Below, one piece after another: positions 1 to 64,000 of a DNA stretch of 64,000 bases. Made by a program: the position numbers and the translations under genes. Source of the stretch: Fibrobacteria bacterium (lineage in GTDB: Bacteria; Fibrobacterota; Fibrobacteria; UBA11236); NCBI GenBank assembly GCA_025360005.1, contig JANYDA010000059.1:1-64000 (forward strand), given 5' to 3'. The notes under the pieces are model-generated. The model was not told where the DNA came from. It saw nothing but the letters and a program-made list of their open reading frames with translations, and did not search any database. How positions within the stretch are numbered: the stretch's first letter is position 1; each line of letters starts with the position of its first letter.

Positions 1-20
1 ATCCTCATTGCCTAGACATT

Positions 21-137
21 CCCTGGTGTATACAGCTTGAGGGCCACACCTGTTCCCATCCCGAACACAGAAGTTAAGACTCAACGCGCCTATGGTACTA
101 CGGTCATTTGCCGTGGGAGAGTGGGTCTATGCCAGGG
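21..137 (+). rRNA. rrf: 5S ribosomal RNA
   Basis: The ends CCCTGG (21-26) and CCAGGG (132-137) close the terminal helix of a molecule of about 117 nt. The interior has the conserved 5S core CCCATCCCGAACACAGAAGTTAAG around 55-78 (here seen as its two halves, CCCATCCCGAACAC and AGAAGTTAAG). It is followed directly by a terminator, so this is the last gene of an rRNA operon whose 16S and 23S genes lie left of the window. The exact ends are set by the terminal helix and may be off by one or two bases. Confidence 0.96.
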
Positions 138-149
138 TATAAATCAAAG

Positions 150-182
150 CGGCCACTCCCTAGGGAGTGGCCGTCTTTGTTT
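150..182 (+). terminator. Intrinsic terminator of the rRNA operon
   Basis: A perfect 11-bp stem (150-160 with 163-173, arm CGGCCACTCCC) with a two-base loop is followed by TCTTTGTTT. It starts 13 nt after the 5S rRNA. Confidence 0.93.
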
Positions 183-256
183 CTAGGCGATCCATGCCGG
201 GGTTGAATGGATAGACCAAGTTATCCTGGCGAAGAATCGAAAAAGTTTTCGCGGCC

Positions 257-290
257 AGGGCCATCCCTCTGGGACGGCCCTTTCTGTTTG
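257..290 (+). terminator. Second, tandem rRNA terminator
   Basis: An 11-position stem with one A-C mismatch (257-267 with 271-281, arm AGGGCCATCCC) and a TCT loop is followed by TTCTGTTTG. Tandem terminators are common after rRNA operons. No gene lies between the two. Confidence 0.8.
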
Positions 291-670
291 TAGGCCGGGG
301 CAATACCTTGAGAGTGGAAGTCCTTCGGCAAGCAGGTCTTAGCAATCCAAGCGATATCTGGAAAGTACTGTAGCTGGCTTGCGGGCGGTGCGGAACTAGA
401 ACGGCCCCGTTATCCCGTCGTGAAATCATTCCGGACGCAGGTGGCCGTGTCGATGGCGGGTGCCCGTCCGCCTGCGATGCGGCGGGTGCGGGTTCAGGCA
501 CGGGACTGCAGGGCCTGTGCGGGAGTTTTCCGGGACGTTTCGGAGAGGCGATTTCGCTGCGCTGATCCCTGCGGGAGAGGGGAAAGTCAAAACTCTCTGG
601 ATTGTAAGACCCACGAAAATGAATTCATTTCGCATGTTTTCCTGGGGTTATTACGGTTTATAGCGATGAT
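291..670. other. Gene-free stretch between rRNA terminators and an orphan terminator
   Basis: I see no convincing protein gene here. The open frames present have no Shine-Dalgarno sequence and no recognisable product. Because the stretch ends in a strong rightward terminator (671-705) with no gene in front of it, it may hold a small RNA. I could not define a promoter. Confidence 0.5.
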
Positions 671-705
671 ATCGCTGCGTAAAACGCAGCGATTGTTTTT
701 CTTTT
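671..705 (+). terminator. Strong intrinsic terminator with no upstream gene
   Basis: A perfect 9-bp stem ATCGCTGCG (671-679) pairs with CGCAGCGAT (685-693) over a TAAAA loop and is followed by TGTTTTTCTTTT. The T-run is on the right only, so it stops rightward transcription. It lies 40 nt before the 745 gene, so it either ends an unannotated transcript or attenuates that gene. Confidence 0.85.
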
Positions 706-744
706 GGCGCAGGCAAGACTGTCCGTTGGCCCTATATTCATGAT

Positions 745-1599
745 GTGGAAACGGCAACGGCGGAACGCGTCCGCATCTTTGAATACCTCGACTACCGAGA
801 GTGGCTGCGGTCCGCCTACCAGGCGCGGAAAAAAGTGAACGTGCATTTTTCCTATCGCTATATCGCCGGCAAGATCTCCATGGATTCCGGAACCTTGACC
901 CGGATTTTGGGCGGGCAGCGGAACCTGGATGGGGAAGCGGCGCTGGGCTTGGCCAGGGTTTTCAACCTCACCGATCATGAGCGGGATTATTTCCAGGCCT
1001 TGGTACTGTTCTGCCAGGCCAAAAATTCCACCGAAAAAAACCTGTTCCTGGAAAAGGTTTTGCGTTTACGCGGCTCCAAGGTCAAGACCCTGGACGAACA
1101 CCAATATGAATTCTTCCGCAAGTGGTATTATGCCGCGGTGCGCGAGATGCTGAACTTCTATCCTTATGACGGGAATCCGAATAAACTGGCCAAGATGCTG
1201 CGGCCCGCCATTACGCCACAGGAAGCCAAAGACGCGGTCAAGCTGCTCATGGATAACGGCATGGTGGAAATGAAGGCCGACGGCGGATCCTTCCAACTCA
1301 CGGAAAAGCTGATCAGCTCCGGGGAAAGCATCCGCTCCGTGTTCGTGCATAACCTGCAATCCTCCATGTCCGAGCTGGGAGCCAAGGCCCTGTTCGAGGT
1401 GGATGCGGCGGAGCGGGATTATTCGGGACTGACACTGAGCATTTCCCCCAAGGGATTCCAGGACCTGAAGGACATGATCAAGGTTTTCCGCCGCGATGTT
1501 TTGGAACGCGTGCGCAAGGACAAGGACGTAACCGGCGTATACCAGATGAATTTCCAATTCTTCCCGATTTCGCGGCAGCACGGAAATGGGGCCGCATGA
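745..1599 (+). CDS. TIGR02147 family protein
   Basis: This 284-aa protein matches TIGR02147, a paralogous family described from Fibrobacter succinogenes. The N-terminal part (about residues 8-70, IFEYLDYREWLRSAYQARK, then GTLTRILGGQRNLDG) reads like a helix-turn-helix module in the family. The rest is helical with no catalytic motif. There is no signal peptide or membrane segment, so it is probably a cytoplasmic regulator, but its true role is unknown. I chose the GTG start at 745 because the two nearby ATGs (740, 743) are out of frame; no clear Shine-Dalgarno is visible. Its stop overlaps the start of the following lipoprotein gene (ATGA), a pairing that suggests it controls or supports that surface protein. 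This gene is the main taxonomic marker in the window. Confidence 0.85.
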   Translation: METATAERVRIFEYLDYREWLRSAYQARKKVNVHFSYRYIAGKISMDSGTLTRILGGQRNLDGEAALGLARVFNLTDHERDYFQALVLFCQAKNSTEKNLFLEKVLRLRGSKVKTLDEHQYEFFRKWYYAAVREMLNFYPYDGNPNKLAKMLRPAITPQEAKDAVKLLMDNGMVEMKADGGSFQLTEKLISSGESIRSVFVHNLQSSMSELGAKALFEVDAAERDYSGLTLSISPKGFQDLKDMIKVFRRDVLERVRKDKDVTGVYQMNFQFFPISRQHGNGAA

Positions 1600-3365
1600 A
1601 GACCCGTATTCTTGGCGTTACCTATGGGGCGGGCGTTATAGCCTGGGCAGCTTTGCTGTTGGGGGGATGCCTGTCCGCTCCGGAGCGGGTGGCGCAGGGG
1701 GGCAGCGGGACGGAGTATACTAACGGAACCTTAGTGGTGGGCTGGGTTTCCCAGTCGGACGGATCAGCGGCCCGCAATGCACGCGTTTGGATCCGGCCCA
1801 GCAATTATCTGCGCGATACTTCCCTCGCCGATGCGCCGCTTCCGGCGCCGGACGGGTATTCTGATTCGGCGGGCTATTTCCACGTGGACTCCGTGCCGTT
1901 CGGCTCTTATACCATGGAGGTGCGGGACGATAAGGGTCAAGGCCTGGCGTTGGATTTCGACGCCTACGGGTTGGTGACGGATCTCTCCCGCTCCACCGTG
2001 AACCCTTTGGGATCCTTGGAAGGCACCGTGTCGGAGGCGCCGGTCGCCTCCGCTGCGCCGGCCATTGCGAATGCGACGTCCGGATCCGCCGCCGCGATCG
2101 CGTCGCAGGACAGTGTGAGGGCCTATGTGCAAGTCATCGGGTTGAACCGCGTAACGCGGGCGGATGCGGCGGGGAAATTCTCCTTCCCGGATCTGCCGCC
2201 GGGAATCCATTCCATCCGCGCATTGTCGTCGCGCGCGGGTCTGGGGATAAGGCAGCCGGGACAGGTTATCATCCGATCGGCCGAGGCCACGCGCCTGGAC
2301 AGCCTTGTGGTGGACAGCGCCGGGACGGAAAACTATGCCACCTGGCCTTATGCGCGCAAGATACGCATCCATGCATCTTCGGTCGGCGTCGTGGGGCCGG
2401 TGGCGGATTTTCCTTTGCTGGTACGAATCTATGGCGACGATTCCGTTTTCGGAAAGTCCGATGGCAAGGATTTGCGTTTCGCCGCGGCGGATGGGCGCCA
2501 TCTTGCCTTTGAGCTGGAACGGTGGGAACCCGCCACGCGCTTGGCGGAATTCTGGGTCCATCTGGATTCCCTGCCGCCCGGCGCTTCGGCGCCGGCCGGA
2601 TCGGATTCGGGCGAGATCACCATGTACTGGGGAAAACCCAATGCGCCTCTGCTTTCGGACGGGCCCGCGGTATTCGCGTCCTTCGCCGGAGTCTGGCATT
2701 TGTCGGAAGCGCAATGGGGCACGGATTCCCTGGCTACGAGCGATGCTTCGCCTTACGCGGCCACGGCTTTCGGCCACCTGGCGCCGGGCAACCGCCGCGC
2801 CGTGTGGGGTTATTCCGGATTGTTCGCCGGGACCCAATATCTGATGGCGCCGGGATCGGATTCGCTGCGGCCCGCCGCCGCGGTCATGCTGTCGGCCTGG
2901 ATCCGTCCCACCGCCACCGATGTCGATGGCGGGGAGGTCGCCAGCCTGGGCGACAATTATGCCCTACGTGTCAAGCCGGACGGGACCCCGATGTTCTTCG
3001 CATTCGATGATGCGGCCTGGGACGGGCATTCCCCGGCGTCGATCCGCAAATGGAAACTCTGTGAAGCCAAGGGCATCAAAGTCATGGATCAGCGTTGGCA
3101 TTGGCTGGTGGGGATGGCGGACGGGGCAATGCTGCGACTGTTCGTGGACGGAGAGGAAAAGGCCGCGGTTCCCTTCGCGCAGAAGCTGGCCTATCCGCTG
3201 GGCAAGGATTTCTGGATCGGCAGGAATGGCGGCGACGACAACTTGCATGATTTCCGCGGGCAAATCGATGAGGTGAGGGTGACCCGCCAGGTCCGATCGG
3301 CCGCGTGGATCAAGCTCGCCTACGAGAACCAAAAATCCGGCTCCACTCTGCTGGAGTTCCGCTAA
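1596..3365 (+). CDS. Surface lipoprotein with DUF2341 and LamG-like domains
   Basis: This 589-aa protein starts with a lipoprotein signal peptide whose lipobox is LLGGC, cysteine at residue 25. Next come carboxypeptidase-regulatory-like beta domains (about 45-125 and 175-240; for example GKFSFPDLPPGIHSIRAL), then a DUF2341 domain (about 245-350, beginning near YATWPYARKIRI and including FPLLVRI), and a C-terminal concanavalin/LamG-type domain (about 365-589, with WHLSEA, LFAGTQYL, SAWIRP, WIGRNGG and IDEVRV). Such domains usually bind glycans or act as adhesive modules on the cell surface; no catalytic residues are evident. It is translationally coupled to the TIGR02147 gene. The function is inferred from domains only and the ligand is unknown. 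Confidence 0.82.
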   Translation: MKTRILGVTYGAGVIAWAALLLGGCLSAPERVAQGGSGTEYTNGTLVVGWVSQSDGSAARNARVWIRPSNYLRDTSLADAPLPAPDGYSDSAGYFHVDSVPFGSYTMEVRDDKGQGLALDFDAYGLVTDLSRSTVNPLGSLEGTVSEAPVASAAPAIANATSGSAAAIASQDSVRAYVQVIGLNRVTRADAAGKFSFPDLPPGIHSIRALSSRAGLGIRQPGQVIIRSAEATRLDSLVVDSAGTENYATWPYARKIRIHASSVGVVGPVADFPLLVRIYGDDSVFGKSDGKDLRFAAADGRHLAFELERWEPATRLAEFWVHLDSLPPGASAPAGSDSGEITMYWGKPNAPLLSDGPAVFASFAGVWHLSEAQWGTDSLATSDASPYAATAFGHLAPGNRRAVWGYSGLFAGTQYLMAPGSDSLRPAAAVMLSAWIRPTATDVDGGEVASLGDNYALRVKPDGTPMFFAFDDAAWDGHSPASIRKWKLCEAKGIKVMDQRWHWLVGMADGAMLRLFVDGEEKAAVPFAQKLAYPLGKDFWIGRNGGDDNLHDFRGQIDEVRVTRQVRSAAWIKLAYENQKSGSTLLEFR

Positions 3366-3467
3366 ACGTATCCGCCCGGGCGCCGGCCTGGGCCGTTCCC
3401 CGCAGGCCTCCGCCGCGCCCGTTGTTCAGCCATTGCCGTATATCCGCAGTCCGCCTACATTGGGGCC

Positions 3468-4136
3468 ATGGGAGTTTTCACAGCCGCGATTTTCGATTTG
3501 GACGGATTGCTGATGGACAGCGAGCCCATTTGGATGTGGGCGCAGATGAAGGTATTCAAGGACCGGGGAGCGCTGCTGACCGAGGAGATGCAATTGGCGA
3601 CCACGGGGATGCGCATGCAGGAATCCATCCTGGCCTGGCGCGCTTATTTTCCGGGAGTGGAAATCGATCCCGCCGCCATCCGCGAGGACTTGTTGGAATT
3701 GGTGCGGAGCCGCATGCTGGAATCCGGTCAGGCCAAGCCGGGCGCTTTGCAGGCGGTGGAAACTTGCCGCCGGGCGGGCTGCCGCTTGGCCATCGCATCT
3801 TCCTCCATGCCGGAGATCATCGCCGCCGCGGTGGAGCGCATGGGCGTTCGCGATCTGTTCCAGGCGCTGGTATCCGCGGAAGGGGAGGCGCATGGCAAAC
3901 CGCACCCGGCAGTCTACCTGTCGGCGGCGGCCCGCTTGGGCGTGGACCCGGCCGATTGCATAGCCTTCGAGGATTCCGTGTTCGGCGTGCAGGCCATCAA
4001 AGCGGCCGGCATGTTCTGCGTGGCCGTGCCGGAAGCGCATAATCGGGGCCGGAAGGAATACGCCATCGCGGACAGGATCCTGGGTTCGCTTACGGAGTTC
4101 CGGAGGAAGGATCTGGAGCGCGATGGAGGCGGGTGA
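3468..4136 (+). CDS. HAD-family sugar-phosphate phosphatase (HxpB/YniC-like)
   Basis: This 222-aa protein is a complete HAD subfamily IA phosphatase. Motif I is FDLDGLLMDSEP (D10 nucleophile, D12 acid/base), motif II is IASSS, the motif III lysine is in GKPHP and motif IV is FEDSVFG. DLDGLLMDSEPIW is very close to E. coli HxpB (YniC), which dephosphorylates 2-deoxyglucose-6-phosphate and other hexose phosphates, so a similar broad hexose-phosphatase role is likely. No signal peptide is present, so it is cytoplasmic. The ATG at 3468 precedes the first beta strand directly. It lies 102 bp after the lipoprotein gene and converges with the broken repeat protein, so it is probably its own transcription unit. 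Confidence 0.85.
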   Translation: MGVFTAAIFDLDGLLMDSEPIWMWAQMKVFKDRGALLTEEMQLATTGMRMQESILAWRAYFPGVEIDPAAIREDLLELVRSRMLESGQAKPGALQAVETCRRAGCRLAIASSSMPEIIAAAVERMGVRDLFQALVSAEGEAHGKPHPAVYLSAAARLGVDPADCIAFEDSVFGVQAIKAAGMFCVAVPEAHNRGRKEYAIADRILGSLTEFRRKDLERDGGG

Positions 4137-4191
4137 ATGCAACCGGTTCGGACCGCGCTCCTGGGCCGACGCCAAAAGATCACAAATGATT

Positions 4192-5242
4192 TCATTTTCT
4201 GAAAATGAATCTGCGGGTCCGGACCGTTCCCCCCGCATGTAACACCAGGGTATAGGCCCCAGTGGCCATTCCGGCGCCCTCCAAAGTTGCATTATGAGCC
4301 CCTGTGGCCAGATGGGAATGCAGCAAGGTACCTTTCCTGTTACCCCTGGTATCGTAAACGCCCAGATCCGCCGGGCCGGGCCGGGCGGTAGTGAAATCGA
4401 TTCCGGATCCCGGTCGAAGCTGGTTGTCCGGATGGGGCCCGAACCCGGTTTCGCGAGCGGATGTGCCGGGAAGGGCGATACCTGAACTTATCTCTGCGAG
4501 CTTCCGCCTCCATACCCCGCTGGTCGAACCGGCCACGAGATAAGCGCCGCTGATGGCCAAGCAGTCAATGCTGGCGGCCGGCAAACCTTCGCTCACGTCC
4601 GTCCAGGTGGCCGCGTTGTCGGCCGAGCGCAACACGCCTTTATTGAATCCAACGAAGAGATCGCTGCCGTTGACGAACAGGGACGAAACGAAAGGGCTGT
4701 CTATTCCGGCATTGGCACCCGACCAGGATGCCGCGTTATCGGCGGAGCGGAATATGCCGCTGCTGGTCCCCGCGAACAGATAGTTGCCGGTTCCGGCCAA
4801 CGCGTAGACTGAGTGGTTCGGTAATCCAGTATTGGCCTCCGCCCAGGAAGTTCCGTTGTCGGTGGCCGCTCACCGCCATCGCCACGATGTTCATCTCCGC
4901 CAAACCCTTGTTCACCTCGGTCCAGGATGCGCCCCCATCGGAGGAATGGAACACGCCGGATCCCATCGTCCCTGCGAATAGGGTACCGCCGAAAATGGCG
5001 AAGGAGCTGACCCAGGTGGCGGTCAATCCATTCTGGACGGGAGACCAAGAGGTCCCGTCGTTCTGGGATCTGAACAGCCCTCCCACCGCGGTAGCCACGA
5101 AAAGATTGTCGCCATTGATCAAGAAGGCATTATCGGGTCCGCCCTGCGGCCCGTGTACAGTCGCCCATTGGGCATGGCAAATGCCGGGACAAAAAGCCAG
5201 CAGTAAAGACGGCAATACGCAGCCGAATATTATTTTACGCAT
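4192..5242 (-). pseudogene. Broken secreted repeat protein with T9SS-like tail
   Basis: Two reading frames together make one protein that parallels its neighbour at 5293-6516. The N-terminal half (5242 to about 4870) has a signal peptide (MRKIIFGCVLPSLLLAFCPG...CHAQ) and BNR/photosystem-stability-like repeats such as LFRSQNDGTSWSPVQNGL. At MAVSG (near 4873) the frame changes to one reading DNGTSWAEANTGL, LAGTGNYLFAGTSSG and so on, to 4192. By comparison with the other repeats, about 15 residues between SG and DNG are replaced by 4 nt, so about 41 nt are missing and the frame is lost. The end (GIDFTTARPGPADLGVYD... to FRK) resembles a T9SS type A sorting domain. It could be a real pseudogene or an assembly error in a repeat. 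The ATG at 5242 is chosen because it begins the signal peptide. Confidence 0.8.
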
Positions 5243-5292
5243 GTCCCGGAATCCATATCGTTCTTGTATTTCGTGGATGTGATTTTCATATA

Positions 5293-6516
5293 TCATCTTC
5301 TGAATTCAAACCCGCGGGTCCGCACCGATCCTCGCGAACGGAGCACCAAGGCATAGGCCCCCGTAGTCATCCCTGAGCCCATGAAAAAGGCCTGGTGCGC
5401 TCCCGCCGGGAGATTGGAGTGGAGCAAGGTGGCGATTTTGCGACCCCGGCCATCCCGGATTTCCAGATCGACCATGCCTGGACGCGCGGTGGAAAAGTCG
5501 ATTCCCGCGCCCGGCCGGAGCGGGTTCGGCAGATTCGGCGCGAATCGAAACAGGGGCTTCGCCGCGAATGGCGGGAGCAGGGCGGCGGGCAACTGGGAAA
5601 GCGGCCTGCTGTATACGCCCCCGATGGTGCCCGCGTAAAGATTTCCATCGATAACCGTTAGCGCGCGTACGTCCAGGTTCACCAAGCCGGTATTGAAGGG
5701 TTTCCAATTCGCGCCGTGGTCGCCGGAATAATACACGCCCGCATCGGTGGCCGCGAAGAGCGTGCTCCCGTTCACCACCAGGCGCCAGATTTCGCTGGCG
5801 GGCAACCCGGAGGTGGCGGACATCCAGGTTTTCCCGCTGTCCTGGGATAGATAGGCGCCCTGGACCAGCACCGCGAATAGGGAACTTCCGTTCACGGCCA
5901 GATCGTTGACGCCGGTGAGGGACAATCTTCCGCCCGCGGATTTCCAGATTCCGCCGCGATTATCGGAAGTGTAAACTTCCCCGGCGCGACTTCCCGCGAA
6001 GAGTTTGCCACCCATGGCCGCAAGGGCCGAGATCCGCGTATTGGCGGGCAAGCCGCTATCGGCGGCCGTCCAGTTGGAACCGGTGGTATCCGAACGGTAA
6101 ATACCGGTCGGGGTGGCGGCGAACGCATCGTTGCCGGACACCAGGATTGCCACTACGGCGGAATCGGGAGTCAGGCCCGAGCTGATGTATTTCCAATTCG
6201 CGCCCGTGTCCGTGGAGAGATAGGCCCCCTTGCGCGTGCCCGCGAAGATGTTGCTCCCGCTGACGGTCAGCGCCAGCACCGAATTCCCGTCCAGGCCTTT
6301 ATTGATCGGGGTCCAGCTGGTTCCGCTATCGCCGGATAGGAACGCCCCATTGTCATCGCCCACCAGCAGGTAGCGGCCGCTTTTGCCGAGCGTATGGATG
6401 GAAGTGAGTCCGCACCATTGCCATTGGGCATGGCAGGCTCCCGCGCTGAGGGTTAACAGCAGGAGACCGGAAAAGAGGCGGCGAATCAGGGCGGATGGGA
6501 TTTTGGGATTGGGCAT
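5293..6516 (-). CDS. Secreted beta-propeller repeat protein with T9SS-like C-terminus
   Basis: This 407-aa intact paralogue of the broken gene downstream has a signal peptide ending at CHAQ (about residue 31). About seven repeats of roughly 40 residues follow, with the pattern G..LFAGT..G.Y.S.D.G..W....GL, typical of BNR/YCF48-like beta-propellers (about 35-310). The C-terminal region from about 325 (NLPNPLRPGAGIDFSTARPG... TGAYALVLRSRGSV) resembles the FlgD-like/T9SS type A sorting domain and should direct export and surface attachment if the cell has a Por system. No catalytic motif is seen. The two paralogues lie head to tail about 50 bp apart, which points to local duplication. The cargo function is unknown. 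Confidence 0.75.
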   Translation of the reverse strand: MPNPKIPSALIRRLFSGLLLLTLSAGACHAQWQWCGLTSIHTLGKSGRYLLVGDDNGAFLSGDSGTSWTPINKGLDGNSVLALTVSGSNIFAGTRKGAYLSTDTGANWKYISSGLTPDSAVVAILVSGNDAFAATPTGIYRSDTTGSNWTAADSGLPANTRISALAAMGGKLFAGSRAGEVYTSDNRGGIWKSAGGRLSLTGVNDLAVNGSSLFAVLVQGAYLSQDSGKTWMSATSGLPASEIWRLVVNGSTLFAATDAGVYYSGDHGANWKPFNTGLVNLDVRALTVIDGNLYAGTIGGVYSRPLSQLPAALLPPFAAKPLFRFAPNLPNPLRPGAGIDFSTARPGMVDLEIRDGRGRKIATLLHSNLPAGAHQAFFMGSGMTTGAYALVLRSRGSVRTRGFEFRR

Positions 6517-6577
6517 GGCGGAAAAATAATCGTTTTATGAATGCGTCGTCATGCTGATCACGGGGGAATTTCCGGAG

Positions 6578-7051
6578 TCAGGGAACTGCGCGGCCTTGAA
6601 GCCCGAATTCCCGCATGGCCGGGATGAAGTTCCGGTTCTCATGCCCGGCCCGGCTCAGCTTCACCAAAGCGAAGCGCTGCAAGGGGCGTAAGGCGGACCA
6701 GGCTTTGAGGGGCAGATCCAGTTTGACACTGCGGGCTTGTTCCAGAACCTGGGCCGGTATTTCGCCGGGGTCCTCCCAAACCGGATCCGGAAGTTCCGCC
6801 AAGAGGGAAGGGCGCGATCCGGTGATGCTTTCGACCACGCGCGCGAGCTCCTCCGCATACGCGCGGATATCCGCTTCCCCGGCGAAAGGGGCTTGCACCA
6901 GCCGCAGCCGTTGCGCTTGATCCAGCTTGGACCATTCGTTCAACTTCAATTTCACGCCGCTTACGTCCAGGCGCAGGCGCACGGCCATGGGGATGCAGCG
7001 CAGGGAATCCACGAAGTCGGCTTCAAAGCCGAAAAAGGCGGCATCGTTCAT
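6578..7051 (-). CDS. Nitrate reductase-associated protein (PF09655-like)
   Basis: This 157-aa protein ([23 protein letters not shown]... [22 protein letters not shown]) matches the small conserved nitrate-reductase-associated family known mainly from cyanobacterial and other nitrate assimilation loci. The family has no defined biochemistry; an assembly or stabilising role for the reductase is presumed. It has two internally similar halves around [17 protein letters not shown] and [18 protein letters not shown]. There is no signal peptide. The ATG at 7051 overlaps the stop of the nitrate reductase gene (ATGA), so the two are translationally coupled. It is the last gene of the leftward nitrate operon. 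Confidence 0.85.
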
Positions 7052-9291
7052 GCGTCCGCGTCTTTCTCCACGCGCACGGCGCAATGCTTGTAGGAGGGTT
7101 GCCGCGAATGGGTGTCGAAGGCCGGGAAGGTGAGGCGGTTGACTTCCACGTCGTGCATGGGCATGAAGAGCTGGCCGGGCTGGACCGTGGAGGCCACCGC
7201 CGCGCGCGCGCGCGCCTGGCCGCGCAGGGATTTCACGATCACCCAATCGCCCGAGGCTATCTTGAGGTGAGAGGCGTCGTCCGGATGGATCTCCACGTAG
7301 GAGTCCGCGGCATAGAGCTTGCGCAGCACGGCGGATTTGCCGGTGCGCGTATTGGTATGCCATTGGGCCGAGGAGCTGCGCCCGGTGAGCAGGGCGAAGG
7401 GAAACTCCGGGGTTACCGGTTCCGGAATGGGTTGGGGCGGTCCGAATTGGAATTTGGCCTTGCCGTCCGGATGGTAGAAGCGGCCGTCCGCGAACAGACG
7501 GCGTTCCTTTTCGATGCCCGCGTGGGCGGGGATGGATCCAGTCGCGGCGCCCGCTGCTTCAGCGGCCGAATAAGGCCATTGGATCCCGCCCTCCTCGTCG
7601 ATCATCTTATAGTCGCGGATGCCGGAGAAATCGCAGGGGCGGCCCACGCTGAGCTTGGACATCACCTGGAAGGTCTGTTCGGGCGTGTCCATGTCCTTAA
7701 ACATGGCATCGCAACCCCAGTACTTGGCGATGAGCTTGAAGATGTAGAAGTCCGATAGCGCTTGGCCGGGTGCGGGAGAAACTTTCTTGAATAGCCCCAT
7801 GCGGCGTTCGGAGTTGATGACCACGCCTTCCTTTTCGCCCCAGCATGCGGAAGGCAGCACCAGATGGGCCAGGCGCGCGGTATCGGTATCATGGTACATG
7901 TCCTGCACCACCAGCAGATCCAGGTTCTTGGCCGCGCGCCGGAATTCTTCCTGATCGACCCAGGAATGGGCGGGGTTGGTGGCGATGATCCAGAGCGCCT
8001 TGATGCGGCCCTCTTTGACGCCGGTGAGGATTTGATCGTAGGCCAGGCCGGGTTTCTGCTGAATGATGTCGGTGTCGATGCCGAGAATGTCCGCCACTTC
8101 CCGCCGATGCGCGGCGTCCTGGAAATTGCGGCCTCCGGGCAGCCCGGAGGTATTGCTGAACAGGCGCGAGCCCATGGCGTTGACCTGGCCGGTGATGGAG
8201 TTGGCGCCCGTGCCGGGCCTGCCGATATTGCCCGTCATGAGCGCCAGGTTGATGATGGCCTGGGCCGTGCGCACGCCTTCATGGCTCTGGTTCACGCCCA
8301 TGGTCCACCACAGGGAGACGCGTTTGCCGGGACGGATGGCGCGCGCGAATTCCAGCAGGCGCGCTTCGCCCAGCCCGGTGATCTTGCCTACCGCGGCGGG
8401 GTGGTAAGTTTGCACATGCCGGGCGAATTCCCGGAAGCCGGTGGTGTTGGCGTCGATGTAGGCCTGATCGATCCAGCCTTCGCGGATGAGGACATGCGCC
8501 AGCCCGTAGAGCAGGGGCAAATCGGTTTTGGGCAGCAGGGGATAATGCCGGGTGGCCGCCAGCGCCGTCTCCGTCTGGCGCGGATCGACCACGATGATCT
8601 CCGGCTTGCGGGGGTTCATCATCACGCGCTCCCACATGATGGGATGGGCGATGCATGGGTTGGCGCCGAAGAAGACCAGCACGTCCGACTCTTCATAGTC
8701 CTTATAGGTAAAGGGGGGCGCGTCGAATCCGAAGGATTGCTTATAGGCTACGTGCGAGGTGGCCATGCATTGCCGCGTGTTGGCGTCCCCGTGCAACAGG
8801 CCCATGCCGAACTTGGTCAGGATCCCGAGCAGGAACAATTCCTCCATCGGGATCTGGCCCGTGCTCAGGAACGCCACGGACTCCTTGCCATGGCGGGCCA
8901 TGGTGGCCTTGATCTTGTCCGTGAATAGGTGCAGGGCCTGGTCCCACTCCACGGGCGCCAGCTTTCCGTCCTCCCCGCGGATCATGGGAGCGACGGCGCG
9001 GTTGTCCGCCTTGAGCGGGGTCAATGCCTCCCAGCCCTTGGGGCAGGCCATCCCCAGGTTGACGGGGTATTCCGGATCGGGCGTGAGGTTGACGGCCTTG
9101 CCGTCCTTCATGTGGATCTTGAGGCCGCAGCCGGTGGAGCAGAAGCCGCACACCATGGAGGTGGTGGAATCCGGCTGCAGGCGATCGGGAGTCTGCCCCA
9201 AGCCGAAGCGCCCCGGCGTCAGGACCATCTCATGGGTGAGGCGGCCGTGGCGTTGGCGCATGAAGACGGCGAACTTGTCTTTCAAATCCAT
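7048..9291 (-). CDS. nasA: Assimilatory nitrate reductase, molybdopterin catalytic subunit
   Basis: This 747-aa enzyme reduces nitrate to nitrite. It carries an N-terminal [4Fe-4S] site (C48, C51, C55, C83; CGFCSTGCG and GMACPKGW) and the probable molybdenum ligand C175 in [18 protein letters not shown], as in NasA/NarB/NapA-type bis-MGD enzymes. A molydopterin-dinucleotide-binding domain closes the protein ([20 protein letters not shown]). There is no twin-arginine signal, so it is cytoplasmic. It also lacks the C-terminal BFD-like [2Fe-2S] extension of Klebsiella NasA. I chose the ATG at 9291 over a further upstream in-frame start because it is preceded by GGAGGG and begins the conserved domain. 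The gene sits 117 bp after the DmsBC fusion gene, which probably supplies its electrons. Confidence 0.92.
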
Positions 9292-9408
9292 GATCGGGAA
9301 TTCCCTCCGCTGACCGGAGTATAGTTTACTTGCCCCGAGCCCGCCCTGCAAGCCATGCGCGGACGCCGCGAAACGCTAAGACGCCAGGCGTATTAAGCGC
9401 CGGGCCCA

Positions 9409-11214
9409 TTATGCGCCGGGCATGCGGGGCGGCACGCAAGCGGCGAAGAACAGGTAACGTTCCAGGCACTCCCCCGCCAATAGCAAGGCCAGGGCCGCCG
9501 CGGCGAACGCCACGTCCGCCCATCCGGTGCCGGCATAGCCGCGGTAAAGCCACAACACCGGCAACAAGAATCCGCCCGCCAGTCCGGCATTGAATCGCCA
9601 GATGTTCTGGAAGCGCAGGTCTCCGCGCAGGAGCAGAGCCGCCTTCTTGAGCGGGTTGGCCTCCTGATCGTCGAGATGGCGGTGGATGCCCGCTTCGCTG
9701 CCAAGCTTGGCGATGACCAGGAGCGGCAGCGCCAGGGTGAGGCCCAGCGCCAGATGATGCAGGGTGCCGATAAGGCCGATAAGGGGCGCGGTCCCGGAAG
9801 CGTCGAAGCCGGCGACCAAAAGCAGCAGGCCCGCCAAGCCGGTGAGCGCGCCGGTGAGGAAGAATTTCCTGGAGGTGAGGTTGGTGGCCCACATGGCCCG
9901 GGGCGTATCCCGGTAGACCATGGCCGAACAATGCACGGCGAGCACGGCGACGAGCGCCAGGGTGACGCGCAACCAGGGAGCGGATGCGAGCGCGGCCCAG
10001 CGGGCGGGATGCCAATGCGCCATGGACGAGGCGGGGTCGAGGCGCGGAGCCAGTGCGGTAATGGCGGTGGCCGCGGCCAGGATGGTGGCCACCGCCCCCA
10101 GGATCCCGAAGGCGACGATTTCCCGGCTTAGCCAGGAACGGCGGAAGCCCAGCACGGCGCGGAAGGCATAGAGGGGACGGCCCAGATGGGTGATGCTGAT
10201 GGCGATGGCCAGCAGGGTCAGGGCCGCCGCCAACGCGTGGCCCACGGCCTGGAAGAGCGGATCCATGGGCAGCCACCCCAAAAGCGATCCCGCTTCCAGC
10301 GCCGCTATGAAGCCGGCGGCCATTTGCGAAAGCGTGAGCATGAAGATGAGGGGATAATGCGCTTTTTCCTTTTTCACCTTGTACGCGTCGGCCGCTTCCA
10401 TGCCATCCGGGAATTTGCGTACCGTACGATAACGCGTGGTGGGCATGGTATAGGCGGGATCCGGCGCGCCGGGCAGGGCCGCATAGGCGGCGTAGTTCTG
10501 GCGCACCTCGGCCAAATCGACAAGCGTGATGCGGATGGCCTTGGTAGGGCAGGACTGCACGCAGGCGGGAGCCTCGCCCGCTTCCAGGCGGCCCACGCAC
10601 ATATCGCATTTGCGCACGATGCCTTTTCCATGATGGTACTGCGGCACGTCGTAAGGGCATTTCAGGATGCAATACTCGCAGCCGATGCACTGATCGTCCA
10701 GATGCTTGACGATGCCGGTGACCGCATCCTTCTCATAGGCTTTCACCGGGCAGCCGTGCGAGCACGCGGGTTCCAGGCAATGCTGGCAGGCGGTGGTGAC
10801 GGTCTGTTGCAGCGGTTTGCCGATGACGTTGTGGATGAGGCCCACCGAGCGCCAGGTTTCGTCCTCGTCCAGTCCGTTGAGGTTGTGGCAAGCGGTGACG
10901 CAGGCCTTGCAGCCGGTGCAGCGATCCAGATCCACTTCGAAGGCATATTGCTGGCCGGGCCTGGGTTTTTCCAGGGGCAGCAGATCCTTGTAATGGCTTT
11001 GCAGGCGCGGCGTCCCGCCCGGCGCGCCGCCCGGATCGAGCATGCGATCATGCGCGCTGGAGAACCGCTCCACGGCGGTCAGGTCCTGTTGTTCTTGGAG
11101 GTAGGCTCCGATGAGCGATGGCCCGTCGCCCAGGAAGCGGGCAAGCGAGGGCTGGACGGATTTTTGCGGCAGGGGCGCGGAGGGCGAAAGCGGATCGGGT
11201 TTCCTCTCAATCAT
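9409..11214 (-). CDS. DmsB-DmsC fusion: iron-sulfur electron-transfer and membrane-anchor protein
   Basis: This 601-aa protein joins two subunits that are usually separate. After a loose N-terminal 90 residues, residues about 92-260 hold four ferredoxin-type [4Fe-4S] sites: CTGCKACVTACHN (C99, C102, C105, C109), CQHCLEPACSHGCP, CIGCEYCILKCPYD and CDMCVGRLEAGEAPACVQSCP. From about 285 to the end there are eight hydrophobic segments with the DmsC pattern (SQMAAGFIAALEAGSLLG; ITHLGRPLYAFRA). DmsC-type anchors oxidise menaquinol, so this protein most likely passes quinol electrons to the neighbouring nitrate reductase. It starts 1 nt after the stop of the diflavin reductase gene. With no exported partner nearby, the Fe-S domain is expected to face the cytoplasm. 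Confidence 0.88.
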   Translation of the reverse strand: MIERKPDPLSPSAPLPQKSVQPSLARFLGDGPSLIGAYLQEQQDLTAVERFSSAHDRMLDPGGAPGGTPRLQSHYKDLLPLEKPRPGQQYAFEVDLDRCTGCKACVTACHNLNGLDEDETWRSVGLIHNVIGKPLQQTVTTACQHCLEPACSHGCPVKAYEKDAVTGIVKHLDDQCIGCEYCILKCPYDVPQYHHGKGIVRKCDMCVGRLEAGEAPACVQSCPTKAIRITLVDLAEVRQNYAAYAALPGAPDPAYTMPTTRYRTVRKFPDGMEAADAYKVKKEKAHYPLIFMLTLSQMAAGFIAALEAGSLLGWLPMDPLFQAVGHALAAALTLLAIAISITHLGRPLYAFRAVLGFRRSWLSREIVAFGILGAVATILAAATAITALAPRLDPASSMAHWHPARWAALASAPWLRVTLALVAVLAVHCSAMVYRDTPRAMWATNLTSRKFFLTGALTGLAGLLLLVAGFDASGTAPLIGLIGTLHHLALGLTLALPLLVIAKLGSEAGIHRHLDDQEANPLKKAALLLRGDLRFQNIWRFNAGLAGGFLLPVLWLYRGYAGTGWADVAFAAAALALLLAGECLERYLFFAACVPPRMPGA

Positions 11215-11215
11215 C

Positions 11216-13108
11216 TCAGTATACGTCCCGCTGGTAGCGCTTCTCGTCCTTCATGCGGGCCAGGTAGGCGCGCGCCGATTCCGCATCGCCGCCCGTTTCC
11301 TTGGCGATCACCCGTTGCAAAGCCTCGTCCACATCCTTGGCCATGCGCTTGGCGTCCCCGCAAACGTAGAAATGCGCGCCTTCTTCCAGCCAGGCGAAGA
11401 GTTCTTTCGATCGCTCCAGCATGCGGGTCTGCACGTAGACCTTTTCCTCCTGATCGCGCGAGAAGGCCAGGTCCATGTTGGTGAGGAACCCGGACGCGTG
11501 CATGGCCGCGAGCTCTTCGCTGTAGAGGAAATCGTATTGGCGGCGCTGATCGCCGAAGAAGAGCCAGTTCCTTCCCGTATCACCCAGGTTACGGCGCTCC
11601 TGCAGGAAGGCGCGGAAAGGGGCGATGCCGGTGCCGGGCCCCACCATGATGACGGGCTTCCCCGCTACCGCGGGCAGGCCGAAATGCGCGGCCGGCTGCA
11701 CGAATACGGGCAGGGTCATGCCCAAGGGCACGCGCTCCGCCAGGAAGGTGGAGGCCACGCCGCGGCGCAGGCGGCCGCCGGCCTGGTAACGGACCACTCC
11801 CACCGTCAAATGCACTTCGCCGGGATTCTCCTTGGGCGAACTGGAAATCGAATACAGGCGCGGGGCTATCTTGCCCAGGGTGGCAGCCAGGTGCTGGGCG
11901 TCCAGACGGGTATGCGGGAAATCCCGCAGCACATCCAGCAGATCGCGCTCCGCCAGATAGGCCTTGGCCTTGGCGCCGTCGGCGGCGAGCAGATCCGCCA
12001 GGCGGCGGCGGTCCCCCAGGTTTTTGGTCGTCTCCAGCAAGACCTGCAGCAGGCGTTCGGAACCGCGGCGCAGGTCCAGTTTATTGATGAGGGCGGTGCG
12101 CAATGCCATTTCATCGCCGCCGTCCAGGGCAACCTTTTCGCTGCCCAGGCAATTGAGAGTCAGGATGATGCGATCGACCAGCTCATAGCAATTGCGCGGG
12201 ACGATGCCCAGGGCGTCGCCTACGCGGTATTCCAGCCCGCTGCCCAACAGGGAGATGCTGATATGCCGCGTATCCTTGGCGGATCCCTTCGCGTTGAGGG
12301 GATGGTTTTCCAGCAAGGCGGCCTGGAACGGATTTTTGCGCGAATAGACGGAAGGGGCTTTCGCCGCGGCCGCGCTGCCGGAAAGCGCAGGGACGGGATG
12401 GCCGCCGTGCTGGGCGGCCCCGTTGATCGAGGTCGGCAGATGCGCCGCTTTCGCCGGAGCGGGACCGGTATCGGCCGCATCCGAAACCAAGGTGCCCAGC
12501 GCCGCGATGACGCGTTCCATCCAGGCCTCGGATTTGGCCTCATAATCGGTGTCGCATTCGCACAGGGGCAGAAGCCGTTTTGCCCCCAGATCGGCAAAGC
12601 GCCCGTCCAGGTTCTTGCCCGCTTGGCAGAAACGGGTGTAATTGTGATCGCCCAGCCCCAATACGGCGAAACTGACATGCTCCAGGGCGGGAGCCTTGCC
12701 CCCTATCAGCCAATCCCAGAAGGCCACGGCATTGTCGGGCATGTCCCCGTCGCCCCAGGTGCTGCAAAGCATCAGCACCTTGGTTTCGGAAGCCCAGGCG
12801 ATATCCTTGAAGGTCTCCATGCCCAAGACGCGTGGCCGGATGCGCACGGCCCCGCCGGCGAAGGCGAAGGCTTTGATCTTTTCCGCCAAGCCATGCGACA
12901 GGCCTTCGGCGGTGCCTGACTGGGAACCGTAAAGCACCAGCAGGGGTATCTCCGGTGTTACGGAGGGCGGCGCTGCCGGGGCGGCGGCGTGGCCCCCGGC
13001 CAGGCCCGCCACCGCGGTGTTGGTGAGGCCGGCCAGGAAGCCGTTGAGCCACATCCTCTGTTCCACGTTGAAAGGAGCCGATTCGGGGAGGACGGGTGCA
13101 TTGTTCAT
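11216..13108 (-). CDS. CysJ-like diflavin (FMN/FAD) NADPH reductase
   Basis: This 630-aa protein has the full sulfite-reductase flavoprotein layout. A short N-terminal helix motif (FNVEQRMWLNGFLAGL, residues 13-28) comes first, then a flavodoxin domain (LVLYGSQSGTAEGL; STWGDGDMPDNA; LGLGDHNYTRFC), a connecting/FAD domain (RLYSISSSP; GVASTFLAERV) and an NADPH-binding domain (GPGTGIAPFRAFLQERR; YVCGDAKRMAKDVDEAL; ending RYQRDVY). It takes electrons from NADPH and passes them one at a time. In this operon the natural acceptor is the siroheme nitrite reductase encoded just upstream, though sulfite reduction cannot be excluded. Its ATG overlaps the nirA stop codon (TAATG), so the two are translationally coupled. 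Confidence 0.9.
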   Translation of the reverse strand: MNNAPVLPESAPFNVEQRMWLNGFLAGLTNTAVAGLAGGHAAAPAAPPSVTPEIPLLVLYGSQSGTAEGLSHGLAEKIKAFAFAGGAVRIRPRVLGMETFKDIAWASETKVLMLCSTWGDGDMPDNAVAFWDWLIGGKAPALEHVSFAVLGLGDHNYTRFCQAGKNLDGRFADLGAKRLLPLCECDTDYEAKSEAWMERVIAALGTLVSDAADTGPAPAKAAHLPTSINGAAQHGGHPVPALSGSAAAAKAPSVYSRKNPFQAALLENHPLNAKGSAKDTRHISISLLGSGLEYRVGDALGIVPRNCYELVDRIILTLNCLGSEKVALDGGDEMALRTALINKLDLRRGSERLLQVLLETTKNLGDRRRLADLLAADGAKAKAYLAERDLLDVLRDFPHTRLDAQHLAATLGKIAPRLYSISSSPKENPGEVHLTVGVVRYQAGGRLRRGVASTFLAERVPLGMTLPVFVQPAAHFGLPAVAGKPVIMVGPGTGIAPFRAFLQERRNLGDTGRNWLFFGDQRRQYDFLYSEELAAMHASGFLTNMDLAFSRDQEEKVYVQTRMLERSKELFAWLEEGAHFYVCGDAKRMAKDVDEALQRVIAKETGGDAESARAYLARMKDEKRYQRDVY

Positions 13109-15099
13109 TAACGCTTCTCCGTAATTGCGGCCATCGCGATGCCGTTTCTCTCGCTGCGTGATGGGTGGCCGGGGGCTTGCGAGCCCGCGGACGCGACGCC
13201 TGGCGATCCGCCCCCGGCGGTTTCCGCGCCCGCTGGTTGGATGCTTGCGGTTTGGGTGCCGGCCGTTGCGGGGGCCGCGAACAGGGACGTGATTTCCGCA
13301 TCGGTCAGGCGCGCGGTGAAGGCCGTGAAGGATTCGCCCGCCCTGCGCTTGCCCAGGTAAACGGAAAGGATGCGTTCGATTTCCGCGGGCACCTCCGGGA
13401 TGGGGACGGAACGGCGCGCGGGAGCGGCCATGCGGCCTTCGCGCCCGTAGCCGCCTCCGATGAAAACGTGGAAGCCCGGTCCCTTATAGGCCTCCGTCTC
13501 GACGCCGGCGGCGATGAGGCCGATGTCTCCTATGAAATGCTGGGCGCAGGAATGCGTGCAGCCGGTGAGATGGATGTTGACCGGCGCGTCCAAGCTGATC
13601 TTGTCGCGCCGGCCGCGCAAGTAGGTCGTGATGGCCAGCGCCGTGGCCTTGGTGGGCCCCATGCCGAACTTGCAACCCTCCGCTCCCGTGCAGGCCACCA
13701 GGCCGGCTTGGATGGGATCGGGTTCATGGGTCAACCCCAAATCGCCCAAGGCGCGCAACGCCTCGCCCAGATGCGCTTCCGGAATATCGGAGATGAGCAG
13801 GTTCTGCCACACGGTAAGCCGCAGGGTTCCCGATCCGAAAAGGGTGGACAAGGCGGCCAGGCCCCGCAACTGTTCGACGGAAAGCCGTCCCACAGGCACG
13901 TCCACGCCCAGGTAGCAGAGTCCGGGCTGCCGTTGGGCGTGGATGCCTAGATGCCCGCCTTTGTCCACCGGAGCCGCGCAACGGCATTCCGCTTCCGCCA
14001 GGCGGCGGAGCGGGAAGGGCAGCAGCTTCTGGGTTTCGCCCAGGAATTTTTCAAAGCCCCAGGAATCCAGCACGTACTTTAGGCGCGCGCGCTTGCGGTT
14101 GCCGCGATCGCCGTTCATCACGTATACGCGGATCATGGCCGCGATGACGGGGACGCATTCTTCCGGCCGCAACAGCAGGCCGGTGTCGCGCGCCAGATCC
14201 CCATGGCCGGTGATGCCGCCCAGGGCCACGCGGAAGTACACGCCTTCCGGAACGCCGCGTCCCGCATCCACCTTCACCGCCTTGAGGCCGATATCGTTGG
14301 TGTCTTCCAGCGAGGAGATGGAATTGCCGCCATCGAAGGCAACGTTGAACTTGCGCGGCAGGCCGTACAAGGTCCTATCGTGCAGGATGTGGTGATGCAA
14401 TTGGCGGCACAGGGGCAGCACGTCGTAGAATTCGTCCGCGTCGATGCCGCAAGTGGGATTGCCGGTGACGTTGCGGATGTTGTCCGCGCCGGAACCGCGC
14501 GGGATGATGCCCGCCTCGTGCAGGTCCATCAGCAAAGAGGCCATGTGCCGGGCGGGGATTTCCCGGATCTGGAGATTGGCGCGCGTGGTGATGTCCACGT
14601 AGCCGCCGCCGTAGGCTTCCGCCGCCGCCGCCACCGCTTCGGCCTGGTAGGCGCGCAAGAGGCCGGCGGGAAAGCGCAGGCGCGACATCATGGATTCCTG
14701 GGCCGGGGACACGTTCCACAGGCCGTGGGTCTTGAAGCGGAAAATGTCTTCGCCTTCCGGCAGTTTGTCCAGCGCGGAGAGCTCGGCGATGCGCGGCCAC
14801 GCGTCGAGCGGATCCGCGTCGAACTTGATCTTCTCTTCTTTGGAGAGGCGTTTGCCCGCGGCCAACCAGGACAGTTGCGCCTGCTTGCCCGGAGGCGGTT
14901 GCGAAATCTCCGGGAAGGCTTCGCTTGGGGCCGCGCCGGCTGCGGGCCCCGTAACGGCGGGCATGGGCTGCGCGACCAAACCCCGCAGGAATCCTTCCAG
15001 GTATTCCTTCTGGGTGGGTGTGAATGGGTTCCCGAGCGCGTCTGTGGGTATCAACTTATCTCCCGGCGGTTTTTTGCCGCCGGCTAGGTCCTGTGCCAT
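13108..15099 (-). CDS. nirA: Siroheme nitrite reductase, NirA family, with N-terminal extension
   Basis: This 663-aa protein reduces nitrite to ammonium with six electrons. Two siroheme-Fe4S4 half domains are present, and the cluster cysteines are C470, C476, C514 and C518 (CTGAEGC ... LTGCTHSCAQHFIGDIGL). The length exceeds plain NirA because of an N-terminal extension that includes FTPTQKEYLEGFLRGL (residues 26-41), like the helix found in CysJ proteins, and a low-complexity Ala/Gly/Ser tail of about 70 residues. I chose the ATG at 15099 rather than 15186 because it follows GGAGGAGAGG and because the predicted sigma-54 transcription start (about 15176) lies downstream of 15186. It is the first gene of the leftward operon. 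Sulfite reductase is the alternative, but the context favours nitrite. Confidence 0.9.
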   Translation of the reverse strand: MAQDLAGGKKPPGDKLIPTDALGNPFTPTQKEYLEGFLRGLVAQPMPAVTGPAAGAAPSEAFPEISQPPPGKQAQLSWLAAGKRLSKEEKIKFDADPLDAWPRIAELSALDKLPEGEDIFRFKTHGLWNVSPAQESMMSRLRFPAGLLRAYQAEAVAAAAEAYGGGYVDITTRANLQIREIPARHMASLLMDLHEAGIIPRGSGADNIRNVTGNPTCGIDADEFYDVLPLCRQLHHHILHDRTLYGLPRKFNVAFDGGNSISSLEDTNDIGLKAVKVDAGRGVPEGVYFRVALGGITGHGDLARDTGLLLRPEECVPVIAAMIRVYVMNGDRGNRKRARLKYVLDSWGFEKFLGETQKLLPFPLRRLAEAECRCAAPVDKGGHLGIHAQRQPGLCYLGVDVPVGRLSVEQLRGLAALSTLFGSGTLRLTVWQNLLISDIPEAHLGEALRALGDLGLTHEPDPIQAGLVACTGAEGCKFGMGPTKATALAITTYLRGRRDKISLDAPVNIHLTGCTHSCAQHFIGDIGLIAAGVETEAYKGPGFHVFIGGGYGREGRMAAPARRSVPIPEVPAEIERILSVYLGKRRAGESFTAFTARLTDAEITSLFAAPATAGTQTASIQPAGAETAGGGSPGVASAGSQAPGHPSRSERNGIAMAAITEKR

Positions 15100-15186
15100 A
15101 GCCTCTCCTCCTGTTGCCAGGGGAATTCGCAATGGCCAAAGGTTCGGACGGACCGGAGACAGTTGGCTTGTGAGCTTCATCGCCAC

Positions 15187-15203
15187 TGCAAAGGCCGTAC
15201 CAT
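15187..15203 (-). promoter_or_regulatory. Sigma-54 (-24/-12) promoter of the nirA operon
   Basis: Read on the minus strand, the site is ATGGTACGGCCTTTGCA, against consensus TTGGCACG-N4-TTGCW. The GG (15201-15200) and GC (15189-15188) pairs are exactly 12 bp apart in register. The start would be near 15176, giving a leader of about 77 nt before the 15099 ATG. Confidence 0.8.
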
Positions 15204-15475
15204 GCCCGATTTCATGGGTTTACCTTAAGACATTGAGGAAATTCAGTCACGAGCGCGGTTAGATATCCGTCTGTGTTCCCATTAGTCATATTCTGTCACA
15301 TGATGGGAATTACAAAAAGGGCCACTCTTTGCGATGTTGTCGATCCTCGCAAGCGAGCGCCAGGAGGCCAGAATGGGCCGATGCCTTGGACCCGATCTTC
15401 CGCCTATATAGAAGCGAGCCCAACGGCTCTCGATCGCGTTACATAATGTTCGCGCTTGTCTACTACTGTCAATCA
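15204..15475. promoter_or_regulatory. Divergent control region between nirA and narK
   Basis: No gene fits here. It lies between two opposed sigma-54 promoters, so enhancer sites for an NtrC-type activator are expected. A 7-bp inverted repeat TTCCCAT (15276-15282) / ATGGGAA (15303-15309) sits about 90 bp upstream of the nirA promoter. A shorter palindrome, CTCGC-AA-GCGAG, lies at 15346-15357. No copy of the enteric NtrC consensus (GCAC-N7-GTGC type) was found. A second, weaker GG-N10-GC match (15319-15332) also exists on the plus strand. Confidence 0.45.
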
Positions 15476-15492
15476 TTGGCGCGTGCTTTGCT
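15476..15492 (+). promoter_or_regulatory. Sigma-54 (-24/-12) promoter of narK
   Basis: The site TTGGCGCGTGCTTTGCT differs from TTGGCACG-N4-TTGCT at one conserved position. GG is at 15478-15479 and GC at 15490-15491, the exact 12-bp register. The start would be near 15503, leaving about 19 nt before the ATG at 15522, with AGGGAG in between. Confidence 0.85.
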
Positions 15493-15521
15493 TTTATGAT
15501 CTCCTCAGGGAGATTCCGTTT

Positions 15522-16736
15522 ATGAAATTCAAAGACTTCGCCAAAGCCGGCCATGCGCCGACGCTTTTTTCCGCCTTCCTTTATTTCGACATGAGCTTCA
15601 TGGTTTGGGTGCTGCTGGGACCCTTGGGCGTGCACATAGCCAAGGATCTGGGGCTCACGCCGTCGCAGAAGGGAATGATGGTGGCCGTCCCCGTGCTGTC
15701 GGGCGCCATCATGCGCGTATTCATGGGGCTGTTGGTGGATCGCATCGGCGCCAAGAAGGCCGGCTTGATAGGACAGGTGATGGTATTGGCCGCTTTGCTG
15801 TACGCGTGGATGTTCGGGCTGCATTCCTTGCACGCCGTTTACCTGCTGGGCATTTGCCTGGGAGTTGCCGGGGCCTCCTTCGCGGTGGCTTTGCCTCTGG
15901 CTTCGCGCTGGTATCCTCCCGAAGCCCAGGGACTGGCGCTGGGCATCGCGGGCGCGGGCAATTCCGGCACCGTCTTTTCCGCTTTGTTCGCTCCCGTTCT
16001 CGCCAATCATTTCGGATGGACCAATGTGTTCGGACTGGTGCTGATCCCGCTTTCCATCACCATGCTCATCTACGCCATCCTGGCCAAGGATGCGCCGGGC
16101 ACGCCCCCGCCGCAAAAGTTTTCCCGTTATTTCAAGGTCCTTCAGGAACGGGACGCTTGGTGGTTCATGCTTTTCTACCTGGTCACCTTCGGAGGTTTCG
16201 TAGGGCTGGCATCCAGCCTGGTCATTTATTTCAACAGCCAATTCGGATTGTCCCCTTCCGTGGCCGGCTACCTGACGGCGGGAATCGTGTTCTGCGGTTC
16301 CATGTTCCGACCCATAGGCGGTACGGTGGCGGACAAGGTGGGCGGCGTGCGCGCGTTGCAGACCATGTACATGGTGGTGGTCCTGGCCATGCTGGGCGTG
16401 GCGCTGCTGCCAACCTCGCTGGCGCTGTCGCTCGCTTTCTTCGCGGTAGGCATGATGGCGATGGGCATGGGCAACGGCGCCGTGTTCCAACTCCTGCCGC
16501 AGCGCTTCAAGCGCGAGATCGGCACCCTGACCGGATTGGTGGGCATGGCGGGCGGAGTGGGCGGATTCTATCTCGCATCCTCGCTGGGCCTCTCCAAGCA
16601 ATGGACCGGCGACTATCGTTTGGGATTCCTGATGTACGCTTTGTTGGGCGCCTGCGCCTTCGGCATTCTTTTCAAGGTCAAGGTCCGGTGGCGCGCCACC
16701 TGGGGTTCCCCGGAAGTGGCGCAAGCGCGGGTGTAG
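15522..16736 (+). CDS. narK: Nitrate/nitrite transporter, MFS NNP family
   Basis: This 404-aa protein has about 12 membrane segments. It carries the NNP family nitrate-signature region GIAGAGNSGTVFSALFAP (in the fifth transmembrane region) and the MFS loop motif GLLVDRIGAKKAG after helix 2. It imports nitrate, or exchanges nitrate for nitrite, across the inner membrane. I chose the ATG at 15522 because AGGGAG lies 8 nt upstream and because an in-frame start at 15456 would be upstream of the sigma-54 transcription start. The NasS-like gene follows after 15 bp, so they share a transcript. The assimilatory context suggests import; the NarK, NasA and NrtP types cannot be separated by eye. Confidence 0.9.
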   Translation: MKFKDFAKAGHAPTLFSAFLYFDMSFMVWVLLGPLGVHIAKDLGLTPSQKGMMVAVPVLSGAIMRVFMGLLVDRIGAKKAGLIGQVMVLAALLYAWMFGLHSLHAVYLLGICLGVAGASFAVALPLASRWYPPEAQGLALGIAGAGNSGTVFSALFAPVLANHFGWTNVFGLVLIPLSITMLIYAILAKDAPGTPPPQKFSRYFKVLQERDAWWFMLFYLVTFGGFVGLASSLVIYFNSQFGLSPSVAGYLTAGIVFCGSMFRPIGGTVADKVGGVRALQTMYMVVVLAMLGVALLPTSLALSLAFFAVGMMAMGMGNGAVFQLLPQRFKREIGTLTGLVGMAGGVGGFYLASSLGLSKQWTGDYRLGFLMYALLGACAFGILFKVKVRWRATWGSPEVAQARV

Positions 16737-16751
16737 TCCGTCAGCGGCGGT

Positions 16752-17813
16752 ATGGCCATGCCTGCGAGCGCGGTTAGGATCGGCTTCGTGCCGTTGGTGG
16801 ATTGCGCCCTATTGGCGGTGGCCCAGGAGAAGGGCTTCTTCCTCGCCCACTCCCTGGACGTGGAATTGCGCAAGGCCCAGTCTTGGGGCCAGGTGCAGGA
16901 GAAGCTGCTGGCGCGCGAGTGGGACGCCGCCCATTGCCTCATCACCATGCCGCTCCAGTTCGCCTTGGGCGATCCCTCGCGCGAACCTCCCGTCAGTTAT
17001 GCCTTCACCTTGAGCCGCAACGGAAACGGCATCATCCTGGCCAACGCGCCCTGGAACGAGGGTGTCCGCGATCCGGAAGGCCTGTCCGTTTGGTTGGCGC
17101 AAAGGCCCGACAAGACCTTGCGGCTGGGCGTGGTCTATCCGCGCGGCACGCAGGAGTATTTCCTCCGATCCTGGTTGACCCGCGGCGGGCTGACGTTGGG
17201 CAAGCGCATCAGCCTCACCATAATACCACCACAGGAAATGGTCGGCCGCCTGCGCAAGGGCGAGATAGACGGCTTCTGCGCGGGGGAACCCTGGAGCCGG
17301 CGCGCTTCCGCATCCAAGCTGGGCCGGCTGGTGGCGGAAAGCGGGGGGCTGTTCCCGGGCCTGGGTGAAAAGGTGCTGGGCGTGCGTACGGACTGGCATC
17401 GCGGCCATTCCCTGGAGCATTCGCGCCTGATCCGGGCGCTTTCGCAAGCCTCCCTCTGGATGTCCGATCCGGAAAACCTGGCCGAAGCCGTGGAGATAAT
17501 CGCTTCCAAGCATTACGTGAACACCCCCAAGACCGTGGTCGAGGCCGCGTTGCGGGATACGGCCGATCGCAATCTTCCCAAGGCGGGCGCGGATCCGGAT
17601 GCTTCCCGCGCGCATGCCAACCGCCTCAACCTGCCTTCCCAGGCCCACGCGAAATGGTACCTGGATCAAATGCGCCTCTGGGGTCACGTAGATGTTACCC
17701 TGGCTGCCGGCCTCGATCTTTCCGCCATCTGCATGGAGGGCTTCCACAACTCGGTCACCGCCACGTTGTCAGCTTTTGTCGGGCAAAAAATCACATATGG
17801 TGCCATAACATGA
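16752..17813 (+). CDS. nasS: NrtA/CmpA-like protein without signal peptide (NasS-like nitrate/nitrite sensor)
   Basis: This 353-aa protein belongs to the NrtA/CmpA substrate-binding family (RIGFVPLVDCALLAVAQEKGFF; LAREWDAAHCLITMPLQFALG; IPPQEMVGRLRKGEIDGFCAGEPW), but the domain begins at residue 8 with no export signal. Cytosolic NrtA-like proteins of this shape are the NasS sensors, which bind nitrate or nitrite and release the ANTAR antiterminator NasT so that nitrate genes are transcribed. No NasT gene follows; the next element is the structured nrtA leader. It could instead be a degenerate binding protein, but it is full length and keeps the ligand-pocket motifs. Start ATG at 16752. It is cotranscribed with narK and, as a sensor, would act in the cytoplasm. 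Confidence 0.75.
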   Translation: MAMPASAVRIGFVPLVDCALLAVAQEKGFFLAHSLDVELRKAQSWGQVQEKLLAREWDAAHCLITMPLQFALGDPSREPPVSYAFTLSRNGNGIILANAPWNEGVRDPEGLSVWLAQRPDKTLRLGVVYPRGTQEYFLRSWLTRGGLTLGKRISLTIIPPQEMVGRLRKGEIDGFCAGEPWSRRASASKLGRLVAESGGLFPGLGEKVLGVRTDWHRGHSLEHSRLIRALSQASLWMSDPENLAEAVEIIASKHYVNTPKTVVEAALRDTADRNLPKAGADPDASRAHANRLNLPSQAHAKWYLDQMRLWGHVDVTLAAGLDLSAICMEGFHNSVTATLSAFVGQKITYGAIT

Positions 17814-17875
17814 TTGGCCGGCCGGGATACCTTGACATTCTCCCTTGAATTCCCAAACCCCCGCGCAAACATCCC
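17814..17875 (+). promoter_or_regulatory. Short region upstream of the nrtA promoter
   Basis: This is the gap between nasS and the sigma-54 promoter. It includes TTGACA (17832-17837) but no matching -10 at the right spacing. Activator sites for the nrtA promoter would have to lie here or inside the end of nasS. Confidence 0.3.
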
Positions 17876-17893
17876 TTGGTACGCGCTTTGCTT
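17876..17893 (+). promoter_or_regulatory. Sigma-54 (-24/-12) promoter of nrtABD
   Basis: The site TTGGTACGCGCTTTGCTT matches TTGGCACG-N4-TTGCT except T for C at one place. GG is at 17878-17879 and GC at 17890-17891, in exact register. The start would be near 17903. The TGGTACG core is shared with the nirA promoter. Confidence 0.88.
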
Positions 17894-17902
17894 TTTGAAA
17901 CC

Positions 17903-18397
17903 CCGTCCGTGTTAAACGCCAACTGATTGTTAGCGGCAGTGGTTTCAACGGACCAGGATGACCGAGACCTTTAGGTCCCGGCTCTGCCGCCGACGATAAG
18001 CATGGGCGCATAGGCGCCCGGGTAGCCGTATGGACGGCGCCTCAGCTTACTCCGGTCCGCCCGGGCTTTTGGACATACGAACCGCGGCCCTTAACTGGAG
18101 GCCGGAGGAGTATGCCCAATGAAGTCGGTTTCTAGGATTGGTATTAGTGGCGCAGGCGAAAGCCGGAGGAGACGCACGGAGTGCGCTTCCCGATATCACA
18201 CCGCTCCCCAGCGGACTCCTGAGGCCGCCCTACCGTCCAACCGCGGAAAGGCATTCCCGGCCGCAGGAGGGGATGCTCCCCATCCCCATCCCCCGGTAGG
18301 ATCATGCCTGGCATGTCCCCTCCTACCGGGGGACCGCACCTCTTTCAATGCCCGCGCGCCAATGCGGGAGAACCCGAATACAATAAGGAGCTTCACG
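17903..18397 (+). ncRNA. Long structured 5' leader of nrtA (candidate cis-regulatory RNA)
   Basis: The leader is about 495 nt from the predicted start to the nrtA ATG. Visible helices are GTCCGT/ACGGAC (17905-17910/17948-17953) enclosing CGCCAAC/GTTAGCG (17917-17923/17929-17935), CCGAGACC/GGTCCCGG (17962-17969/17974-17981), and TAAGC/GCTTA (17997-18001/18045-18049) enclosing two perfect hairpins (GGGCGC-ATAG-GCGCCC at 18004-18019 and GCCGT-ATGG-ACGGC at 18025-18038). CGGACC (17949-17954) can pair instead with GGTCCG (18054-18059), so there are two exclusive folds. Further hairpins follow, ending in the one at 18290-18332. I recognise no known riboswitch. Nitrate leaders in other bacteria are controlled by antitermination, which makes that a reasonable guess. 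GCCGGAGGAG occurs twice (near 18101 and 18160). Confidence 0.55.
18290..18332 (+). promoter_or_regulatory. Large hairpin before nrtA, possible attenuator
   Basis: A perfect 12-bp stem CCCCCGGTAGGA (18290-18301) pairs with TCCTACCGGGGG (18321-18332), with a second small hairpin CATGCC-T-GGCATG in the loop. The following bases (ACCGCACCTCTTTC) have no true T-run, so it is not a standard intrinsic terminator. It ends 65 nt before the nrtA start. Confidence 0.6.
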
Positions 18398-19813
18398 ATG
18401 TCGGCATCCATACTTTCGTTTTTTTCCACGCCCCGGGGAATCGGTTCGCGACTTGGAGACTGGCCCCAAAGGCTAAGGGCCGCGCGCCTGCGGGCCCGGT
18501 TGGCCGCAATCGCCTTGCGTACGGAAGTAACTTCGGCGTTACGCTCAGCGACGACGGTCGGCGCGGTGATGGCCGTTGTCTGCGCGCCGGCAAGCGCCGA
18601 TACGGCCAAGCCGGAAACGACCAAAGTCAAGCTTGGTTATATAGCCCTGAACGATTTCGCGCCGCTGGCCATCGCCAAGGAGAAAGGCCTGTTCGCCAAG
18701 TACGGCATGCCGGACGTGGAAGTCTTGAAGCAGGCTTCCTGGGGCGCGGTGCGGGACAACCTGGAGTTGGGATCCGGCAACGGCGGCATCGACGGCGCGC
18801 ATATCCTCACGCCCATGCCCTATGCGCTGACCCTGGGGTTGGTGACCAAGGGCAACAAACCTTGCCCCATGTATATCCTGGCCCGCCTCAACCTCAACAA
18901 CCAGGCCATCTCCATCGCCTCCAAGTACATCGACGACGGGATCAACAAGGATGCCTCCCTGTTCCGGCCCTGGATCGACGCTGCCAAGAAAAAAGGCGCC
19001 AAGCCGCTCACCTTCGCCATGACCTTCCCCACCGGAACGCATAATTATTGGATCCGCTATTGGCTTTCCGCGGGCGGCATCGATCCGGACGTGGACGTGG
19101 CCACCATCGTGATCCCGCCGCCGCAGATGGTGGCCAACATGCGCGTGGGCAATATGGACGCCTTCTGCGTAGGCGAACCCTGGGGCCAGCAGCTCATCAA
19201 CCAGCGCATCGGCTATACGGCGGTGCAGACGCAGGATATCTGGAAGGATCATCCGGAGAAGTCCTTCGCCATGCGCAAGGACTGGGTGGACGCCCATCCC
19301 GTAGCCGCCAAGGCCCTGCTGAAGGCCGTGATGGAGGCGCAGATGTGGTGCGACAAGCCCGAGAACGCCAAGGAGCTGGCCACCATCCTCTCGCAGAAGA
19401 ATTGGATCAATTGCCAGGTGGAGGATCTGCTGCCGCGCATCCAGGGCCATACCGAGTATGGCGACGGCAAGCGCAAGCCCAAGGAAGGCGAATACATGAA
19501 GTTCTGGCGCGACCACGCCTCTTTCCCCTACAAGAGTCATGAAAAATGGTTCCTGGCGGAGACGCGCCGCTGGGGCTTTTTGCCTAACGGGGTGGACTAC
19601 GACAAGGTGGTGGGACAGGTGAACCGCGCCGACCTGTGGCGCGAGTGCGCCAAGGAGATAGGCCAGGAAGCCATGATCCCGGCGGGCGATTCGCGCGGCG
19701 TGGAAACCTTTTTCGACGGCGTCACTTTCGATCCCGCGGATCCGGAAGCGTACCTGGCCAAGCTGAAGATCAAGAACATCGACGGCAAAAAAGGGTCGAT
19801 GGCCAGGAAATGA
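18398..19813 (+). CDS. nrtA: Nitrate ABC transporter substrate-binding protein
   Basis: This 471-aa protein is the exported binding protein of an NrtABD nitrate importer. After an unusually long basic N-terminal region and a hydrophobic segment (about residues 50-66, TVGAVMAVVCAPASA), the mature domain reads KVKLGYIALNDFAPLAIAKEKGLF, AHILTPMPYALTLG, TFPTGTHNYWIRYWLSAGG and IPPPQMVANMRVGNMDAFCVGEPWG, the NrtA/CmpA family pattern. I chose the ATG at 18398 because AAGGAG lies 8 nt upstream. An in-frame ATG at 18119, with GGAGGAG 8 nt before it, would add 93 residues that do not look like protein sequence. It shares these motifs with the NasS-like protein, which suggests the two are paralogues. 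It overlaps nrtB. Confidence 0.9.
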   Translation: MSASILSFFSTPRGIGSRLGDWPQRLRAARLRARLAAIALRTEVTSALRSATTVGAVMAVVCAPASADTAKPETTKVKLGYIALNDFAPLAIAKEKGLFAKYGMPDVEVLKQASWGAVRDNLELGSGNGGIDGAHILTPMPYALTLGLVTKGNKPCPMYILARLNLNNQAISIASKYIDDGINKDASLFRPWIDAAKKKGAKPLTFAMTFPTGTHNYWIRYWLSAGGIDPDVDVATIVIPPPQMVANMRVGNMDAFCVGEPWGQQLINQRIGYTAVQTQDIWKDHPEKSFAMRKDWVDAHPVAAKALLKAVMEAQMWCDKPENAKELATILSQKNWINCQVEDLLPRIQGHTEYGDGKRKPKEGEYMKFWRDHASFPYKSHEKWFLAETRRWGFLPNGVDYDKVVGQVNRADLWRECAKEIGQEAMIPAGDSRGVETFFDGVTFDPADPEAYLAKLKIKNIDGKKGSMARK

Positions 19814-20817
19814 TCATGAAAACCGAAAAGCAGACTCCCATGGGAAAGGGTCCCGCAAGCGGGATCCCGGAAATACCGGAACCGGAAAAGGCCGGCGGCC
19901 GAGGCCACCAGGTCGTAGCGGAAAGGCCCAAGCCCATGATCACCAACCTCAAGACGGTGGAAACCAAGATGAAAGCCTCCCAGCCCGCCAAGCCTCCGGC
20001 CCAGTTGCCGCCGCCGAGCGAAGACGCGGAAAAGGCGGCCCGCATGCGCGATCGCGCCCGCACCTTCATCATGCCGGTGCTGGCCCTCGCCTTCATCGGA
20101 CTGTTCTGGGAGATCTATTCCTCCCGAACGGGCGTGGTGCTGCCCGGACCGCTCAAGACCATCCATGATTCCTGGAACCTGATCGCCCATCCGTGGTTCG
20201 ATCACGGCCCCAACGACAAGGGCCTGGGGTGGCAATTGCTTTCCTCCTTGCAGCGCGTCGCCATCGGCTATTCGCTGGCGGCCGTCGTCGGCATCTTCCT
20301 GGGGATAGTGATCGGCAAATCCGCCATGGCTTTCAAGGCCCTGGATCCCATCTTCCAGGTCCTGCGCACCATCCCGCCCCTGGCCTGGCTGCCTATATCC
20401 CTGGCCACCTTCAACCAGGCGAATCCCTCCGCCATCTTCGTCATCTTCGTCACCGCCGTCTGGCCCATCATCATCAACACCTCGGTGGGCATCATGCGCA
20501 TCCCCGCGGACTATGAGAACGTGGCGCGCGTCTACCAATTGACGGGCTCGCGCTATTTCTTCAAGGTGATGCTGCCTTCGGCCGCGCCCTACATCTTCAC
20601 CGGCCTGCGCATCTCCATCGGCATGGCCTGGCTGGCCATCGTGGCCGCGGAAATGCTGACAGGCGGCGTGGGCATCGGCTTCTTCATCTGGGATTCCTGG
20701 AACTCCTCGCGCATGAGCGACATCCTGGTCTCGGTTTGCTACGTGGGCTTGATCGGCCTCACCTTGGACCGCATCGTGGCCAAAATCGCGTCCCTCTTCG
20801 GGACGAAGGGAGAGTAA
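19810..20817 (+). CDS. nrtB: Nitrate ABC transporter permease
   Basis: This 335-aa inner-membrane protein is a BPD-type permease of the NrtB/CmpB/SsuC group. About 85 N-terminal residues are hydrophilic and proline/lysine rich and are longer than usual. Six membrane segments follow, starting near FIMPVLALAFIGLFWEIY, with the conserved cytoplasmic loop region RVYQLTGSRYFFKVMLPSAAPYIFTGLRIS (EAA loop equivalent). The first ATG overlaps the nrtA stop (ATGA at 19810); a second in-frame ATG at 19816 is equally possible. The ATPase gene follows after one base. Together with NrtA and NrtD it forms a nitrate/nitrite importer. Confidence 0.9.
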   Translation: MIMKTEKQTPMGKGPASGIPEIPEPEKAGGRGHQVVAERPKPMITNLKTVETKMKASQPAKPPAQLPPPSEDAEKAARMRDRARTFIMPVLALAFIGLFWEIYSSRTGVVLPGPLKTIHDSWNLIAHPWFDHGPNDKGLGWQLLSSLQRVAIGYSLAAVVGIFLGIVIGKSAMAFKALDPIFQVLRTIPPLAWLPISLATFNQANPSAIFVIFVTAVWPIIINTSVGIMRIPADYENVARVYQLTGSRYFFKVMLPSAAPYIFTGLRISIGMAWLAIVAAEMLTGGVGIGFFIWDSWNSSRMSDILVSVCYVGLIGLTLDRIVAKIASLFGTKGE

Positions 20818-20818
20818 C

Positions 20819-21655
20819 ATGGGCGATACCAACCTGGATCTCAACGCCGAAAGGGAAGCCCGTTTCGTGGACATCTCCGGCGTTCATAAGCTTTTCGGAT
20901 CCGGCAAGTCCCGCTACCATGCGTTGGCCGGCGTGGATTTGCGCATCGCCAAGGGCGAGTTCGTCAGCATCATCGGCCATTCCGGCTGCGGCAAATCGAC
21001 CTTGCTCAACCTGGTGGCGGGGCTCAACCTGCCCACCACCGGAACCGTGGCCGTCAACGGCAAGGAAGTGAACGCGCCCGGCCTGGACAGGGCCGTGGTC
21101 TTCCAAAGCCATTCGCTATTGCCCTGGCTCACGGTGCTGGAAAACGTACAGGTGGCCGTGGACAGCGTTTACCCGGACAGGAACAAGCAGTTCCGCCTGG
21201 AAGAGGCGCGCAAGTACGTGGAAATGGTGCACCTGGGCAAGCATGCCAACAAGAAGCCGCCGGAGCTTTCCGGCGGCATGAAGCAGCGCGTAGGCATCGC
21301 GCGCGCCTTCGCCGCCAATCCGCAGGTATTGCTTTTGGACGAGCCCTTCGGAGCGCTGGATGCGCTCACGCGCGGCAGCATGCAGGACGAATTGACTTCC
21401 ATCTGGGAAAAAAACCGCAAGACCGTCATGATGATCACGCACGACGTGGACGAGGCCGTTTTCCTTTCCGATCGCATCGTGCTCATGTCCAACGGGCCGG
21501 CGGCCGTCATAGCCAAGGTGGTGGAGGTTCCCATCCCGCGCCCGCGCACCCGCGAAGCGCTGCTGGAGGATTCCCATTACCTGGAGATCCGAAAGGAGCT
21601 GCTGCATTACCTGATCGGGGCGTCTTCCCACGGGAGCGTGTCGGCGGCGGCTTAA
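20819..21655 (+). CDS. nrtD: Nitrate ABC transporter ATP-binding protein
   Basis: This 278-aa ATPase has Walker A GHSGCGKST (about residues 53-61), the Q-loop region VVFQSHSLLPW, signature LSGGMKQRVGIARA, Walker B LLLDEPFGALD and switch histidine in ITHDVDEAV. The pattern LLPWLTVLENV is typical of the NrtD/SsuB/TauB group. It has no NrtA-like C-terminal regulatory domain, so it is NrtD-type rather than NrtC-type. A single ATPase presumably works as a homodimer. The ATG is one base after the nrtB stop. Confidence 0.92.
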   Translation: MGDTNLDLNAEREARFVDISGVHKLFGSGKSRYHALAGVDLRIAKGEFVSIIGHSGCGKSTLLNLVAGLNLPTTGTVAVNGKEVNAPGLDRAVVFQSHSLLPWLTVLENVQVAVDSVYPDRNKQFRLEEARKYVEMVHLGKHANKKPPELSGGMKQRVGIARAFAANPQVLLLDEPFGALDALTRGSMQDELTSIWEKNRKTVMMITHDVDEAVFLSDRIVLMSNGPAAVIAKVVEVPIPRPRTREALLEDSHYLEIRKELLHYLIGASSHGSVSAAA

Positions 21656-21783
21656 GCCGGATATCACCGGGCGGGAGACGGACGCTCCTGAACGCCCGTT
21701 ATCGAAAATCAAGTCTCCGGAAGCGGCTTGCAGGCCGCCATGGGGAGGGAATTGTGCATAAACCTGAAACTCCGAGGAGAATT

Positions 21784-23112
21784 ATGAGAGCCCTGAAGAC
21801 CGTCATCCACATGTTACCCTGCCTGTCCCTTGGGCTGGCCTGGGCGGCCGCGCCGTCCGAATCGCCCTATTCCGCTCCGCAACCGCCTTTCTACGGACAG
21901 GTGCGCACGCGCACCGAATACGATATCAAGGGCATGGCGGACACCACCACCAAGAAGGCCCTGCTGAACACGCAACTGCGCACGCGCCTGGGCTTCGTGG
22001 CCGTGCCTTCGCCCGCGGTGGAAATCAAGGTGGAAGTCCAGGACGTGCGGTACATGGGCAGCGAGCCCGCGGCGCCCTATAATCCGGCCAGCGCCACGAC
22101 GGGAAACAAGACCGGAGTGGATCTCAGCCAGGGCTACGTGGCCGTGGAAGAAGGCATTTTCAAGACCGCCCTGGGCCGCCAGAAGATGAGCCTGGGTTCG
22201 GGACGTTTCCTGAGCACGCTGGAGTGGAGCCCCACTTCGCGCGTGTTCGACGGCTGGTCCGCCAACCTCAACCTGGATCCGGGCAACCTCACTGCCCTGG
22301 CCTACCTCATCCGCGATTCCAGCAACACCCTGGTCAAGGATCATGACGTCCTCACCGGTCTTTACTACAGCCACCAGATCACCCCCGATATCGTGGCGGA
22401 AGCGTACGGCTTCTACGATCAGGCGCGTCAGCCTACCGTCTACGCGGGCGACACGGCCAGCAACGCGGATCTGATGTACTACGGCGAGCGCGTGGCGGGC
22501 AAGGTTTCCCTGTTCGCTTTCGAGGAAGAATTCATCTACCAAGGCGGCGAACTGAACATGCGCGGAAACAAGACCAGCATGGCGTTCCAATTGGCAACCC
22601 GCGCCGGCGTGGTGATGGGCAACTACAAGGCCAACGTGGGCGTGGACATGATGAGCGGCGACGATACCCCGGGCGACGATGAGATCCACACCTACCGCGC
22701 CAATTATTATTTCGCGCATAACCTGTACGGCTGGATGGATTATTTCGTAGCCAATCCCAAGTACGGCGTGGTCGATTACCGGGCGGACGGGGACTTCGGT
22801 TTCCTGCCCGGTCCCACCGGCAACCCGCGCATCTCTTTCAAGCCCCAGTACCATTACTTCATGCCGCAGTCGGCCCCCTCGGGGGCGGACGATCCTTATG
22901 GCCAGGAGTTCGACGCGGAAGTCCATGTGGCCTGGTTCCCCAAGTCCAACATCGTGCTGGGCGCGGGTTTGTTCCTCCCGGATAACAGCGCTTGGAAATT
23001 GCCGGCGGCTTCCCAGGCCTTCACGGGCGCGCCCGCGGCCAAGTTGCTGAACAAGGATACCAAGAAGGAGGCGGGCTACTTCCTGTATTTCATGCCCACC
23101 TTCAATTTCTGA
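21784..23112 (+). CDS. Outer-membrane porin, alginate-export-like barrel
   Basis: This 442-aa protein has a signal peptide (MRALKTVIHMLPCLSLGLAW...AAA). The remainder consists of alternating beta-strand segments (FYGQVRTRTEYDIKG; LRTRLGFVAVPSPAVEIKVEVQDVRYMG; VDLSQGYVAVEEGIFKTALGRQKMSLG; ending in GYFLYFMPTFNF with a C-terminal aromatic). The layout resembles the alginate-export (AlgE-like) porin family. It lies 128 bp after nrtD with no terminator between, so it probably serves as the outer-membrane entry channel for nitrate or nitrite. The start ATG at 21784 follows GAGGAG. The substrate is inferred from context only. Confidence 0.75.
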   Translation: MRALKTVIHMLPCLSLGLAWAAAPSESPYSAPQPPFYGQVRTRTEYDIKGMADTTTKKALLNTQLRTRLGFVAVPSPAVEIKVEVQDVRYMGSEPAAPYNPASATTGNKTGVDLSQGYVAVEEGIFKTALGRQKMSLGSGRFLSTLEWSPTSRVFDGWSANLNLDPGNLTALAYLIRDSSNTLVKDHDVLTGLYYSHQITPDIVAEAYGFYDQARQPTVYAGDTASNADLMYYGERVAGKVSLFAFEEEFIYQGGELNMRGNKTSMAFQLATRAGVVMGNYKANVGVDMMSGDDTPGDDEIHTYRANYYFAHNLYGWMDYFVANPKYGVVDYRADGDFGFLPGPTGNPRISFKPQYHYFMPQSAPSGADDPYGQEFDAEVHVAWFPKSNIVLGAGLFLPDNSAWKLPAASQAFTGAPAAKLLNKDTKKEAGYFLYFMPTFNF

Positions 23113-23190
23113 TTCCGGATACCGGGGCGAGGGGCGCGGGCTATCCGCGCGGCCCGGGCAATCCCGTGCCGGCTATGGTATATTTGACCG

Positions 23191-25344
23191 ATGCAAATAT
23201 ACCCCCACGCCTATCCCCATTCCCGCAGGTCCGATCAAGTGGATACCCTGCACGGAGTAACCATCCAGGATCCCTATCGCTGGCTGGAGGATCTGGATGC
23301 GCCGGAAACGGCCGACTGGGTGGAGGCGCAGAACCGGGTCACTTTCAGCTTCCTTGATGCCATCCCCGAGCGCGCGGCCTTCAAGGAGCGGCTGACCGGC
23401 CTGTGGAATTACGAGCGTTACGGCACCCCGTTCCGCAAAGGCGGGCGCTACTTCTTCTTCAAGAACGACGGGCTGCAGAACCAAAGCGTGTTGTACACCA
23501 TGGACCGGTTGGAAGACGCGCCGCGCGTGCTCATCGATCCCAACGCTTTTTCCGCGGACGGAACGGTGGCCCTGGCCACGCTCGGCCTCAGCGAGGATGG
23601 GGAACAGTTGGTCTACGGCACCTCCGCTTCCGGATCGGATTGGGAAACCTGGAAGATACGTCCCGTGGCCGGCGGGCCGGATTCCCCCGAGCGCCTCGAT
23701 CGCATCAAATTCTCCGCGCCCGCTTGGGCCAAGGACGGATCGGGATTCTTCTACGGCCGCTTCGACGGGGACCCCGCCAAGCGGGACGAAGTGAACCGGT
23801 TCCAAAAGCTGTATTTCCACCGGCTGGGCGAGGCGCAGGAAAGGGACGCGCTCATCTACCACCGGCCCGATCAAAGCGAATGGGGGTTCACGCCGGAGGT
23901 GAGCGAGGACGGGCATACCTTGATCCTTTCCGTATGGAAGGGCACCGATCCCATGAACCTGGTGTTCTGGAAGGACCTGCGCGACCCGGCTTCGGAAGTC
24001 AGGCCGCTGGTGGCGGAGTTCCGGGCCAAGTTCGCGCATGTAGGCGATGCGGGCCGGACCTTATGGTTCCTGACGGATCTGGATGCGCCGCGCGGGCGCG
24101 TGATCGCCGTGGATTTGGATCGGCCGCGGGAAGCGGATTGGCCGACGCTGGTGCCGCAAGCGGAAGACACCTTGGAAAACGTATCCGCGGTGGGGAACCG
24201 CCTGGTGGCCTGCTATCTCCGCCACGCCCATTCGGTGGCGCGCATGTTCTCCTTCACGGGGGAACCCTTGGGGGAAATCCCCTTGCCCGGCCTGGGCGCG
24301 GTGAGCGGCTTTACCGGCGAACGCGGGGACATGGAAACTTTTTTCGCCTTCACCGGCTTCACCTTTCCGGCCACCGTGTATCGGCATGATTTTTCCAACG
24401 GGGTTTCCACTCTCTTCCGGCAGCCCAAGCTGGATTTCGACGCGGATCGTTTCGAGACCAGCCAGGCGTTCTACGCCGGCAAGGACGGGACGCGCATCCC
24501 CATGTTCCTTGTCCACAAGCGCGGGCTGGCGCGGGACGGCAGCGCGCCGGTTTACCTGTACGGGTACGGCGGCTTCAACATCTCCCTGACGCCTTCCTTC
24601 TCGGTGGGCAGCCTGCCCTGGCTGGAATTGGGCGGCGTGCTGGCGGTGGCCAACATCCGCGGCGGCGGCGAGTACGGGGAAGAGTGGCACCGGGCCGGCA
24701 GCAAGGAGAAGAAACAGACCTGCTTCGACGATTTCATCGCGGCGGGGGAGTGGCTGATCGCGGAAAAGTACACGCGGCCCGCGCGGCTGGCCATCGGGGG
24801 CGGCAGCAACGGCGGGCTCCTGGTGGCCGCCTGCATGGTGCAAAGGCCGGATCTGTTCGGCGCCGTGCTGCCCTCGGTGGGAGTCCTGGACATGCTGCGC
24901 TTCCACAAGTTCACCATCGGCTGGGCCTGGGAATCGGACTACGGCAGCCCGGACAAGCCGGAAGATTTCCGCGTCCTGCTGGCCTATTCCCCCTTGCACA
25001 ACCTCAAGCCCGGTGTGGCTTATCCCGCGACCATGATCACAACCGCCGATCACGATGATCGCGTGGTGCCTTCCCACAGCTTCAAGTTCGCGGCGGCCCT
25101 GCAGGCCGCGGCTGCGGGGCCGGAAGGAATCGCCGGGAAGGCCGGCGTCCCGGGTTCGGCGGCGGCGGGGCCTTGGCTGATCCGCGTGGAGACCAAGGCG
25201 GGCCACGGCGGCGGCAAGCCCATCGCCAAGGTGATCGAAGAGACCGCGGATCGCTGGGCCTTTCTGGTCAAGGTGCTCGGGGTGGGCGGGCCGGGCGGAA
25301 ACGATCGGGAAACTAGGGGGGCCAAGGGGAAAGATTTAAATTAA
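23191..25344 (+). CDS. Prolyl oligopeptidase family serine peptidase (S9A)
   Basis: This 717-aa protein starts with the family hallmark DPYRWLEDLDAPETADWVEAQN, then a seven-bladed propeller (about 75-400), then an alpha/beta hydrolase domain. The catalytic serine is S539 in GGSNGG, the aspartate is in DHDDRVVPSHSFKF (about 620-623) and the histidine is H672 in AGHGGGKP. It cleaves short peptides after proline. No signal peptide is seen, so it is probably cytoplasmic. A 25-residue insert rich in Ala/Gly (about 637-665) separates the Asp and His. The ATG at 23191 lacks a strong Shine-Dalgarno. It is 78 bp after the porin gene but looks functionally unrelated to nitrate use. Confidence 0.9.
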   Translation: MQIYPHAYPHSRRSDQVDTLHGVTIQDPYRWLEDLDAPETADWVEAQNRVTFSFLDAIPERAAFKERLTGLWNYERYGTPFRKGGRYFFFKNDGLQNQSVLYTMDRLEDAPRVLIDPNAFSADGTVALATLGLSEDGEQLVYGTSASGSDWETWKIRPVAGGPDSPERLDRIKFSAPAWAKDGSGFFYGRFDGDPAKRDEVNRFQKLYFHRLGEAQERDALIYHRPDQSEWGFTPEVSEDGHTLILSVWKGTDPMNLVFWKDLRDPASEVRPLVAEFRAKFAHVGDAGRTLWFLTDLDAPRGRVIAVDLDRPREADWPTLVPQAEDTLENVSAVGNRLVACYLRHAHSVARMFSFTGEPLGEIPLPGLGAVSGFTGERGDMETFFAFTGFTFPATVYRHDFSNGVSTLFRQPKLDFDADRFETSQAFYAGKDGTRIPMFLVHKRGLARDGSAPVYLYGYGGFNISLTPSFSVGSLPWLELGGVLAVANIRGGGEYGEEWHRAGSKEKKQTCFDDFIAAGEWLIAEKYTRPARLAIGGGSNGGLLVAACMVQRPDLFGAVLPSVGVLDMLRFHKFTIGWAWESDYGSPDKPEDFRVLLAYSPLHNLKPGVAYPATMITTADHDDRVVPSHSFKFAAALQAAAAGPEGIAGKAGVPGSAAAGPWLIRVETKAGHGGGKPIAKVIEETADRWAFLVKVLGVGGPGGNDRETRGAKGKDLN

Positions 25345-25387
25345 CCCGATATGCCGGGGGCTTCCCGGCGGTCGCCAAGGGCACGGA

Positions 25388-28300
25388 ATGGCCACGTCGT
25401 CGCAAGCGGAATCACCCCGGAATGCATGGGCCTTAACCGGCGGCGGCGAGATGGGGAACCTGATCCGCTCCATTGATTGGTCCCGCAATCCGCTCGGTCC
25501 CAGCGAAGGCTGGCCGCAATCCCTCCGCACCGTGCTTTCCATCCTGCTCACCTCCAAGCATCCGATTTTCGTATGGTGGGGCAAGGACCTGATCCAGTTC
25601 TACAACGACGGGTACCGTCCCATCCTGGGCGGGACCAAGCATCCCCTGGCCATGGGGCAATGCGGACGCGAGGGTTGGGCGGAAATCTGGGACGTGATAG
25701 AGCCCATGATCGAGGCCGTCATGCAAAGGGGCGAAAGCACCTTCATCGAAGACGGGCTGCTGGTATTGAACCGCAACGGGTTCCTGGAAGAATGCTATTT
25801 CACCTATGCCTTCTCTCCCATCCGGGACGAGAGCGGAGGCGTGGGCGGCGTATTCGTGGCGTGCACGGAAAACACCAAGCGCGTTCTAAGCGATCGCCGC
25901 CTGAGGATCCTGAGCGAGTTGGGGGCGCGGGACGGCGTGCGCCGGAGCATGTCCCAGGCCTGCGAGAACGCCCTGGGCATCCTGGCCACCGAACCCAACG
26001 ATATCCCCTTCGCCCTCATCTATCTTTTTGACCAGAAAAGCGGGGAGGCCCGCTTGCAATGCGCCGTGGGCGTGGATGGGGGCGAGGCGATGGCTCCCTA
26101 CGCCTTGGATCCGTCGGCCTGGCCGTTGGGGGAGCTGGCGGCCACGGGCAACCCCATCCTTTTCGACATCACCGGGTTTCCGGGCAAGATGCCCGCAGGC
26201 CCCTGGAAGGAGCCTCCCCGATCGGCGTTGATCCTTCCCATCGCGCGTCCGGGATCGACGGCCCCCATCGGGGCTTTGATCGCGGGGCTGAGCCCCAGGC
26301 TGGAACCCAAGGGGGATTATCTCCTGTTCCTGGAACTGGTGTCGGGACAAATCGCGGCGACGCTCGCCGACGTGGCGGCTTTCGATCAGGAACGCAAGCG
26401 TTCGGAAGCGCTCGCCGCCCTGGACAAGGCCAAGACCGATTTCTTCAGCAACGTGAGCCATGAGTTGCGCACGCCGCTCACCTTGATGCTGGGACCGCTG
26501 GATGACAGCCTGCGGGACGATAGCCATCCGTTGGCGGAGGTCCAGCGCGAACGGATCCGGCTCATCCAACGCAACGGCGTCCGCCTGCTTTCCCTGGTCA
26601 ACAATATCCTGGAATTCTCCCGCATCGAATCGGGCCGCGCGCGGACGGCGTTTGCGCGCGTGGATCTGGCCGCCCTGACTTCCGATCTCGCCAGCCTTTT
26701 CCGCTCCGCCATGGAGAAGGCGGGCCTGGAATTCACCATCGACTGCCCTTCGCTTCCGGAGCACGCCTACGTGGACGCGGAGATGTGGGAGAAGATCATC
26801 TTCAACCTGCTTTCCAACGCCTACAAATTCACGCTGGCCGGAAAAGTCTCCATAACCTTGCGGCTCAAGGATGGGCGGTTCGAAACCGAAGTAACCGATT
26901 CCGGAATCGGCATCTCCGGGGAAGATCTCCCGCGCATTTTCGAGCGGTTCCACCGCGTCCGGGACGCGCGGGCAAAAATGCAGGAAGGTTCCGGCATCGG
27001 CTTGGCCCTGGCGCGGGATCTGGCGCGCATCCATGGCGGCGAAGTGCGGGCGGACAGCCAACCCGGGAAGGGATCGCGTTTCATCGTCTCCATCCCCGCC
27101 GGCAAGGATCACCTGTCCCGGGAAAAGATCGTCCCGTCCGCGGACGTACGGCTTCTCCATGCGGAGCGGACGCAGGCCGGGTCCTTCTTGGCGGCCGCGT
27201 TGCAGGCGGTTCCCGCCCGGTCGGCATCGCCGCCGCCCGCCCAAGGGGATGCCCAGGCATCGGGCATGGACGGGGAGGGCGCTCCCGCCTACTCCCCCCG
27301 GATCCTGATCGCAGAGGACAACGCGGACATGCGCGAATACCTGATCCGGTTGCTAAAGCCTTACTGGCAAGTAGAGGCGGTCCAGGATGGCCGCGCGGCC
27401 CTGGAGGCCATCCGCGCCAACCAGCCGGATCTGCTGCTTTCGGACGTGATGATGCCCCATGCGGACGGATTCAGCGTGCTCAAGGAAATCCGCTCCCACC
27501 CGGTAACTGCGGCGTTACCCGTTATTCTGCTCTCCGCCCGGGCCGGGGAAGAGGCCACCCTGGAGGGCATCGAGGCCGGCGCCGACGACTACCTCGTCAA
27601 ACCGTTCTCCAGCCGCGAACTGCTGGCGCGCGTTGCGGCCCGCCTGGAAATAGCGGAGCTGAGGGCGCGGGAAAGGCGGGCCCGCGCGGAAGCGGAGGAG
27701 CAACGCAACCGATTGAACACCTTGTTCATGGATGCGCCCGCTCCCATCTGCATCCTGGCGGGGCCGGAGCACGTCTTCGAGTTCGTCAATCCGCCCTTCC
27801 AGCAATTGTTCTACGGCAATGCCTTGCTGGGGAAAGCGCTGCGCGCCGCGGTTCCCCGGCTAGACCCGGCCATACACCTGATCCTGGACGGCGTTTATCG
27901 GGGCGCCCCTTACCTGGGGAAGGAATACCCCATCGCGCTGGATTGGGGCCAGGGCGCAATCGAGGAACGGTTTTTCAATTTCGCCTTCCAGCCCATGCGG
28001 GTGGGCGAAGGCGCCGTCAGCGGCATCGTGGTCTACGCTTTCGAGGTGACGGAACAGGTGCGGGCGCGCCAAGTGGCCCAAGCGGCCGAAAAGGAGACGC
28101 ATAAGTTCCTGGCCCTGGTGGAGCAGAGTTCCGATTTCGTGGGGCTGGGCAATCTCCAGGGCCGCCTCACCTATATCAACGAGGCCGGCAGGCGTATGAT
28201 AGGGATAGCCGATGTGGATCCCGCGGAGGGCACGCCCCTGCTGGGCCTGGTGATTCCCGAAGACGTTCCGCTCGCGGGGCGCATCCTTTCGCTGGTGCAG

Positions 28301-29653
28301 AAGCAGGGACGCTGGGAAGGTGAAATCCATTTGCGCCATTCCGGCGCCGGCAAGCCCATACCGGTATGGTGCAATACCTTCCAGTTCAGGGATCGGGGCG
28401 ACAGCGAAAGCGCCGGCCTGGCCATCGTCACCCGCAACCTGTCGCAATTGCGGGAAACGGAAGAACATTTGCGGCAGGCCCAGAAGATGGAAGCCATCGG
28501 CAAGCTGGCGGGCGGCATCGCGCATGATTTCAATAATCTTCTCACCGCCATCAATGGCTACGGCGATCTCGCCTTGGCCATGGTGGGCGAGGGGACCCTG
28601 CACGATTACCTGCGCGAAATCCGGAACGGGGGCGAGCGCGCGGCCACGCTCACGCGGCAACTGCTGGCTTATAGCCGCAAGCAGATGATGCAACCCAAGC
28701 AGGTCAACCTGAACGAAGTCATCCGGGATATCCAGAAAATCCTGCTGCGCCTCATCGGAGAACATATCGAATTGAAATCCGCATTGGCGCCGGACCTGAT
28801 CCTGGTGAAGGTCGATCCCGGCCAGGTGGGGCAGATCCTTCTCAATCTGGCGGTGAACGCGCGGGACGCGATGCCGCATGGCGGCACTCTGACCCTGGCC
28901 ACCGGGAACGTTTGGGTGGATCCTGAATACGCGGCCCAGCACCTGGATTCGCCTCCGGGGTCCTACGCCGTTCTCGAGGTGGCCGACAACGGGATTGGCA
29001 TGAGCAAGGAGGTGCTGGCGCGGGCTTTCGAGCCGTTCTTCACCACCAAGGACGTGGGCAAGGGAACCGGCCTGGGCCTCTCCAGCGTTTACGGGATCGC
29101 CAAGCAAAGCGGGGGTAGCGTTACGGTTACCAGCCAGGAAGGCGGCGGCACGCGCTTCCGCATCTTCCTGCCCGCCCTGCAGCCTGCCGCGGAGGCCGCC
29201 GATGTGCCGACCGCCGTCCCAGCCGGCGCGGCCGTTACCGCCGGCAAAGGCGAGGTCATCTTCCTGGTGGAGGATGAAAGCGCGGTCCTGGCTTTCGTAA
29301 AACGGATCCTGGAACAAAAGGGCTATGAAGTGCTGGCGGCCAAGTCCGGCGAAGAGGCCATGGAAGCCGCCCGCGCCTTCCCGCGGCCCATCGCGCTCCT
29401 GTTAACGGACATGGTAATGCCGGGCATGAACGGACGCCGCCTGGCGCAGCTGTTCGGCGAATTGAATCCGGATACCCGCATCCTGTTCATGTCCGGATAT
29501 ACCGAGGACCATACCTTGACCGGCGCCGGCGCCGGCATGGGGGACGATTTTATCCAGAAACCCTTCACGCCCGAAGGGTTGTTCGAGAAAATCCGTTTCA
29601 AGTTGGGCGGGAGCCGGGGACTGTCGGCCGAGCATGGGATCGCACGCGGATAA
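25388..29653 (+). CDS. Double hybrid sensor histidine kinase with two receiver domains
   Basis: This 1421-aa cytoplasmic protein has two complete kinase cores in one chain. In order: a PAS-like domain (about 30-165, with [13 protein letters not shown]), a GAF-like domain (about 175-335), HisKA 1 (SHELRTPL, H358), HATPase 1 ([24 protein letters not shown]), receiver 1 ([10 protein letters not shown]686 in LLSDVMMP; K738), a coiled linker, two PAS domains (about 775-890 and 905-1020), HisKA 2 ([12 protein letters not shown]1046), HATPase 2 ([27 protein letters not shown]) and receiver 2 (D1341 in [12 protein letters not shown]). No membrane segment or DNA-binding domain is present. It could pass phosphate between its own domains. 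No separate response regulator lies nearby, so its target is unknown. Confidence 0.9.
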
Positions 29654-29715
29654 TCCGGAACGGCGCGTCCGGCGGATTGCCGGGGCCGTTGCCCCCGGGA
29701 TCTTCCGGAGAACCG

Positions 29716-30489
29716 TTACGAGGATCGCCGATAAGCCTTGAAGGCCTGGGTGGAAACCCATACCGCGGCCAACACGAATCCCGCCAGCATGGCAGCCGAC
29801 CCGGCTATGCCGCCCCAGTTCCGCCCCAGCATGGCATCCCGCGACGCGATCACGGCCCAGTTCACGGGATTGGCGCGCGCCAGCGTCCGGATCCAACCCG
29901 GCATCAGATCCGCGGCCATGAATGCGGTGGAGAGGAAGGTCAGGGGCAGGCCGAAGAAGTTCACCACCGCTATCAGGGTTTCCTCGCGGCGCGTGACCAG
30001 GGCCAGGCCGTTGGAAAGGGCCGACATGCCCGCGCCCAGCGTGGAGCCGAGCAGCAGGATGGCCAGGAAGCCGGGGATGCCGCCCGCCACGCGCGCGCCC
30101 AGCAGCATGCCGAACAGGAGGATGATGACGGATTGCACCGTAACGGTGAGGGCCGCATGCAGCACGCGCGCGGAGATGATGGCGGCGCGGTTGACCGGCG
30201 TGGCCAGCATCCGGTCCATGACACCTTCCGAAAGGTCCTCGATGATGCCCATGCCGGACCAAGCGGAGCCGAACAAGGCCGTCATGATCACCACGCCGGG
30301 AGTGAGGAATTGGATGTACGAATCCGCGCCGAAGCCCGGGATCTCCACCACGCGGCGGAAGAGCTGGCCGTAGATGGTGAGCCAGATGACGGGCTGGATC
30401 AGGGTGACGGCGATCCAGATGGGGATGCGCATGGTGGTGCGCAGATGGCGCAAGAGCAGGTAGCCGGTATCGGTGAAGTAGGTGTTCAT
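29716..30489 (-). CDS. ABC-2 type transporter permease (DrrB/NodJ-like)
   Basis: This 257-aa membrane protein has about six hydrophobic segments and the ABC-2 signature region (LIQPVIWLTIYGQLF; MDRMLATPVNRAAIISARVLHAAL; NPVNWAVIASRDAML). It is the membrane half of a drug, lipid or polysaccharide exporter. Its start overlaps the ATPase stop (ATGA), so the two are translationally coupled. No substrate clue is present. Confidence 0.9.
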   Translation of the reverse strand: MNTYFTDTGYLLLRHLRTTMRIPIWIAVTLIQPVIWLTIYGQLFRRVVEIPGFGADSYIQFLTPGVVIMTALFGSAWSGMGIIEDLSEGVMDRMLATPVNRAAIISARVLHAALTVTVQSVIILLFGMLLGARVAGGIPGFLAILLLGSTLGAGMSALSNGLALVTRREETLIAVVNFFGLPLTFLSTAFMAADLMPGWIRTLARANPVNWAVIASRDAMLGRNWGGIAGSAAMLAGFVLAAVWVSTQAFKAYRRSS

Positions 30490-31571
30490 TGCCGGGCCTC
30501 CGCGCCCTTTTTACCCGCAGGCTTGTCCGCGCTCTTGGGCTCGGCAAGAGGATCGGGAAGCTGCCCGGCGGCGTGATCCCGGACTTGCGAACCGCCTTCG
30601 CCGTGGAAGCGGCGGCCGGTATGGTAGAGGTAGACGTCGTCCAGGGAAGGGCGGCTCATGGTTGAAGACCGGACCGTTACTCCCGCGCGCTCTACCGCGG
30701 TAATGAGGGCGGGCATGGCGGTAGCGCCCTGCTGCACGCGCGCCGTTACCCGCGTTTCCTCCGCAGTGGCCTGCAACACCCCAGGCAGGGGGGCGATCAA
30801 GGCGGCCATGCGCGCGGCGTCGCCCGCATCGCCCAGGTCCAGCGCCACCGTATCACCGCTGATACGGGCCTTCAATTCCGCCGGCGTGCCTTCCACCACC
30901 ACCTTGCCGTGATCGACTATGGCGAGCCGATCGCACAGCTGATCGGCCTCCTCCAGGTAATGCGTGGTAAGCAGGACGGCCAGGTTTCGCTCTTGCCGCA
31001 GGCGTTTCAGATCCTGCCACAGGGCGGCGCGGGTTTCCGGATCCAGGCCGGTGGTGGGCTCGTCCAGGAACAGTACGGACGGCTCGTTGACCAATCCCAT
31101 GGCCAGATCCAGGCGCCGCTTCATGCCGCCGGAATAGGTCTTGACCACTCGATCGGCGGCCTCGGTAAGGTTCACCCGGTCCAACAGGGATTTGACGCGC
31201 GCCGGCACTTCCGCGGGCGGCACGCGCATCAGGTGCGCCTGCAAGGTCAGGTTTTCGCGGCCGGTGCCCCATTTATCCACGCCGGAGGCCTGGGCCACGA
31301 ACCCGATGCGCAGGCGCACGCCCACCGGATCCTCCATCACATCGCAACCGGCCACGGAGGCCGTGCCCCCGTCCGGGCGGGTCAGGGTGGCTAGGATTCG
31401 CACGGTGGTGCTTTTGCCCGCCCCGTTGGGGCCCAGCAATCCGAAGATCTCCCCGGGCCGGACGGAAAAGGAGACGCCGGCCAGGGCCTTGATTCCCTTA
31501 ATTCCCTTAGCTCCCTTGGTCCCGCTACGGTAGGTTTTTTCCAGATTCTCGCAGAAGATGGCGGCTTCCAT
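30486..31571 (-). CDS. ABC-2 transporter ATP-binding protein (DrrA-like, daunorubicin resistance type)
   Basis: This 361-aa ATPase has Walker A GPNGAGKST, signature YSGGMKRRLDLAM, Walker B VLFLDEPTTGLD and switch TTHYLEEADQL. The DrrA-type C-terminal region follows (AVERAGVTVRSSTMSRPSLDDVYLYHTGRRF). The tail from about 325 is a charged Lys/Ala/Glu-rich extension. A small insertion of Gly-Ile-Lys repeats (KGAKGIKGIKALAG) sits before the first strand. It powers export by the coupled permease. The substrate is unknown; the family handles antibiotics, lipids and glycans. Confidence 0.9.
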   Translation of the reverse strand: MEAAIFCENLEKTYRSGTKGAKGIKGIKALAGVSFSVRPGEIFGLLGPNGAGKSTTVRILATLTRPDGGTASVAGCDVMEDPVGVRLRIGFVAQASGVDKWGTGRENLTLQAHLMRVPPAEVPARVKSLLDRVNLTEAADRVVKTYSGGMKRRLDLAMGLVNEPSVLFLDEPTTGLDPETRAALWQDLKRLRQERNLAVLLTTHYLEEADQLCDRLAIVDHGKVVVEGTPAELKARISGDTVALDLGDAGDAARMAALIAPLPGVLQATAEETRVTARVQQGATAMPALITAVERAGVTVRSSTMSRPSLDDVYLYHTGRRFHGEGGSQVRDHAAGQLPDPLAEPKSADKPAGKKGAEARQ

Positions 31572-31648
31572 GGTAAAAAACTAAATAAGTTCGCGCCGAC
31601 GCGCGCGCGCGCAGGGGAGCGAGCCGGATTTTATTAATCTTTCCGGAT

Positions 31649-32275
31649 ATGGAAAACCTGAATCCGCTTTTCGAGAACAACCGCCATTGGGCCAAGGACA
31701 TCCTCAAAAGGGACGCGCATTTCTTCGAGAAGTTGTCCATCCAGCAATCGCCCAAGTACCTGTGGATAGGCTGCTCGGACAGCCGCGTGCCCGCCAACGA
31801 AATCGTGGGGCTGTTGCCCGGCGAACTTTTCGTGCACCGCAACGTGGCCAACCTGGTGGTGCACACGGACATGAATTGCCTTTCCGTAATGCAATACGCC
31901 ATCGACATCCTCAAGATCAAGCATATCATCGTCTGCGGCCACTACGGTTGCGGCGGCATCTCCGCCTCCATCGAGGAGCGCCCGCACGGCCTCATCGACA
32001 ATTGGCTGCGCAACGTGCGCGAAATCTACTACTTGTACGAAAAGGAGATGAACGCCATCAAGGATCCCACCGAGCGCATCAACCGCCTCTGCGAGATCAA
32101 CGTGGCCAGCCAGGTATTCAACGTGTGCAACACCACCATCGTGCAGGATGCGTGGAACCAGGGGCAGGAGATCACCGTGCACGGCTGGATCTACGGCATC
32201 AACGACGGTCTGTTGCGGGATCTGAACGTATCCGTATCCTCGGTCACGGAGATGCGGCAGTTGGGTGTGCGCTGA
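31649..32275 (+). CDS. can: Beta-class carbonic anhydrase
   Basis: This 208-aa enzyme interconverts CO2 and bicarbonate. Zinc ligands C42, H98 and C101 lie in CSDSRVP and CGHYGCGG, and D44/R46 form the catalytic dyad. The sequence (NPLFENNRHWAKDILKRD...F; LWIGCSDSRVPANEIVGLLPGELFVHRNVAN) is close to the Can (clade B, plant-type) group. There is no signal peptide. The ATG at 31649 has only a weak Shine-Dalgarno. It is transcribed away from the ABC exporter genes and converges with the DUF1003 gene. Confidence 0.95.
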   Translation: MENLNPLFENNRHWAKDILKRDAHFFEKLSIQQSPKYLWIGCSDSRVPANEIVGLLPGELFVHRNVANLVVHTDMNCLSVMQYAIDILKIKHIIVCGHYGCGGISASIEERPHGLIDNWLRNVREIYYLYEKEMNAIKDPTERINRLCEINVASQVFNVCNTTIVQDAWNQGQEITVHGWIYGINDGLLRDLNVSVSSVTEMRQLGVR

Positions 32276-32338
32276 CTTCCGCTCCCGCCCCGCATACGCC
32301 GTAGTCCGGCGCTTCGCCGCCGGCGCCCCGTTTGGCGA

Positions 32339-33055
32339 TCATGGCTTGGCCCGCCTCGCGGCCAAATCCTCCAGCAATTCCACCTGTACCTGCTGGATCT
32401 CCATCAGGTATTGCCATTGGTGCTCGATCAGATGGTCGAACTTCTCGTGCAGATCGCGGATCTCCAGTTCGGCCTTCAGGTTCACCTTGTAGTCGTTTTC
32501 CGCCCGCTGCCTGTCGCGCGCTTCCTGGCGGTTCTGGCTCATCATGATAATGGGCGCCTGCACGGAAGCCAGGCAGGACAACACCAGGTTCAGCAGTATG
32601 AAAGGATAAGGATCGAAGGGTTGGCTGCGCAGCACCAAGGCCATCGCCACGTTGAAGATTATCCAAAGCGCCAGGAACCCGGCGAAGCTCATCAGAAAGG
32701 TCCAGCTCCCGCCAAAGCGCGCCACCCGGTCCGCCATGCGCTGGCCCAGGGTATCCGGCGCCTGGCTTTCCGAAAGCAGTTGGTTGGTGATGATCTCCTC
32801 GTCCTTGAAGGCGCGCGACACATCCGCTTCCAGCTTAGTCAATTCCCGCTTTTCCGATCCGAGCATGCGCTGCACGTATTCCGCGCGCTCCCGGTCCAGG
32901 TCTTCCAGGCAGATGAAGCCTTCCGGATCCAGGTCGGGCCGGCTTTGCCGCAATCGATCGCCCAAGGCGGGGCGCAGCGACTTGGCGGGAACGCATTTGC
33001 CGCGCGGCCATTGGCGTTTGCATACCGAACAGGTGACCAGGGTCTTGGGTTGCAT
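32339..33055 (-). CDS. DUF1003 membrane protein with N-terminal zinc-ribbon-like motif
   Basis: This 238-aa protein starts with a small cysteine cluster (CSVCKRQWPRGKC). The DUF1003 core follows (GQRMADRVARFGGSWTFLMSF to LNLVLSCLASVQAPIIMMSQNRQEARDRQRAENDYKVNLKAELEIR) with two membrane segments, and a coiled coil (EIRDLHEKFDHLIEHQWQYLMEIQQVQVELLEDLAAR) ends it. DUF1003 has no assigned function. I chose the ATG at 33055 over a GTG at 33061 because GGAGG is spaced 8 nt from the ATG and only 2 from the GTG. Confidence 0.85.
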   Translation of the reverse strand: MQPKTLVTCSVCKRQWPRGKCVPAKSLRPALGDRLRQSRPDLDPEGFICLEDLDRERAEYVQRMLGSEKRELTKLEADVSRAFKDEEIITNQLLSESQAPDTLGQRMADRVARFGGSWTFLMSFAGFLALWIIFNVAMALVLRSQPFDPYPFILLNLVLSCLASVQAPIIMMSQNRQEARDRQRAENDYKVNLKAELEIRDLHEKFDHLIEHQWQYLMEIQQVQVELLEDLAARRAKP

Positions 33056-33096
33056 GGGCACTACCTCCTCGCCAAAGATTAGCTAATTTGGGACCC

Positions 33097-33600
33097 ATGC
33101 GTTCCAAGCCGGCCAATGCCATCGCGCTGTTGCTCATCCTCGCCTCATTCGTCTGTCTGGTACCGGGCCTGTACCGGCCGGCGCTCACCCTGGATATCTC
33201 GCCGGTGCTTCCGTTCCTGGGGAAGATGGCCATCTACCACCAGACCCGCAGCATCATCGGCACCATCCGTAACTTGTACGATACGGGAAACACGCTGGTT
33301 GCGGGTCTCATCCTGCTCTTCAGCGTGGCCATCCCCTTGGCCAAGGGGCTCATTCTCCTCTATGCGCTGGCCTGGGAAAAGGCGCCCTACCGGATGCAGC
33401 TCTACCGCTTCGTCAGCGCCATCGGGAAATGGTCCATGGCGGACGTGTTCGTGATGGGGGTTTTCCTGGCCTTCCTGGCCACGGGTGCGGCCGAAGGCGT
33501 TACGGCCAAACTGGAAGACGGGTTCTGGTGCTTCCTGGGCTATTGCCTATTGTCGGTGGCTTCCGCCCAGCTGATGCGGCTGGGCGGGAAGGCGGAATAG
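33097..33600 (+). CDS. Paraquat-inducible protein A (PqiA)-like membrane protein
   Basis: This 167-aa protein has four hydrophobic segments (ALLLILASFVCLVPGLY; NTLVAGLILLFSVAIPLAKGLILLYALAW; ADVFVMGVFLAFLA; FLGYCLLSVAS). It carries the PqiA-family hallmark IPLAKGLILL and KWSMADVFVMGVF. It corresponds to a single PqiA module (E. coli PqiA has two) and has no cysteine motif. PqiA-type proteins are linked to MCE lipid transport, but no MCE gene is nearby. The ATG at 33097 is preferred over a TTG at 33088. It is divergent from the DUF1003 gene with only 41 bp between starts. Confidence 0.8.
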   Translation: MRSKPANAIALLLILASFVCLVPGLYRPALTLDISPVLPFLGKMAIYHQTRSIIGTIRNLYDTGNTLVAGLILLFSVAIPLAKGLILLYALAWEKAPYRMQLYRFVSAIGKWSMADVFVMGVFLAFLATGAAEGVTAKLEDGFWCFLGYCLLSVASAQLMRLGGKAE

Positions 33601-33640
33601 GAAGCGGCGGAAGGCCGGCTCCGCCTAGGTAACCTGGACG

Positions 33641-35017
33641 TTACTTCAGCTCAACCTTGGTCACGGACTTGCCCGTTTTGGGGGAGTTCACCTCGATGAA
33701 ATAGGCCCCCTTCTTGTTCTCCAGGGCGGTGATGTTCTGCCCGGGTCCGCCCGGGATGGTGGCCGAGAACACGTGTTGCCCCCGGGCGTTGCTCGCCACG
33801 ATGCGGTAGAAGCCGCGCTCGATGGTGGGGATGACCACGCCCTGCTGCCCGAAGGAGATTTGCGCGGAGGCGGAACCCTTGATGAGGTTCAAGTTGGAAA
33901 CGGTCCCGCACGGCGCGGCCTCGTCGAATCCCGGAGTCAGCAGGGTTACGGATGCGTCCGGATTGTATTTCGGGGAATTGGCATCCATGCAACCCATGAA
34001 ATCGCGGGCCAGATAGCGCATCATGTTCCAGTCGATTTTCTCGATGATGCTGTCGCGGACGGTGCCGCGGGCGCGCGTATAGACGTCGCTATGGCCGGCG
34101 TTCATATAGGCGGTGAGGCCATTGCCCACTTTGCGCGCCCAGGACATGGGATGATCTCCCATTTTGGGATCGGTCGCCGCGTAGCTGGATTCGTCCAGGG
34201 ACATGAGGATGTTGATGGGGCCGAAGGCCACGCCGTCGAAGGTCTGCGCGCCCTGCTGGCGGGGGTTGCCGCGGTAGTTGTACCATTCGCAACCCAGCTG
34301 TTCCCACATGAATTCCGTATTCACATTGGTGCCCAGCCCGTTCTTGGGCAGGTTGCGGAAGATGTTGATGGTTTCCGGATTCTTGCGGCCGTGGTTCTGG
34401 GTGGCGGCCGGAGAGCCGGCGAAGGATCGGGGCGGGATGGCGCCCTGCAGCACCGAATCCGCGTAGATGGTGGCGTTGGTGGGATCCGGATTATGATGCA
34501 GGTATTGGCGCACCAGCACGCGCGCCAGCCATTTGCAATTGGGATCGTTCAGATTCTCTTCGCCGGAGGTGGGGCAGGGGATATAGGCCGCGGCGGCATG
34601 GGTTTGGAAAAGGCCTTTGCCTTGGACCTGCACGAAATTCTTGACCGCGGCCAGCGAGGTGGCGTTCGCCAGCACGTCCCCGTCCCCGTTGGAGAATACG
34701 GCCACGTCCACGCCCGCCAGGGTGGCGGCGGTGATGTAATTGTCGGTGCCGCCCACGTCCAATTGGAACCCGTACTTGGTGGCCAGCCTGCGCATGGCGT
34801 TGAGGATGGGGGTTTTGCTATGGCCGCCCAAGGTGAAATTGTAGAGCAGCACGTGCTTGACGTGCGCGTTGGGGTTCTTCTGGTATTCCGCATTGGGATT
34901 GCGGGGCGTATCCATCTGCGCGGAAGCCGATTGCCAGGCCCCCAACAACAGGCTGGCCGCCAGGCCCAGCGCCGCCCCCGTTCTTTTTCCGGCCGAGGGT
35001 TGAGGAGCGTATTTCAT
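33641..35017 (-). CDS. Secreted ThuA-like protein with T9SS-like C-terminus
   Basis: This 458-aa protein has a signal peptide (MKYAPQPSAGKRTGAALGLAASLLLGAWQ...ASAQ). The core (KHVLLYNFTLGGHSKTPILNAM; AVFSNGDGDVLANATSLAAVKNFVQVQGKGLFQTHAAA) resembles the ThuA trehalose-utilisation-like, glutamine-amidotransferase fold; SNGDGDVL and QTHAAA occupy the places of the ThuA motifs. The final 80 residues (VVIPTIERGFYRIVASNARGQ to GAYFIEVNSPKTGKSVTKVELK) look like a FISUMP/T9SS-type sorting domain, so surface export is likely. It is 58 bp downstream of two OMP paralogues and probably in their operon. Substrate unknown. The start ATG at 35017 begins the signal peptide. Confidence 0.65.
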   Translation of the reverse strand: MKYAPQPSAGKRTGAALGLAASLLLGAWQSASAQMDTPRNPNAEYQKNPNAHVKHVLLYNFTLGGHSKTPILNAMRRLATKYGFQLDVGGTDNYITAATLAGVDVAVFSNGDGDVLANATSLAAVKNFVQVQGKGLFQTHAAAAYIPCPTSGEENLNDPNCKWLARVLVRQYLHHNPDPTNATIYADSVLQGAIPPRSFAGSPAATQNHGRKNPETINIFRNLPKNGLGTNVNTEFMWEQLGCEWYNYRGNPRQQGAQTFDGVAFGPINILMSLDESSYAATDPKMGDHPMSWARKVGNGLTAYMNAGHSDVYTRARGTVRDSIIEKIDWNMMRYLARDFMGCMDANSPKYNPDASVTLLTPGFDEAAPCGTVSNLNLIKGSASAQISFGQQGVVIPTIERGFYRIVASNARGQHVFSATIPGGPGQNITALENKKGAYFIEVNSPKTGKSVTKVELK

Positions 35018-35075
35018 ATGACCGCCTATTTGATGTGTCGAACTTCTGCTTTTCATACTTGGCTAATGGCGAATG

Positions 35076-36587
35076 TCAAAACAAACCGAATTCCAGGCGC
35101 AACACATAGTACCAATCCTGCGGCCTGATGGTGGCGGGGCTGCTGGTGGGTTTCACTTCCGAACCGAAATGGCGGAGATGATCGCTGGCCACCTGCGCCG
35201 ACAAGGTGACGCCTTCCGTGAGCTTGCGCTGCGCGTTTACGGACCAATGCCAATCGTCCTTGGCGAAGGAGCCCGCGTGGGCGGCCACGGCCGAATCGGT
35301 ATACGCCAGCGGATCCTCCGCTTCGCTCGCCAGCGGCAAAGGCAACTCGCGATCGTAGAGCAGGCCCACGGAATTCTGGAAGCGGGATTTATGGTATTCC
35401 ACCTCCGCTGACAAGCTGTTGAGCAGGCCGAAGGTGGGGATATTGATGCCTGCCATGATGGGCATGCGTTCGCTCTTGTGATCATAGTAATACGGTTGAT
35501 CCTGCACGCCCAGCAGCGCGATTTCCCCGTACAGCTTGAAGTCGTCCGGGCCGATTGAGCCTATGCCAAGCAAAGCCCCGATGTCCAGCGAGGCCCTGGC
35601 CATGGTCTTGAAGCCGCGGAAGGTATAATAGCCCAGCTGATCATTGGGCACCCCGTTCTGATCGCGGGTCACGTACACTACGTCGCTGGTGCGGCCGGGC
35701 ACGGGCTGCCCCAGCAGGGGATTGGGCATGGTCCCGCCGTTCACGGGATCGGGCACGGTGGCTTCCACGATGGCGGGATCGGTGGCCGCGTAGCCGGGCT
35801 TGGCCCGTTCCGCCAGGGATAGCGGCAGCTTGGTGTTCTTGTCGTACGCGTTCTTGCGATCCTGCGGGGCCAGTCGATCCGAGTTCAGGGAGATGGCGTG
35901 CGACCACACCACGCCCGCGCCGATTTCAAAAGCCGCGGTGGGCTGGTAGGTCACCATGTAGCCCGGCGACAGATCGTTGGTCGGCTCGATATCCCGTTCC
36001 ATGAACAAGGTGAAGTCATGCGTGAGCCTCCCGTCCAGGGTGGGGATGTTCCAGGCCGCGCCTTCCGCCATGTAGGAAGCGGAGTTGAGGTAAGACCAAC
36101 CGCCCGTCCACAGCGCTCCCGGATAGGTGCCGCTGCGGTAGAGGTATTCGCCCAGGTTCTTCGCGTCCGGATTGTATTTGTCGGAGAACAATCCCAGCCG
36201 CAATTTGGACGAGGGCGCAGCCGGATCGCCGAACGACCAGATGGCCTGGGCCTGGCCCACGCCGGGACCGAAACGGACGATGCGCTCCGGTGTGGCGAAT
36301 TCCGGCAGCGGGTACCAGAACAGGCCTCCCACCGTCACGCGGATGTCCAACTTCTTATCGTACACGCCGGAGCCGGTGAGGTACACGCCCGTGCGAGTCA
36401 GGACTTGGTTGCGGGCGCTTTCGCCGCCCAGTTGCCCGCTCTTGATTTGCCCGAAGTCGATGGACGCGCCCATTTCCTTGGGACGTACTTCCAGATCCGC
36501 GAAGGCGAGCAAGGGTGCCAGGGCCAAAGCCGCCGCGCATCGCAAGACGCCGGGGGGCCGGTGGTTTACTGCCGTTTTGATTCGCAT
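35076..36587 (-). CDS. Outer-membrane beta-barrel protein, paralogue 1
   Basis: This 503-aa protein has a signal peptide (ALALAPLLAFA, cleavage about residue 31). Many amphipathic strands follow, and it ends in the aromatic-rich YYVLRLEFGLF expected of a barrel. It shares a clear pattern with the next gene upstream: GASIDFGQI, GVYLTGSGVYDKKLDIRVTVGGLFWY, FGPGVGQAQAIWSFGD, NLGEYLYRSGTYPG, HDFTLFMERDIEPTNDLSPGY, QDWYYVLRLEFG. I cannot assign it to a named family. It is probably a porin or receptor typical of this phylum. The start is 10 bp after the stop of its paralogue, so they form one operon. Confidence 0.75.
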   Translation of the reverse strand: MRIKTAVNHRPPGVLRCAAALALAPLLAFADLEVRPKEMGASIDFGQIKSGQLGGESARNQVLTRTGVYLTGSGVYDKKLDIRVTVGGLFWYPLPEFATPERIVRFGPGVGQAQAIWSFGDPAAPSSKLRLGLFSDKYNPDAKNLGEYLYRSGTYPGALWTGGWSYLNSASYMAEGAAWNIPTLDGRLTHDFTLFMERDIEPTNDLSPGYMVTYQPTAAFEIGAGVVWSHAISLNSDRLAPQDRKNAYDKNTKLPLSLAERAKPGYAATDPAIVEATVPDPVNGGTMPNPLLGQPVPGRTSDVVYVTRDQNGVPNDQLGYYTFRGFKTMARASLDIGALLGIGSIGPDDFKLYGEIALLGVQDQPYYYDHKSERMPIMAGINIPTFGLLNSLSAEVEYHKSRFQNSVGLLYDRELPLPLASEAEDPLAYTDSAVAAHAGSFAKDDWHWSVNAQRKLTEGVTLSAQVASDHLRHFGSEVKPTSSPATIRPQDWYYVLRLEFGLF

Positions 36588-36597
36588 CCCCGGCCCC

Positions 36598-38025
36598 TTA
36601 GATCCCGAATTCCAGCCGGAGGACGTAATACCATTGCCCCGGGCGCGAGGATGCGGGCAGGGCCGCGGGAGTAGCGGTGAAATTGAAATGCCGCAGATGA
36701 TCGCTGGCGGCTTGGCCGTAAACGCTTACGCCCTTGCTGATTGTGCGTCGCGCGTACACGGACCATTTCCAATCGTCCTGCTTCATCTTCTTTTCCAGCT
36801 CGGCCCGCGTCATGTTGAAGGGATCCTTCCCGTATTCCGGATTGGTCGCATCGTTGTAGCGCGGATCGGTGGGATCGTAGACGTAGGGGTTTTCGCCGTT
36901 GTTGATGGGGATGGGAAGCTGGCCTTGCAGCACGCTGCCGTTGGTGTTGGGGAACGGCGACTTGTAACGCTCCAATTCAAAGCTGAGCATGTCCAAAAGG
37001 CCGAAAGTGGGGATGTTCACGCCCACCATCAAGGGCATGCGCTCGGATTTCTTCTCATAGTAGAAAGGCTGGTCCTTCACGCCGAGCAAGGCGATTTCCG
37101 AGTACAGCTTGAAGTCTCCGGGATGGACGCGATCCGACGACAGCATGGCCCCGAAGTCCAGCGAGGCCGTTCCCATCAGCTTCACGCCTTCAAAGGTGTA
37201 ATAGCCCAATTGATCGGGAGGCGTATTGACGGTGGCCGAGTCCACCGCGCCCGTGATGGGCTTGTTGGTGATCTTGCTGTAGGCGTTCTCGTTCACTTCC
37301 GGCGAAAGGCGTTTGGAGTCCAGCGAAATGCCGTGCGACCACACCGCGCCGCCGCTGAATTCCAGGAAAGAGGTGGGATTCACTTTCAGGATATAGGCAG
37401 GCGAAATGTCATGCGCGGGTTCGATGTCCCGTTCCATGTAGAACATCAGATCGTTGGTGAGCTTGCCGCCCAGCATGGGCACTGTTAACCGTACGCCTTG
37501 CGCCAGGTAGGCTGCGGAATTCAAGTACGACCAGCCCCCGGTGGTGATCACGCCGGGATAGGTGCCGCTGCGGAAGAGATATTCCCCAAGGTTCTTGGAA
37601 TCCGAATACTTGTGCGGGAAAAGTCCGAACTGCAACTTGGCGGCGGGATTGTCGGCGTCGCCGAATGCGTACACGCCCTGCGCCTGGCCTACGCCGGGGC
37701 CGAATTGGATGCGCCGCGTCTGGAAGGATTTGGTTTCCGGCAGGGAGAACCAGAACAGGCCGCCGATAGTGAGATTGATGGTCAGACGTTTATTGTAAAT
37801 GCCGGACTCGGTGAGATAAACGCCGGTGCGGGTAATGACTTGGCGATCGCCCTTAAAGGAACCCTCCGTATTCGATCCGTCGTAAAGGGTGCCTTTCACG
37901 ATCTGGCCGACATCGATGCTGGTGCCCACGGCGGTGGGGTTCCGGACCAGTTCGGCGGAGGCGAGCGAGAGCGCCATCCCCATGCTTGCCAGCCCAACCG
38001 TCCAGCGCGTAGATCTCGTATTCAT
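36598..38025 (-). CDS. Outer-membrane beta-barrel protein, paralogue 2
   Basis: This 475-aa protein is the first gene of the OMP-OMP-ThuA operon. It has a signal peptide (WTVGLASMGMALSLASA) and the same blocks as its neighbour (GTSIDVGQIVKG; GVYLTESGIYNKRLTINLTIGGLFWFSLPE; FGPGVGQAQGVYAFGD; NLGEYLFRSGTYPG; MERDIEPAHDISPAY; QWYYVLRLEFGI). The two therefore arose by duplication. The ATG at 38025 is chosen because the signal peptide starts there and AAAGG lies upstream; an earlier in-frame ATG at 38070 adds residues unlike a signal peptide. Ligand unknown. Confidence 0.75.
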   Translation of the reverse strand: MNTRSTRWTVGLASMGMALSLASAELVRNPTAVGTSIDVGQIVKGTLYDGSNTEGSFKGDRQVITRTGVYLTESGIYNKRLTINLTIGGLFWFSLPETKSFQTRRIQFGPGVGQAQGVYAFGDADNPAAKLQFGLFPHKYSDSKNLGEYLFRSGTYPGVITTGGWSYLNSAAYLAQGVRLTVPMLGGKLTNDLMFYMERDIEPAHDISPAYILKVNPTSFLEFSGGAVWSHGISLDSKRLSPEVNENAYSKITNKPITGAVDSATVNTPPDQLGYYTFEGVKLMGTASLDFGAMLSSDRVHPGDFKLYSEIALLGVKDQPFYYEKKSERMPLMVGVNIPTFGLLDMLSFELERYKSPFPNTNGSVLQGQLPIPINNGENPYVYDPTDPRYNDATNPEYGKDPFNMTRAELEKKMKQDDWKWSVYARRTISKGVSVYGQAASDHLRHFNFTATPAALPASSRPGQWYYVLRLEFGI

Positions 38026-38900
38026 TCTGAACCTTTCTAGGAAAATACCGCAGCCTTCGATCGCGTTCAATCAGGTTCCGATCAGGCAATAAGCAATGGG
38101 ACAAGGAAGAGGCGATTTCAACCCACGAAGGAGGGATGAGCGAAAACTATGCCGGTAGTCGTCCGCCTTCACCAGCGCGCCCGGCCGACGGGAAACGGAT
38201 TAAAACAGCCGGGAATCCCCATCAAACTCCACTATTGAGGATGGCTTGCCGAGCCGGGGGAAACCGCGCCCGCAATGGGAATACACAATTCTGTATACCA
38301 GGTATGCGCTGCTATCCGACCGGTTTTGAAAGACCCATCCGCAATCGTGAAAATTTCCGCAGCGGATCCCAGCCGTCCCAGCACCTCGGATTCTGGTGTG
38401 AATCCCTTAAAGCCGGTGAACCCCCCGCCTGGAAAGACTATGTCCGTAGGGCTCCAGGGTATGTCGCCGGGCCGTTCGCATCCGCGCCCATCCAGACACG
38501 GCGACCGATATACGCCTCGGCCGGTTTGTATCGGAAGGAGGAAATAAAGTGTATACCGGCTTACGAAGGAGCAAGGGGACTATCCAATCCCGCATCGTAT
38601 CGAGGGAAAAAGCCAATTAAAGACCGAAAACGCCATCGCAGGCGAAGCCCATCTGCGGCATGGCTTTTGCAATACCCATGTTTAACTTCCGAGTTACCTC
38701 TTAAGTAAACTCGGCGCGGGTCACTCCACCATGTTCGCTTGAGCCCCACCCTCGACGAACGGCCCGCGCCGAGCCTCCTCCCCAATGTTTGAGCTCGTAG
38801 CAGCGTACTCGCATCCGCTGAGAATGTTTTTCCACCCGGGAAATGGATAGCGCCGCACGACGCGGAGGCCATGCGCACGCTGTTGCGCGGGCGGTATGGT
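38026..38900. other. 875-bp gene-free region rich in inverted repeats
   Basis: I see no credible gene. An open frame at 38136-38708 reads as low-complexity noise. Inverted repeats are frequent: CCTGGA/TCCAGG (38428-38433/38453-38458), GTCGCCG/CGGCGAC (38463-38469/38499-38505), CCGAGTTAC/GTAAACTCGG (38689-38697/38705-38714, one bulge) and a perfect 11-bp CTCGGCGCGGG/CCCGCGCCGAG (38710-38720/38763-38773) that encloses GTTCG/CGAAC. The last two share the CTCGG at 38710-38714 and cannot form together. The region lies upstream of the leftward OMP operon and downstream of the M64 peptidase gene, so it could be a long OMP leader, a small-RNA locus or degraded sequence. Confidence 0.5.
38710..38773. 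repeat. Perfect 11-bp inverted repeat around a 42-nt loop
   Basis: The arms CTCGGCGCGGG (38710-38720) and CCCGCGCCGAG (38763-38773) are perfect complements. An inner GTTCG/CGAAC pair extends the hairpin. No T-run follows on either strand, so it is not a plain terminator. The left arm competes with the hairpin at 38689-38714. Confidence 0.7.
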
Positions 38901-40211
38901 TTAAGGGAGGTTTAGGAGGGTCCGGCCGTCCGCGCTATAAGCCTTATCGGCCCCGCGGGAACCCGAGTAGATAATGCCCATGCCGGATCCGTTTTCAAGC
39001 TTGCCGCGTTTCCATACTGGTGCGATGGGATTCAGCAAGGCGAGCGGACGGGTGATGCGCACCGTCCATTCCACGTCCTGTTGCAGGGCGGCCAATCCGC
39101 TGCGCGCCCAGTCCAAGGGATGGGGCGTGGCATTGCCGCTCCCGCTATGCAGCACCACTTCATCGTACGCATGAGCCTTGATCCGGTGCGCGCCCGGCGC
39201 CAAATCGGATAGCGAACCAAGACGCAAGGCTTCGCCGCCGTTCGTATTTTGAAGTTTGCCGTCCACGGACCAATCCACCCAGAGCACTTGCGGATCCACG
39301 GTCTTGACCCAAAGGCTGTCCGGATCGTCCAGAACCAGGGCCGTATCGCGGAAGGCATCCAGGGGTTTCACCACCGCGTAGATGTCTTGCAGGATCTTCT
39401 CGATGCTGATGATGTTGTAGGCCGCGGGCCGGCCTTGGGAGGTGATGTTCATCTTGCTGTTCTGGCTGGGCCGGTAAATCCCTTTGTCGAAATAGCGGCC
39501 GCCTTCAAAGGGTTTGTTTTCGCCCACGCCGGGTTGGTTATAACCCACCCATGCGGACCATTTCTTTCCCGCGGGATCGGCCGTGACGTTGACTTCGCGC
39601 GGTTCCCCGGCGGGCGCGGTGCCGGTGCCGCCGTATTCGTCGGCCAGATTGTGGAAGGCGTGGCCGCCTTCATGGAGCGCGATTTCGCCCCAATAATTCA
39701 TGGAGAAAACGCAGGTGTTGGATCCTCCGGAATTGAAATAGCCGGGATCGTTGAGCACGGCGTAATGCCAGGTCTTTTTCGCCCCCAGGCCCGCCATGCC
39801 CGCTTGCACGGCTGCCGTGAGTTTGCCCGCATCCACCGTGCCCAGGCGATCGGAATCGGCCTGCCCATTGAGGGGCGTATTCTTGGCGGGCTCACCGGGA
39901 TGCGTGATGCCGGAAACCGGACTGGGGAGCTCGATGCGGTAGGAATTGAAGAAGTGCCGATAGCGCCGATAGGGTTCCGCCATGGCGGCCGTGTCCCGGT
40001 AGCGGACGGCCTTGTCCACCGTGGCGGCGAAGGCCGGCATTTCCGCGCTCCGGAATCCTTCCGAGACATAGACCATGGAGATGCGGTTGGCCGGGATCCC
40101 GTTGGCCTCGACGGGAAGGGCGGTAGCGGCGGCTTGCGCCGTTTCCGTAAGCAGGGCGGCCGCTGAGAGGCAGACTGCGATGGAAAGCCGCAGGTCTGCC
40201 ACGGCTTTCAA
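38901..40211 (-). CDS. Secreted zinc metallopeptidase, M64 (IgA peptidase) family
   Basis: This 436-aa protein has a signal peptide (LSIAVCLSAAALLTETAQA). The zinc site is H180-E181-G-G-H184 in ALHEGGHAFHNLADEYGG, the M64 HExxH...DEY pattern. The stretch GGSNTCVFS just before it is also typical of the family. The N-terminal part (ISMVYVSEGFRSAEMPAFAATVDKAV) matches the M64 opening (VxxxEGF). The C-terminal 170 residues are beta-rich and may bind substrate. It is probably released or surface-exposed and acts on a protein substrate. The ATG overlaps the stop of the oxidoreductase gene (ATGA), so it is in that operon and would be expressed from the sigma-54-type promoter upstream. Confidence 0.82.
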   Translation of the reverse strand: MKAVADLRLSIAVCLSAAALLTETAQAAATALPVEANGIPANRISMVYVSEGFRSAEMPAFAATVDKAVRYRDTAAMAEPYRRYRHFFNSYRIELPSPVSGITHPGEPAKNTPLNGQADSDRLGTVDAGKLTAAVQAGMAGLGAKKTWHYAVLNDPGYFNSGGSNTCVFSMNYWGEIALHEGGHAFHNLADEYGGTGTAPAGEPREVNVTADPAGKKWSAWVGYNQPGVGENKPFEGGRYFDKGIYRPSQNSKMNITSQGRPAAYNIISIEKILQDIYAVVKPLDAFRDTALVLDDPDSLWVKTVDPQVLWVDWSVDGKLQNTNGGEALRLGSLSDLAPGAHRIKAHAYDEVVLHSGSGNATPHPLDWARSGLAALQQDVEWTVRITRPLALLNPIAPVWKRGKLENGSGMGIIYSGSRGADKAYSADGRTLLNLP

Positions 40212-41314
40212 TCCGCGTCGAAATCCGGAATGTCCACGCGTTCCCCGCCTTTCATAGCGGATTCATGCGCGCACAAGCCTACGCTGGTCCAATTGGCCGA
40301 GGTGGCCTCGTCGATGGCGCTGGCGCGGTTCTCCACGATGCTGCGGATGAACTCATGCGTCAGGTGCGGATGCGATCCGCCGTGGCCGCTGCCCTGCTTG
40401 AAGGAAAGGTGGTTGTTGCTTTCATCGTACACGCCCTTGGTGGTGTACCTGCGGATGCCTTCCGGGAGGAGATGCGCGAAGTCCGGCACTTCGATGCGTT
40501 CGGCCTTTTCGCCGCGGAAGAGCACGGGCTTTTCCTTCTCGGTCTGCTGCCACTCGAACGTCATGCGATCGCCGTACACGTCGAAGCTTTCCACGTATTC
40601 GCGCGCGGTTTCAAAGAGGGAGCGCGTGATCTCCGCGGCGAGGTTGGAATCCTTGAGGCGGATGAGCGCCGTTTCCACTGCGAAAGGCGAACCGTATTTG
40701 GCGGCCAGGTTGGCGGCGATCTGGCCGGAGCCCAGGCAGCTCACCCATTCGGCGCGCTTGCCGGCCAGGGACAGCAAGGGACCCACGGCATGGGTGGCGT
40801 AATGCATGGGGGGCAGGCCTTCCCAATAACCGGGCCAGCCGGCCATCTCCTGTTGGTGCGCGCCGCGCAGGAATTGCAGGCGTCCCAGTTCGCCTTGATC
40901 GAACAGGCGTTTGACGAACAGGAATTCGCGCGTATAGACGGTGGTTTCCATCATCATGTAATTGCGCCGGGCCTTGCGCGCAGCGGCCACGATGGCCTTG
41001 CAATCCTCGACCTTGGTGGCCATGGGCACGGTGCAGGCCACGTGCTTGCCGGCCTTCAGGGCCAGCAGGGTCATAGCGGCATGGTCGGGGATGGGGGTAT
41101 TGATATGGATGGCGTCCAGTTCCGGATCGGCGACCATGTCTTGGTACCGGGTGTAGAGCTTCTTGACGCCGAAGGCGTTCCCGATGGCCTGCAAGGACTC
41201 CGTGTTGCGCTGGCTCAAGGCGGCCATTTCCGCGTCCGGGTGGTTCTGATAGATGGGAATGAACTCGGACCCGAACCCCAGACCCACGATTCCGACTCGA
41301 ACACGACTACCCAT
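40208..41314 (-). CDS. Gfo/Idh/MocA family NAD(P)-dependent oxidoreductase
   Basis: This 368-aa protein has an N-terminal Rossmann domain (VRVGIVGLGFGSEFIPIYQNHPDAEMAAL; VDAIHIN-type segment DAIHINTPIPDHAAM) and the second Gfo/Idh domain. The usual EKP motif is replaced by TVPMATKVEDC, as in some members. The catalytic-type histidine region is MHYATHAVGPLL. It probably oxidises or reduces a sugar, polyol or sugar-acid derivative. The start ATG at 41314 follows AAGGGAG; an upstream in-frame ATG at 41548 would run across the promoter region. It is divergent from the sigma-54 activator gene and coupled to the M64 peptidase gene. The pairing of an oxidoreductase with a peptidase is unusual. Confidence 0.85.
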   Translation of the reverse strand: MGSRVRVGIVGLGFGSEFIPIYQNHPDAEMAALSQRNTESLQAIGNAFGVKKLYTRYQDMVADPELDAIHINTPIPDHAAMTLLALKAGKHVACTVPMATKVEDCKAIVAAARKARRNYMMMETTVYTREFLFVKRLFDQGELGRLQFLRGAHQQEMAGWPGYWEGLPPMHYATHAVGPLLSLAGKRAEWVSCLGSGQIAANLAAKYGSPFAVETALIRLKDSNLAAEITRSLFETAREYVESFDVYGDRMTFEWQQTEKEKPVLFRGEKAERIEVPDFAHLLPEGIRRYTTKGVYDESNNHLSFKQGSGHGGSHPHLTHEFIRSIVENRASAIDEATSANWTSVGLCAHESAMKGGERVDIPDFDAD

Positions 41315-41389
41315 AACCGGCTCCCTTTTCCCGTCATCCGTCCAAAACCGCGCTCTATGCGCTCCGCGCAATGCGATTAGACCAAGCCA

Positions 41390-41406
41390 AGCGAGAGCCG
41401 TGCCGG
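41390..41406 (-). promoter_or_regulatory. Candidate sigma-54 promoter of the oxidoreductase-M64 operon
   Basis: Read on the minus strand, the site is CCGGCACGGCTCTCGCT. It matches GGCACG perfectly and TCGCT against TTGCT. GG (41404-41403) and GC (41392-41391) are in exact register. The start would be near 41379, a 65-nt leader before the ATG at 41314. The neighbouring divergent gene encodes a sigma-54 activator. Confidence 0.62.
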
Positions 41407-41412
41407 GAAGTT

Positions 41413-41427
41413 GCGGGTATTTCCCGC
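41413..41427. promoter_or_regulatory. Candidate activator-binding palindrome
   Basis: GCGGG-TATTT-CCCGC is a perfect 5-bp inverted repeat with a 5-bp spacer. It lies only about 10 bp behind the candidate -24 box, close for an enhancer, and may instead act on the activator's own promoter. Confidence 0.35.
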
Positions 41428-41529
41428 TCCGGTTCTGGGCCAATCTTCCTGAAAACGGTGTCATTTTCCAAAGGCCTACGGGAATCCAGGGCGCGAACCG
41501 GAATCCAACCGTACCTTGAGTATCCAGAT

Positions 41530-43422
41530 ATGGATAGCGGCTATACACAACTAAACAACCCTAATCGCCGACCTGTGCTGGCCGTGGTGGCCGGCTCCGG
41601 ACAGGTGGCGCGCAGCGCGGCGGAAGCCGGCGCGGATTTCCTGTTCGCCCTCAACGCAGGGGTGTACCGCAACATGGGCCAGGGTTCCTTGCCGTCCTTC
41701 CTGCCTTTCGGGAATGCCAATGCGCAAACCCTCAGCCTCTTAGGCGAGCACATCCTGCCGGTATGCAAAGGCCTGCCGGTGGTGGCCGGGGCCCAAGGCG
41801 GGGATGCGGATTTGCCGTTGCCCCGCCTGTTCGCCGAGTACCGTTCCCTGGGTGTTACGGGGGTATGCAATTGGCCCGCGGCCGGATTCCTGGACGGTTC
41901 CCTGCGCGCGGCCTGGGAGCGCCGCGGCCGCGGGGTGGAAAGCGAGATCGCCCTCCTCAAGGCGGCCCATGCCGCCGGCTTCGCCACCTTCGGATTCGTA
42001 TTCACGCCGGATGAGGCGCGCGCCTTCGCGGAAGCGGGAGTGGATACCCTGATCCTGCATCTGGGCCTCACGCGCCAGCCGGAGGACGTGCATGCCACGC
42101 GGGACATGCTACAACTTAACCAGAGCGCGCTGCGGGCCATGCTGGACGCGGCCAAATCGGGCGATCGAAACCCCAGCTGCCTGGCCTTCGGCGGCGCGGT
42201 CACGGAGCCGGACGATCTGGAGGAGCTGCTGCGTTATTGTCCCTTGGACGGGTTCGCGGGCGGATCGGTATTCGAGCGCTTGCCGGTGGGCGGCATCCTG
42301 GACAGCACGGTGCGCCGGTTTAAGAGCGTGATCCTCCAGACCTGGAAGCCTTCGGCGGCGGCGCCGCCCAAGGACGGCAAGCGCCGCGCGCCGGGATTGG
42401 GTCCCATCCTGGGGCAGAGCCCGGCCATGGAGAAGCTTTTCCAGACCCTCCGCAAGGTGGCTCCCTTCGACGTGAACGTTTACGTGGAAGGCGAGTCCGG
42501 CGTGGGCAAGGAATTGGTGGCTATCCAACTTCACCAGCACAACCGGCGCGCGGCGCATCCTTTCGTCACCGTGAATTGCGGTGCCATGCCCGACAGCCTT
42601 TTGGAAAGCGAATTGTTCGGCCATGAGAAGGGATCTTTTACGGGCGCGGATCGCAAGCGCCTGGGGAAGTTCGAGCTGGCCCAGCATGGCACGCTTTTCC
42701 TGGACGAGATAGCGGACCTCTCGGCCCATGGCCAGGTGGCGCTCTTGCGAGCCCTGCAGCAGCGCGAGATCATGCGCGTGGGCGGCGAACGGCCCATCCC
42801 CGTGGACGTGCGCATCGTGGCGGCTTCCAACCAGAGCCTCACCCGCCTGGTGGAGTTGGGGCGCTTCCGCGCCGATCTCTACCATCGCCTCAACAACGTA
42901 ACATTGGCGGTACCCGCTCTCCGCGATCGCCTGGACGATCTCCCTTTGCTCATCGAGGACACCCTGGCCCGCTTGCAGGTGCAGTTGGGAAGGCGCATCT
43001 CCGGGGTCTCTTCGCGCTTCCTGGCGCGCATGCGCCGCCATTATTGGCCCGGCAACGTGCGCGAATTGCAGCATGCGCTCACCCAGGCGGCATTGCTGGA
43101 AGACGGACTGCTGTTGGAAGGGAAGGAATTCGCTCCCTTGGCGCAGCCCGCGCGTATGGCGCCGTTGGCCCCCAATCAGGCCCATGCGGCTCCCGGCGCG
43201 GCCAACGCGCATGCCGCGCCGCTGGCTTCCGCCGCAGCCATGGGCCCGGCGCTTCCGCATTCTGCGGAGCCGGCGCCGGGGGTATCCTCCGGAGGCGGCC
43301 GCGGGGAGCGCATGCGCGCCGCGCGCCAGGCCTTGTCCGCCCATGGCGGCAACAAGAGCCGGGCCGCCGCCGCCCTGGGCGTAACGCGGAAAACCTTCTA
43401 CGCATGGCTGGATGCGGAATGA
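41530..43422 (+). CDS. Sigma-54-dependent activator with PEP-hydrolase-like TIM-barrel sensor
   Basis: This 630-aa regulator has three parts. Residues about 14-270 are a TIM barrel of the phosphoenolpyruvate hydrolase-like family (PF09370-type: VVAGSGQVARSAAEAGADFLFALNAGVYRNMG; GVCNWPAAGFLDGSLR; GVDTLILHLGLT). Residues about 290-530 are a sigma-54-interacting AAA+ domain with Walker A GESGVGKE (321-328), GSFTGA (368-373, a GAFTGA variant) and Walker B TLFLDEI. The end is a Fis-type helix-turn-helix (KSRAAAALGVTRKTFYAWL). No receiver domain is present, so the TIM barrel should bind a small molecule and switch the ATPase. Start ATG at 41530. It is coupled (ATGA) to the Tm-1-like gene and divergent from the oxidoreductase operon. 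Confidence 0.9.
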   Translation: MDSGYTQLNNPNRRPVLAVVAGSGQVARSAAEAGADFLFALNAGVYRNMGQGSLPSFLPFGNANAQTLSLLGEHILPVCKGLPVVAGAQGGDADLPLPRLFAEYRSLGVTGVCNWPAAGFLDGSLRAAWERRGRGVESEIALLKAAHAAGFATFGFVFTPDEARAFAEAGVDTLILHLGLTRQPEDVHATRDMLQLNQSALRAMLDAAKSGDRNPSCLAFGGAVTEPDDLEELLRYCPLDGFAGGSVFERLPVGGILDSTVRRFKSVILQTWKPSAAAPPKDGKRRAPGLGPILGQSPAMEKLFQTLRKVAPFDVNVYVEGESGVGKELVAIQLHQHNRRAAHPFVTVNCGAMPDSLLESELFGHEKGSFTGADRKRLGKFELAQHGTLFLDEIADLSAHGQVALLRALQQREIMRVGGERPIPVDVRIVAASNQSLTRLVELGRFRADLYHRLNNVTLAVPALRDRLDDLPLLIEDTLARLQVQLGRRISGVSSRFLARMRRHYWPGNVRELQHALTQAALLEDGLLLEGKEFAPLAQPARMAPLAPNQAHAAPGAANAHAAPLASAAAMGPALPHSAEPAPGVSSGGGRGERMRAARQALSAHGGNKSRAAAALGVTRKTFYAWLDAE

Positions 43423-44651
43423 AGCCGCCGCGCGTATATGCCATCGCAACCCTGGACAGCAAAGGGCGCGAGCTGGCTTTTCTGGGGGCGGCCGCGCGCG
43501 AGGCAGGCTCGGAAGCGGTGCTGGTGGATGTGAGCCTCAAGGGAGTGCCGCAAATCGTGCCCGACGTGGGCCGCGAACAGGTGGCCGAAAACCATCCCGG
43601 CGGCCGGAGCGGCGTTTTCGCGGAGCAGGGACGCGAGGCGGCCATCCACGCCATGAGCGAAGCGCTGAAGCGGTTTCTGCTGGCGGAACTGGCGGCGGGC
43701 CGTTTGCAGGGCGCGGTGGGCCTGGGCGGCAGCGAAGGCACGTCCCTGATCGCTCCGGCCTTGCGGTCGCTGCCTCTTGGCATTCCCAAGATGATGGTCT
43801 CGACCTTGGCCAGCGGGGATACCCGGCCCTACGTGGGCACTTCCGATCTGACCATGGTATTCCCGGTTTCCGATATCGCCGGATTGAACTTCCTTTCGCG
43901 CCAGGTTTTGCGCAACGCGGCCTACGCCGTTTCCGGGATGGCGCGCGTGGGCGCGGCCGCCAAGGGGTCGGTTCCGGCGGTGGGACTCACCATGTTCGGC
44001 GTCACCACTCCATGCGTGGATATGGTGCGCATGGGGCTGGAGGCCAAGGGCTGGGAAGGCGTGGTCTTCCACGCGGTAGGCACGGGAGGCGAGGCCATGG
44101 AGGAGCTGGCCGCGCAGGGCAGCTTCCGGGCCCTGATGGATCTGACCACCACCGAGGTAGCGGATGCGTTACTGGGGGGGATCTTCCCGGCCGCGCCCGG
44201 GCGCTTCGACGCAGTGGCCCTGCACGATGTCCCGGCGGTGGTGAGCGTGGGCGCCCTGGACATGGTCAATTTCGGCCCGCGCCAAAGCGTGCATGCGCGT
44301 TTCCGCCATCGCCTGCTCTACTCGCATACCCCCGTGGTGACCCTGATGCGCACCACGGCGGAGGAGAATACCGCTTTCGGCCGCCATATCGCGCAGCGTC
44401 TCAACATGGGGAAGGGTCCGTGCGTGGTGTTGCTGCCGGAGCTCGGCGTCTCCGCCCTGGATGCGCCCGGCCAGCCCTTCCATGATCCCGTTGCCGACGA
44501 AGCCCTTTTCCGGGCTTTGGAAACCGGAGTGAAACCGACCCGGCTGCGCCGCGTGCAACGGGTGCCTTTCCATATCAACGATATCGCCTTCGCCCGCGTG
44601 GCCTTGAACGCGCTGGAGGAAATCCTGCGGGACGGGGGGGAAGGAAAATGA
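43419..44651 (+). CDS. Tm-1-like ATP-binding protein (UPF0261)
   Basis: This 410-aa protein (RVYAIATLDSKGRELAFLGAAAREAG; GAVGLGGSEGTSLIAPALRSLPLGIPKMMVSTLASGDTRPYVG; SDLTMVFPVSDIAGLN; FGVTTPCVD) is a full UPF0261/Tm-1-like domain. In tomato Tm-1 the same fold is fused to a PEP-hydrolase-like barrel and binds ATP. The enzymatic role of the bacterial form is not established. Here the partner barrel is encoded separately by the next gene. Its ATG overlaps the activator stop and its stop overlaps the next start, so the three are translated as a unit. Cytoplasmic. Confidence 0.88.
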   Translation: MKPPRVYAIATLDSKGRELAFLGAAAREAGSEAVLVDVSLKGVPQIVPDVGREQVAENHPGGRSGVFAEQGREAAIHAMSEALKRFLLAELAAGRLQGAVGLGGSEGTSLIAPALRSLPLGIPKMMVSTLASGDTRPYVGTSDLTMVFPVSDIAGLNFLSRQVLRNAAYAVSGMARVGAAAKGSVPAVGLTMFGVTTPCVDMVRMGLEAKGWEGVVFHAVGTGGEAMEELAAQGSFRALMDLTTTEVADALLGGIFPAAPGRFDAVALHDVPAVVSVGALDMVNFGPRQSVHARFRHRLLYSHTPVVTLMRTTAEENTAFGRHIAQRLNMGKGPCVVLLPELGVSALDAPGQPFHDPVADEALFRALETGVKPTRLRRVQRVPFHINDIAFARVALNALEEILRDGGEGK

Positions 44652-45445
44652 AACCATTGCCGCGCGTGGAATATTGGCGCGACAAGCGCCGCCGGGAAAA
44701 AGGGATCTTCGCCGCCGCCTGCGCTTCGTTGGAGGACGCGCGCGCTTCGTTGCCGCTGGCTCCGGATCTCCTGTTGTATCATCCCGCCTTTCCGGTGCGG
44801 AGCGCGCAAGGGGAGACCGGGATGCTTTCCGCTTTGGAATCGGCCGGCAACGCCAATCAAGATGCCGCGCGCGGAATGCCGGATTTGCTCCCTCTGTGCG
44901 CGCCCTGTCCGGTGGCCATGGGCGTCTGCGCCACCGATCCTTTCCTGCTGCGGGGCCCGTCCTTCCAGGCCTGGCGGGCGAAAGGGCTGGAAGGCGCGGC
45001 CAATTTCCCAACCGTGGGTCTGGTGGACGGATTCTTCCGCGCCGATTTGGAAGCGGCCGGCTTGGGGCTGACGCGCGAAATCGAATGCTTGCGCCATGCC
45101 CGGGAAGAGGGGTTTTTCACCGTTGCCTTGGCTTGCCGTCCGGAAGATGCGGCGGCCTTCTGCGAGGCCGGTTGCGACGTGATAATATTGCACTTGGGGC
45201 TGACCGCGGAAGCGCTCCCGCGCCCATTGGCGGCCGCGCGCAAGGACGCCTTGCCGGCTTTCCTGGCGGCCATGAAGGCCAAGCCCGCTTTCAATCCGCT
45301 GCTATTGCTGCACGCCGATCATCTGACCGGAAGCAACGATGAATCGGCTTGGAAGGCGACGGGCGCGGGCGACGGCCTGGACGGCTTGTTCGCGGCGGGA
45401 GGCGTTACGCGCGTGAAGTCCATACGCGCCTTGATCCCGGCATAA
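44648..45445 (+). CDS. PEP-hydrolase-like TIM-barrel protein
   Basis: This 265-aa protein is a free-standing relative of the activator's sensor domain. Shared blocks are GAANFPTVGLVDGFFRADLEAAGLG against GVCNWPAAGFLDGSLRAAW, and GCDVIILHLGLT against GVDTLILHLGLT. It corresponds to the C-terminal half of tomato Tm-1-type proteins. The family is called phosphoenolpyruvate hydrolase-like from fold similarity, but the real reaction is unknown. It should work with the Tm-1-like protein, with which it overlaps by an ATGA. It is shorter than the sensor domain at its N-terminus, where the first residues (EYWRDKRRREKGIF) replace the first strand seen in the activator. Confidence 0.82.
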   Translation: MKPLPRVEYWRDKRRREKGIFAAACASLEDARASLPLAPDLLLYHPAFPVRSAQGETGMLSALESAGNANQDAARGMPDLLPLCAPCPVAMGVCATDPFLLRGPSFQAWRAKGLEGAANFPTVGLVDGFFRADLEAAGLGLTREIECLRHAREEGFFTVALACRPEDAAAFCEAGCDVIILHLGLTAEALPRPLAAARKDALPAFLAAMKAKPAFNPLLLLHADHLTGSNDESAWKATGAGDGLDGLFAAGGVTRVKSIRALIPA

Positions 45446-45512
45446 CGCCGCGCCACAGGTTCCGGAATGCCGGCTGCGGACATGGCCGCGCCTACGCCGA
45501 TCCTCGATCCTT

Positions 45513-46205
45513 TCAGGCTCCCAGATCCGCCTTAATCCGGTCCACCATTTCCTTCAATGCGGCGTAATCCCGGCGCAGCGCGGCCACTTCCAATTGCAAG
45601 TCCGAGAACTCGTCCCACTTGGAACGCCCTGTAGCCGCGGATACGGGCGCTTCCGTTTCCGCTCCACCCGCCGGTCCCGCGCCGCCTGCGCGGGCTTCGT
45701 CATGCACGCGCACCTTATCGCGCCAACGCGGTTCCTTCCATCCCGGCCTTTTCGGCAACGGTTCCGCCAAGGGCTCAGTCCGCTCCGCAAGTTCTTTCAG
45801 CACCGCTTCCGCTGCCTCCAGGCTTTCCAAGGGACGCAAGCCGGAGGCGCGCAGGCGGATTTCATTCAGGGTCTGGCTGCCGCGCAACAGCAGCACGGCC
45901 AGCACCGCCAGGGCGGGCGGCTCCAGGTTGAAGCGGACATCCTCCAGGAAATGCCGGTACTTATAGGTATTCCCCTGGGAACCGTACGGTATGAAGGTCA
46001 CCAGGCATTTGCGCTTCAACCCGGATAAGGCCAGGGAGACGGTGTCCTCATCATATTCTGTGACGGGATCCCGGCTGCTCTTCTGGTTGCAGGCGTTCCG
46101 CAGCGCGTTAAGGGTCATGGGATAGTAGTCCGGCGTGGCCAGGCTTTTCTCGAGCAAGGTGCCGAGCACGCGGGTTTCCTCTTCGGTCAGGATGTCGATG
46201 AGCAT
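45513..46205 (-). CDS. YceH family protein (DUF480)
   Basis: This 230-aa protein has the YceH pattern (LTEEETRVLGTLLEKSLATPDYYPMTLNALRNACNQKSSRDPV; LEPPALAVLAVLLLRGSQTLNEIRLRA). The fold is two winged-helix domains, so nucleic-acid binding is possible, but the function is undefined. A charged linker (about 150-195) and a C-terminal coiled coil (LQLEVAALRRDYAALKEMVDRIKADL) end the protein. It is convergent with the TIM-barrel operon and 36 bp downstream of the Cof-type phosphatase gene. Confidence 0.9.
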   Translation of the reverse strand: MLIDILTEEETRVLGTLLEKSLATPDYYPMTLNALRNACNQKSSRDPVTEYDEDTVSLALSGLKRKCLVTFIPYGSQGNTYKYRHFLEDVRFNLEPPALAVLAVLLLRGSQTLNEIRLRASGLRPLESLEAAEAVLKELAERTEPLAEPLPKRPGWKEPRWRDKVRVHDEARAGGAGPAGGAETEAPVSAATGRSKWDEFSDLQLEVAALRRDYAALKEMVDRIKADLGA

Positions 46206-46241
46206 GGCGCCTCTCCTTGGACGTTACGGGTATCTTGTGGG

Positions 46242-47168
46242 TTACGTAGCGTCGCCCGTGGCCGCCTGCGGGTCATGCCGCCCCGCGTCCGGCGCCCGAA
46301 GCGGCGGGATATGCTTGAAAACGGATTGGCCGAAACCGCCCGCGGAGTTGCTGCCGGTGACTTCTTTGACCACGGAGAATAGTTTGGCCTCCGCGTTGGC
46401 CACGGCGATGGACATGGGGAAGTCCTTGAGCAGGGCATAGTCATTGTCGGAATCGCCCACCGCCATGGCCTGATGGTTGGCCAGCCCCAGATGGGCCAGC
46501 AATTCATTGGCCCCCGCCAGCTTGGAGATCCCCTTGGGCGTGATTTCCAGCATGTATTCCTTATAGAAGGAATTGCGGAGGATGACTATCTCCACGTCCA
46601 GGCCCGCCAACGCTTCCGCGGCCGCCTGCAAATCCCCGCGGCGCCCGATGAGCACCAGTTCCACCAGATGCGCGCCTTGCAACTCATCCCAATCCGAGAG
46701 GTGGCGGGCATGGGCCGTATTCTTGGCGATGAAATCCCCGTTCATCAAGGCGTCGCGGCGGTGGAATACGTCCGGCGTGACGCCGTCGGCATTATGCCCC
46801 AGCGCTATCGGGTCCAGGGAGAGTCGGTTCAGTCTTTCCACGGCCTGTATCAACAGCGGAAAAGGAAAGTCGCGGCGGTACAAAGTCCGGTCCGAGCGCA
46901 AATCGCGCAGGATCATCCCGTTGTTCAGGATGCAGAAATCGATCAGTCCGTTGAGTTCCAACCGGTCCAAAAGGCGCAGGCAAGTGGTCCAGCGGCGCCC
47001 GGTGGCCAGGCAGGTGCGCACGCCCAGGGCGCGGCAATGCTCCAGCGCCTGCCGGTTCAGGGCCGGAAGATTGCCGTCATCGTCCAGTAAGGTGCCGTCG
47101 ATATCGGTGATGACCAAGCGGTACGGGGATGGGGACTGGAAGGGGGATGACGTAGCAGACGCAAGCAT
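46242..47168 (-). CDS. HAD-family hydrolase, Cof subfamily (IIB)
   Basis: This 308-aa protein has motif I DIDGTLLDDDG (nucleophile about D21), motif II LATGRR, motif III lysine in PKGISKLAG and motif IV GDSDNDYALL, which are the Cof-type IIB features. It dephosphorylates sugar phosphates, nucleotides or cofactor pyrophosphates; the exact substrate cannot be read. The last 30 residues are poorly conserved. It sits between lpd and yceH on the same strand; 139 bp separate it from lpd. Confidence 0.88.
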   Translation of the reverse strand: MLASATSSPFQSPSPYRLVITDIDGTLLDDDGNLPALNRQALEHCRALGVRTCLATGRRWTTCLRLLDRLELNGLIDFCILNNGMILRDLRSDRTLYRRDFPFPLLIQAVERLNRLSLDPIALGHNADGVTPDVFHRRDALMNGDFIAKNTAHARHLSDWDELQGAHLVELVLIGRRGDLQAAAEALAGLDVEIVILRNSFYKEYMLEITPKGISKLAGANELLAHLGLANHQAMAVGDSDNDYALLKDFPMSIAVANAEAKLFSVVKEVTGSNSAGGFGQSVFKHIPPLRAPDAGRHDPQAATGDAT

Positions 47169-47307
47169 GGCCGGTAGAACTTATCATAATCGCCGGAGCC
47201 CGTCCATGGACCCATGCACCATGAGTTCCAAACTTTCCCCTTCAAGAGCGGTCCCTTGAAGATCATGGAAATCTGCGTTAATCCGGCGCCAACCGTGAGG
47301 GAGCCGG

Positions 47308-48705
47308 CTAAATGTGGATGGCCCTGCCGTCCACCGCCAGGGCCGCTTCCTTGATCGCTTCCGCCAAAGTCGGATGCGCATGGGAGCTGCGCGCGATATC
47401 CTCCGCGCTGGCCCCGAACTCCATGGCCACCACCGCTTCCGCGATCAAATCCCCGGCCCGCGGCCCGATGATGTGCACGCCCAGGATGCGATCGGTCTTT
47501 TCGTCGGCCAGGATCTTCACGCGCCCTTCGATCTGCGCCAGCGCGCGCGCGCGGCCGTTGGCCATGAACGGGAAGGAACCCTTCTTATAGGCGATGCCGT
47601 CCGCTTTCAACTCCTCTTCGGTCTTGCCTACGGAAGCGATTTCCGGATGCGTATAGACGACGTTGGGGATGGCGTTGTAATTCACGTGGCCGTGCCTGCC
47701 GGCCAGCCCTTCCGCACAGGCAATGCCTTCCTCTTCGGCCTTATGCGCCAGCATCACGCCCGGGATCACGTCGCCGATGGCGTAGATGCCCGGCACCGAG
47801 GTCGCGAATTTCTCGTCCACGGAAATGCGCCCGCGGCCGTCCGGCTTGATGCCGATCGCTTCCAGTCCCAGATTCTCCGTGTTCGGGACGCGGCCCACGG
47901 CCACCAGCACCTTGTCGCAGCGGATGGGCTCCTGGCCTTCGCATTCCACGATCGCGCCATTGCCATCGGCCCGGGCGGATTTGACGCGCGTGCCCAGCCG
48001 GAATTCCAGCCCCTGCTTGGCCAGGATCTTCTGCGCCTCCGCCGAGAGTTCCGCGTCCATGCCGGGCAGGATGCGGTTGAGGTACTCCAGCACGGTAACC
48101 TGCGCGCCCAGCCGGCTCCATACCGATCCCAATTCCAGGCCGATGGCGCCGGCGCCGATTACCACCAGGTGCTTGGGGACTTCCGGGTAGGCGAGGGCTT
48201 CCGTGGAAGTGCCGATGGCTTTGCCGTCCGGTTTCACATCCGGCAGCATGGCCACCTTGCTGCCCGTGGCGATGAGGATATGCTTGGCGGAAAGCGTTTC
48301 CGCCGGCTTTCCCGATCCCGGGTCCACGGTAACCTTACCGTTACCCACCAATTTCCCGTGCCCCAGGAAACGCGTTATCATGCCCTTCTTGAAAAGGCCG
48401 TCGATGCCCTTGGTATTGGCCTTGACCACGTTGTCCTTATGCTGCAGCATGGCCGGCAAATCGAGATCCACCTGGCCTACCTTCACGCCGAAGCGGCCCA
48501 GGCCTTCCTTGGCCTGATGGAAAAGATCGCTGGCTTCCAACAGGGCCTTGCTGGGGATGCACCCGATGCGCAGGCACGTGCCTCCCAAGGCCCCCTCCTT
48601 CTCGATGCAGGCGACCTTCATGCCCAGTTGCGCCGCGCGGATGGCGGCCACGTACCCGCCGGGTCCGGCGCCTATGACGATGAGGTCGAATGAAGTGTCG
48701 GACAT
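47308..48705 (-). CDS. lpd: Dihydrolipoyl dehydrogenase (E3)
   Basis: This 465-aa flavoprotein reoxidises dihydrolipoamide on the E2 subunit of 2-oxo acid dehydrogenases. The FAD site is VIGAGPGGYVAAIRAAQLG, the redox disulfide is C44/C49 in GGTCLRIGCIPSK, the NAD site is VVIGAGAIGLELGSVWSRLG and the C-terminal active-site histidine and glutamate are in SHAHPTLAEAIKEAA. The ATG at 48705 follows GGGGGGA. It is the third gene after sucA and sucB, separated from sucB by an AT-rich inverted-repeat region. It may also serve a pyruvate dehydrogenase or glycine cleavage complex encoded elsewhere. Confidence 0.95.
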   Translation of the reverse strand: MSDTSFDLIVIGAGPGGYVAAIRAAQLGMKVACIEKEGALGGTCLRIGCIPSKALLEASDLFHQAKEGLGRFGVKVGQVDLDLPAMLQHKDNVVKANTKGIDGLFKKGMITRFLGHGKLVGNGKVTVDPGSGKPAETLSAKHILIATGSKVAMLPDVKPDGKAIGTSTEALAYPEVPKHLVVIGAGAIGLELGSVWSRLGAQVTVLEYLNRILPGMDAELSAEAQKILAKQGLEFRLGTRVKSARADGNGAIVECEGQEPIRCDKVLVAVGRVPNTENLGLEAIGIKPDGRGRISVDEKFATSVPGIYAIGDVIPGVMLAHKAEEEGIACAEGLAGRHGHVNYNAIPNVVYTHPEIASVGKTEEELKADGIAYKKGSFPFMANGRARALAQIEGRVKILADEKTDRILGVHIIGPRAGDLIAEAVVAMEFGASAEDIARSSHAHPTLAEAIKEAALAVDGRAIHI

Positions 48706-48728
48706 AAATCCCCCCGGTCGTGATTTTC

Positions 48729-48861
48729 GCAAATTGAAAACTGCAAATTGAAAATCGAAATCGTATGAGTCGATCCGTTAAGGGATCAAAAGCGCAAATT
48801 GCCGAGCGACGGCGCGTTCTTCCAATTTGCAGCTTGCAATTTTCAATTTACAATTTGCAAA
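48729..48861. repeat. AT-rich inverted-repeat region between sucB and lpd
   Basis: Arms at about 48729-48756 (GCAAATTG units alternating with GAAAA) and 48822-48861 are imperfect complements built from the word CAAATTG. They flank 65 bp of ordinary sequence. The region is far more AT-rich than its surroundings. In the mRNA, read leftward, it would fold into a large stem between the sucB stop and the lpd start. Confidence 0.7.
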
Positions 48862-48884
48862 GATAGTGCTCTTAATGAGCCCGC

Positions 48885-50237
48885 TCAGACCTCCAGCAGT
48901 ATCCTGGCCGGATCCTCCAACGTATCCTTGATGCGCTTGAGGAAAGTCACGGCTTCGCGCCCGTCCACGATGCGGTGATCGTAGGTGAGGGCCACGTACA
49001 TCATGGGGCGGATCACAACCTGGCTTTCGCGCGCCACGGGACGGTCCTGGATGGCGTGCATGCCCAGCACGCCGCTTTGGGGCGGATTGACGATTGGAGT
49101 CGAGAGCAGGGAACCGTATACGCCTCCGTTGCTGATGGTGAAGGTGCCGCCTTGCAATTCTTCCAGCTTGAGCGCGTTCGCCTGCGCGCGTTTGGCCAGG
49201 TCCGCGATGGCGAGTTCAATTTGCGCGAAGCCCATCCCTTCCACGTTGCGCAGCACCGGGACCACCAGGCCTTTGCCGCCGCCCACGGCCACGCCGATAT
49301 CGTAATAATGCTTGTAGAGGATTTCGTTGCCGCGGATCTCGGCGTTGATCTGCGGGACCAGCTTGAGCGCTTCCACCGCCGCTTTCACGAAGAAGGACAT
49401 GAAGCCGAGCTTGATGCCGTACTTCTTGACGAAGGCGTCCTGATGCCGCTTGCGCAGTTCCATCATCTCCGTCATGTCGATTTCATTGAAGGTGGTCAAT
49501 AGCGCCGCGGTATGCTGGGCCTGCACCAGGCGCTCGGCCACCTTGCGGCGCAACATGCTCATGGGCACGGCTTCTTCCGATCGGGACCCGGCCTGCGGAA
49601 GGACGGCCGGCTTGATCGCGGTTGCGGCCTCGGGACCGGTTTTGCCGGGATCCGCTTTTGCGGGAGCCGCCATGGCGGGTGCGGTGTTTGCATCGGTTTT
49701 GGCCTGCACTTGGCGCAGCACGTCTTCCTTGAGCAAGCGGTTGCCGGGTCCGGTGGCTTTGACGTCCGCGGCCCGGAATCCGTTTTCGGCCAGCGCCCGC
49801 GCGGCGGCGGGCATGACCGTGGGGCCGGCGGGGGCCGCATTCATCACCGGGCCCGATGCGCTGGCGGCGCCTTTGGCCGCGTCCTCTTTCTTGATGACGG
49901 CGATCTTGCCGGTTTCCGGACCGAAATTCATGCCCGAGGATCTGTTTTCCGATGCGGGCTTCGCGATACCGGAATCTCCCGGCTTGGCGGCCGTGGCCGG
50001 CCCTTCCTCGATATATCCGATCACTTCGCCCACTTTGGCGGTCGCCCCTTTGGCTACCAGGATCTTGGTCAGAATGCCGCCCACCGGAGCGGGCAATTCC
50101 ACGGTGGCCTTATCGGTTTCGATCACGGCCAGATTGCCGTCGCGCTCCACGCGATCGCCTTCCTTCTTCAGCCACTCGGCGATTTGCACTTCGGTGATGG
50201 ACTCACCGACCTTGGGGACGATTAATTCTATTGCCAT
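48885..50237 (-). CDS. sucB: 2-oxoglutarate dehydrogenase E2, dihydrolipoyl succinyltransferase
   Basis: This 450-aa protein has one lipoyl domain (residues 1-80, lipoyl lysine K43 in [12 protein letters not shown]), an Ala/Pro/Gly-rich linker, a peripheral-subunit-binding domain (about 140-180, [31 protein letters not shown]) and a C-terminal catalytic domain ending in the active site [11 protein letters not shown]. The insert [18 protein letters not shown] before the binding domain is unusual. It transfers the succinyl group to CoA. It is flanked on both sides by AT-rich inverted repeats within the sucA-sucB-lpd transcript. Confidence 0.95.
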
Positions 50238-50276
50238 GGGACGGACCTCGGGAGACTTGATGAGAATTCAAAATTC

Positions 50277-50320
50277 AAAGTGCAAAATGCAAAGTGAAAA
50301 ATTTTGCACTTTTCACTTTG
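50277..50320. repeat. Nested inverted repeats between sucA and sucB
   Basis: Two perfect inverted repeats interlock: AAAGTGCAAAAT (50277-50288) with ATTTTGCACTTT (50301-50312), and CAAAGTGAAAA (50290-50300) with TTTTCACTTTG (50310-50320). Only one hairpin can form at a time. The right arm overlaps the last codons of sucA (stop at 50313-50315). Confidence 0.8.
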
Positions 50321-53186
50321 ACTTTTGACTTGCGCCGGCGCCGGCCTTGATGGTGGCTTCCGCGCCGGCGCTGCGTTCGCCGAACGCCTTGGCGATCAGT
50401 TGTTTCTGCTCCAGCTTATGGCTGCTGGCCGACCCGGTGGCCGGGGTCGAAGAGGCGGGGCGGTGCACGCCCTGGAAGGGATGGCGGCCCAGCAAACGCT
50501 CGCCGAAGCGGATGCGCAGGTAGCGCCATGCGCCCATGTTCTCCGGTTCTTCCTGCACCCATGTCACCGGCGTACCTTCCGGGAACGGCGACAGGGCCTG
50601 CGTTAGCGTCTGCGGATACAGGGGATAAAGCTGTTCGATGCGCAGGATGGCCACGTCTTCGCGCTTCTGCTTTTCCCTTTCCTCGTTCAACTCGTAGTAT
50701 AGTTTGCCGCTGCACATCAGCACGATCTTCACCTTGTCCGCCCCGGCCGTTTGATCCGGCAGGATGCGCTGGAAGCCTTTGGAGACGAGATCTTCCAGGG
50801 GCGAGACCGCGGCGGGCAGGCGCAGCAGGCTTTTGGGCGTCATGATGATCATGGGCTTGCGCCACGGGCGCAGCATCTGGCGGCGCAGGGCGTGGAAATA
50901 CTGGGCCGGGGTGGACAGATTCATCACCTGGAAATTGTCCTCCGCGGCCATGGCCAGAAAGCGTTCCAGGCGCGCGCTGGAATGCTCCGGCCCCATGCCC
51001 TCGAAGCCGTGCGGCAGCAGCATCACCAGCCCGGACAGCCGCCGCCATTTCTCTTCCGCGCTGGCGATGAATTGATCGATGATGGGTTGGGCCACGTTGA
51101 CGAAATCGCCGAACTGGGCTTCCCACAGGATCAGTCCCTTGGGCGTATCCAGGCTGTATCCGTATTCAAAACCCAGCACGCCGTTCTCGGTGAGCGGGCT
51201 GTTGTAGATTTCCAGCGGCCCTTGGTTCTCGGTCACGTGCTGCAAGGGCATGTGGGTTTTGCCGTCCAGGATATCGTGCAGCACCGCATGGCGCTGGCTG
51301 AAAGTGCCGCGCTGGGCGTCCTGCCCGGACATGCGGATGCGATAACCTTCCGTGGAGAGGCTGGCGAGAGCCAGCGCTTCGGCGGTGGCCCAGTCCAATC
51401 CGCGTTCGCCGCGGCCGGCTAGGCGGCGTTGCTCCAGGATCTTTTCGATCTTGGGATGGGGATGGAATCCCGGCGGTAAAGTAGTGAGCTTGTCCATCAG
51501 CTCGGTGAGGCGCGCGGCGGGAAGCCCCGTCTCCACGTCCTTGGCGCCGCTTTCCGGACCGCCCTGGAAGCCTTTCCAGACGCGGCTGGGACCTTCCTGC
51601 GTGCGGATGTATTCCTTGCGGCGCGCTTCCGAAAGCTCCTCTTCCAATTGTTCCGTGCGCTTGGCCGCGATGCGATCGGCTTCTTCCCGCGTCACTCCGC
51701 CCAGCTTGAGCAGATGCTCCAGGTAGCCTTCGCGCACGCTCTTGCGGCGTTCGATGGTGCGGTATAGCAAGGGCTGCGTGAAGCTGGGCTCATCGCCCTC
51801 GTTATGCCCGCGGCGGCGGTAGCCGTACATATCTATGACCACGTCCCGCTTGAATTGCATGCGGAAGTCCATCGCCAGGTTGACCACGGCGGCCACGGCC
51901 TCCGGGTCCTCCCCGTTCACGTGGAAGATCGGGATCTGCAGCATCTTGGCCACGTCGGTGGCATAGGTGGTGGAGCGGCCTTCATGCGGAGAGGTGGTGA
52001 AACCGATCTGATTGTTCAGGACCACGTGCAAGGTGCCGCCCGTATGGTATCCGGCCAGCTCGCTCATGTTCAGGATTTCCTGGATGATGCCTTCGCCGGC
52101 GAAAGCGGCGTCCCCGTGGATGAGCAGGGTCAGGCCTTTTTCGCGCGCCTGGTCCTTGGCGCGATCCTGCTTGGCGCGCAGGCGCCCCAGCGCCACCGGA
52201 TTCACGAACTCCAGATGGCTGGGGTTGAAGCAAAGGGAAAGATGCAGTTTATGCCCGTTGGCGGCCGTCCATTCCGAGGAGTAACCCAGGTGGTACTTCA
52301 CGTCCCCGCGGCCCAGTTGCAATTGGGGATCGGAATCCTCGAACTCGTGGAAGATGTCGCGCGGGTTCTTGCCCATGATATTGGCCAACACGTTGAGGCG
52401 GCCGCGATGGGCCATGCCCAGGACTATCTCATCGATCTTCTGCTCGCCCGCCTTTTCGATGGCCAGATCCAGCAGCGGGATCAGGCTTTCCGATCCTTCC
52501 AGCGAAAAGCTTTTCGCGCCCAGGTATTTCTTCTGGATGAATTCCTCGAAGATGACCGCGTCCGTGAGGCGCGTCAGGATATCCAATTGCTGCTCGCGCG
52601 ATAGCGTGATGCGGTTCTCGCTGCCTTCCATGCGCGCGGCCAGCCAGCTGCGAACTTCCGGGCTGTCGATATGCATGTATTGCACGCCCACGGTTCGGCA
52701 ATAGGTGTTGTGCATCCGCTCCAGGACCTGCCGCAGCGTCAGGGCGTCCGGGCCTTGGATGGTGATGCCGGAAACGGTGCGATCCAGGTCGGCGTCCTGG
52801 AGGCCGAAGTAGCCCGGTTCCAGATCGGCCACATTGCCTTTGGGCGGAAGGCCGAGCGGATCGATTTGCGCGAATAGATGGCCGCGTACCCGGTAAGCGC
52901 GCACCATTTGATCGGCCCTGTCCTGAAGGGCGGCGATGCCGTGCTCGCCGGATGCGCCATGACCGTTACGGCCGGCGTTGAAGGAGGGGGATTGGAATAG
53001 GCCCGGTCCGCTTTGGATAGGACCCAATTGCGGGTTGGATCGGAAGTCCGCCCCTGCGGCATCGTTGGCCAAGGTCCGGAAATAGGCCCGCCAATCCTCC
53101 GGCACCGAGGAGGCTTCCTTTAGGTAGTCGGCATATAAGGCTTCTACAAAGCCGAGACTCAGGTTGTTTGGTTCGATGGTTCCCAT
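50313..53186 (-). CDS. sucA: 2-oxoglutarate dehydrogenase E1 (thiamine-dependent)
   Basis: This 957-aa protein decarboxylates 2-oxoglutarate and transfers succinyl to E2. It has the N-terminal E2-binding segment (GFVEALYADYLKEASSVPEDWRAYF), the HIDSPEVRSW region, the thiamine/Mg part (HGDAAFAGEGIIQEIL; GYRRRGHNEGDEPSFTQPLLY), the E1 C-terminal transketolase-like domain (EAQFGDFVNVAQPIIDQFI; LPHGFEGMGPEHSSARLERFL) and the C-terminal part (RIEQLYPLYPQ; WVQEEPENMGAWRY). The last 40 residues are low complexity and run into the nested repeat. It is the first gene of the leftward sucA-sucB-lpd operon and completes the oxidative TCA cycle branch, implying a respiratory life style. Confidence 0.95.
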   Translation of the reverse strand: MGTIEPNNLSLGFVEALYADYLKEASSVPEDWRAYFRTLANDAAGADFRSNPQLGPIQSGPGLFQSPSFNAGRNGHGASGEHGIAALQDRADQMVRAYRVRGHLFAQIDPLGLPPKGNVADLEPGYFGLQDADLDRTVSGITIQGPDALTLRQVLERMHNTYCRTVGVQYMHIDSPEVRSWLAARMEGSENRITLSREQQLDILTRLTDAVIFEEFIQKKYLGAKSFSLEGSESLIPLLDLAIEKAGEQKIDEIVLGMAHRGRLNVLANIMGKNPRDIFHEFEDSDPQLQLGRGDVKYHLGYSSEWTAANGHKLHLSLCFNPSHLEFVNPVALGRLRAKQDRAKDQAREKGLTLLIHGDAAFAGEGIIQEILNMSELAGYHTGGTLHVVLNNQIGFTTSPHEGRSTTYATDVAKMLQIPIFHVNGEDPEAVAAVVNLAMDFRMQFKRDVVIDMYGYRRRGHNEGDEPSFTQPLLYRTIERRKSVREGYLEHLLKLGGVTREEADRIAAKRTEQLEEELSEARRKEYIRTQEGPSRVWKGFQGGPESGAKDVETGLPAARLTELMDKLTTLPPGFHPHPKIEKILEQRRLAGRGERGLDWATAEALALASLSTEGYRIRMSGQDAQRGTFSQRHAVLHDILDGKTHMPLQHVTENQGPLEIYNSPLTENGVLGFEYGYSLDTPKGLILWEAQFGDFVNVAQPIIDQFIASAEEKWRRLSGLVMLLPHGFEGMGPEHSSARLERFLAMAAEDNFQVMNLSTPAQYFHALRRQMLRPWRKPMIIMTPKSLLRLPAAVSPLEDLVSKGFQRILPDQTAGADKVKIVLMCSGKLYYELNEEREKQKREDVAILRIEQLYPLYPQTLTQALSPFPEGTPVTWVQEEPENMGAWRYLRIRFGERLLGRHPFQGVHRPASSTPATGSASSHKLEQKQLIAKAFGERSAGAEATIKAGAGASQKSK

Positions 53187-53494
53187 TTTACCACTAGAAT
53201 CCCTTTAAAGATCCGGAAAACCGGGGCCTGATCGGGGCGTGTTTAAAATACCTTGCTGAGGGACGGTCACTCGCTTTAAAGTTTTCGGATCCGGGCCCTC
53301 CCGGGGTCCCCGATTATCCGTCCATAGCACTAAGTCTGATATCCGCTTGAATCCGGTTCTAGGATTCCAACTCCGGCTAAAATTAACTCATGGCATAAGC
53401 GAGGGCCATACTTTCAGACAAAATCAGGAGCCTTTACAACAAATAACAATGAAGGAAAGTTGGCAATCCCCCGGATCATTCCTCTCTTTAAAGC
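53187..53494. promoter_or_regulatory. Divergent intergenic region between sucA and the ArfB-like gene
   Basis: This 308-bp stretch must carry the promoters of both flanking genes. A GC-rich self-complementary patch (CCGGGCCCTCCCGGGG, about 53292-53307) stands out; I could not assign clear -35/-10 boxes. No gene is evident. Confidence 0.35.
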
Positions 53495-53854
53495 ATGGAT
53501 CCCATCGTCCTGCCCCAATCCGACGAAGACCTGTTAGATGAGTGCGAGGTGGAAACCTTCCGCTCCAGCGGCAAGGGCGGTCAGCATGTGAATAAGACCG
53601 AGAGCGCCGTGCGCCTGCGTCACTTGCCTACGGGGCTGGTGGTTTCCTGCCAGGAAGAGCGCAGTCAATTCGTCAATAAACAAATATCCCTCACCAAGCT
53701 GCGGGAAAAAGTCGCCAAGTTGAACGATCGGCCCAAGCCTAGGAAAACCAGCAAGGTGCCGCGTTCCGCCAAGCGGGCCAACAAGAAGGCCAAGTCCCTG
53801 CATTCCAAGAAAAAGCAGCAGCGGAACAAAGGCTGGACCAGCGGGGAAGAATAA
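53495..53854 (+). CDS. ArfB-like peptide chain release factor (GGQ domain protein)
   Basis: This 119-aa protein consists of only the class I release-factor catalytic domain. The peptidyl-tRNA hydrolysis motif is GGQ at residues 28-30 ([19 protein letters not shown]), and [13 protein letters not shown] follows. A basic Lys/Arg tail ends the protein (about 75-115, [24 protein letters not shown]), as in ArfB (YaeJ), where the tail enters the empty mRNA channel of a stalled ribosome. It therefore most likely rescues ribosomes stuck on mRNAs without a stop codon. ArfB is usually about 140 aa; this one is slightly short. A weak Shine-Dalgarno precedes the ATG. Confidence 0.85.
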
Positions 53855-54011
53855 ACCGGTCCTCGCTATGAAACCAGTTTTCAATAGACTTTCAACATCG
53901 GGCGGGGCGGGGACTTTTCAACCCTGTTGATAGAATGTTAAAGGCAAACCCCGATTTAATGACGGAAAAGCCTTTTTGTTTCCCGTGATTTGCTTTACTA
54001 CCCTTCCCGAT

Positions 54012-54506
54012 ATGGCCGCTGATTCCCTGTCCCTTCCGTTTTCAACTCTCCTCCGCGATTTTTCCGACCTGCGATCCTTTGCCTTGAAGTTCCTGGTTAC
54101 CATGGAGGCGGACGAAGCCTTCCGTGTTCCGGAGGGTTTTAAGAACAGCCTGCATTGGCAGCTGGGTCATTTGCTTTACACGCAAGGGATAACCTTGTTT
54201 GAATGGTGCGGTTTGCCCTCGCCTTTCGGGCCCGGATTCGCGCCGTATTTCGGATTGGGATCCAGCCCGCGGGATTATGATTCTCTGGTGCCGGATTGGG
54301 ACGAGCTGCTGGCTTTGGCGCGCAGGCATGTCCGCAGTTTGCCGGAGCAGGTTGCGGGCCGCTTGCAACAACCGCTGATCGCGCCGCGCAAGTTGATGAA
54401 CCTGTCCATGGCCACGGCCGGGGATACCTTGCCGTTCCTGCTGGCGCATGAGGGGGAGCATTTGGCCCATATCAAACGTCTGCGCAAGGCTCTGCGGCCC
54501 GATTGA
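54012..54506 (+). CDS. DinB-like four-helix protein
   Basis: This 164-aa protein fits the DinB/YfiT-like metal-binding four-helix family. Conserved histidines appear in SLHWQLGHLLYTQ and HEGEHLAHIKRLRKAL. DinB-like proteins include thiol S-transferases and many members of unknown function. No signal peptide is present. I prefer the ATG at 54012; an in-frame TTG at 53976 would add 12 residues. It converges with the DUF3570-like gene. Confidence 0.75.
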   Translation: MAADSLSLPFSTLLRDFSDLRSFALKFLVTMEADEAFRVPEGFKNSLHWQLGHLLYTQGITLFEWCGLPSPFGPGFAPYFGLGSSPRDYDSLVPDWDELLALARRHVRSLPEQVAGRLQQPLIAPRKLMNLSMATAGDTLPFLLAHEGEHLAHIKRLRKALRPD

Positions 54507-54559
54507 GGCGCGGCGCTCCGGTTCCACCGGGGAGCCGAGTTACCGCATCATCGTCGGAT

Positions 54560-55726
54560 TCAGAAAGTGAACTTTAGGCTGCCGTGCCAGATGTCGGCCG
54601 TGAAATTGCGCGGCACAACGTCGTTGAAATAGCGTAAGTAGGTAATCGCGGCCGAACTGTTGTTCATGAAATCCCAAGTAGGATGATTGCGGCTGAATGT
54701 CCGCAGAAAGCAGGTGACGCCCGCGCCGACCGTATTGGCGCCGAATGGCCGCAATTTTGAGTCGACGGCGTCATAAGAACCGGGGCTTCCCTTGGAATAG
54801 TCGCCGAAATCGGCGCCGGTTTGCGTGTAATAGCGATACTCGGGACTGAACACCCAATCGGGGGTGATGTATTTATTGATCTGCATGGTTCCGGTATGGG
54901 ATGTCAGGTTCCAATCGTCCCAATAGTACCGGTAGCTGAATACCACGGATGCATCAAGGCCCCGCAGATATTGGCTTATCTCCGCCCAGGCGGCTTGGCG
55001 AAAGCGCATACTGGGATGCCTTTCCGTGATCGTATCGAGTAGGAGGCCGGAGGATAACGGATCGGATACCGGAAACTTGCTGTAAGGATCGCTGAGGAAG
55101 CCGTGATTGCGCATGGCATCCGCGCCCACCCTTATGTTGGTGGTTGCCGAGAGTATTTGCGTCGCGATCAGGGAGAGTTGATGGGTTTCCTTGAACCGGT
55201 TGGAAATGCTCCCATCCGCAAGTATTTCGCCAACGGAGTCCAAGCTGTATTGCCCGCGCAGGGTGAGGGTGAAGTTCTTGTCGGCGAAACTCTGCGTGAG
55301 CGCGCCCGTGAAAGACTGGGATTGGTAATCCGTTTCCTGGCTGAAATAATAGCTGCCCATGATCTTGGTATTGTCCCCGATGCCCTGCTCCACCCCGCCG
55401 ATGATCTGCCCGCGGTTTTTCCGGAATTCCTCTTTGCTGTGGCGCGCCGGCCGTGACGCGCCGGTTACCCCATCCGCCAAGGGAGGGGCCGTGGTCTGAT
55501 CCAGCTCCACGTCCAAGAGGATAGTGGTGCGCAGCCACAAGGTTTTGGCAAGGGAAAAAGAGGTGGTGGCCACGGTATTTTTGGAATTGTCCCCGACATG
55601 GTAAGCCGAGTATTCGATCTGATCGGCCCGGCAGATGGTGGCGGTAGCGCCGGCCAAGAAGGCGGCGCAGGCCAGGCCCGGGACCCGGCCCAGTCGCGGG
55701 TATCCCGGCCGGATTATTTCGAACAC
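54560..55726 (-). CDS. Outer-membrane protein, DUF3570-like
   Basis: This 388-aa protein has a signal peptide (LGRVPGLACAAFLAGATATICRA) and then beta strands throughout. Near the N-terminus LLDVELDQTTAPPLADGVTGASRPA resembles the family's conserved D...SGAS segment. The C-terminal DIWHGSLKFTF is typical of outer-membrane barrels. I chose the GTG at 55726, which overlaps the end of the DUF4266 gene by 13 bp, because residues before it are not signal-like. DUF3570 and DUF4266 proteins often occur together with a thioredoxin, as here. Their role is unknown. Confidence 0.7.
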   Translation of the reverse strand: MFEIIRPGYPRLGRVPGLACAAFLAGATATICRADQIEYSAYHVGDNSKNTVATTSFSLAKTLWLRTTILLDVELDQTTAPPLADGVTGASRPARHSKEEFRKNRGQIIGGVEQGIGDNTKIMGSYYFSQETDYQSQSFTGALTQSFADKNFTLTLRGQYSLDSVGEILADGSISNRFKETHQLSLIATQILSATTNIRVGADAMRNHGFLSDPYSKFPVSDPLSSGLLLDTITERHPSMRFRQAAWAEISQYLRGLDASVVFSYRYYWDDWNLTSHTGTMQINKYITPDWVFSPEYRYYTQTGADFGDYSKGSPGSYDAVDSKLRPFGANTVGAGVTCFLRTFSRNHPTWDFMNNSSAAITYLRYFNDVVPRNFTADIWHGSLKFTF

Positions 55727-55932
55727 CCGCACCCGCCGCCCACGGCCGTTGGGCCGCCCATGCCGCCTTCCCGCGTAGAGTAGAATTTCTGCTCCATGGC
55801 CTGCTTGGAAGCCTGCCAGGAAGGATCCATGATGGGATCGGCGAGTTTTTCCCTTTCGTATGGTTTCACGTTGGCGCAACCGCCCAGGATCAGCGCCAGC
55901 CCGGCGGCTGCGGAAAGGATGGGTGCCTTCAA
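55714..55932 (-). CDS. Small DUF4266 lipoprotein
   Basis: This 72-aa lipoprotein has the signal peptide MKAPILSAAAGLALILGGC with cysteine at residue 19. The DUF4266 core (VKPYEREKLADPIMDPSW) follows, and the C-terminus is rich in Gly and Cys (GGCGCSK). The start is a TTG at 55932 that overlaps the stop of the thioredoxin-like gene (TTGA) and has GGAGGAAAC immediately upstream. It is translationally coupled on both sides (TlpA-like gene before, DUF3570-like gene after). The terminal Cys pair may bind metal or be oxidised by the neighbouring thioredoxin; that is inference. Confidence 0.82.
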   Translation of the reverse strand: MKAPILSAAAGLALILGGCANVKPYEREKLADPIMDPSWQASKQAMEQKFYSTREGGMGGPTAVGGGCGCSK

Positions 55933-56444
55933 GTTTCCTCCATGAGAATTTTCACTTCCGCTTCGATCTTCTTGACGTCGCCTTCCGTATAGCCGTCATG
56001 GCGGAAGCGCAGCGCGCCCTTCTTGTCCACCAGGTAGAGGGAGGGCATGCCGCCCAGATCATAATCCGCCGCCGCCGAGCGTTTGCTGTCGTGCAAGAAG
56101 ACCATGGCGGTGTCCCGTGGCCTTAGGAAGTCCAGGGCTTTGCCGCGATCTTCGTCCACGCTGATGGCCAGCACCGCCAGGGCGGGATTGCGCACGCGCA
56201 GATGACCCAGTTGCGGCAGGGTCTTGCGGCAGGGCGGGCACCAACTGGCCCAGAAATCCACCAGCACCACTTTGCCGCGCAGGTCGCGCAGATCCACGGT
56301 GGAAGCGTTGCGGATCAATTCCGGGAGCTTGAAACCGGGAGCCGCATTGCCGGGCTTGGGAGTGGCGGCTTGGAGGGGACCTGAAAGCAGAAGGGCAAAG
56401 GCCAAACAGGGGAGTTGCAGAGTAGACCGAAGGCGAAGGTGCAT
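55929..56444 (-). CDS. TlpA/ResA-like thiol-disulfide oxidoreductase
   Basis: This 171-aa exported thioredoxin has a signal peptide (LPCLAFALLLSGPLQA). The active site is WCPPC (C69, C72) in LVDFWASWCPPCRKTLPQL, and the cis-proline is in GGMPSLYLVD. It should keep periplasmic cysteines reduced, for example in apocytochrome c. That fits both the Cys-rich DUF4266 lipoprotein in the same operon and the c-type cytochrome encoded just upstream. ATG at 56444. It is the first gene of the TlpA-DUF4266-DUF3570 operon. Confidence 0.9.
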   Translation of the reverse strand: MHLRLRSTLQLPCLAFALLLSGPLQAATPKPGNAAPGFKLPELIRNASTVDLRDLRGKVVLVDFWASWCPPCRKTLPQLGHLRVRNPALAVLAISVDEDRGKALDFLRPRDTAMVFLHDSKRSAAADYDLGGMPSLYLVDKKGALRFRHDGYTEGDVKKIEAEVKILMEET

Positions 56445-56611
56445 AGCTTCTTATTATATACCCTCAGTCAAGCGCAAATCCCGCCCAATTCCTCAAAAAA
56501 CCATCTTCGTTTTTGGAAGCGCATTCGCCGGAACGCGAGGCCGGCGGGATGGTTCCGCCCGCCGTACGTGGGAAATCCGTAGCCCGCGGCATTGTCCGCC
56601 CTCACCCGCGG

Positions 56612-58849
56612 TTATTTTTTCGGTACCGAATTCATGAACTGGACGCCCATGTCCATCCACTCGATCATGGCCAACAGGTCCGCGTTCTTGGGCGCGAACA
56701 CATTGATCTTGCCGCTGGTGGAATCCTTCTCCCACATCTCGGAATGATCATAGGACGGCTTGCGGAAGACATTGTCGCTGTTGTTCGTCTTGCCCAGCTG
56801 GCGGTTGAAAAGAACCCACGCCAGCGGGCTCCTGCGAGCGCCGTCGGAATTGGCGTAATCGAGACTGGTTTTTCCGTCCGCTCCCGCGTAATGGTTGCCG
56901 TCCGTCAGTTTTTCATACACGTTGGTGGTCCCGTGATTGACGTAAGCCGTATCCGCGCTCTCCTCCAATACCAGGCCGCCGCCCTTGGCCGATGCCACCG
57001 CGGCGCCATGGCAGGAATTGCAGCGGTTGTTGAAGATGGCCTGGATGTCCCCGCCGGCCACGGCGGCGGAGGTATCGTGCAAGGTACGGAAATTCAGGAT
57101 GGCCGGACGCACGGAAGGATGCTCCGCCGCCTTCTGGGCGTTGTTGAATCCCGACAGGTAATTCTTGACCGCGCCCAGATCGAACTTGACGGTGGAATCC
57201 GCGTTCACGGATAAATGGGTGATGTCCGCGTCATGATCGCGGGGGCCGTGGCAGCCGGTGCACATGCGTTGTTCCCCCGGCATGACATTGATCCATTGCA
57301 ACTGGTTCACCAGCATCACCCCGTCCTCGTCCAGGGTTTGCACATGCATGGGGGTATTGGCCGGCACTTCTATGGAAAAGGAGCTGTCCGCGCGCACGTC
57401 CGCGTAGCCTATCACCTGCTGCCTTTCGAATTGGGTATTGCCCATGGTCTCGCTGCACATGTTGCAGCCCGCGGGCGTGCCGATGGCCTTGATGACGCGG
57501 ACATACTTGACCTTGCCGGCGAGCTCGGAGCCGTTCATCTGGCCGTCGCTCTGGCGGCTGTATACGTTGGCGTCGAAGAAGGTGCCGGTCTTGGCGCCGC
57601 CGGCGATGGCCTTCTCCACCAGGGGATTCATCTGGAACGGCTTGGGCTTGAAGCTGCGCGGGGCCAGCACCACGGGATCATAATCGTTGTTGTTGGGATC
57701 GGCATGCACCAGCTTGGGCGTGCCGCCGGTCTTGTCCATGATGAAGAGATCGTAATTGACCACGCCGTTTTTGGTATCGCCACCGGTTTCATGCGAGGAT
57801 TCGGCCACCAGGATCCTTTCCGTGCCGTTGTCCATGATGGGATACGGGGTCTTGAAGATGGCGTCGGAGACCTTCTGGGTGGTGATGTAGGGGCTGGTGC
57901 TGGGCGTGATGATGGTGGGCGGGGAGGAGAATTTGGAAATGTCGATGATGCAGATGGCGCCGCCTTCGAATTCGGAAGTGCGCTCCATGATGGAAGCCAC
58001 GATGCCGCCGTCGCTGAGCTCGCGGGCTTCCATGAAGGTGCGGCTGCCGCTGGTATTGCCCTGGCTGAAGGTCTCGTCCGCGCCGTAGAGCACGAATTGG
58101 CCCGTGCCGTCCGGATTGACCGTGAAGAGGGGCATCTTGTTGGGATTGCCCAGATGGTCCCAGCGCGTGTAATAGATCTTGCCGCTGCTGTGCACGAAGG
58201 GATTCTGGTCATGGCTCTGGTTGAACGTTATTTGCCGGGGTTCGGAGAACTTGCCGTCCGCGCCGCGAGCGGTCACGAACAACTGCGGGACGATACGCCG
58301 TTCATACTCGTCCAGGATCTGGTTCTTGGTGGATCCGAAAACGATGTGATCGTCGTCGATGTAGGCCGGATCCATGTCATCGTAACCGCTGGGATACGTC
58401 ACCTGCACCAGGTTGGAGCCGTCCGCGTTCATTTCATAGATGGTGAAGCGGGGATGGCCGTTGTCGTAACGCGGGCCCGCCTTGCGCATGGAGAACAGGA
58501 TCTTGGTGCCGTCGAAGGATGCTTCCGGATCCTGGGCCGCGCCCCATTCCCCTTGGTTGTCGCGCGAGCGCGTCCATTGTTCCGTGAGGTTGGTCAGCTT
58601 TCCCGTGGGCGAAATGGGCGAGAGCAGCATCAAATCCGTGCCGGGATGGAACTCGTCCGGATTGGCTGCCATGGCCACGTCGCGATTCATGTCCGGCCCG
58701 CCCACGCTGGGCGATTTCACGAACACGATCTTGCCTTCGCCATAGCTTTCCAGGATTTGGTCGGCGGGTTCCAGGCAGGAAACCAGCAGCCATCCGGCGA
58801 GCAGGGAGGTTATCGATCGCAAAGCCGAGTTAGGGTTGGTCGGATTCAT
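56612..58849 (-). CDS. HzsA-related diheme c-type cytochrome lipoprotein
   Basis: This 745-aa protein has a lipoprotein signal (LLAGWLLVSC). Residues about 35-400 form a TolB-like propeller (EASFDGTKILFSMRK; YEMNADGSNLVQVTYPSGYDDMDPAYIDDDHIVF; MPLFTVNPDGTGQFVLYG). A middle domain follows (DYDPVVLAPRS; GTFFDANVYSR; VKYVRVIKAIG) that resembles the hydrazine synthase alpha middle domain. Two heme c sites lie at CTGCH and CNSCH, plus a CNMCSE motif lacking the heme histidine. Proteins of this layout are known as HzsA-related. They occur outside anammox bacteria and their reaction is unknown. I chose the ATG at 58849 because AGGAGG lies 6-7 nt upstream. It stands 167 bp upstream of a TlpA-like operon. 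Confidence 0.8.
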   Translation of the reverse strand: MNPTNPNSALRSITSLLAGWLLVSCLEPADQILESYGEGKIVFVKSPSVGGPDMNRDVAMAANPDEFHPGTDLMLLSPISPTGKLTNLTEQWTRSRDNQGEWGAAQDPEASFDGTKILFSMRKAGPRYDNGHPRFTIYEMNADGSNLVQVTYPSGYDDMDPAYIDDDHIVFGSTKNQILDEYERRIVPQLFVTARGADGKFSEPRQITFNQSHDQNPFVHSSGKIYYTRWDHLGNPNKMPLFTVNPDGTGQFVLYGADETFSQGNTSGSRTFMEARELSDGGIVASIMERTSEFEGGAICIIDISKFSSPPTIITPSTSPYITTQKVSDAIFKTPYPIMDNGTERILVAESSHETGGDTKNGVVNYDLFIMDKTGGTPKLVHADPNNNDYDPVVLAPRSFKPKPFQMNPLVEKAIAGGAKTGTFFDANVYSRQSDGQMNGSELAGKVKYVRVIKAIGTPAGCNMCSETMGNTQFERQQVIGYADVRADSSFSIEVPANTPMHVQTLDEDGVMLVNQLQWINVMPGEQRMCTGCHGPRDHDADITHLSVNADSTVKFDLGAVKNYLSGFNNAQKAAEHPSVRPAILNFRTLHDTSAAVAGGDIQAIFNNRCNSCHGAAVASAKGGGLVLEESADTAYVNHGTTNVYEKLTDGNHYAGADGKTSLDYANSDGARRSPLAWVLFNRQLGKTNNSDNVFRKPSYDHSEMWEKDSTSGKINVFAPKNADLLAMIEWMDMGVQFMNSVPKK

Positions 58850-58922
58850 CGGCACACCTCCTCTTATGGTCCCGCCCGAAGCCTTGCGGGCCTCGCACGG
58901 AGCCGTTCACACGCCGTAAGGT

Positions 58923-59777
58923 TCAAAAGTACTTCTGGACCCCTAATAATAAGGCGAAGTTCTGGGTCAAGGACGGATCGGAATTGAACTTCTGCGAATA
59001 GACGTGATCGTGGATGGCGTAGTTGAGGATATAGGGGCTGTTCTTGGGCCCGAAGGGTAGATTCAACCGGTTCCCGAAGCCGCCCACCCCGCCGATATTG
59101 GGTATGCCGCCCTGCCATACCGCGGTGATCCCGGCCACGAAATACGGGAAAAGTCCTCCCGATCTCCCGTCGCCGCGGCTGAGGCCGCTTACGGTGTAGC
59201 CGCCCAGGCCCTCAAAGGTGATGATGAAGCTATGGGGCGTATAGGTGCCGCCCACCAGGCTCTTGGAGATGGAAGATTGCGAAGGCCCGATGCCGGATGT
59301 GAACTGGAAGAAGTAAGGCTGGCCTTCCGGATACAGATCCCAGAAGAGATTGGCGTAGGGGTTGCTGCCCAGGATCTCGGCGGCATAATAGCCCACGTAT
59401 AGGCCGAACGCCTGGGAATAGGGCCGCAGCGGACCGGAGGCCGAGGCGGCTTCCTTGCGGTGGTTTTCCGATTCGCGCGCGGCGGCATCGGATGCGCGGT
59501 TATCCTGGGCCGGGGCGGGAGAGGTAACCGGCACGTAAACAGTCTCGGCGGGAGCGCGGGTGGCCGCGGGCTGAACGCGTGATGTTTTGCGGGGCGCGGA
59601 CCAGGAAAGAGAGGTGAGTAGGACGAGTATAGCTATGCCGACTAGCGCTGTGCGCTTTTGCGCCTTGGGCGGTCGGGCGTGCGGCGTCCGACATCCGATG
59701 TCCTGCGCCCGACGATAGCCACCTTGGATCGCCTCGCCATAGACGCATTGGATCGACGCGCTTCCGTCTTCCCGCAT
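58923..59777 (-). CDS. Probable outer-membrane or secreted barrel protein
   Basis: This 284-aa protein has a hydrophobic segment (TALVGIAILVLLTSLSWSA, about residues 43-61) after an unusually long N-terminal stretch, so the true start could be later. The region after a Pro/Ala-rich linker is beta-rich (AFGLYVGYYAAEILGSNPYANLFWDLY; HSFIITFEGLGGYTVSG; LFPYFVAGITAVW) and ends FALLLGVQKYF, a barrel-like C-terminus. I recognise no family. The ATG at 59777 has AGAGGG upstream and starts 13 bp after the stop of the preceding OMP gene, so the two are cotranscribed. Confidence 0.55.
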   Translation of the reverse strand: MREDGSASIQCVYGEAIQGGYRRAQDIGCRTPHARPPKAQKRTALVGIAILVLLTSLSWSAPRKTSRVQPAATRAPAETVYVPVTSPAPAQDNRASDAAARESENHRKEAASASGPLRPYSQAFGLYVGYYAAEILGSNPYANLFWDLYPEGQPYFFQFTSGIGPSQSSISKSLVGGTYTPHSFIITFEGLGGYTVSGLSRGDGRSGGLFPYFVAGITAVWQGGIPNIGGVGGFGNRLNLPFGPKNSPYILNYAIHDHVYSQKFNSDPSLTQNFALLLGVQKYF

Positions 59778-59790
59778 CGACCCGCCCTCT

Positions 59791-60375
59791 TTATCCGAAC
59801 GCAAATACAACCCCCAAGCTTGAAGATTGGAAAATCAGCAATTCCTGATGGTCATCATGCTGATTCTTGATCCGGGTGAACATCTGTTTGGTTTCGAAGC
59901 GGATGCCGATCTTGGAGTTGATGAAATATTTGAACCCGCCGCCGAAGCAGAGCCCCACGGAGGAAATGGTTTGATCGCCCACCGAGTTGAGCGGAACGGT
60001 CAGGAACAGGCCGCCTCCGACTATCCCGTAGGGAACCGTGCGGGTGGAATTGGCCAGATCCAGGATGGCGTTGAAGGTGATGGGATATAAGGTGGCCGTA
60101 CGGCCCAGCACCTGTTCGCCCGCAAGCTCCAGGGAGACCGGGAAATAGTTCATGCTGGCCCGCGCGCCCAGGAGCGCGCTTGCGCCCATGAAGCCCACCG
60201 TCGGGGAAATCTCGAACGGGGATGAGGTGCCTCCGCTCACCTCCGTAACCGTGGGCGCGGAGGCGTTCTGGATCGAGCCGGCTTGCGTCGGCGAAGAAGG
60301 TTGGAGTGCCGCTGCGGACACCGGATTTTGCGAGGCCAGGATAACGAAAAGGAGCAAGAGGAGGGTGCTTACCAT
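59791..60375 (-). CDS. Small outer-membrane beta-barrel protein
   Basis: This 194-aa protein has a signal peptide (LLLLLFVILASQNPVSA). About eight strands follow (FEISPTVGFMGASALLGARASMNYFPVSLELAGEQV; YGIVGGGLFLTVPL; GLCFGGGFKYFINSKIGIRFETKQMF; LGVVFAFG), the size and pattern of an OmpA/OmpW-sized barrel. No specific family is evident. It is the first gene of a two-gene operon with the 284-aa barrel-like protein. Confidence 0.65.
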   Translation of the reverse strand: MVSTLLLLLFVILASQNPVSAAALQPSSPTQAGSIQNASAPTVTEVSGGTSSPFEISPTVGFMGASALLGARASMNYFPVSLELAGEQVLGRTATLYPITFNAILDLANSTRTVPYGIVGGGLFLTVPLNSVGDQTISSVGLCFGGGFKYFINSKIGIRFETKQMFTRIKNQHDDHQELLIFQSSSLGVVFAFG

Positions 60376-60749
60376 TGGATTCCAATTATAACCCCGCCGT
60401 CAACCGTAAAAAAGCCATTTTCCCAAAATCCCTCCGCGGAAATTCGGGACTGCCGGAACTATACCCCCCTTTCCTGGTGGTAAACGGCATTTACCGGTGT
60501 CCATCGGCGCGGATCTTTTTTTCGATCGCAAAAAAGAAGAGGTCCGGTGACGCATGGAGCTTGGACGATATTTAATAGTAGATGCGGGGCAAGAAAGCGG
60601 CCGAGACGAAAGCATACCGATCCGCTTTCACGATGGCGCAGAAGAAGCTTGTCCTGAATGGCCGAAAAAAACTAAGATCATAAAAAGATCAAATCCCCCC
60701 ATCGGGGGCTATATTATTCGCAAATAAGGTTGTTTACCGGAAAGGCACA
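60376..60749. promoter_or_regulatory. Divergent region upstream of hppA
   Basis: This 374-bp stretch holds no credible gene. Near its right end an A-rich stretch with two AGATC copies (about 60667-60690) is followed by a small GC hairpin CCCCC-ATC-GGGGG (60696-60708) and TATATTATT (60710-60719), which could be a -10 region. The hairpin would then be upstream of the start rather than in the mRNA. Confidence 0.4.
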
Positions 60750-62825
<2,076 letters not shown>

Positions 62826-62827
62826 TC

Positions 62828-63613
62828 ATGCACTACGAAAACCGTCTCTATCAAATCCTCTACCCCAATCAGGCGCTGGTGGCGTCGCAATTGGCGCCGG
62901 AGGCTTTCGCGCGGCATTACCTGATCGGATCGATCCGGCATTATTCCGGCAAGCTCGTATTCGCGGACATCGACATCAATTTCCGGAATCCTTATTTCGA
63001 TATCGAAGGCAGCTTGCAGCGCCTCATCCCTCATGAGGACGGCACCCCCAAGCATACCAAGTTCATCTGCTCCTACCGCGTGATGGAGCATATGGATTTC
63101 GACAGCATCAAGAGCCTTTACATCTCCACTTCGGAAGCCCATGTGCTGGAACTGAAGCCGAAGGAGTACGACAAGGTCCACCAACAGGGCTTCCTGCGCA
63201 CCTTCGCGGAAATCGCGCCCCTGTCCATGCTGGTGATCAGTCCCTACGACATGCCCGAGTTCGGCAAATTCATCACCCAGCCCGGCAACTCCAAAGGCTG
63301 CCCCAAGCTTTTCTATTCGCAGATCGATCTGAACGTGGACGAGTTCATCGCCAACTTCGAGAAAAACCCCTTTATGCAGGCGCCGTTCCCTTTCCTGCAT
63401 CCCTCCAAGCTGCGCGATGCCATCCTGCAGATGAAGATCAAACCGGAGAAGAGGACCAAGGGCCTGGCCCTTTTCTGCCCGCTGGATCAGATTTCCTTCA
63501 AGATGATCCGCCACGGCTTCATGTTCGCCGCCCAGGACAAATACAAGTTCTTCCCGATGCCGAGCTTGCACGATATCGAGACCAGCCATTTCCGTTTTTG
63601 GCAGGACATGTAG
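62828..63613 (+). CDS. Protein of unknown function cotranscribed with hppA
   Basis: This 261-aa soluble protein has no signal peptide and no membrane segment. I do not recognise the family. It contains patterned stretches such as [50 protein letters not shown] and [42 protein letters not shown]. Its codon use and GC content match the surroundings, so it is a real gene. It starts 2 bp after the hppA stop, which strongly suggests cotranscription and perhaps a link to pyrophosphate or ion balance. The stop lies at the edge of an inverted-repeat element. Confidence 0.7.
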
Positions 63614-63842
63614 TTGGAGGCGCGGCTTGCGGGTGCGGGGGCTCAGACGGCTCCCGCGCTCGCGGGCGATGCGGCGGGCTTTGCGCCTTTAAGCTTTTCG
63701 TTTCCCTGTAGATAAATGTTTGCGGCGTGGATGCGCTTGGATGCTGCGTGGATTCGCATGCCACGCCTCTGCACGTCGCTTAACGGCGCCGCTGCGCGCC
63801 TCCGCCGATTCGCCCCCGCACCCGCAAGCCGCGCCCCCAACC
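63613..63842. repeat. Small element with long terminal inverted repeats (MITE-like)
   Basis: A perfect 24-bp inverted repeat lies at 63619-63642 and 63812-63835. It extends outward to about 30 bp with one or two mismatches (GTTGGaGGCGC against GTTGGgGGCGC). It encloses about 170 bp with no gene but with internal direct repeats (GCGTGGAT units near 63724-63755). No target duplication is obvious. The left end touches the stop codon of the 261-aa gene. The size and ends fit a miniature inverted-repeat element or a dispersed GC-rich repeat. Confidence 0.6.
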
Positions 63843-64000
63843 GCATCGCTTGAGCGGGGTTGCGTGGTCGCTAAGAAAAGGAGCGGGTCGATTGGGTTTG
63901 GGTCAACTACAGGGGTCGTGGGACCGCGACGGGGGTGAGTCTGAGCTGTGGAAAGGCGCGCGGAGGTTGGGCTGGAAGGAAGAGGGGGAGATTGGTCGTT
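63843..64000. other. Trailing non-coding sequence
   Basis: I see no gene or clear signal here. The sequence is G-rich on the plus strand and continues beyond the window. Confidence 0.4.

Follow-up and report, generated by a model that had tools for sequence, protein, structure and literature searches.

Nitrate assimilation genes of Klebsiella oxytoca are regulated in two layers, in which the nasF promoter is under Ntr/sigma-54 control and a regulatory leader RNA downstream of it is the target of antitermination by the ANTAR protein NasR. In Proteobacteria more widely, nas leader RNA is acted on by NasS-NasT and by NasR (PMC3795266, PMC7496416), and in the NasS-NasT systems of Paracoccus, Azotobacter, and Bradyrhizobium a cytoplasmic NrtA-like protein is encoded with the nitrate genes (PMC3795266). 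The NtrC regulon of Proteobacteria has sigma-54 promoters at nitrogen-source genes, with enhancer-like sites upstream. NtrC also controls nitrate assimilation there (PMC8443478). Other relevant systems are the NifA activators (TIGR01817), which have a GAF-AAA+-Fis architecture, and translational riboswitches, in which a conserved upstream core is combined with alternative pairing over the Shine-Dalgarno sequence (SD) or start codon. A full-text search of one collection of papers found no nitrate or nitrite riboswitches.

Here, we analyzed a 64,000-nucleotide stretch of DNA (the window) that carries a nitrate assimilation cluster (Table 1). The host is a soil-type Fibrobacterota bacterium. The locus resembles nasF in pairing nitrate operons with an apparent leader RNA downstream of the promoter and in its two-layer logic, the NasS-NasT systems in its cytoplasmic NrtA-like protein, and the NtrC regulon in its sigma-54 promoters and upstream enhancer-like sites. 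The best overall explanation, which we consider reasonably probable on comparative sequence evidence, is a nitrate assimilation regulon in which sigma-54 promoters are combined with a leader RNA.

Table 1. Positions of genes and predicted regulatory features in the window
Feature	Position	Strand	Details
NasC-like molybdoenzyme, nirA operon	7048-9351	minus	
Nitrate-reductase-associated protein, nirA operon	6578-7363	minus	
Fe-S/DmsC-like protein, nirA operon	9409-11214	minus	
CysJ-like flavoprotein, nirA operon	11216-13108	minus	
nirA, siroheme nitrite reductase, first operon gene	13108-15099	minus	
Predicted hairpin GCCAU.GC/GC.AUGGC with nirA SD and start codon	15095-15136	minus	Overlaps bases of core 3′ strand
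Putative leader RNA core, nirA 5′UTR	15136-15166	minus	CCAACUGUCUCCGGUCCGUCCGAACCUUUGG; 20-mer search, model R1
nirA operon sigma-54 promoter	15187-15202	minus	TGGTACGGCCTTTGCA; direct read, genome pattern scan, relatives; predicted +1 at 15176
Direct repeat AGTCA-N5-TGTCA, nirA-narK spacer	15284-15298	plus	Candidate shared enhancer site; conserved in relatives
Second direct repeat, TGTCT-N5-TGTCA	15457-15471	plus	Adjoins narK −24 element on upstream side
narK sigma-54 promoter	15477-15492	plus	TGGCGCGTGCTTTGCT; direct read, genome pattern scan, relatives; predicted +1 at 15503
narK-family nitrate/nitrite MFS transporter	15522-16736	plus	
NrtA paralogue, cytoplasmic; resembles NasS or a free NrtC regulatory domain	16752-17813	plus	
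Direct repeat TGTCA-N5-TGTCG	17767-17781	plus	~110 bp upstream of nrtA −24 element; candidate enhancer site
nrtABC sigma-54 promoter	17877-17892	plus	TGGTACGCGCTTTGCT; direct read, genome pattern scan, relatives; predicted +1 at 17903
Putative leader RNA core 5′ strand, nrtA 5′UTR	17919-17926	plus	CCAACUGA
Structured 125-nt insert, two helical domains, nrtA leader	17927-18051	plus	z −3.8; 0/200 shuffles equally stable
Putative leader RNA core 3′ part, nrtA 5′UTR	18052-18072	plus	CCGGUCCGCCCGGGCUUUUGG
Predicted hairpin UUGGaCAUAC/GUAUGcCCAA round SD of ATG 18119	18069-18118	plus	UUGG is the one that pairs with 5′ CCAA
ORF ahead of nrtA (leader ORF or N-terminal extension)	18119-18397	plus	Start context and relatives
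12-bp hairpin	18290-18332	plus	CCCCCGGUAGGA/UCCUACCGGGGG; compensatory change in relatives
nrtA, nitrate-binding protein, signal-peptide-like N terminus	18398-19813	plus	Probable start; SD AAGGAG 18385-18390; PDB 2g29 NrtA match, E 5e-153
nrtB	19636-20817	plus	Real start uncertain
nrtC	20819-21655	plus	
Sigma-54 activator, PEP-hydrolase-like sensor domain/AAA+/Fis	41374-43422	plus	Domain content; omitted by the sequence-only reading

Sigma-54 promoters of the nitrate genes

An earlier, sequence-only reading of the window had proposed near-consensus −24/−12 elements with GG-N10-GC spacing at nirA, narK, and nrtA, and direct reading of the three sites, together with their rarity in the genome, confirmed this. 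All three match TGGYRYG-N4-TTGCW exactly and are the only exact matches in the window; two of them, nirA and nrtA, have the TGGTACG core that the same reading described. Across the 4.98-Mb genome, the pattern occurs without mismatch 18 times (8 times for a control pattern), and 3 of the 18 matches fall inside 2.7 kb, each upstream of a nitrate gene and correctly oriented. Each of the six cluster-bearing relatives from the same genus or family (G001, G002, G003, G005, G008, and G009) keeps the promoters in place, before nirA, before narK or the sensor gene, and before nrtA, and a more distant relative (G012) has a good site at nrtA and a weak one at nirA. The weight matrix applied to relatives and to activator-gene boxes approximates the published consensus and served for ranking only. 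The rpoN gene is encoded in the genome of the window (G000), as in all 61 genomes searched, and two of the points raised at the outset, conservation in relatives that keep the genes and presence of rpoN, came out in favor of the proposal. Sigma-54 control of the three transcripts is thus supported by exact and rare sites, conserved placement in six relatives, and a Fibrobacterota genome with rpoN, and at the sequence level we regard this layer of regulation as real. The predicted transcription starts also rule out longer readings of nirA from GTG 15186 and of narK from TTG 15456, as had been argued.

Upstream repeats and the candidate activator

The sequence-only reading attributed the promoters to sigma-54 acting with NtrC, and its sigma-54 part stands while its NtrC part is not supported. 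If the regulon worked as in Proteobacteria, an NtrC activator would act at the promoters, the sigma-54 layer alone would be regulatory, and the leader sequences discussed below would be untranslated-region relics or translation enhancers. This is consistent with the established role of NtrC in proteobacterial nitrate assimilation and with the presence of receiver-type activators in the genome, two of which were scanned and scored below the ntrC cut-off. However, dyads of the GCACC-N5-GGTGC type are no more frequent than chance within the window or in 22 upstream regions (2 observed versus 2.1 expected from shuffles), a different motif is strongly conserved in their place, and a 20-nt leader core is kept across two genera while its flanks have diverged. 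We judge this alternative to be decidedly improbable.

The conserved motif is a direct repeat, TGTCA-N5-TGTCA, found upstream of 15 of 22 promoters where shuffles predict 0.1, at a spacing of 5 only and mostly ~80 to 200 bp upstream of the promoter. Within the window there are three such repeats, all at the nirA, narK, and nrtA promoters, and the one at 15284-15298 supports the earlier suggestion of an enhancer in the divergent nirA-narK spacer.

Seventeen strong sigma-54 activators are encoded in the genome. Among all of its activators, just three are clearly orthologous to genes present in both G008 and G009, the sister-genus genomes that carry the cluster. One of the three, a NifA-like GAF/AAA+/Fis protein (contig C8, locus L005), is the only one whose gene has repeat half-sites at its own promoter: over five upstream stretches of 150 nt each, TGTCA/TGACA half-sites number 14 versus 2.1 expected, and there are 0 or 1 at each of the other 35 activators, with one exception. 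Its gene is also preceded by a sigma-54-like box in five genomes. We infer that this protein is the best activator candidate for the repeats, to which it is tied through the common half-sites only; its gene is also found in relatives without the cluster, and none of the shared activators is confined to cluster-bearing genomes. The protein shares the architecture of NifA, and its best NCBIfam score is to that family, but the score lies below the cut-off (475.7 versus 528.85 bits), and classical NifA sites (TGT-N10-ACA) are at or below chance level, with none at the promoters. An AAA+ enhancer-binding protein and upstream sites, both expected under sigma-54 control, are present. The statement that the window encodes no activator was literally wrong, given the gene at 41374-43422, but that gene is a poor candidate, with no orthologue in G004, G008, or G009, and is probably irrelevant to the nitrate regulon.

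A conserved element in the nirA and nrtA leaders

The sequence-only reading, right about sigma-54, overlooked an element common to the 5′ leaders of nirA and nrtA and to some narK leaders in relatives, CCAAyyG...CGGUCCGyCCGrnCyUUUGG; narK of the window itself is without it. The element always lies between promoter and start codon, on the strand of the gene. A 20-mer of the core has 16 exact copies in 61 genomes, all inside the nitrate cluster (0 for a control pattern), and among 168 Fibrobacterota genomes a model of the element (R1) matched only the seven that have the cluster. The model had no match in 398 Pseudomonadota genomes, which, with no positive control there, means only that the element is not common in them. 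Rfam searches of the cluster, the nrtA leader alone, and relatives returned chance matches and one 5S rRNA, with no known family matching the element. As is characteristic of cis-regulatory RNAs, a conserved 5′-leader element thus recurs in functionally related genes, and we infer a new, apparently undescribed cis-regulatory leader RNA that could provide a second layer of control.

The core shows no covariation because it is nearly invariant, and the compensatory changes lie elsewhere: in the inner SD hairpin of the nirA leader (in G001) and in the highly structured inserts of 60 to 125 nt that the core takes in nrtA leaders (z −3.2 to −6.6 in five relatives). An almost invariant, near-palindromic core (CCGGTCCGTCCGG) without covariation, placed just downstream of +1 where a repressor could act, might instead be a DNA operator. 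Yet in six nrtA leaders the inserts part CCAACTGA from the palindrome, with both halves still conserved; the inserts themselves fold strongly and show compensatory changes, and the strand relative to the gene is fixed in all cases. An operator is accordingly an unlikely reading. For the leader RNA, pairing of the core 3′ strand with the start codon beats shuffles in nrtA-type leaders and one nirA leader (p 0.002 to 0.028), and in nirA leaders of the genus it is no better than shuffles when the leaders are cut at the ATG. Folding stability of the genus nirA leaders (z −0.3 to −0.8) is not significant and was rejected as structure evidence.

Could the leader be the target of an antiterminator of the NasR/NasT (ANTAR) kind acting with the NasS-like protein? 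Every cluster encodes such a cytoplasmic protein of the nitrate-binding family, and leader RNA is the site of action of the proteobacterial systems. However, Fibrobacterota genomes yielded no ANTAR or NasT protein in a search in which two control genomes matched at ~1e-19 and 1e-20, tandem AxxGxx hexaloop hairpins were not found in the leaders, and no terminator-like sites occur there (four such matches in the whole stretch equal the shuffle mean). The core is unrelated to that of nasF, and the NrtA-like protein is about equally distant from a Bradyrhizobium NasS-like protein (29%) and the NrtC regulatory domain (36%). This explanation is largely refuted and highly improbable, and the step controlled by the leader here is likely translation.

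The agreement claimed between promoters and start codons holds for the two exclusions above but probably not for nrtA, which had been started at 18119. The true start is probably 18398, with 18119 opening a leader ORF: relatives conserve a second SD and ATG 18398 ahead of the signal-peptide region, and one relative has the two as separate frames. In G005, the start context of 18119 precedes a second narK, and the ORF stop overlaps the narK start (ATGA). Codon-position substitutions in the ORF show no clear third-position excess.

A two-layer model and its significance

In the model that we favor, sigma-54 RNA polymerase would start nirA-cysJ-nasC, narK-(NasS-like), and nrtABC from the −24/−12 promoters, with an enhancer-binding protein acting from the TGTCA-N5-TGTCA repeats, one of them shared between nirA and narK, whose promoters diverge. 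Transcripts of nirA and nrtA would then carry the common leader RNA, with a closing helix (CCAA/UUGG), a hairpin (CGG-UCCGy-CCG), and, in nrtA, two additional helical domains. The closing helix may alternatively pair through its 3′ strand with start-codon sequence, and formation of the core, aided by some ligand or protein, would free the ribosome-binding site; we propose that nitrogen need would thereby be signaled through transcription and a second, pathway-specific cue through the leader. Whether the leader is itself a metabolite-responsive RNA that directly senses nitrate, nitrite, or another nitrogen signal and controls nirA, narK, and nrtA translation in these NasT-less Fibrobacterota is doubtful, though conceivable. 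It resembles translational riboswitches in its conserved upstream core and alternative pairing but differs from them in lacking an Rfam match and covariation in the core.

The cluster appears to form a compact regulon in a little-studied phylum, in which three sigma-54 promoters come together with a candidate enhancer motif that is new and with a named protein as candidate activator. A candidate small regulatory RNA apparently takes the place held in Proteobacteria by ANTAR leader systems, and if this RNA does sense nitrate or nitrite directly, it would represent a new riboswitch class.

Sigma-54 promoters of the nitrate cluster

The window corresponds to contig C28 of a 4.98-Mb genome (G000; 65 contigs, 98% complete), and the closest named records encoding its type of nirA are Fibrobacteres/Fibrobacteria metagenome assemblies at 72 to 80% identity. 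The minus strand carries, in order, nirA and genes for a CysJ-like flavoprotein, an Fe-S/DmsC-like protein, a NasC-like molybdoenzyme, and a nitrate-reductase-associated protein; the plus strand carries narK, a cytoplasmic NrtA paralogue, nrtA, nrtB, and nrtC. The cluster is present in seven genomes, five from the genus (G000, G001, G002, G003, and G005) and two from a sister genus (G008 and G009). A fusion recognized by eye as PP2C-phosphatase/Ser-Thr-kinase-like separates narK from nrtA in the sister genus (loci L083:8170-9900 and L084:12216-13904). A 1,421-aa hybrid histidine kinase, encoded just past the cluster in the window, matches HisKA, HATPase, and receiver models twice each and also has PAS domains.

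Features of the window
Feature	Position	Strand
nirA sigma-54 site	15202-15187	minus
Direct repeat	15284-15298	
CTATATA block	15400-15415	
Direct repeat	15457-15471	
narK sigma-54 site	15477-15492	plus
NrtA paralogue	16752-17813	plus
Direct repeat	17767-17781	
nrtA sigma-54 site	17877-17892	plus
Possible second RNA element	18225-18335	
Hybrid histidine kinase	25388-29653	
Sigma-54 activator fusion	41374-43422	

The three sigma-54 sites with exact GG-N10-GC spacing that the sequence-only reading had claimed can all be read directly in the sequence. The TGGYRYGNNNNTTGCW pattern occurs 18 times genome-wide, and three occurrences fall in the nitrate cluster, each on the correct strand upstream of nitrate genes. 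Some of the others look genuine too; for example, near-consensus sites at loci L029, L035, and L037 precede an Hsp20-like, a flgB-like, and a probable flagellar gene (names recognized by eye), which suggests that sigma-54 serves its usual kinds of genes in this lineage and hints at a wider regulon.

G000 encodes rpoN, and so do all of the 61 genomes covered by the relatives search. At each promoter position of the seven cluster-bearing genomes there is a site scoring at least 12.8 against a consensus matrix. Sites are kept despite altered gene order: one lies directly before the NrtA-paralogue gene in G002, and the second narK of G005 has its own. The more distant G012, from the same class, has the nitrate genes as well; its nrtA site is good and its nirA site weak. 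Lack of rpoN or of conservation had been named as grounds for rejecting the sites; because rpoN is present and relatives that keep the genes conserve the sites, both checks favor them. Sigma-54 control of nitrate genes is of an already known kind.

Candidate enhancer repeats and a candidate activator

A TGTCA-N5-TGTCA direct repeat (at most one mismatch) lies upstream of 15 of 22 promoters versus 0.1 in shuffles; about 13 of these cases are independent, since a single spacer site is counted for both nirA and narK. Across the 22 upstream regions, the excess is confined to spacing 5, and a pattern scan of the 64-kb window gave just three matches, all at the nitrate promoters. NtrC-type dyads showed no excess over chance in the window and the 22 upstream regions, nor did NifA-type sites in the same promoter regions. 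The earlier observation of the three sigma-54 sites is sound, and its interpretation half right: sigma-54 stands, and NtrC is not supported. Within the nirA-narK spacer, the CTATATA block is kept in five of five genus members while its surroundings are not; it is possibly the site of a further factor.

G000 encodes 17 strong sigma-54 activators, and clear orthologues in both G008 and G009 were found for just three of them (absences in G009, 87% complete, are soft). One is a NifA-like GAF/AAA+/Fis protein, at 77% identity; another is of the receiver type, with GSYTGS in place of the GAFTGA loop sequence; the third is a short protein. In five genomes a sigma-54-like box precedes the NifA-like gene, and the 150 nt upstream of it contain, over five genomes, 14 TGTCA/TGACA half-sites versus 2.1 expected; the other 35 activators have 0 or 1, with one exception. 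We infer from these sequences that the NifA-like protein binds the half-sites and controls its own gene. Its score is below the curated NifA cutoff, hence only "NifA-like," and relatives that lack the nitrate cluster have the gene as well, so it is not nitrate-specific. The window's own activator, a PEP-hydrolase-like (PF09370) domain fused to a sigma-54 activator, is an unusual sensor-activator architecture; orthologue comparison found no counterpart in G008 or G009.

A conserved element in the nirA and nrtA leaders

Alignment of upstream regions revealed CCAAyyG...CGGUCCGyCCGrnCyUUUGG in both nirA and nrtA leaders. A 20-mer of this core has 16 copies in 61 genomes, all in the seven cluster-bearing genomes and each lying past the promoter and ahead of the start codon, at nirA, nrtA, or a narK gene; a reversed control pattern had none. 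A covariance model recovered the identical seven among 168 Fibrobacterota genomes and had no match in 398 Pseudomonadota genomes, and an Rfam search returned no match. In G005 (locus L080:8069-13640), the narK and NrtA-paralogue pair is duplicated, and a separate sigma-54 site and leader RNA accompany the second copy. The core is nearly invariant and itself lacks covariation. Six nrtA leaders carry a 60- to 125-nt insert between CCAACUGA and CCGG, folded more stably than shuffles (z, -3.2 to -6.6), with hairpins maintained by compensatory changes. A DNA operator would hardly be compatible with such inserts, whereas a branched RNA would be.

We propose that this RNA would control translation, with the core fold and a start-site fold as alternatives. 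In genus nrtA-type leaders, UUGG-ACAUAC is predicted to pair with GUAUG-CCCAA around the Shine-Dalgarno (SD) sequence, with UUUUGG/CCAAAA (G008) and GGAGCA/UGCUCU (G009) at the equivalent position; the two folds would compete because the same UUGG also closes the core with CCAA. Every nrtA-type leader and one nirA leader show predicted pairing of this kind beyond that of shuffles (P = 0.002 to 0.028). In genus nirA leaders, predicted pairing of GCCAU with AUGGC at the start codon, enclosing an SD hairpin that has a compensatory change in G001, is suggestive and not statistically strong. No ANTAR antiterminator is encoded here, and the leaders contain no terminator.

At nrtA, ATG 18119 has a good SD, but the second narK of G005 follows the same leader start, with an ORF that terminates there in an ATGA overlap, and in G001 this start is out of frame with nrtA. 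Conserved AAGGAG at 18385 followed by ATG 18398, ahead of a signal-peptide-like stretch, makes the latter probably the better start. Upstream of it, CCCCAGCGGA..GAGGCCGCCC..CCGUCCAACCGCGGAAAG is strongly conserved and two hairpins come after it; this stretch may form another structured RNA element.

The NrtA paralogue, whose start lacks signal-peptide-like features, has PDB matches and is about equally distant from a Bradyrhizobium NasS-like protein (29%) and the NrtC regulatory domain (36%); it may act as a nitrate sensor for the leader or do no more than gate the transporter. What is new here is that sigma-54 nitrate control is combined with a new leader element in a lineage that lacks NasT, and the leader element is the part that merits follow-up.
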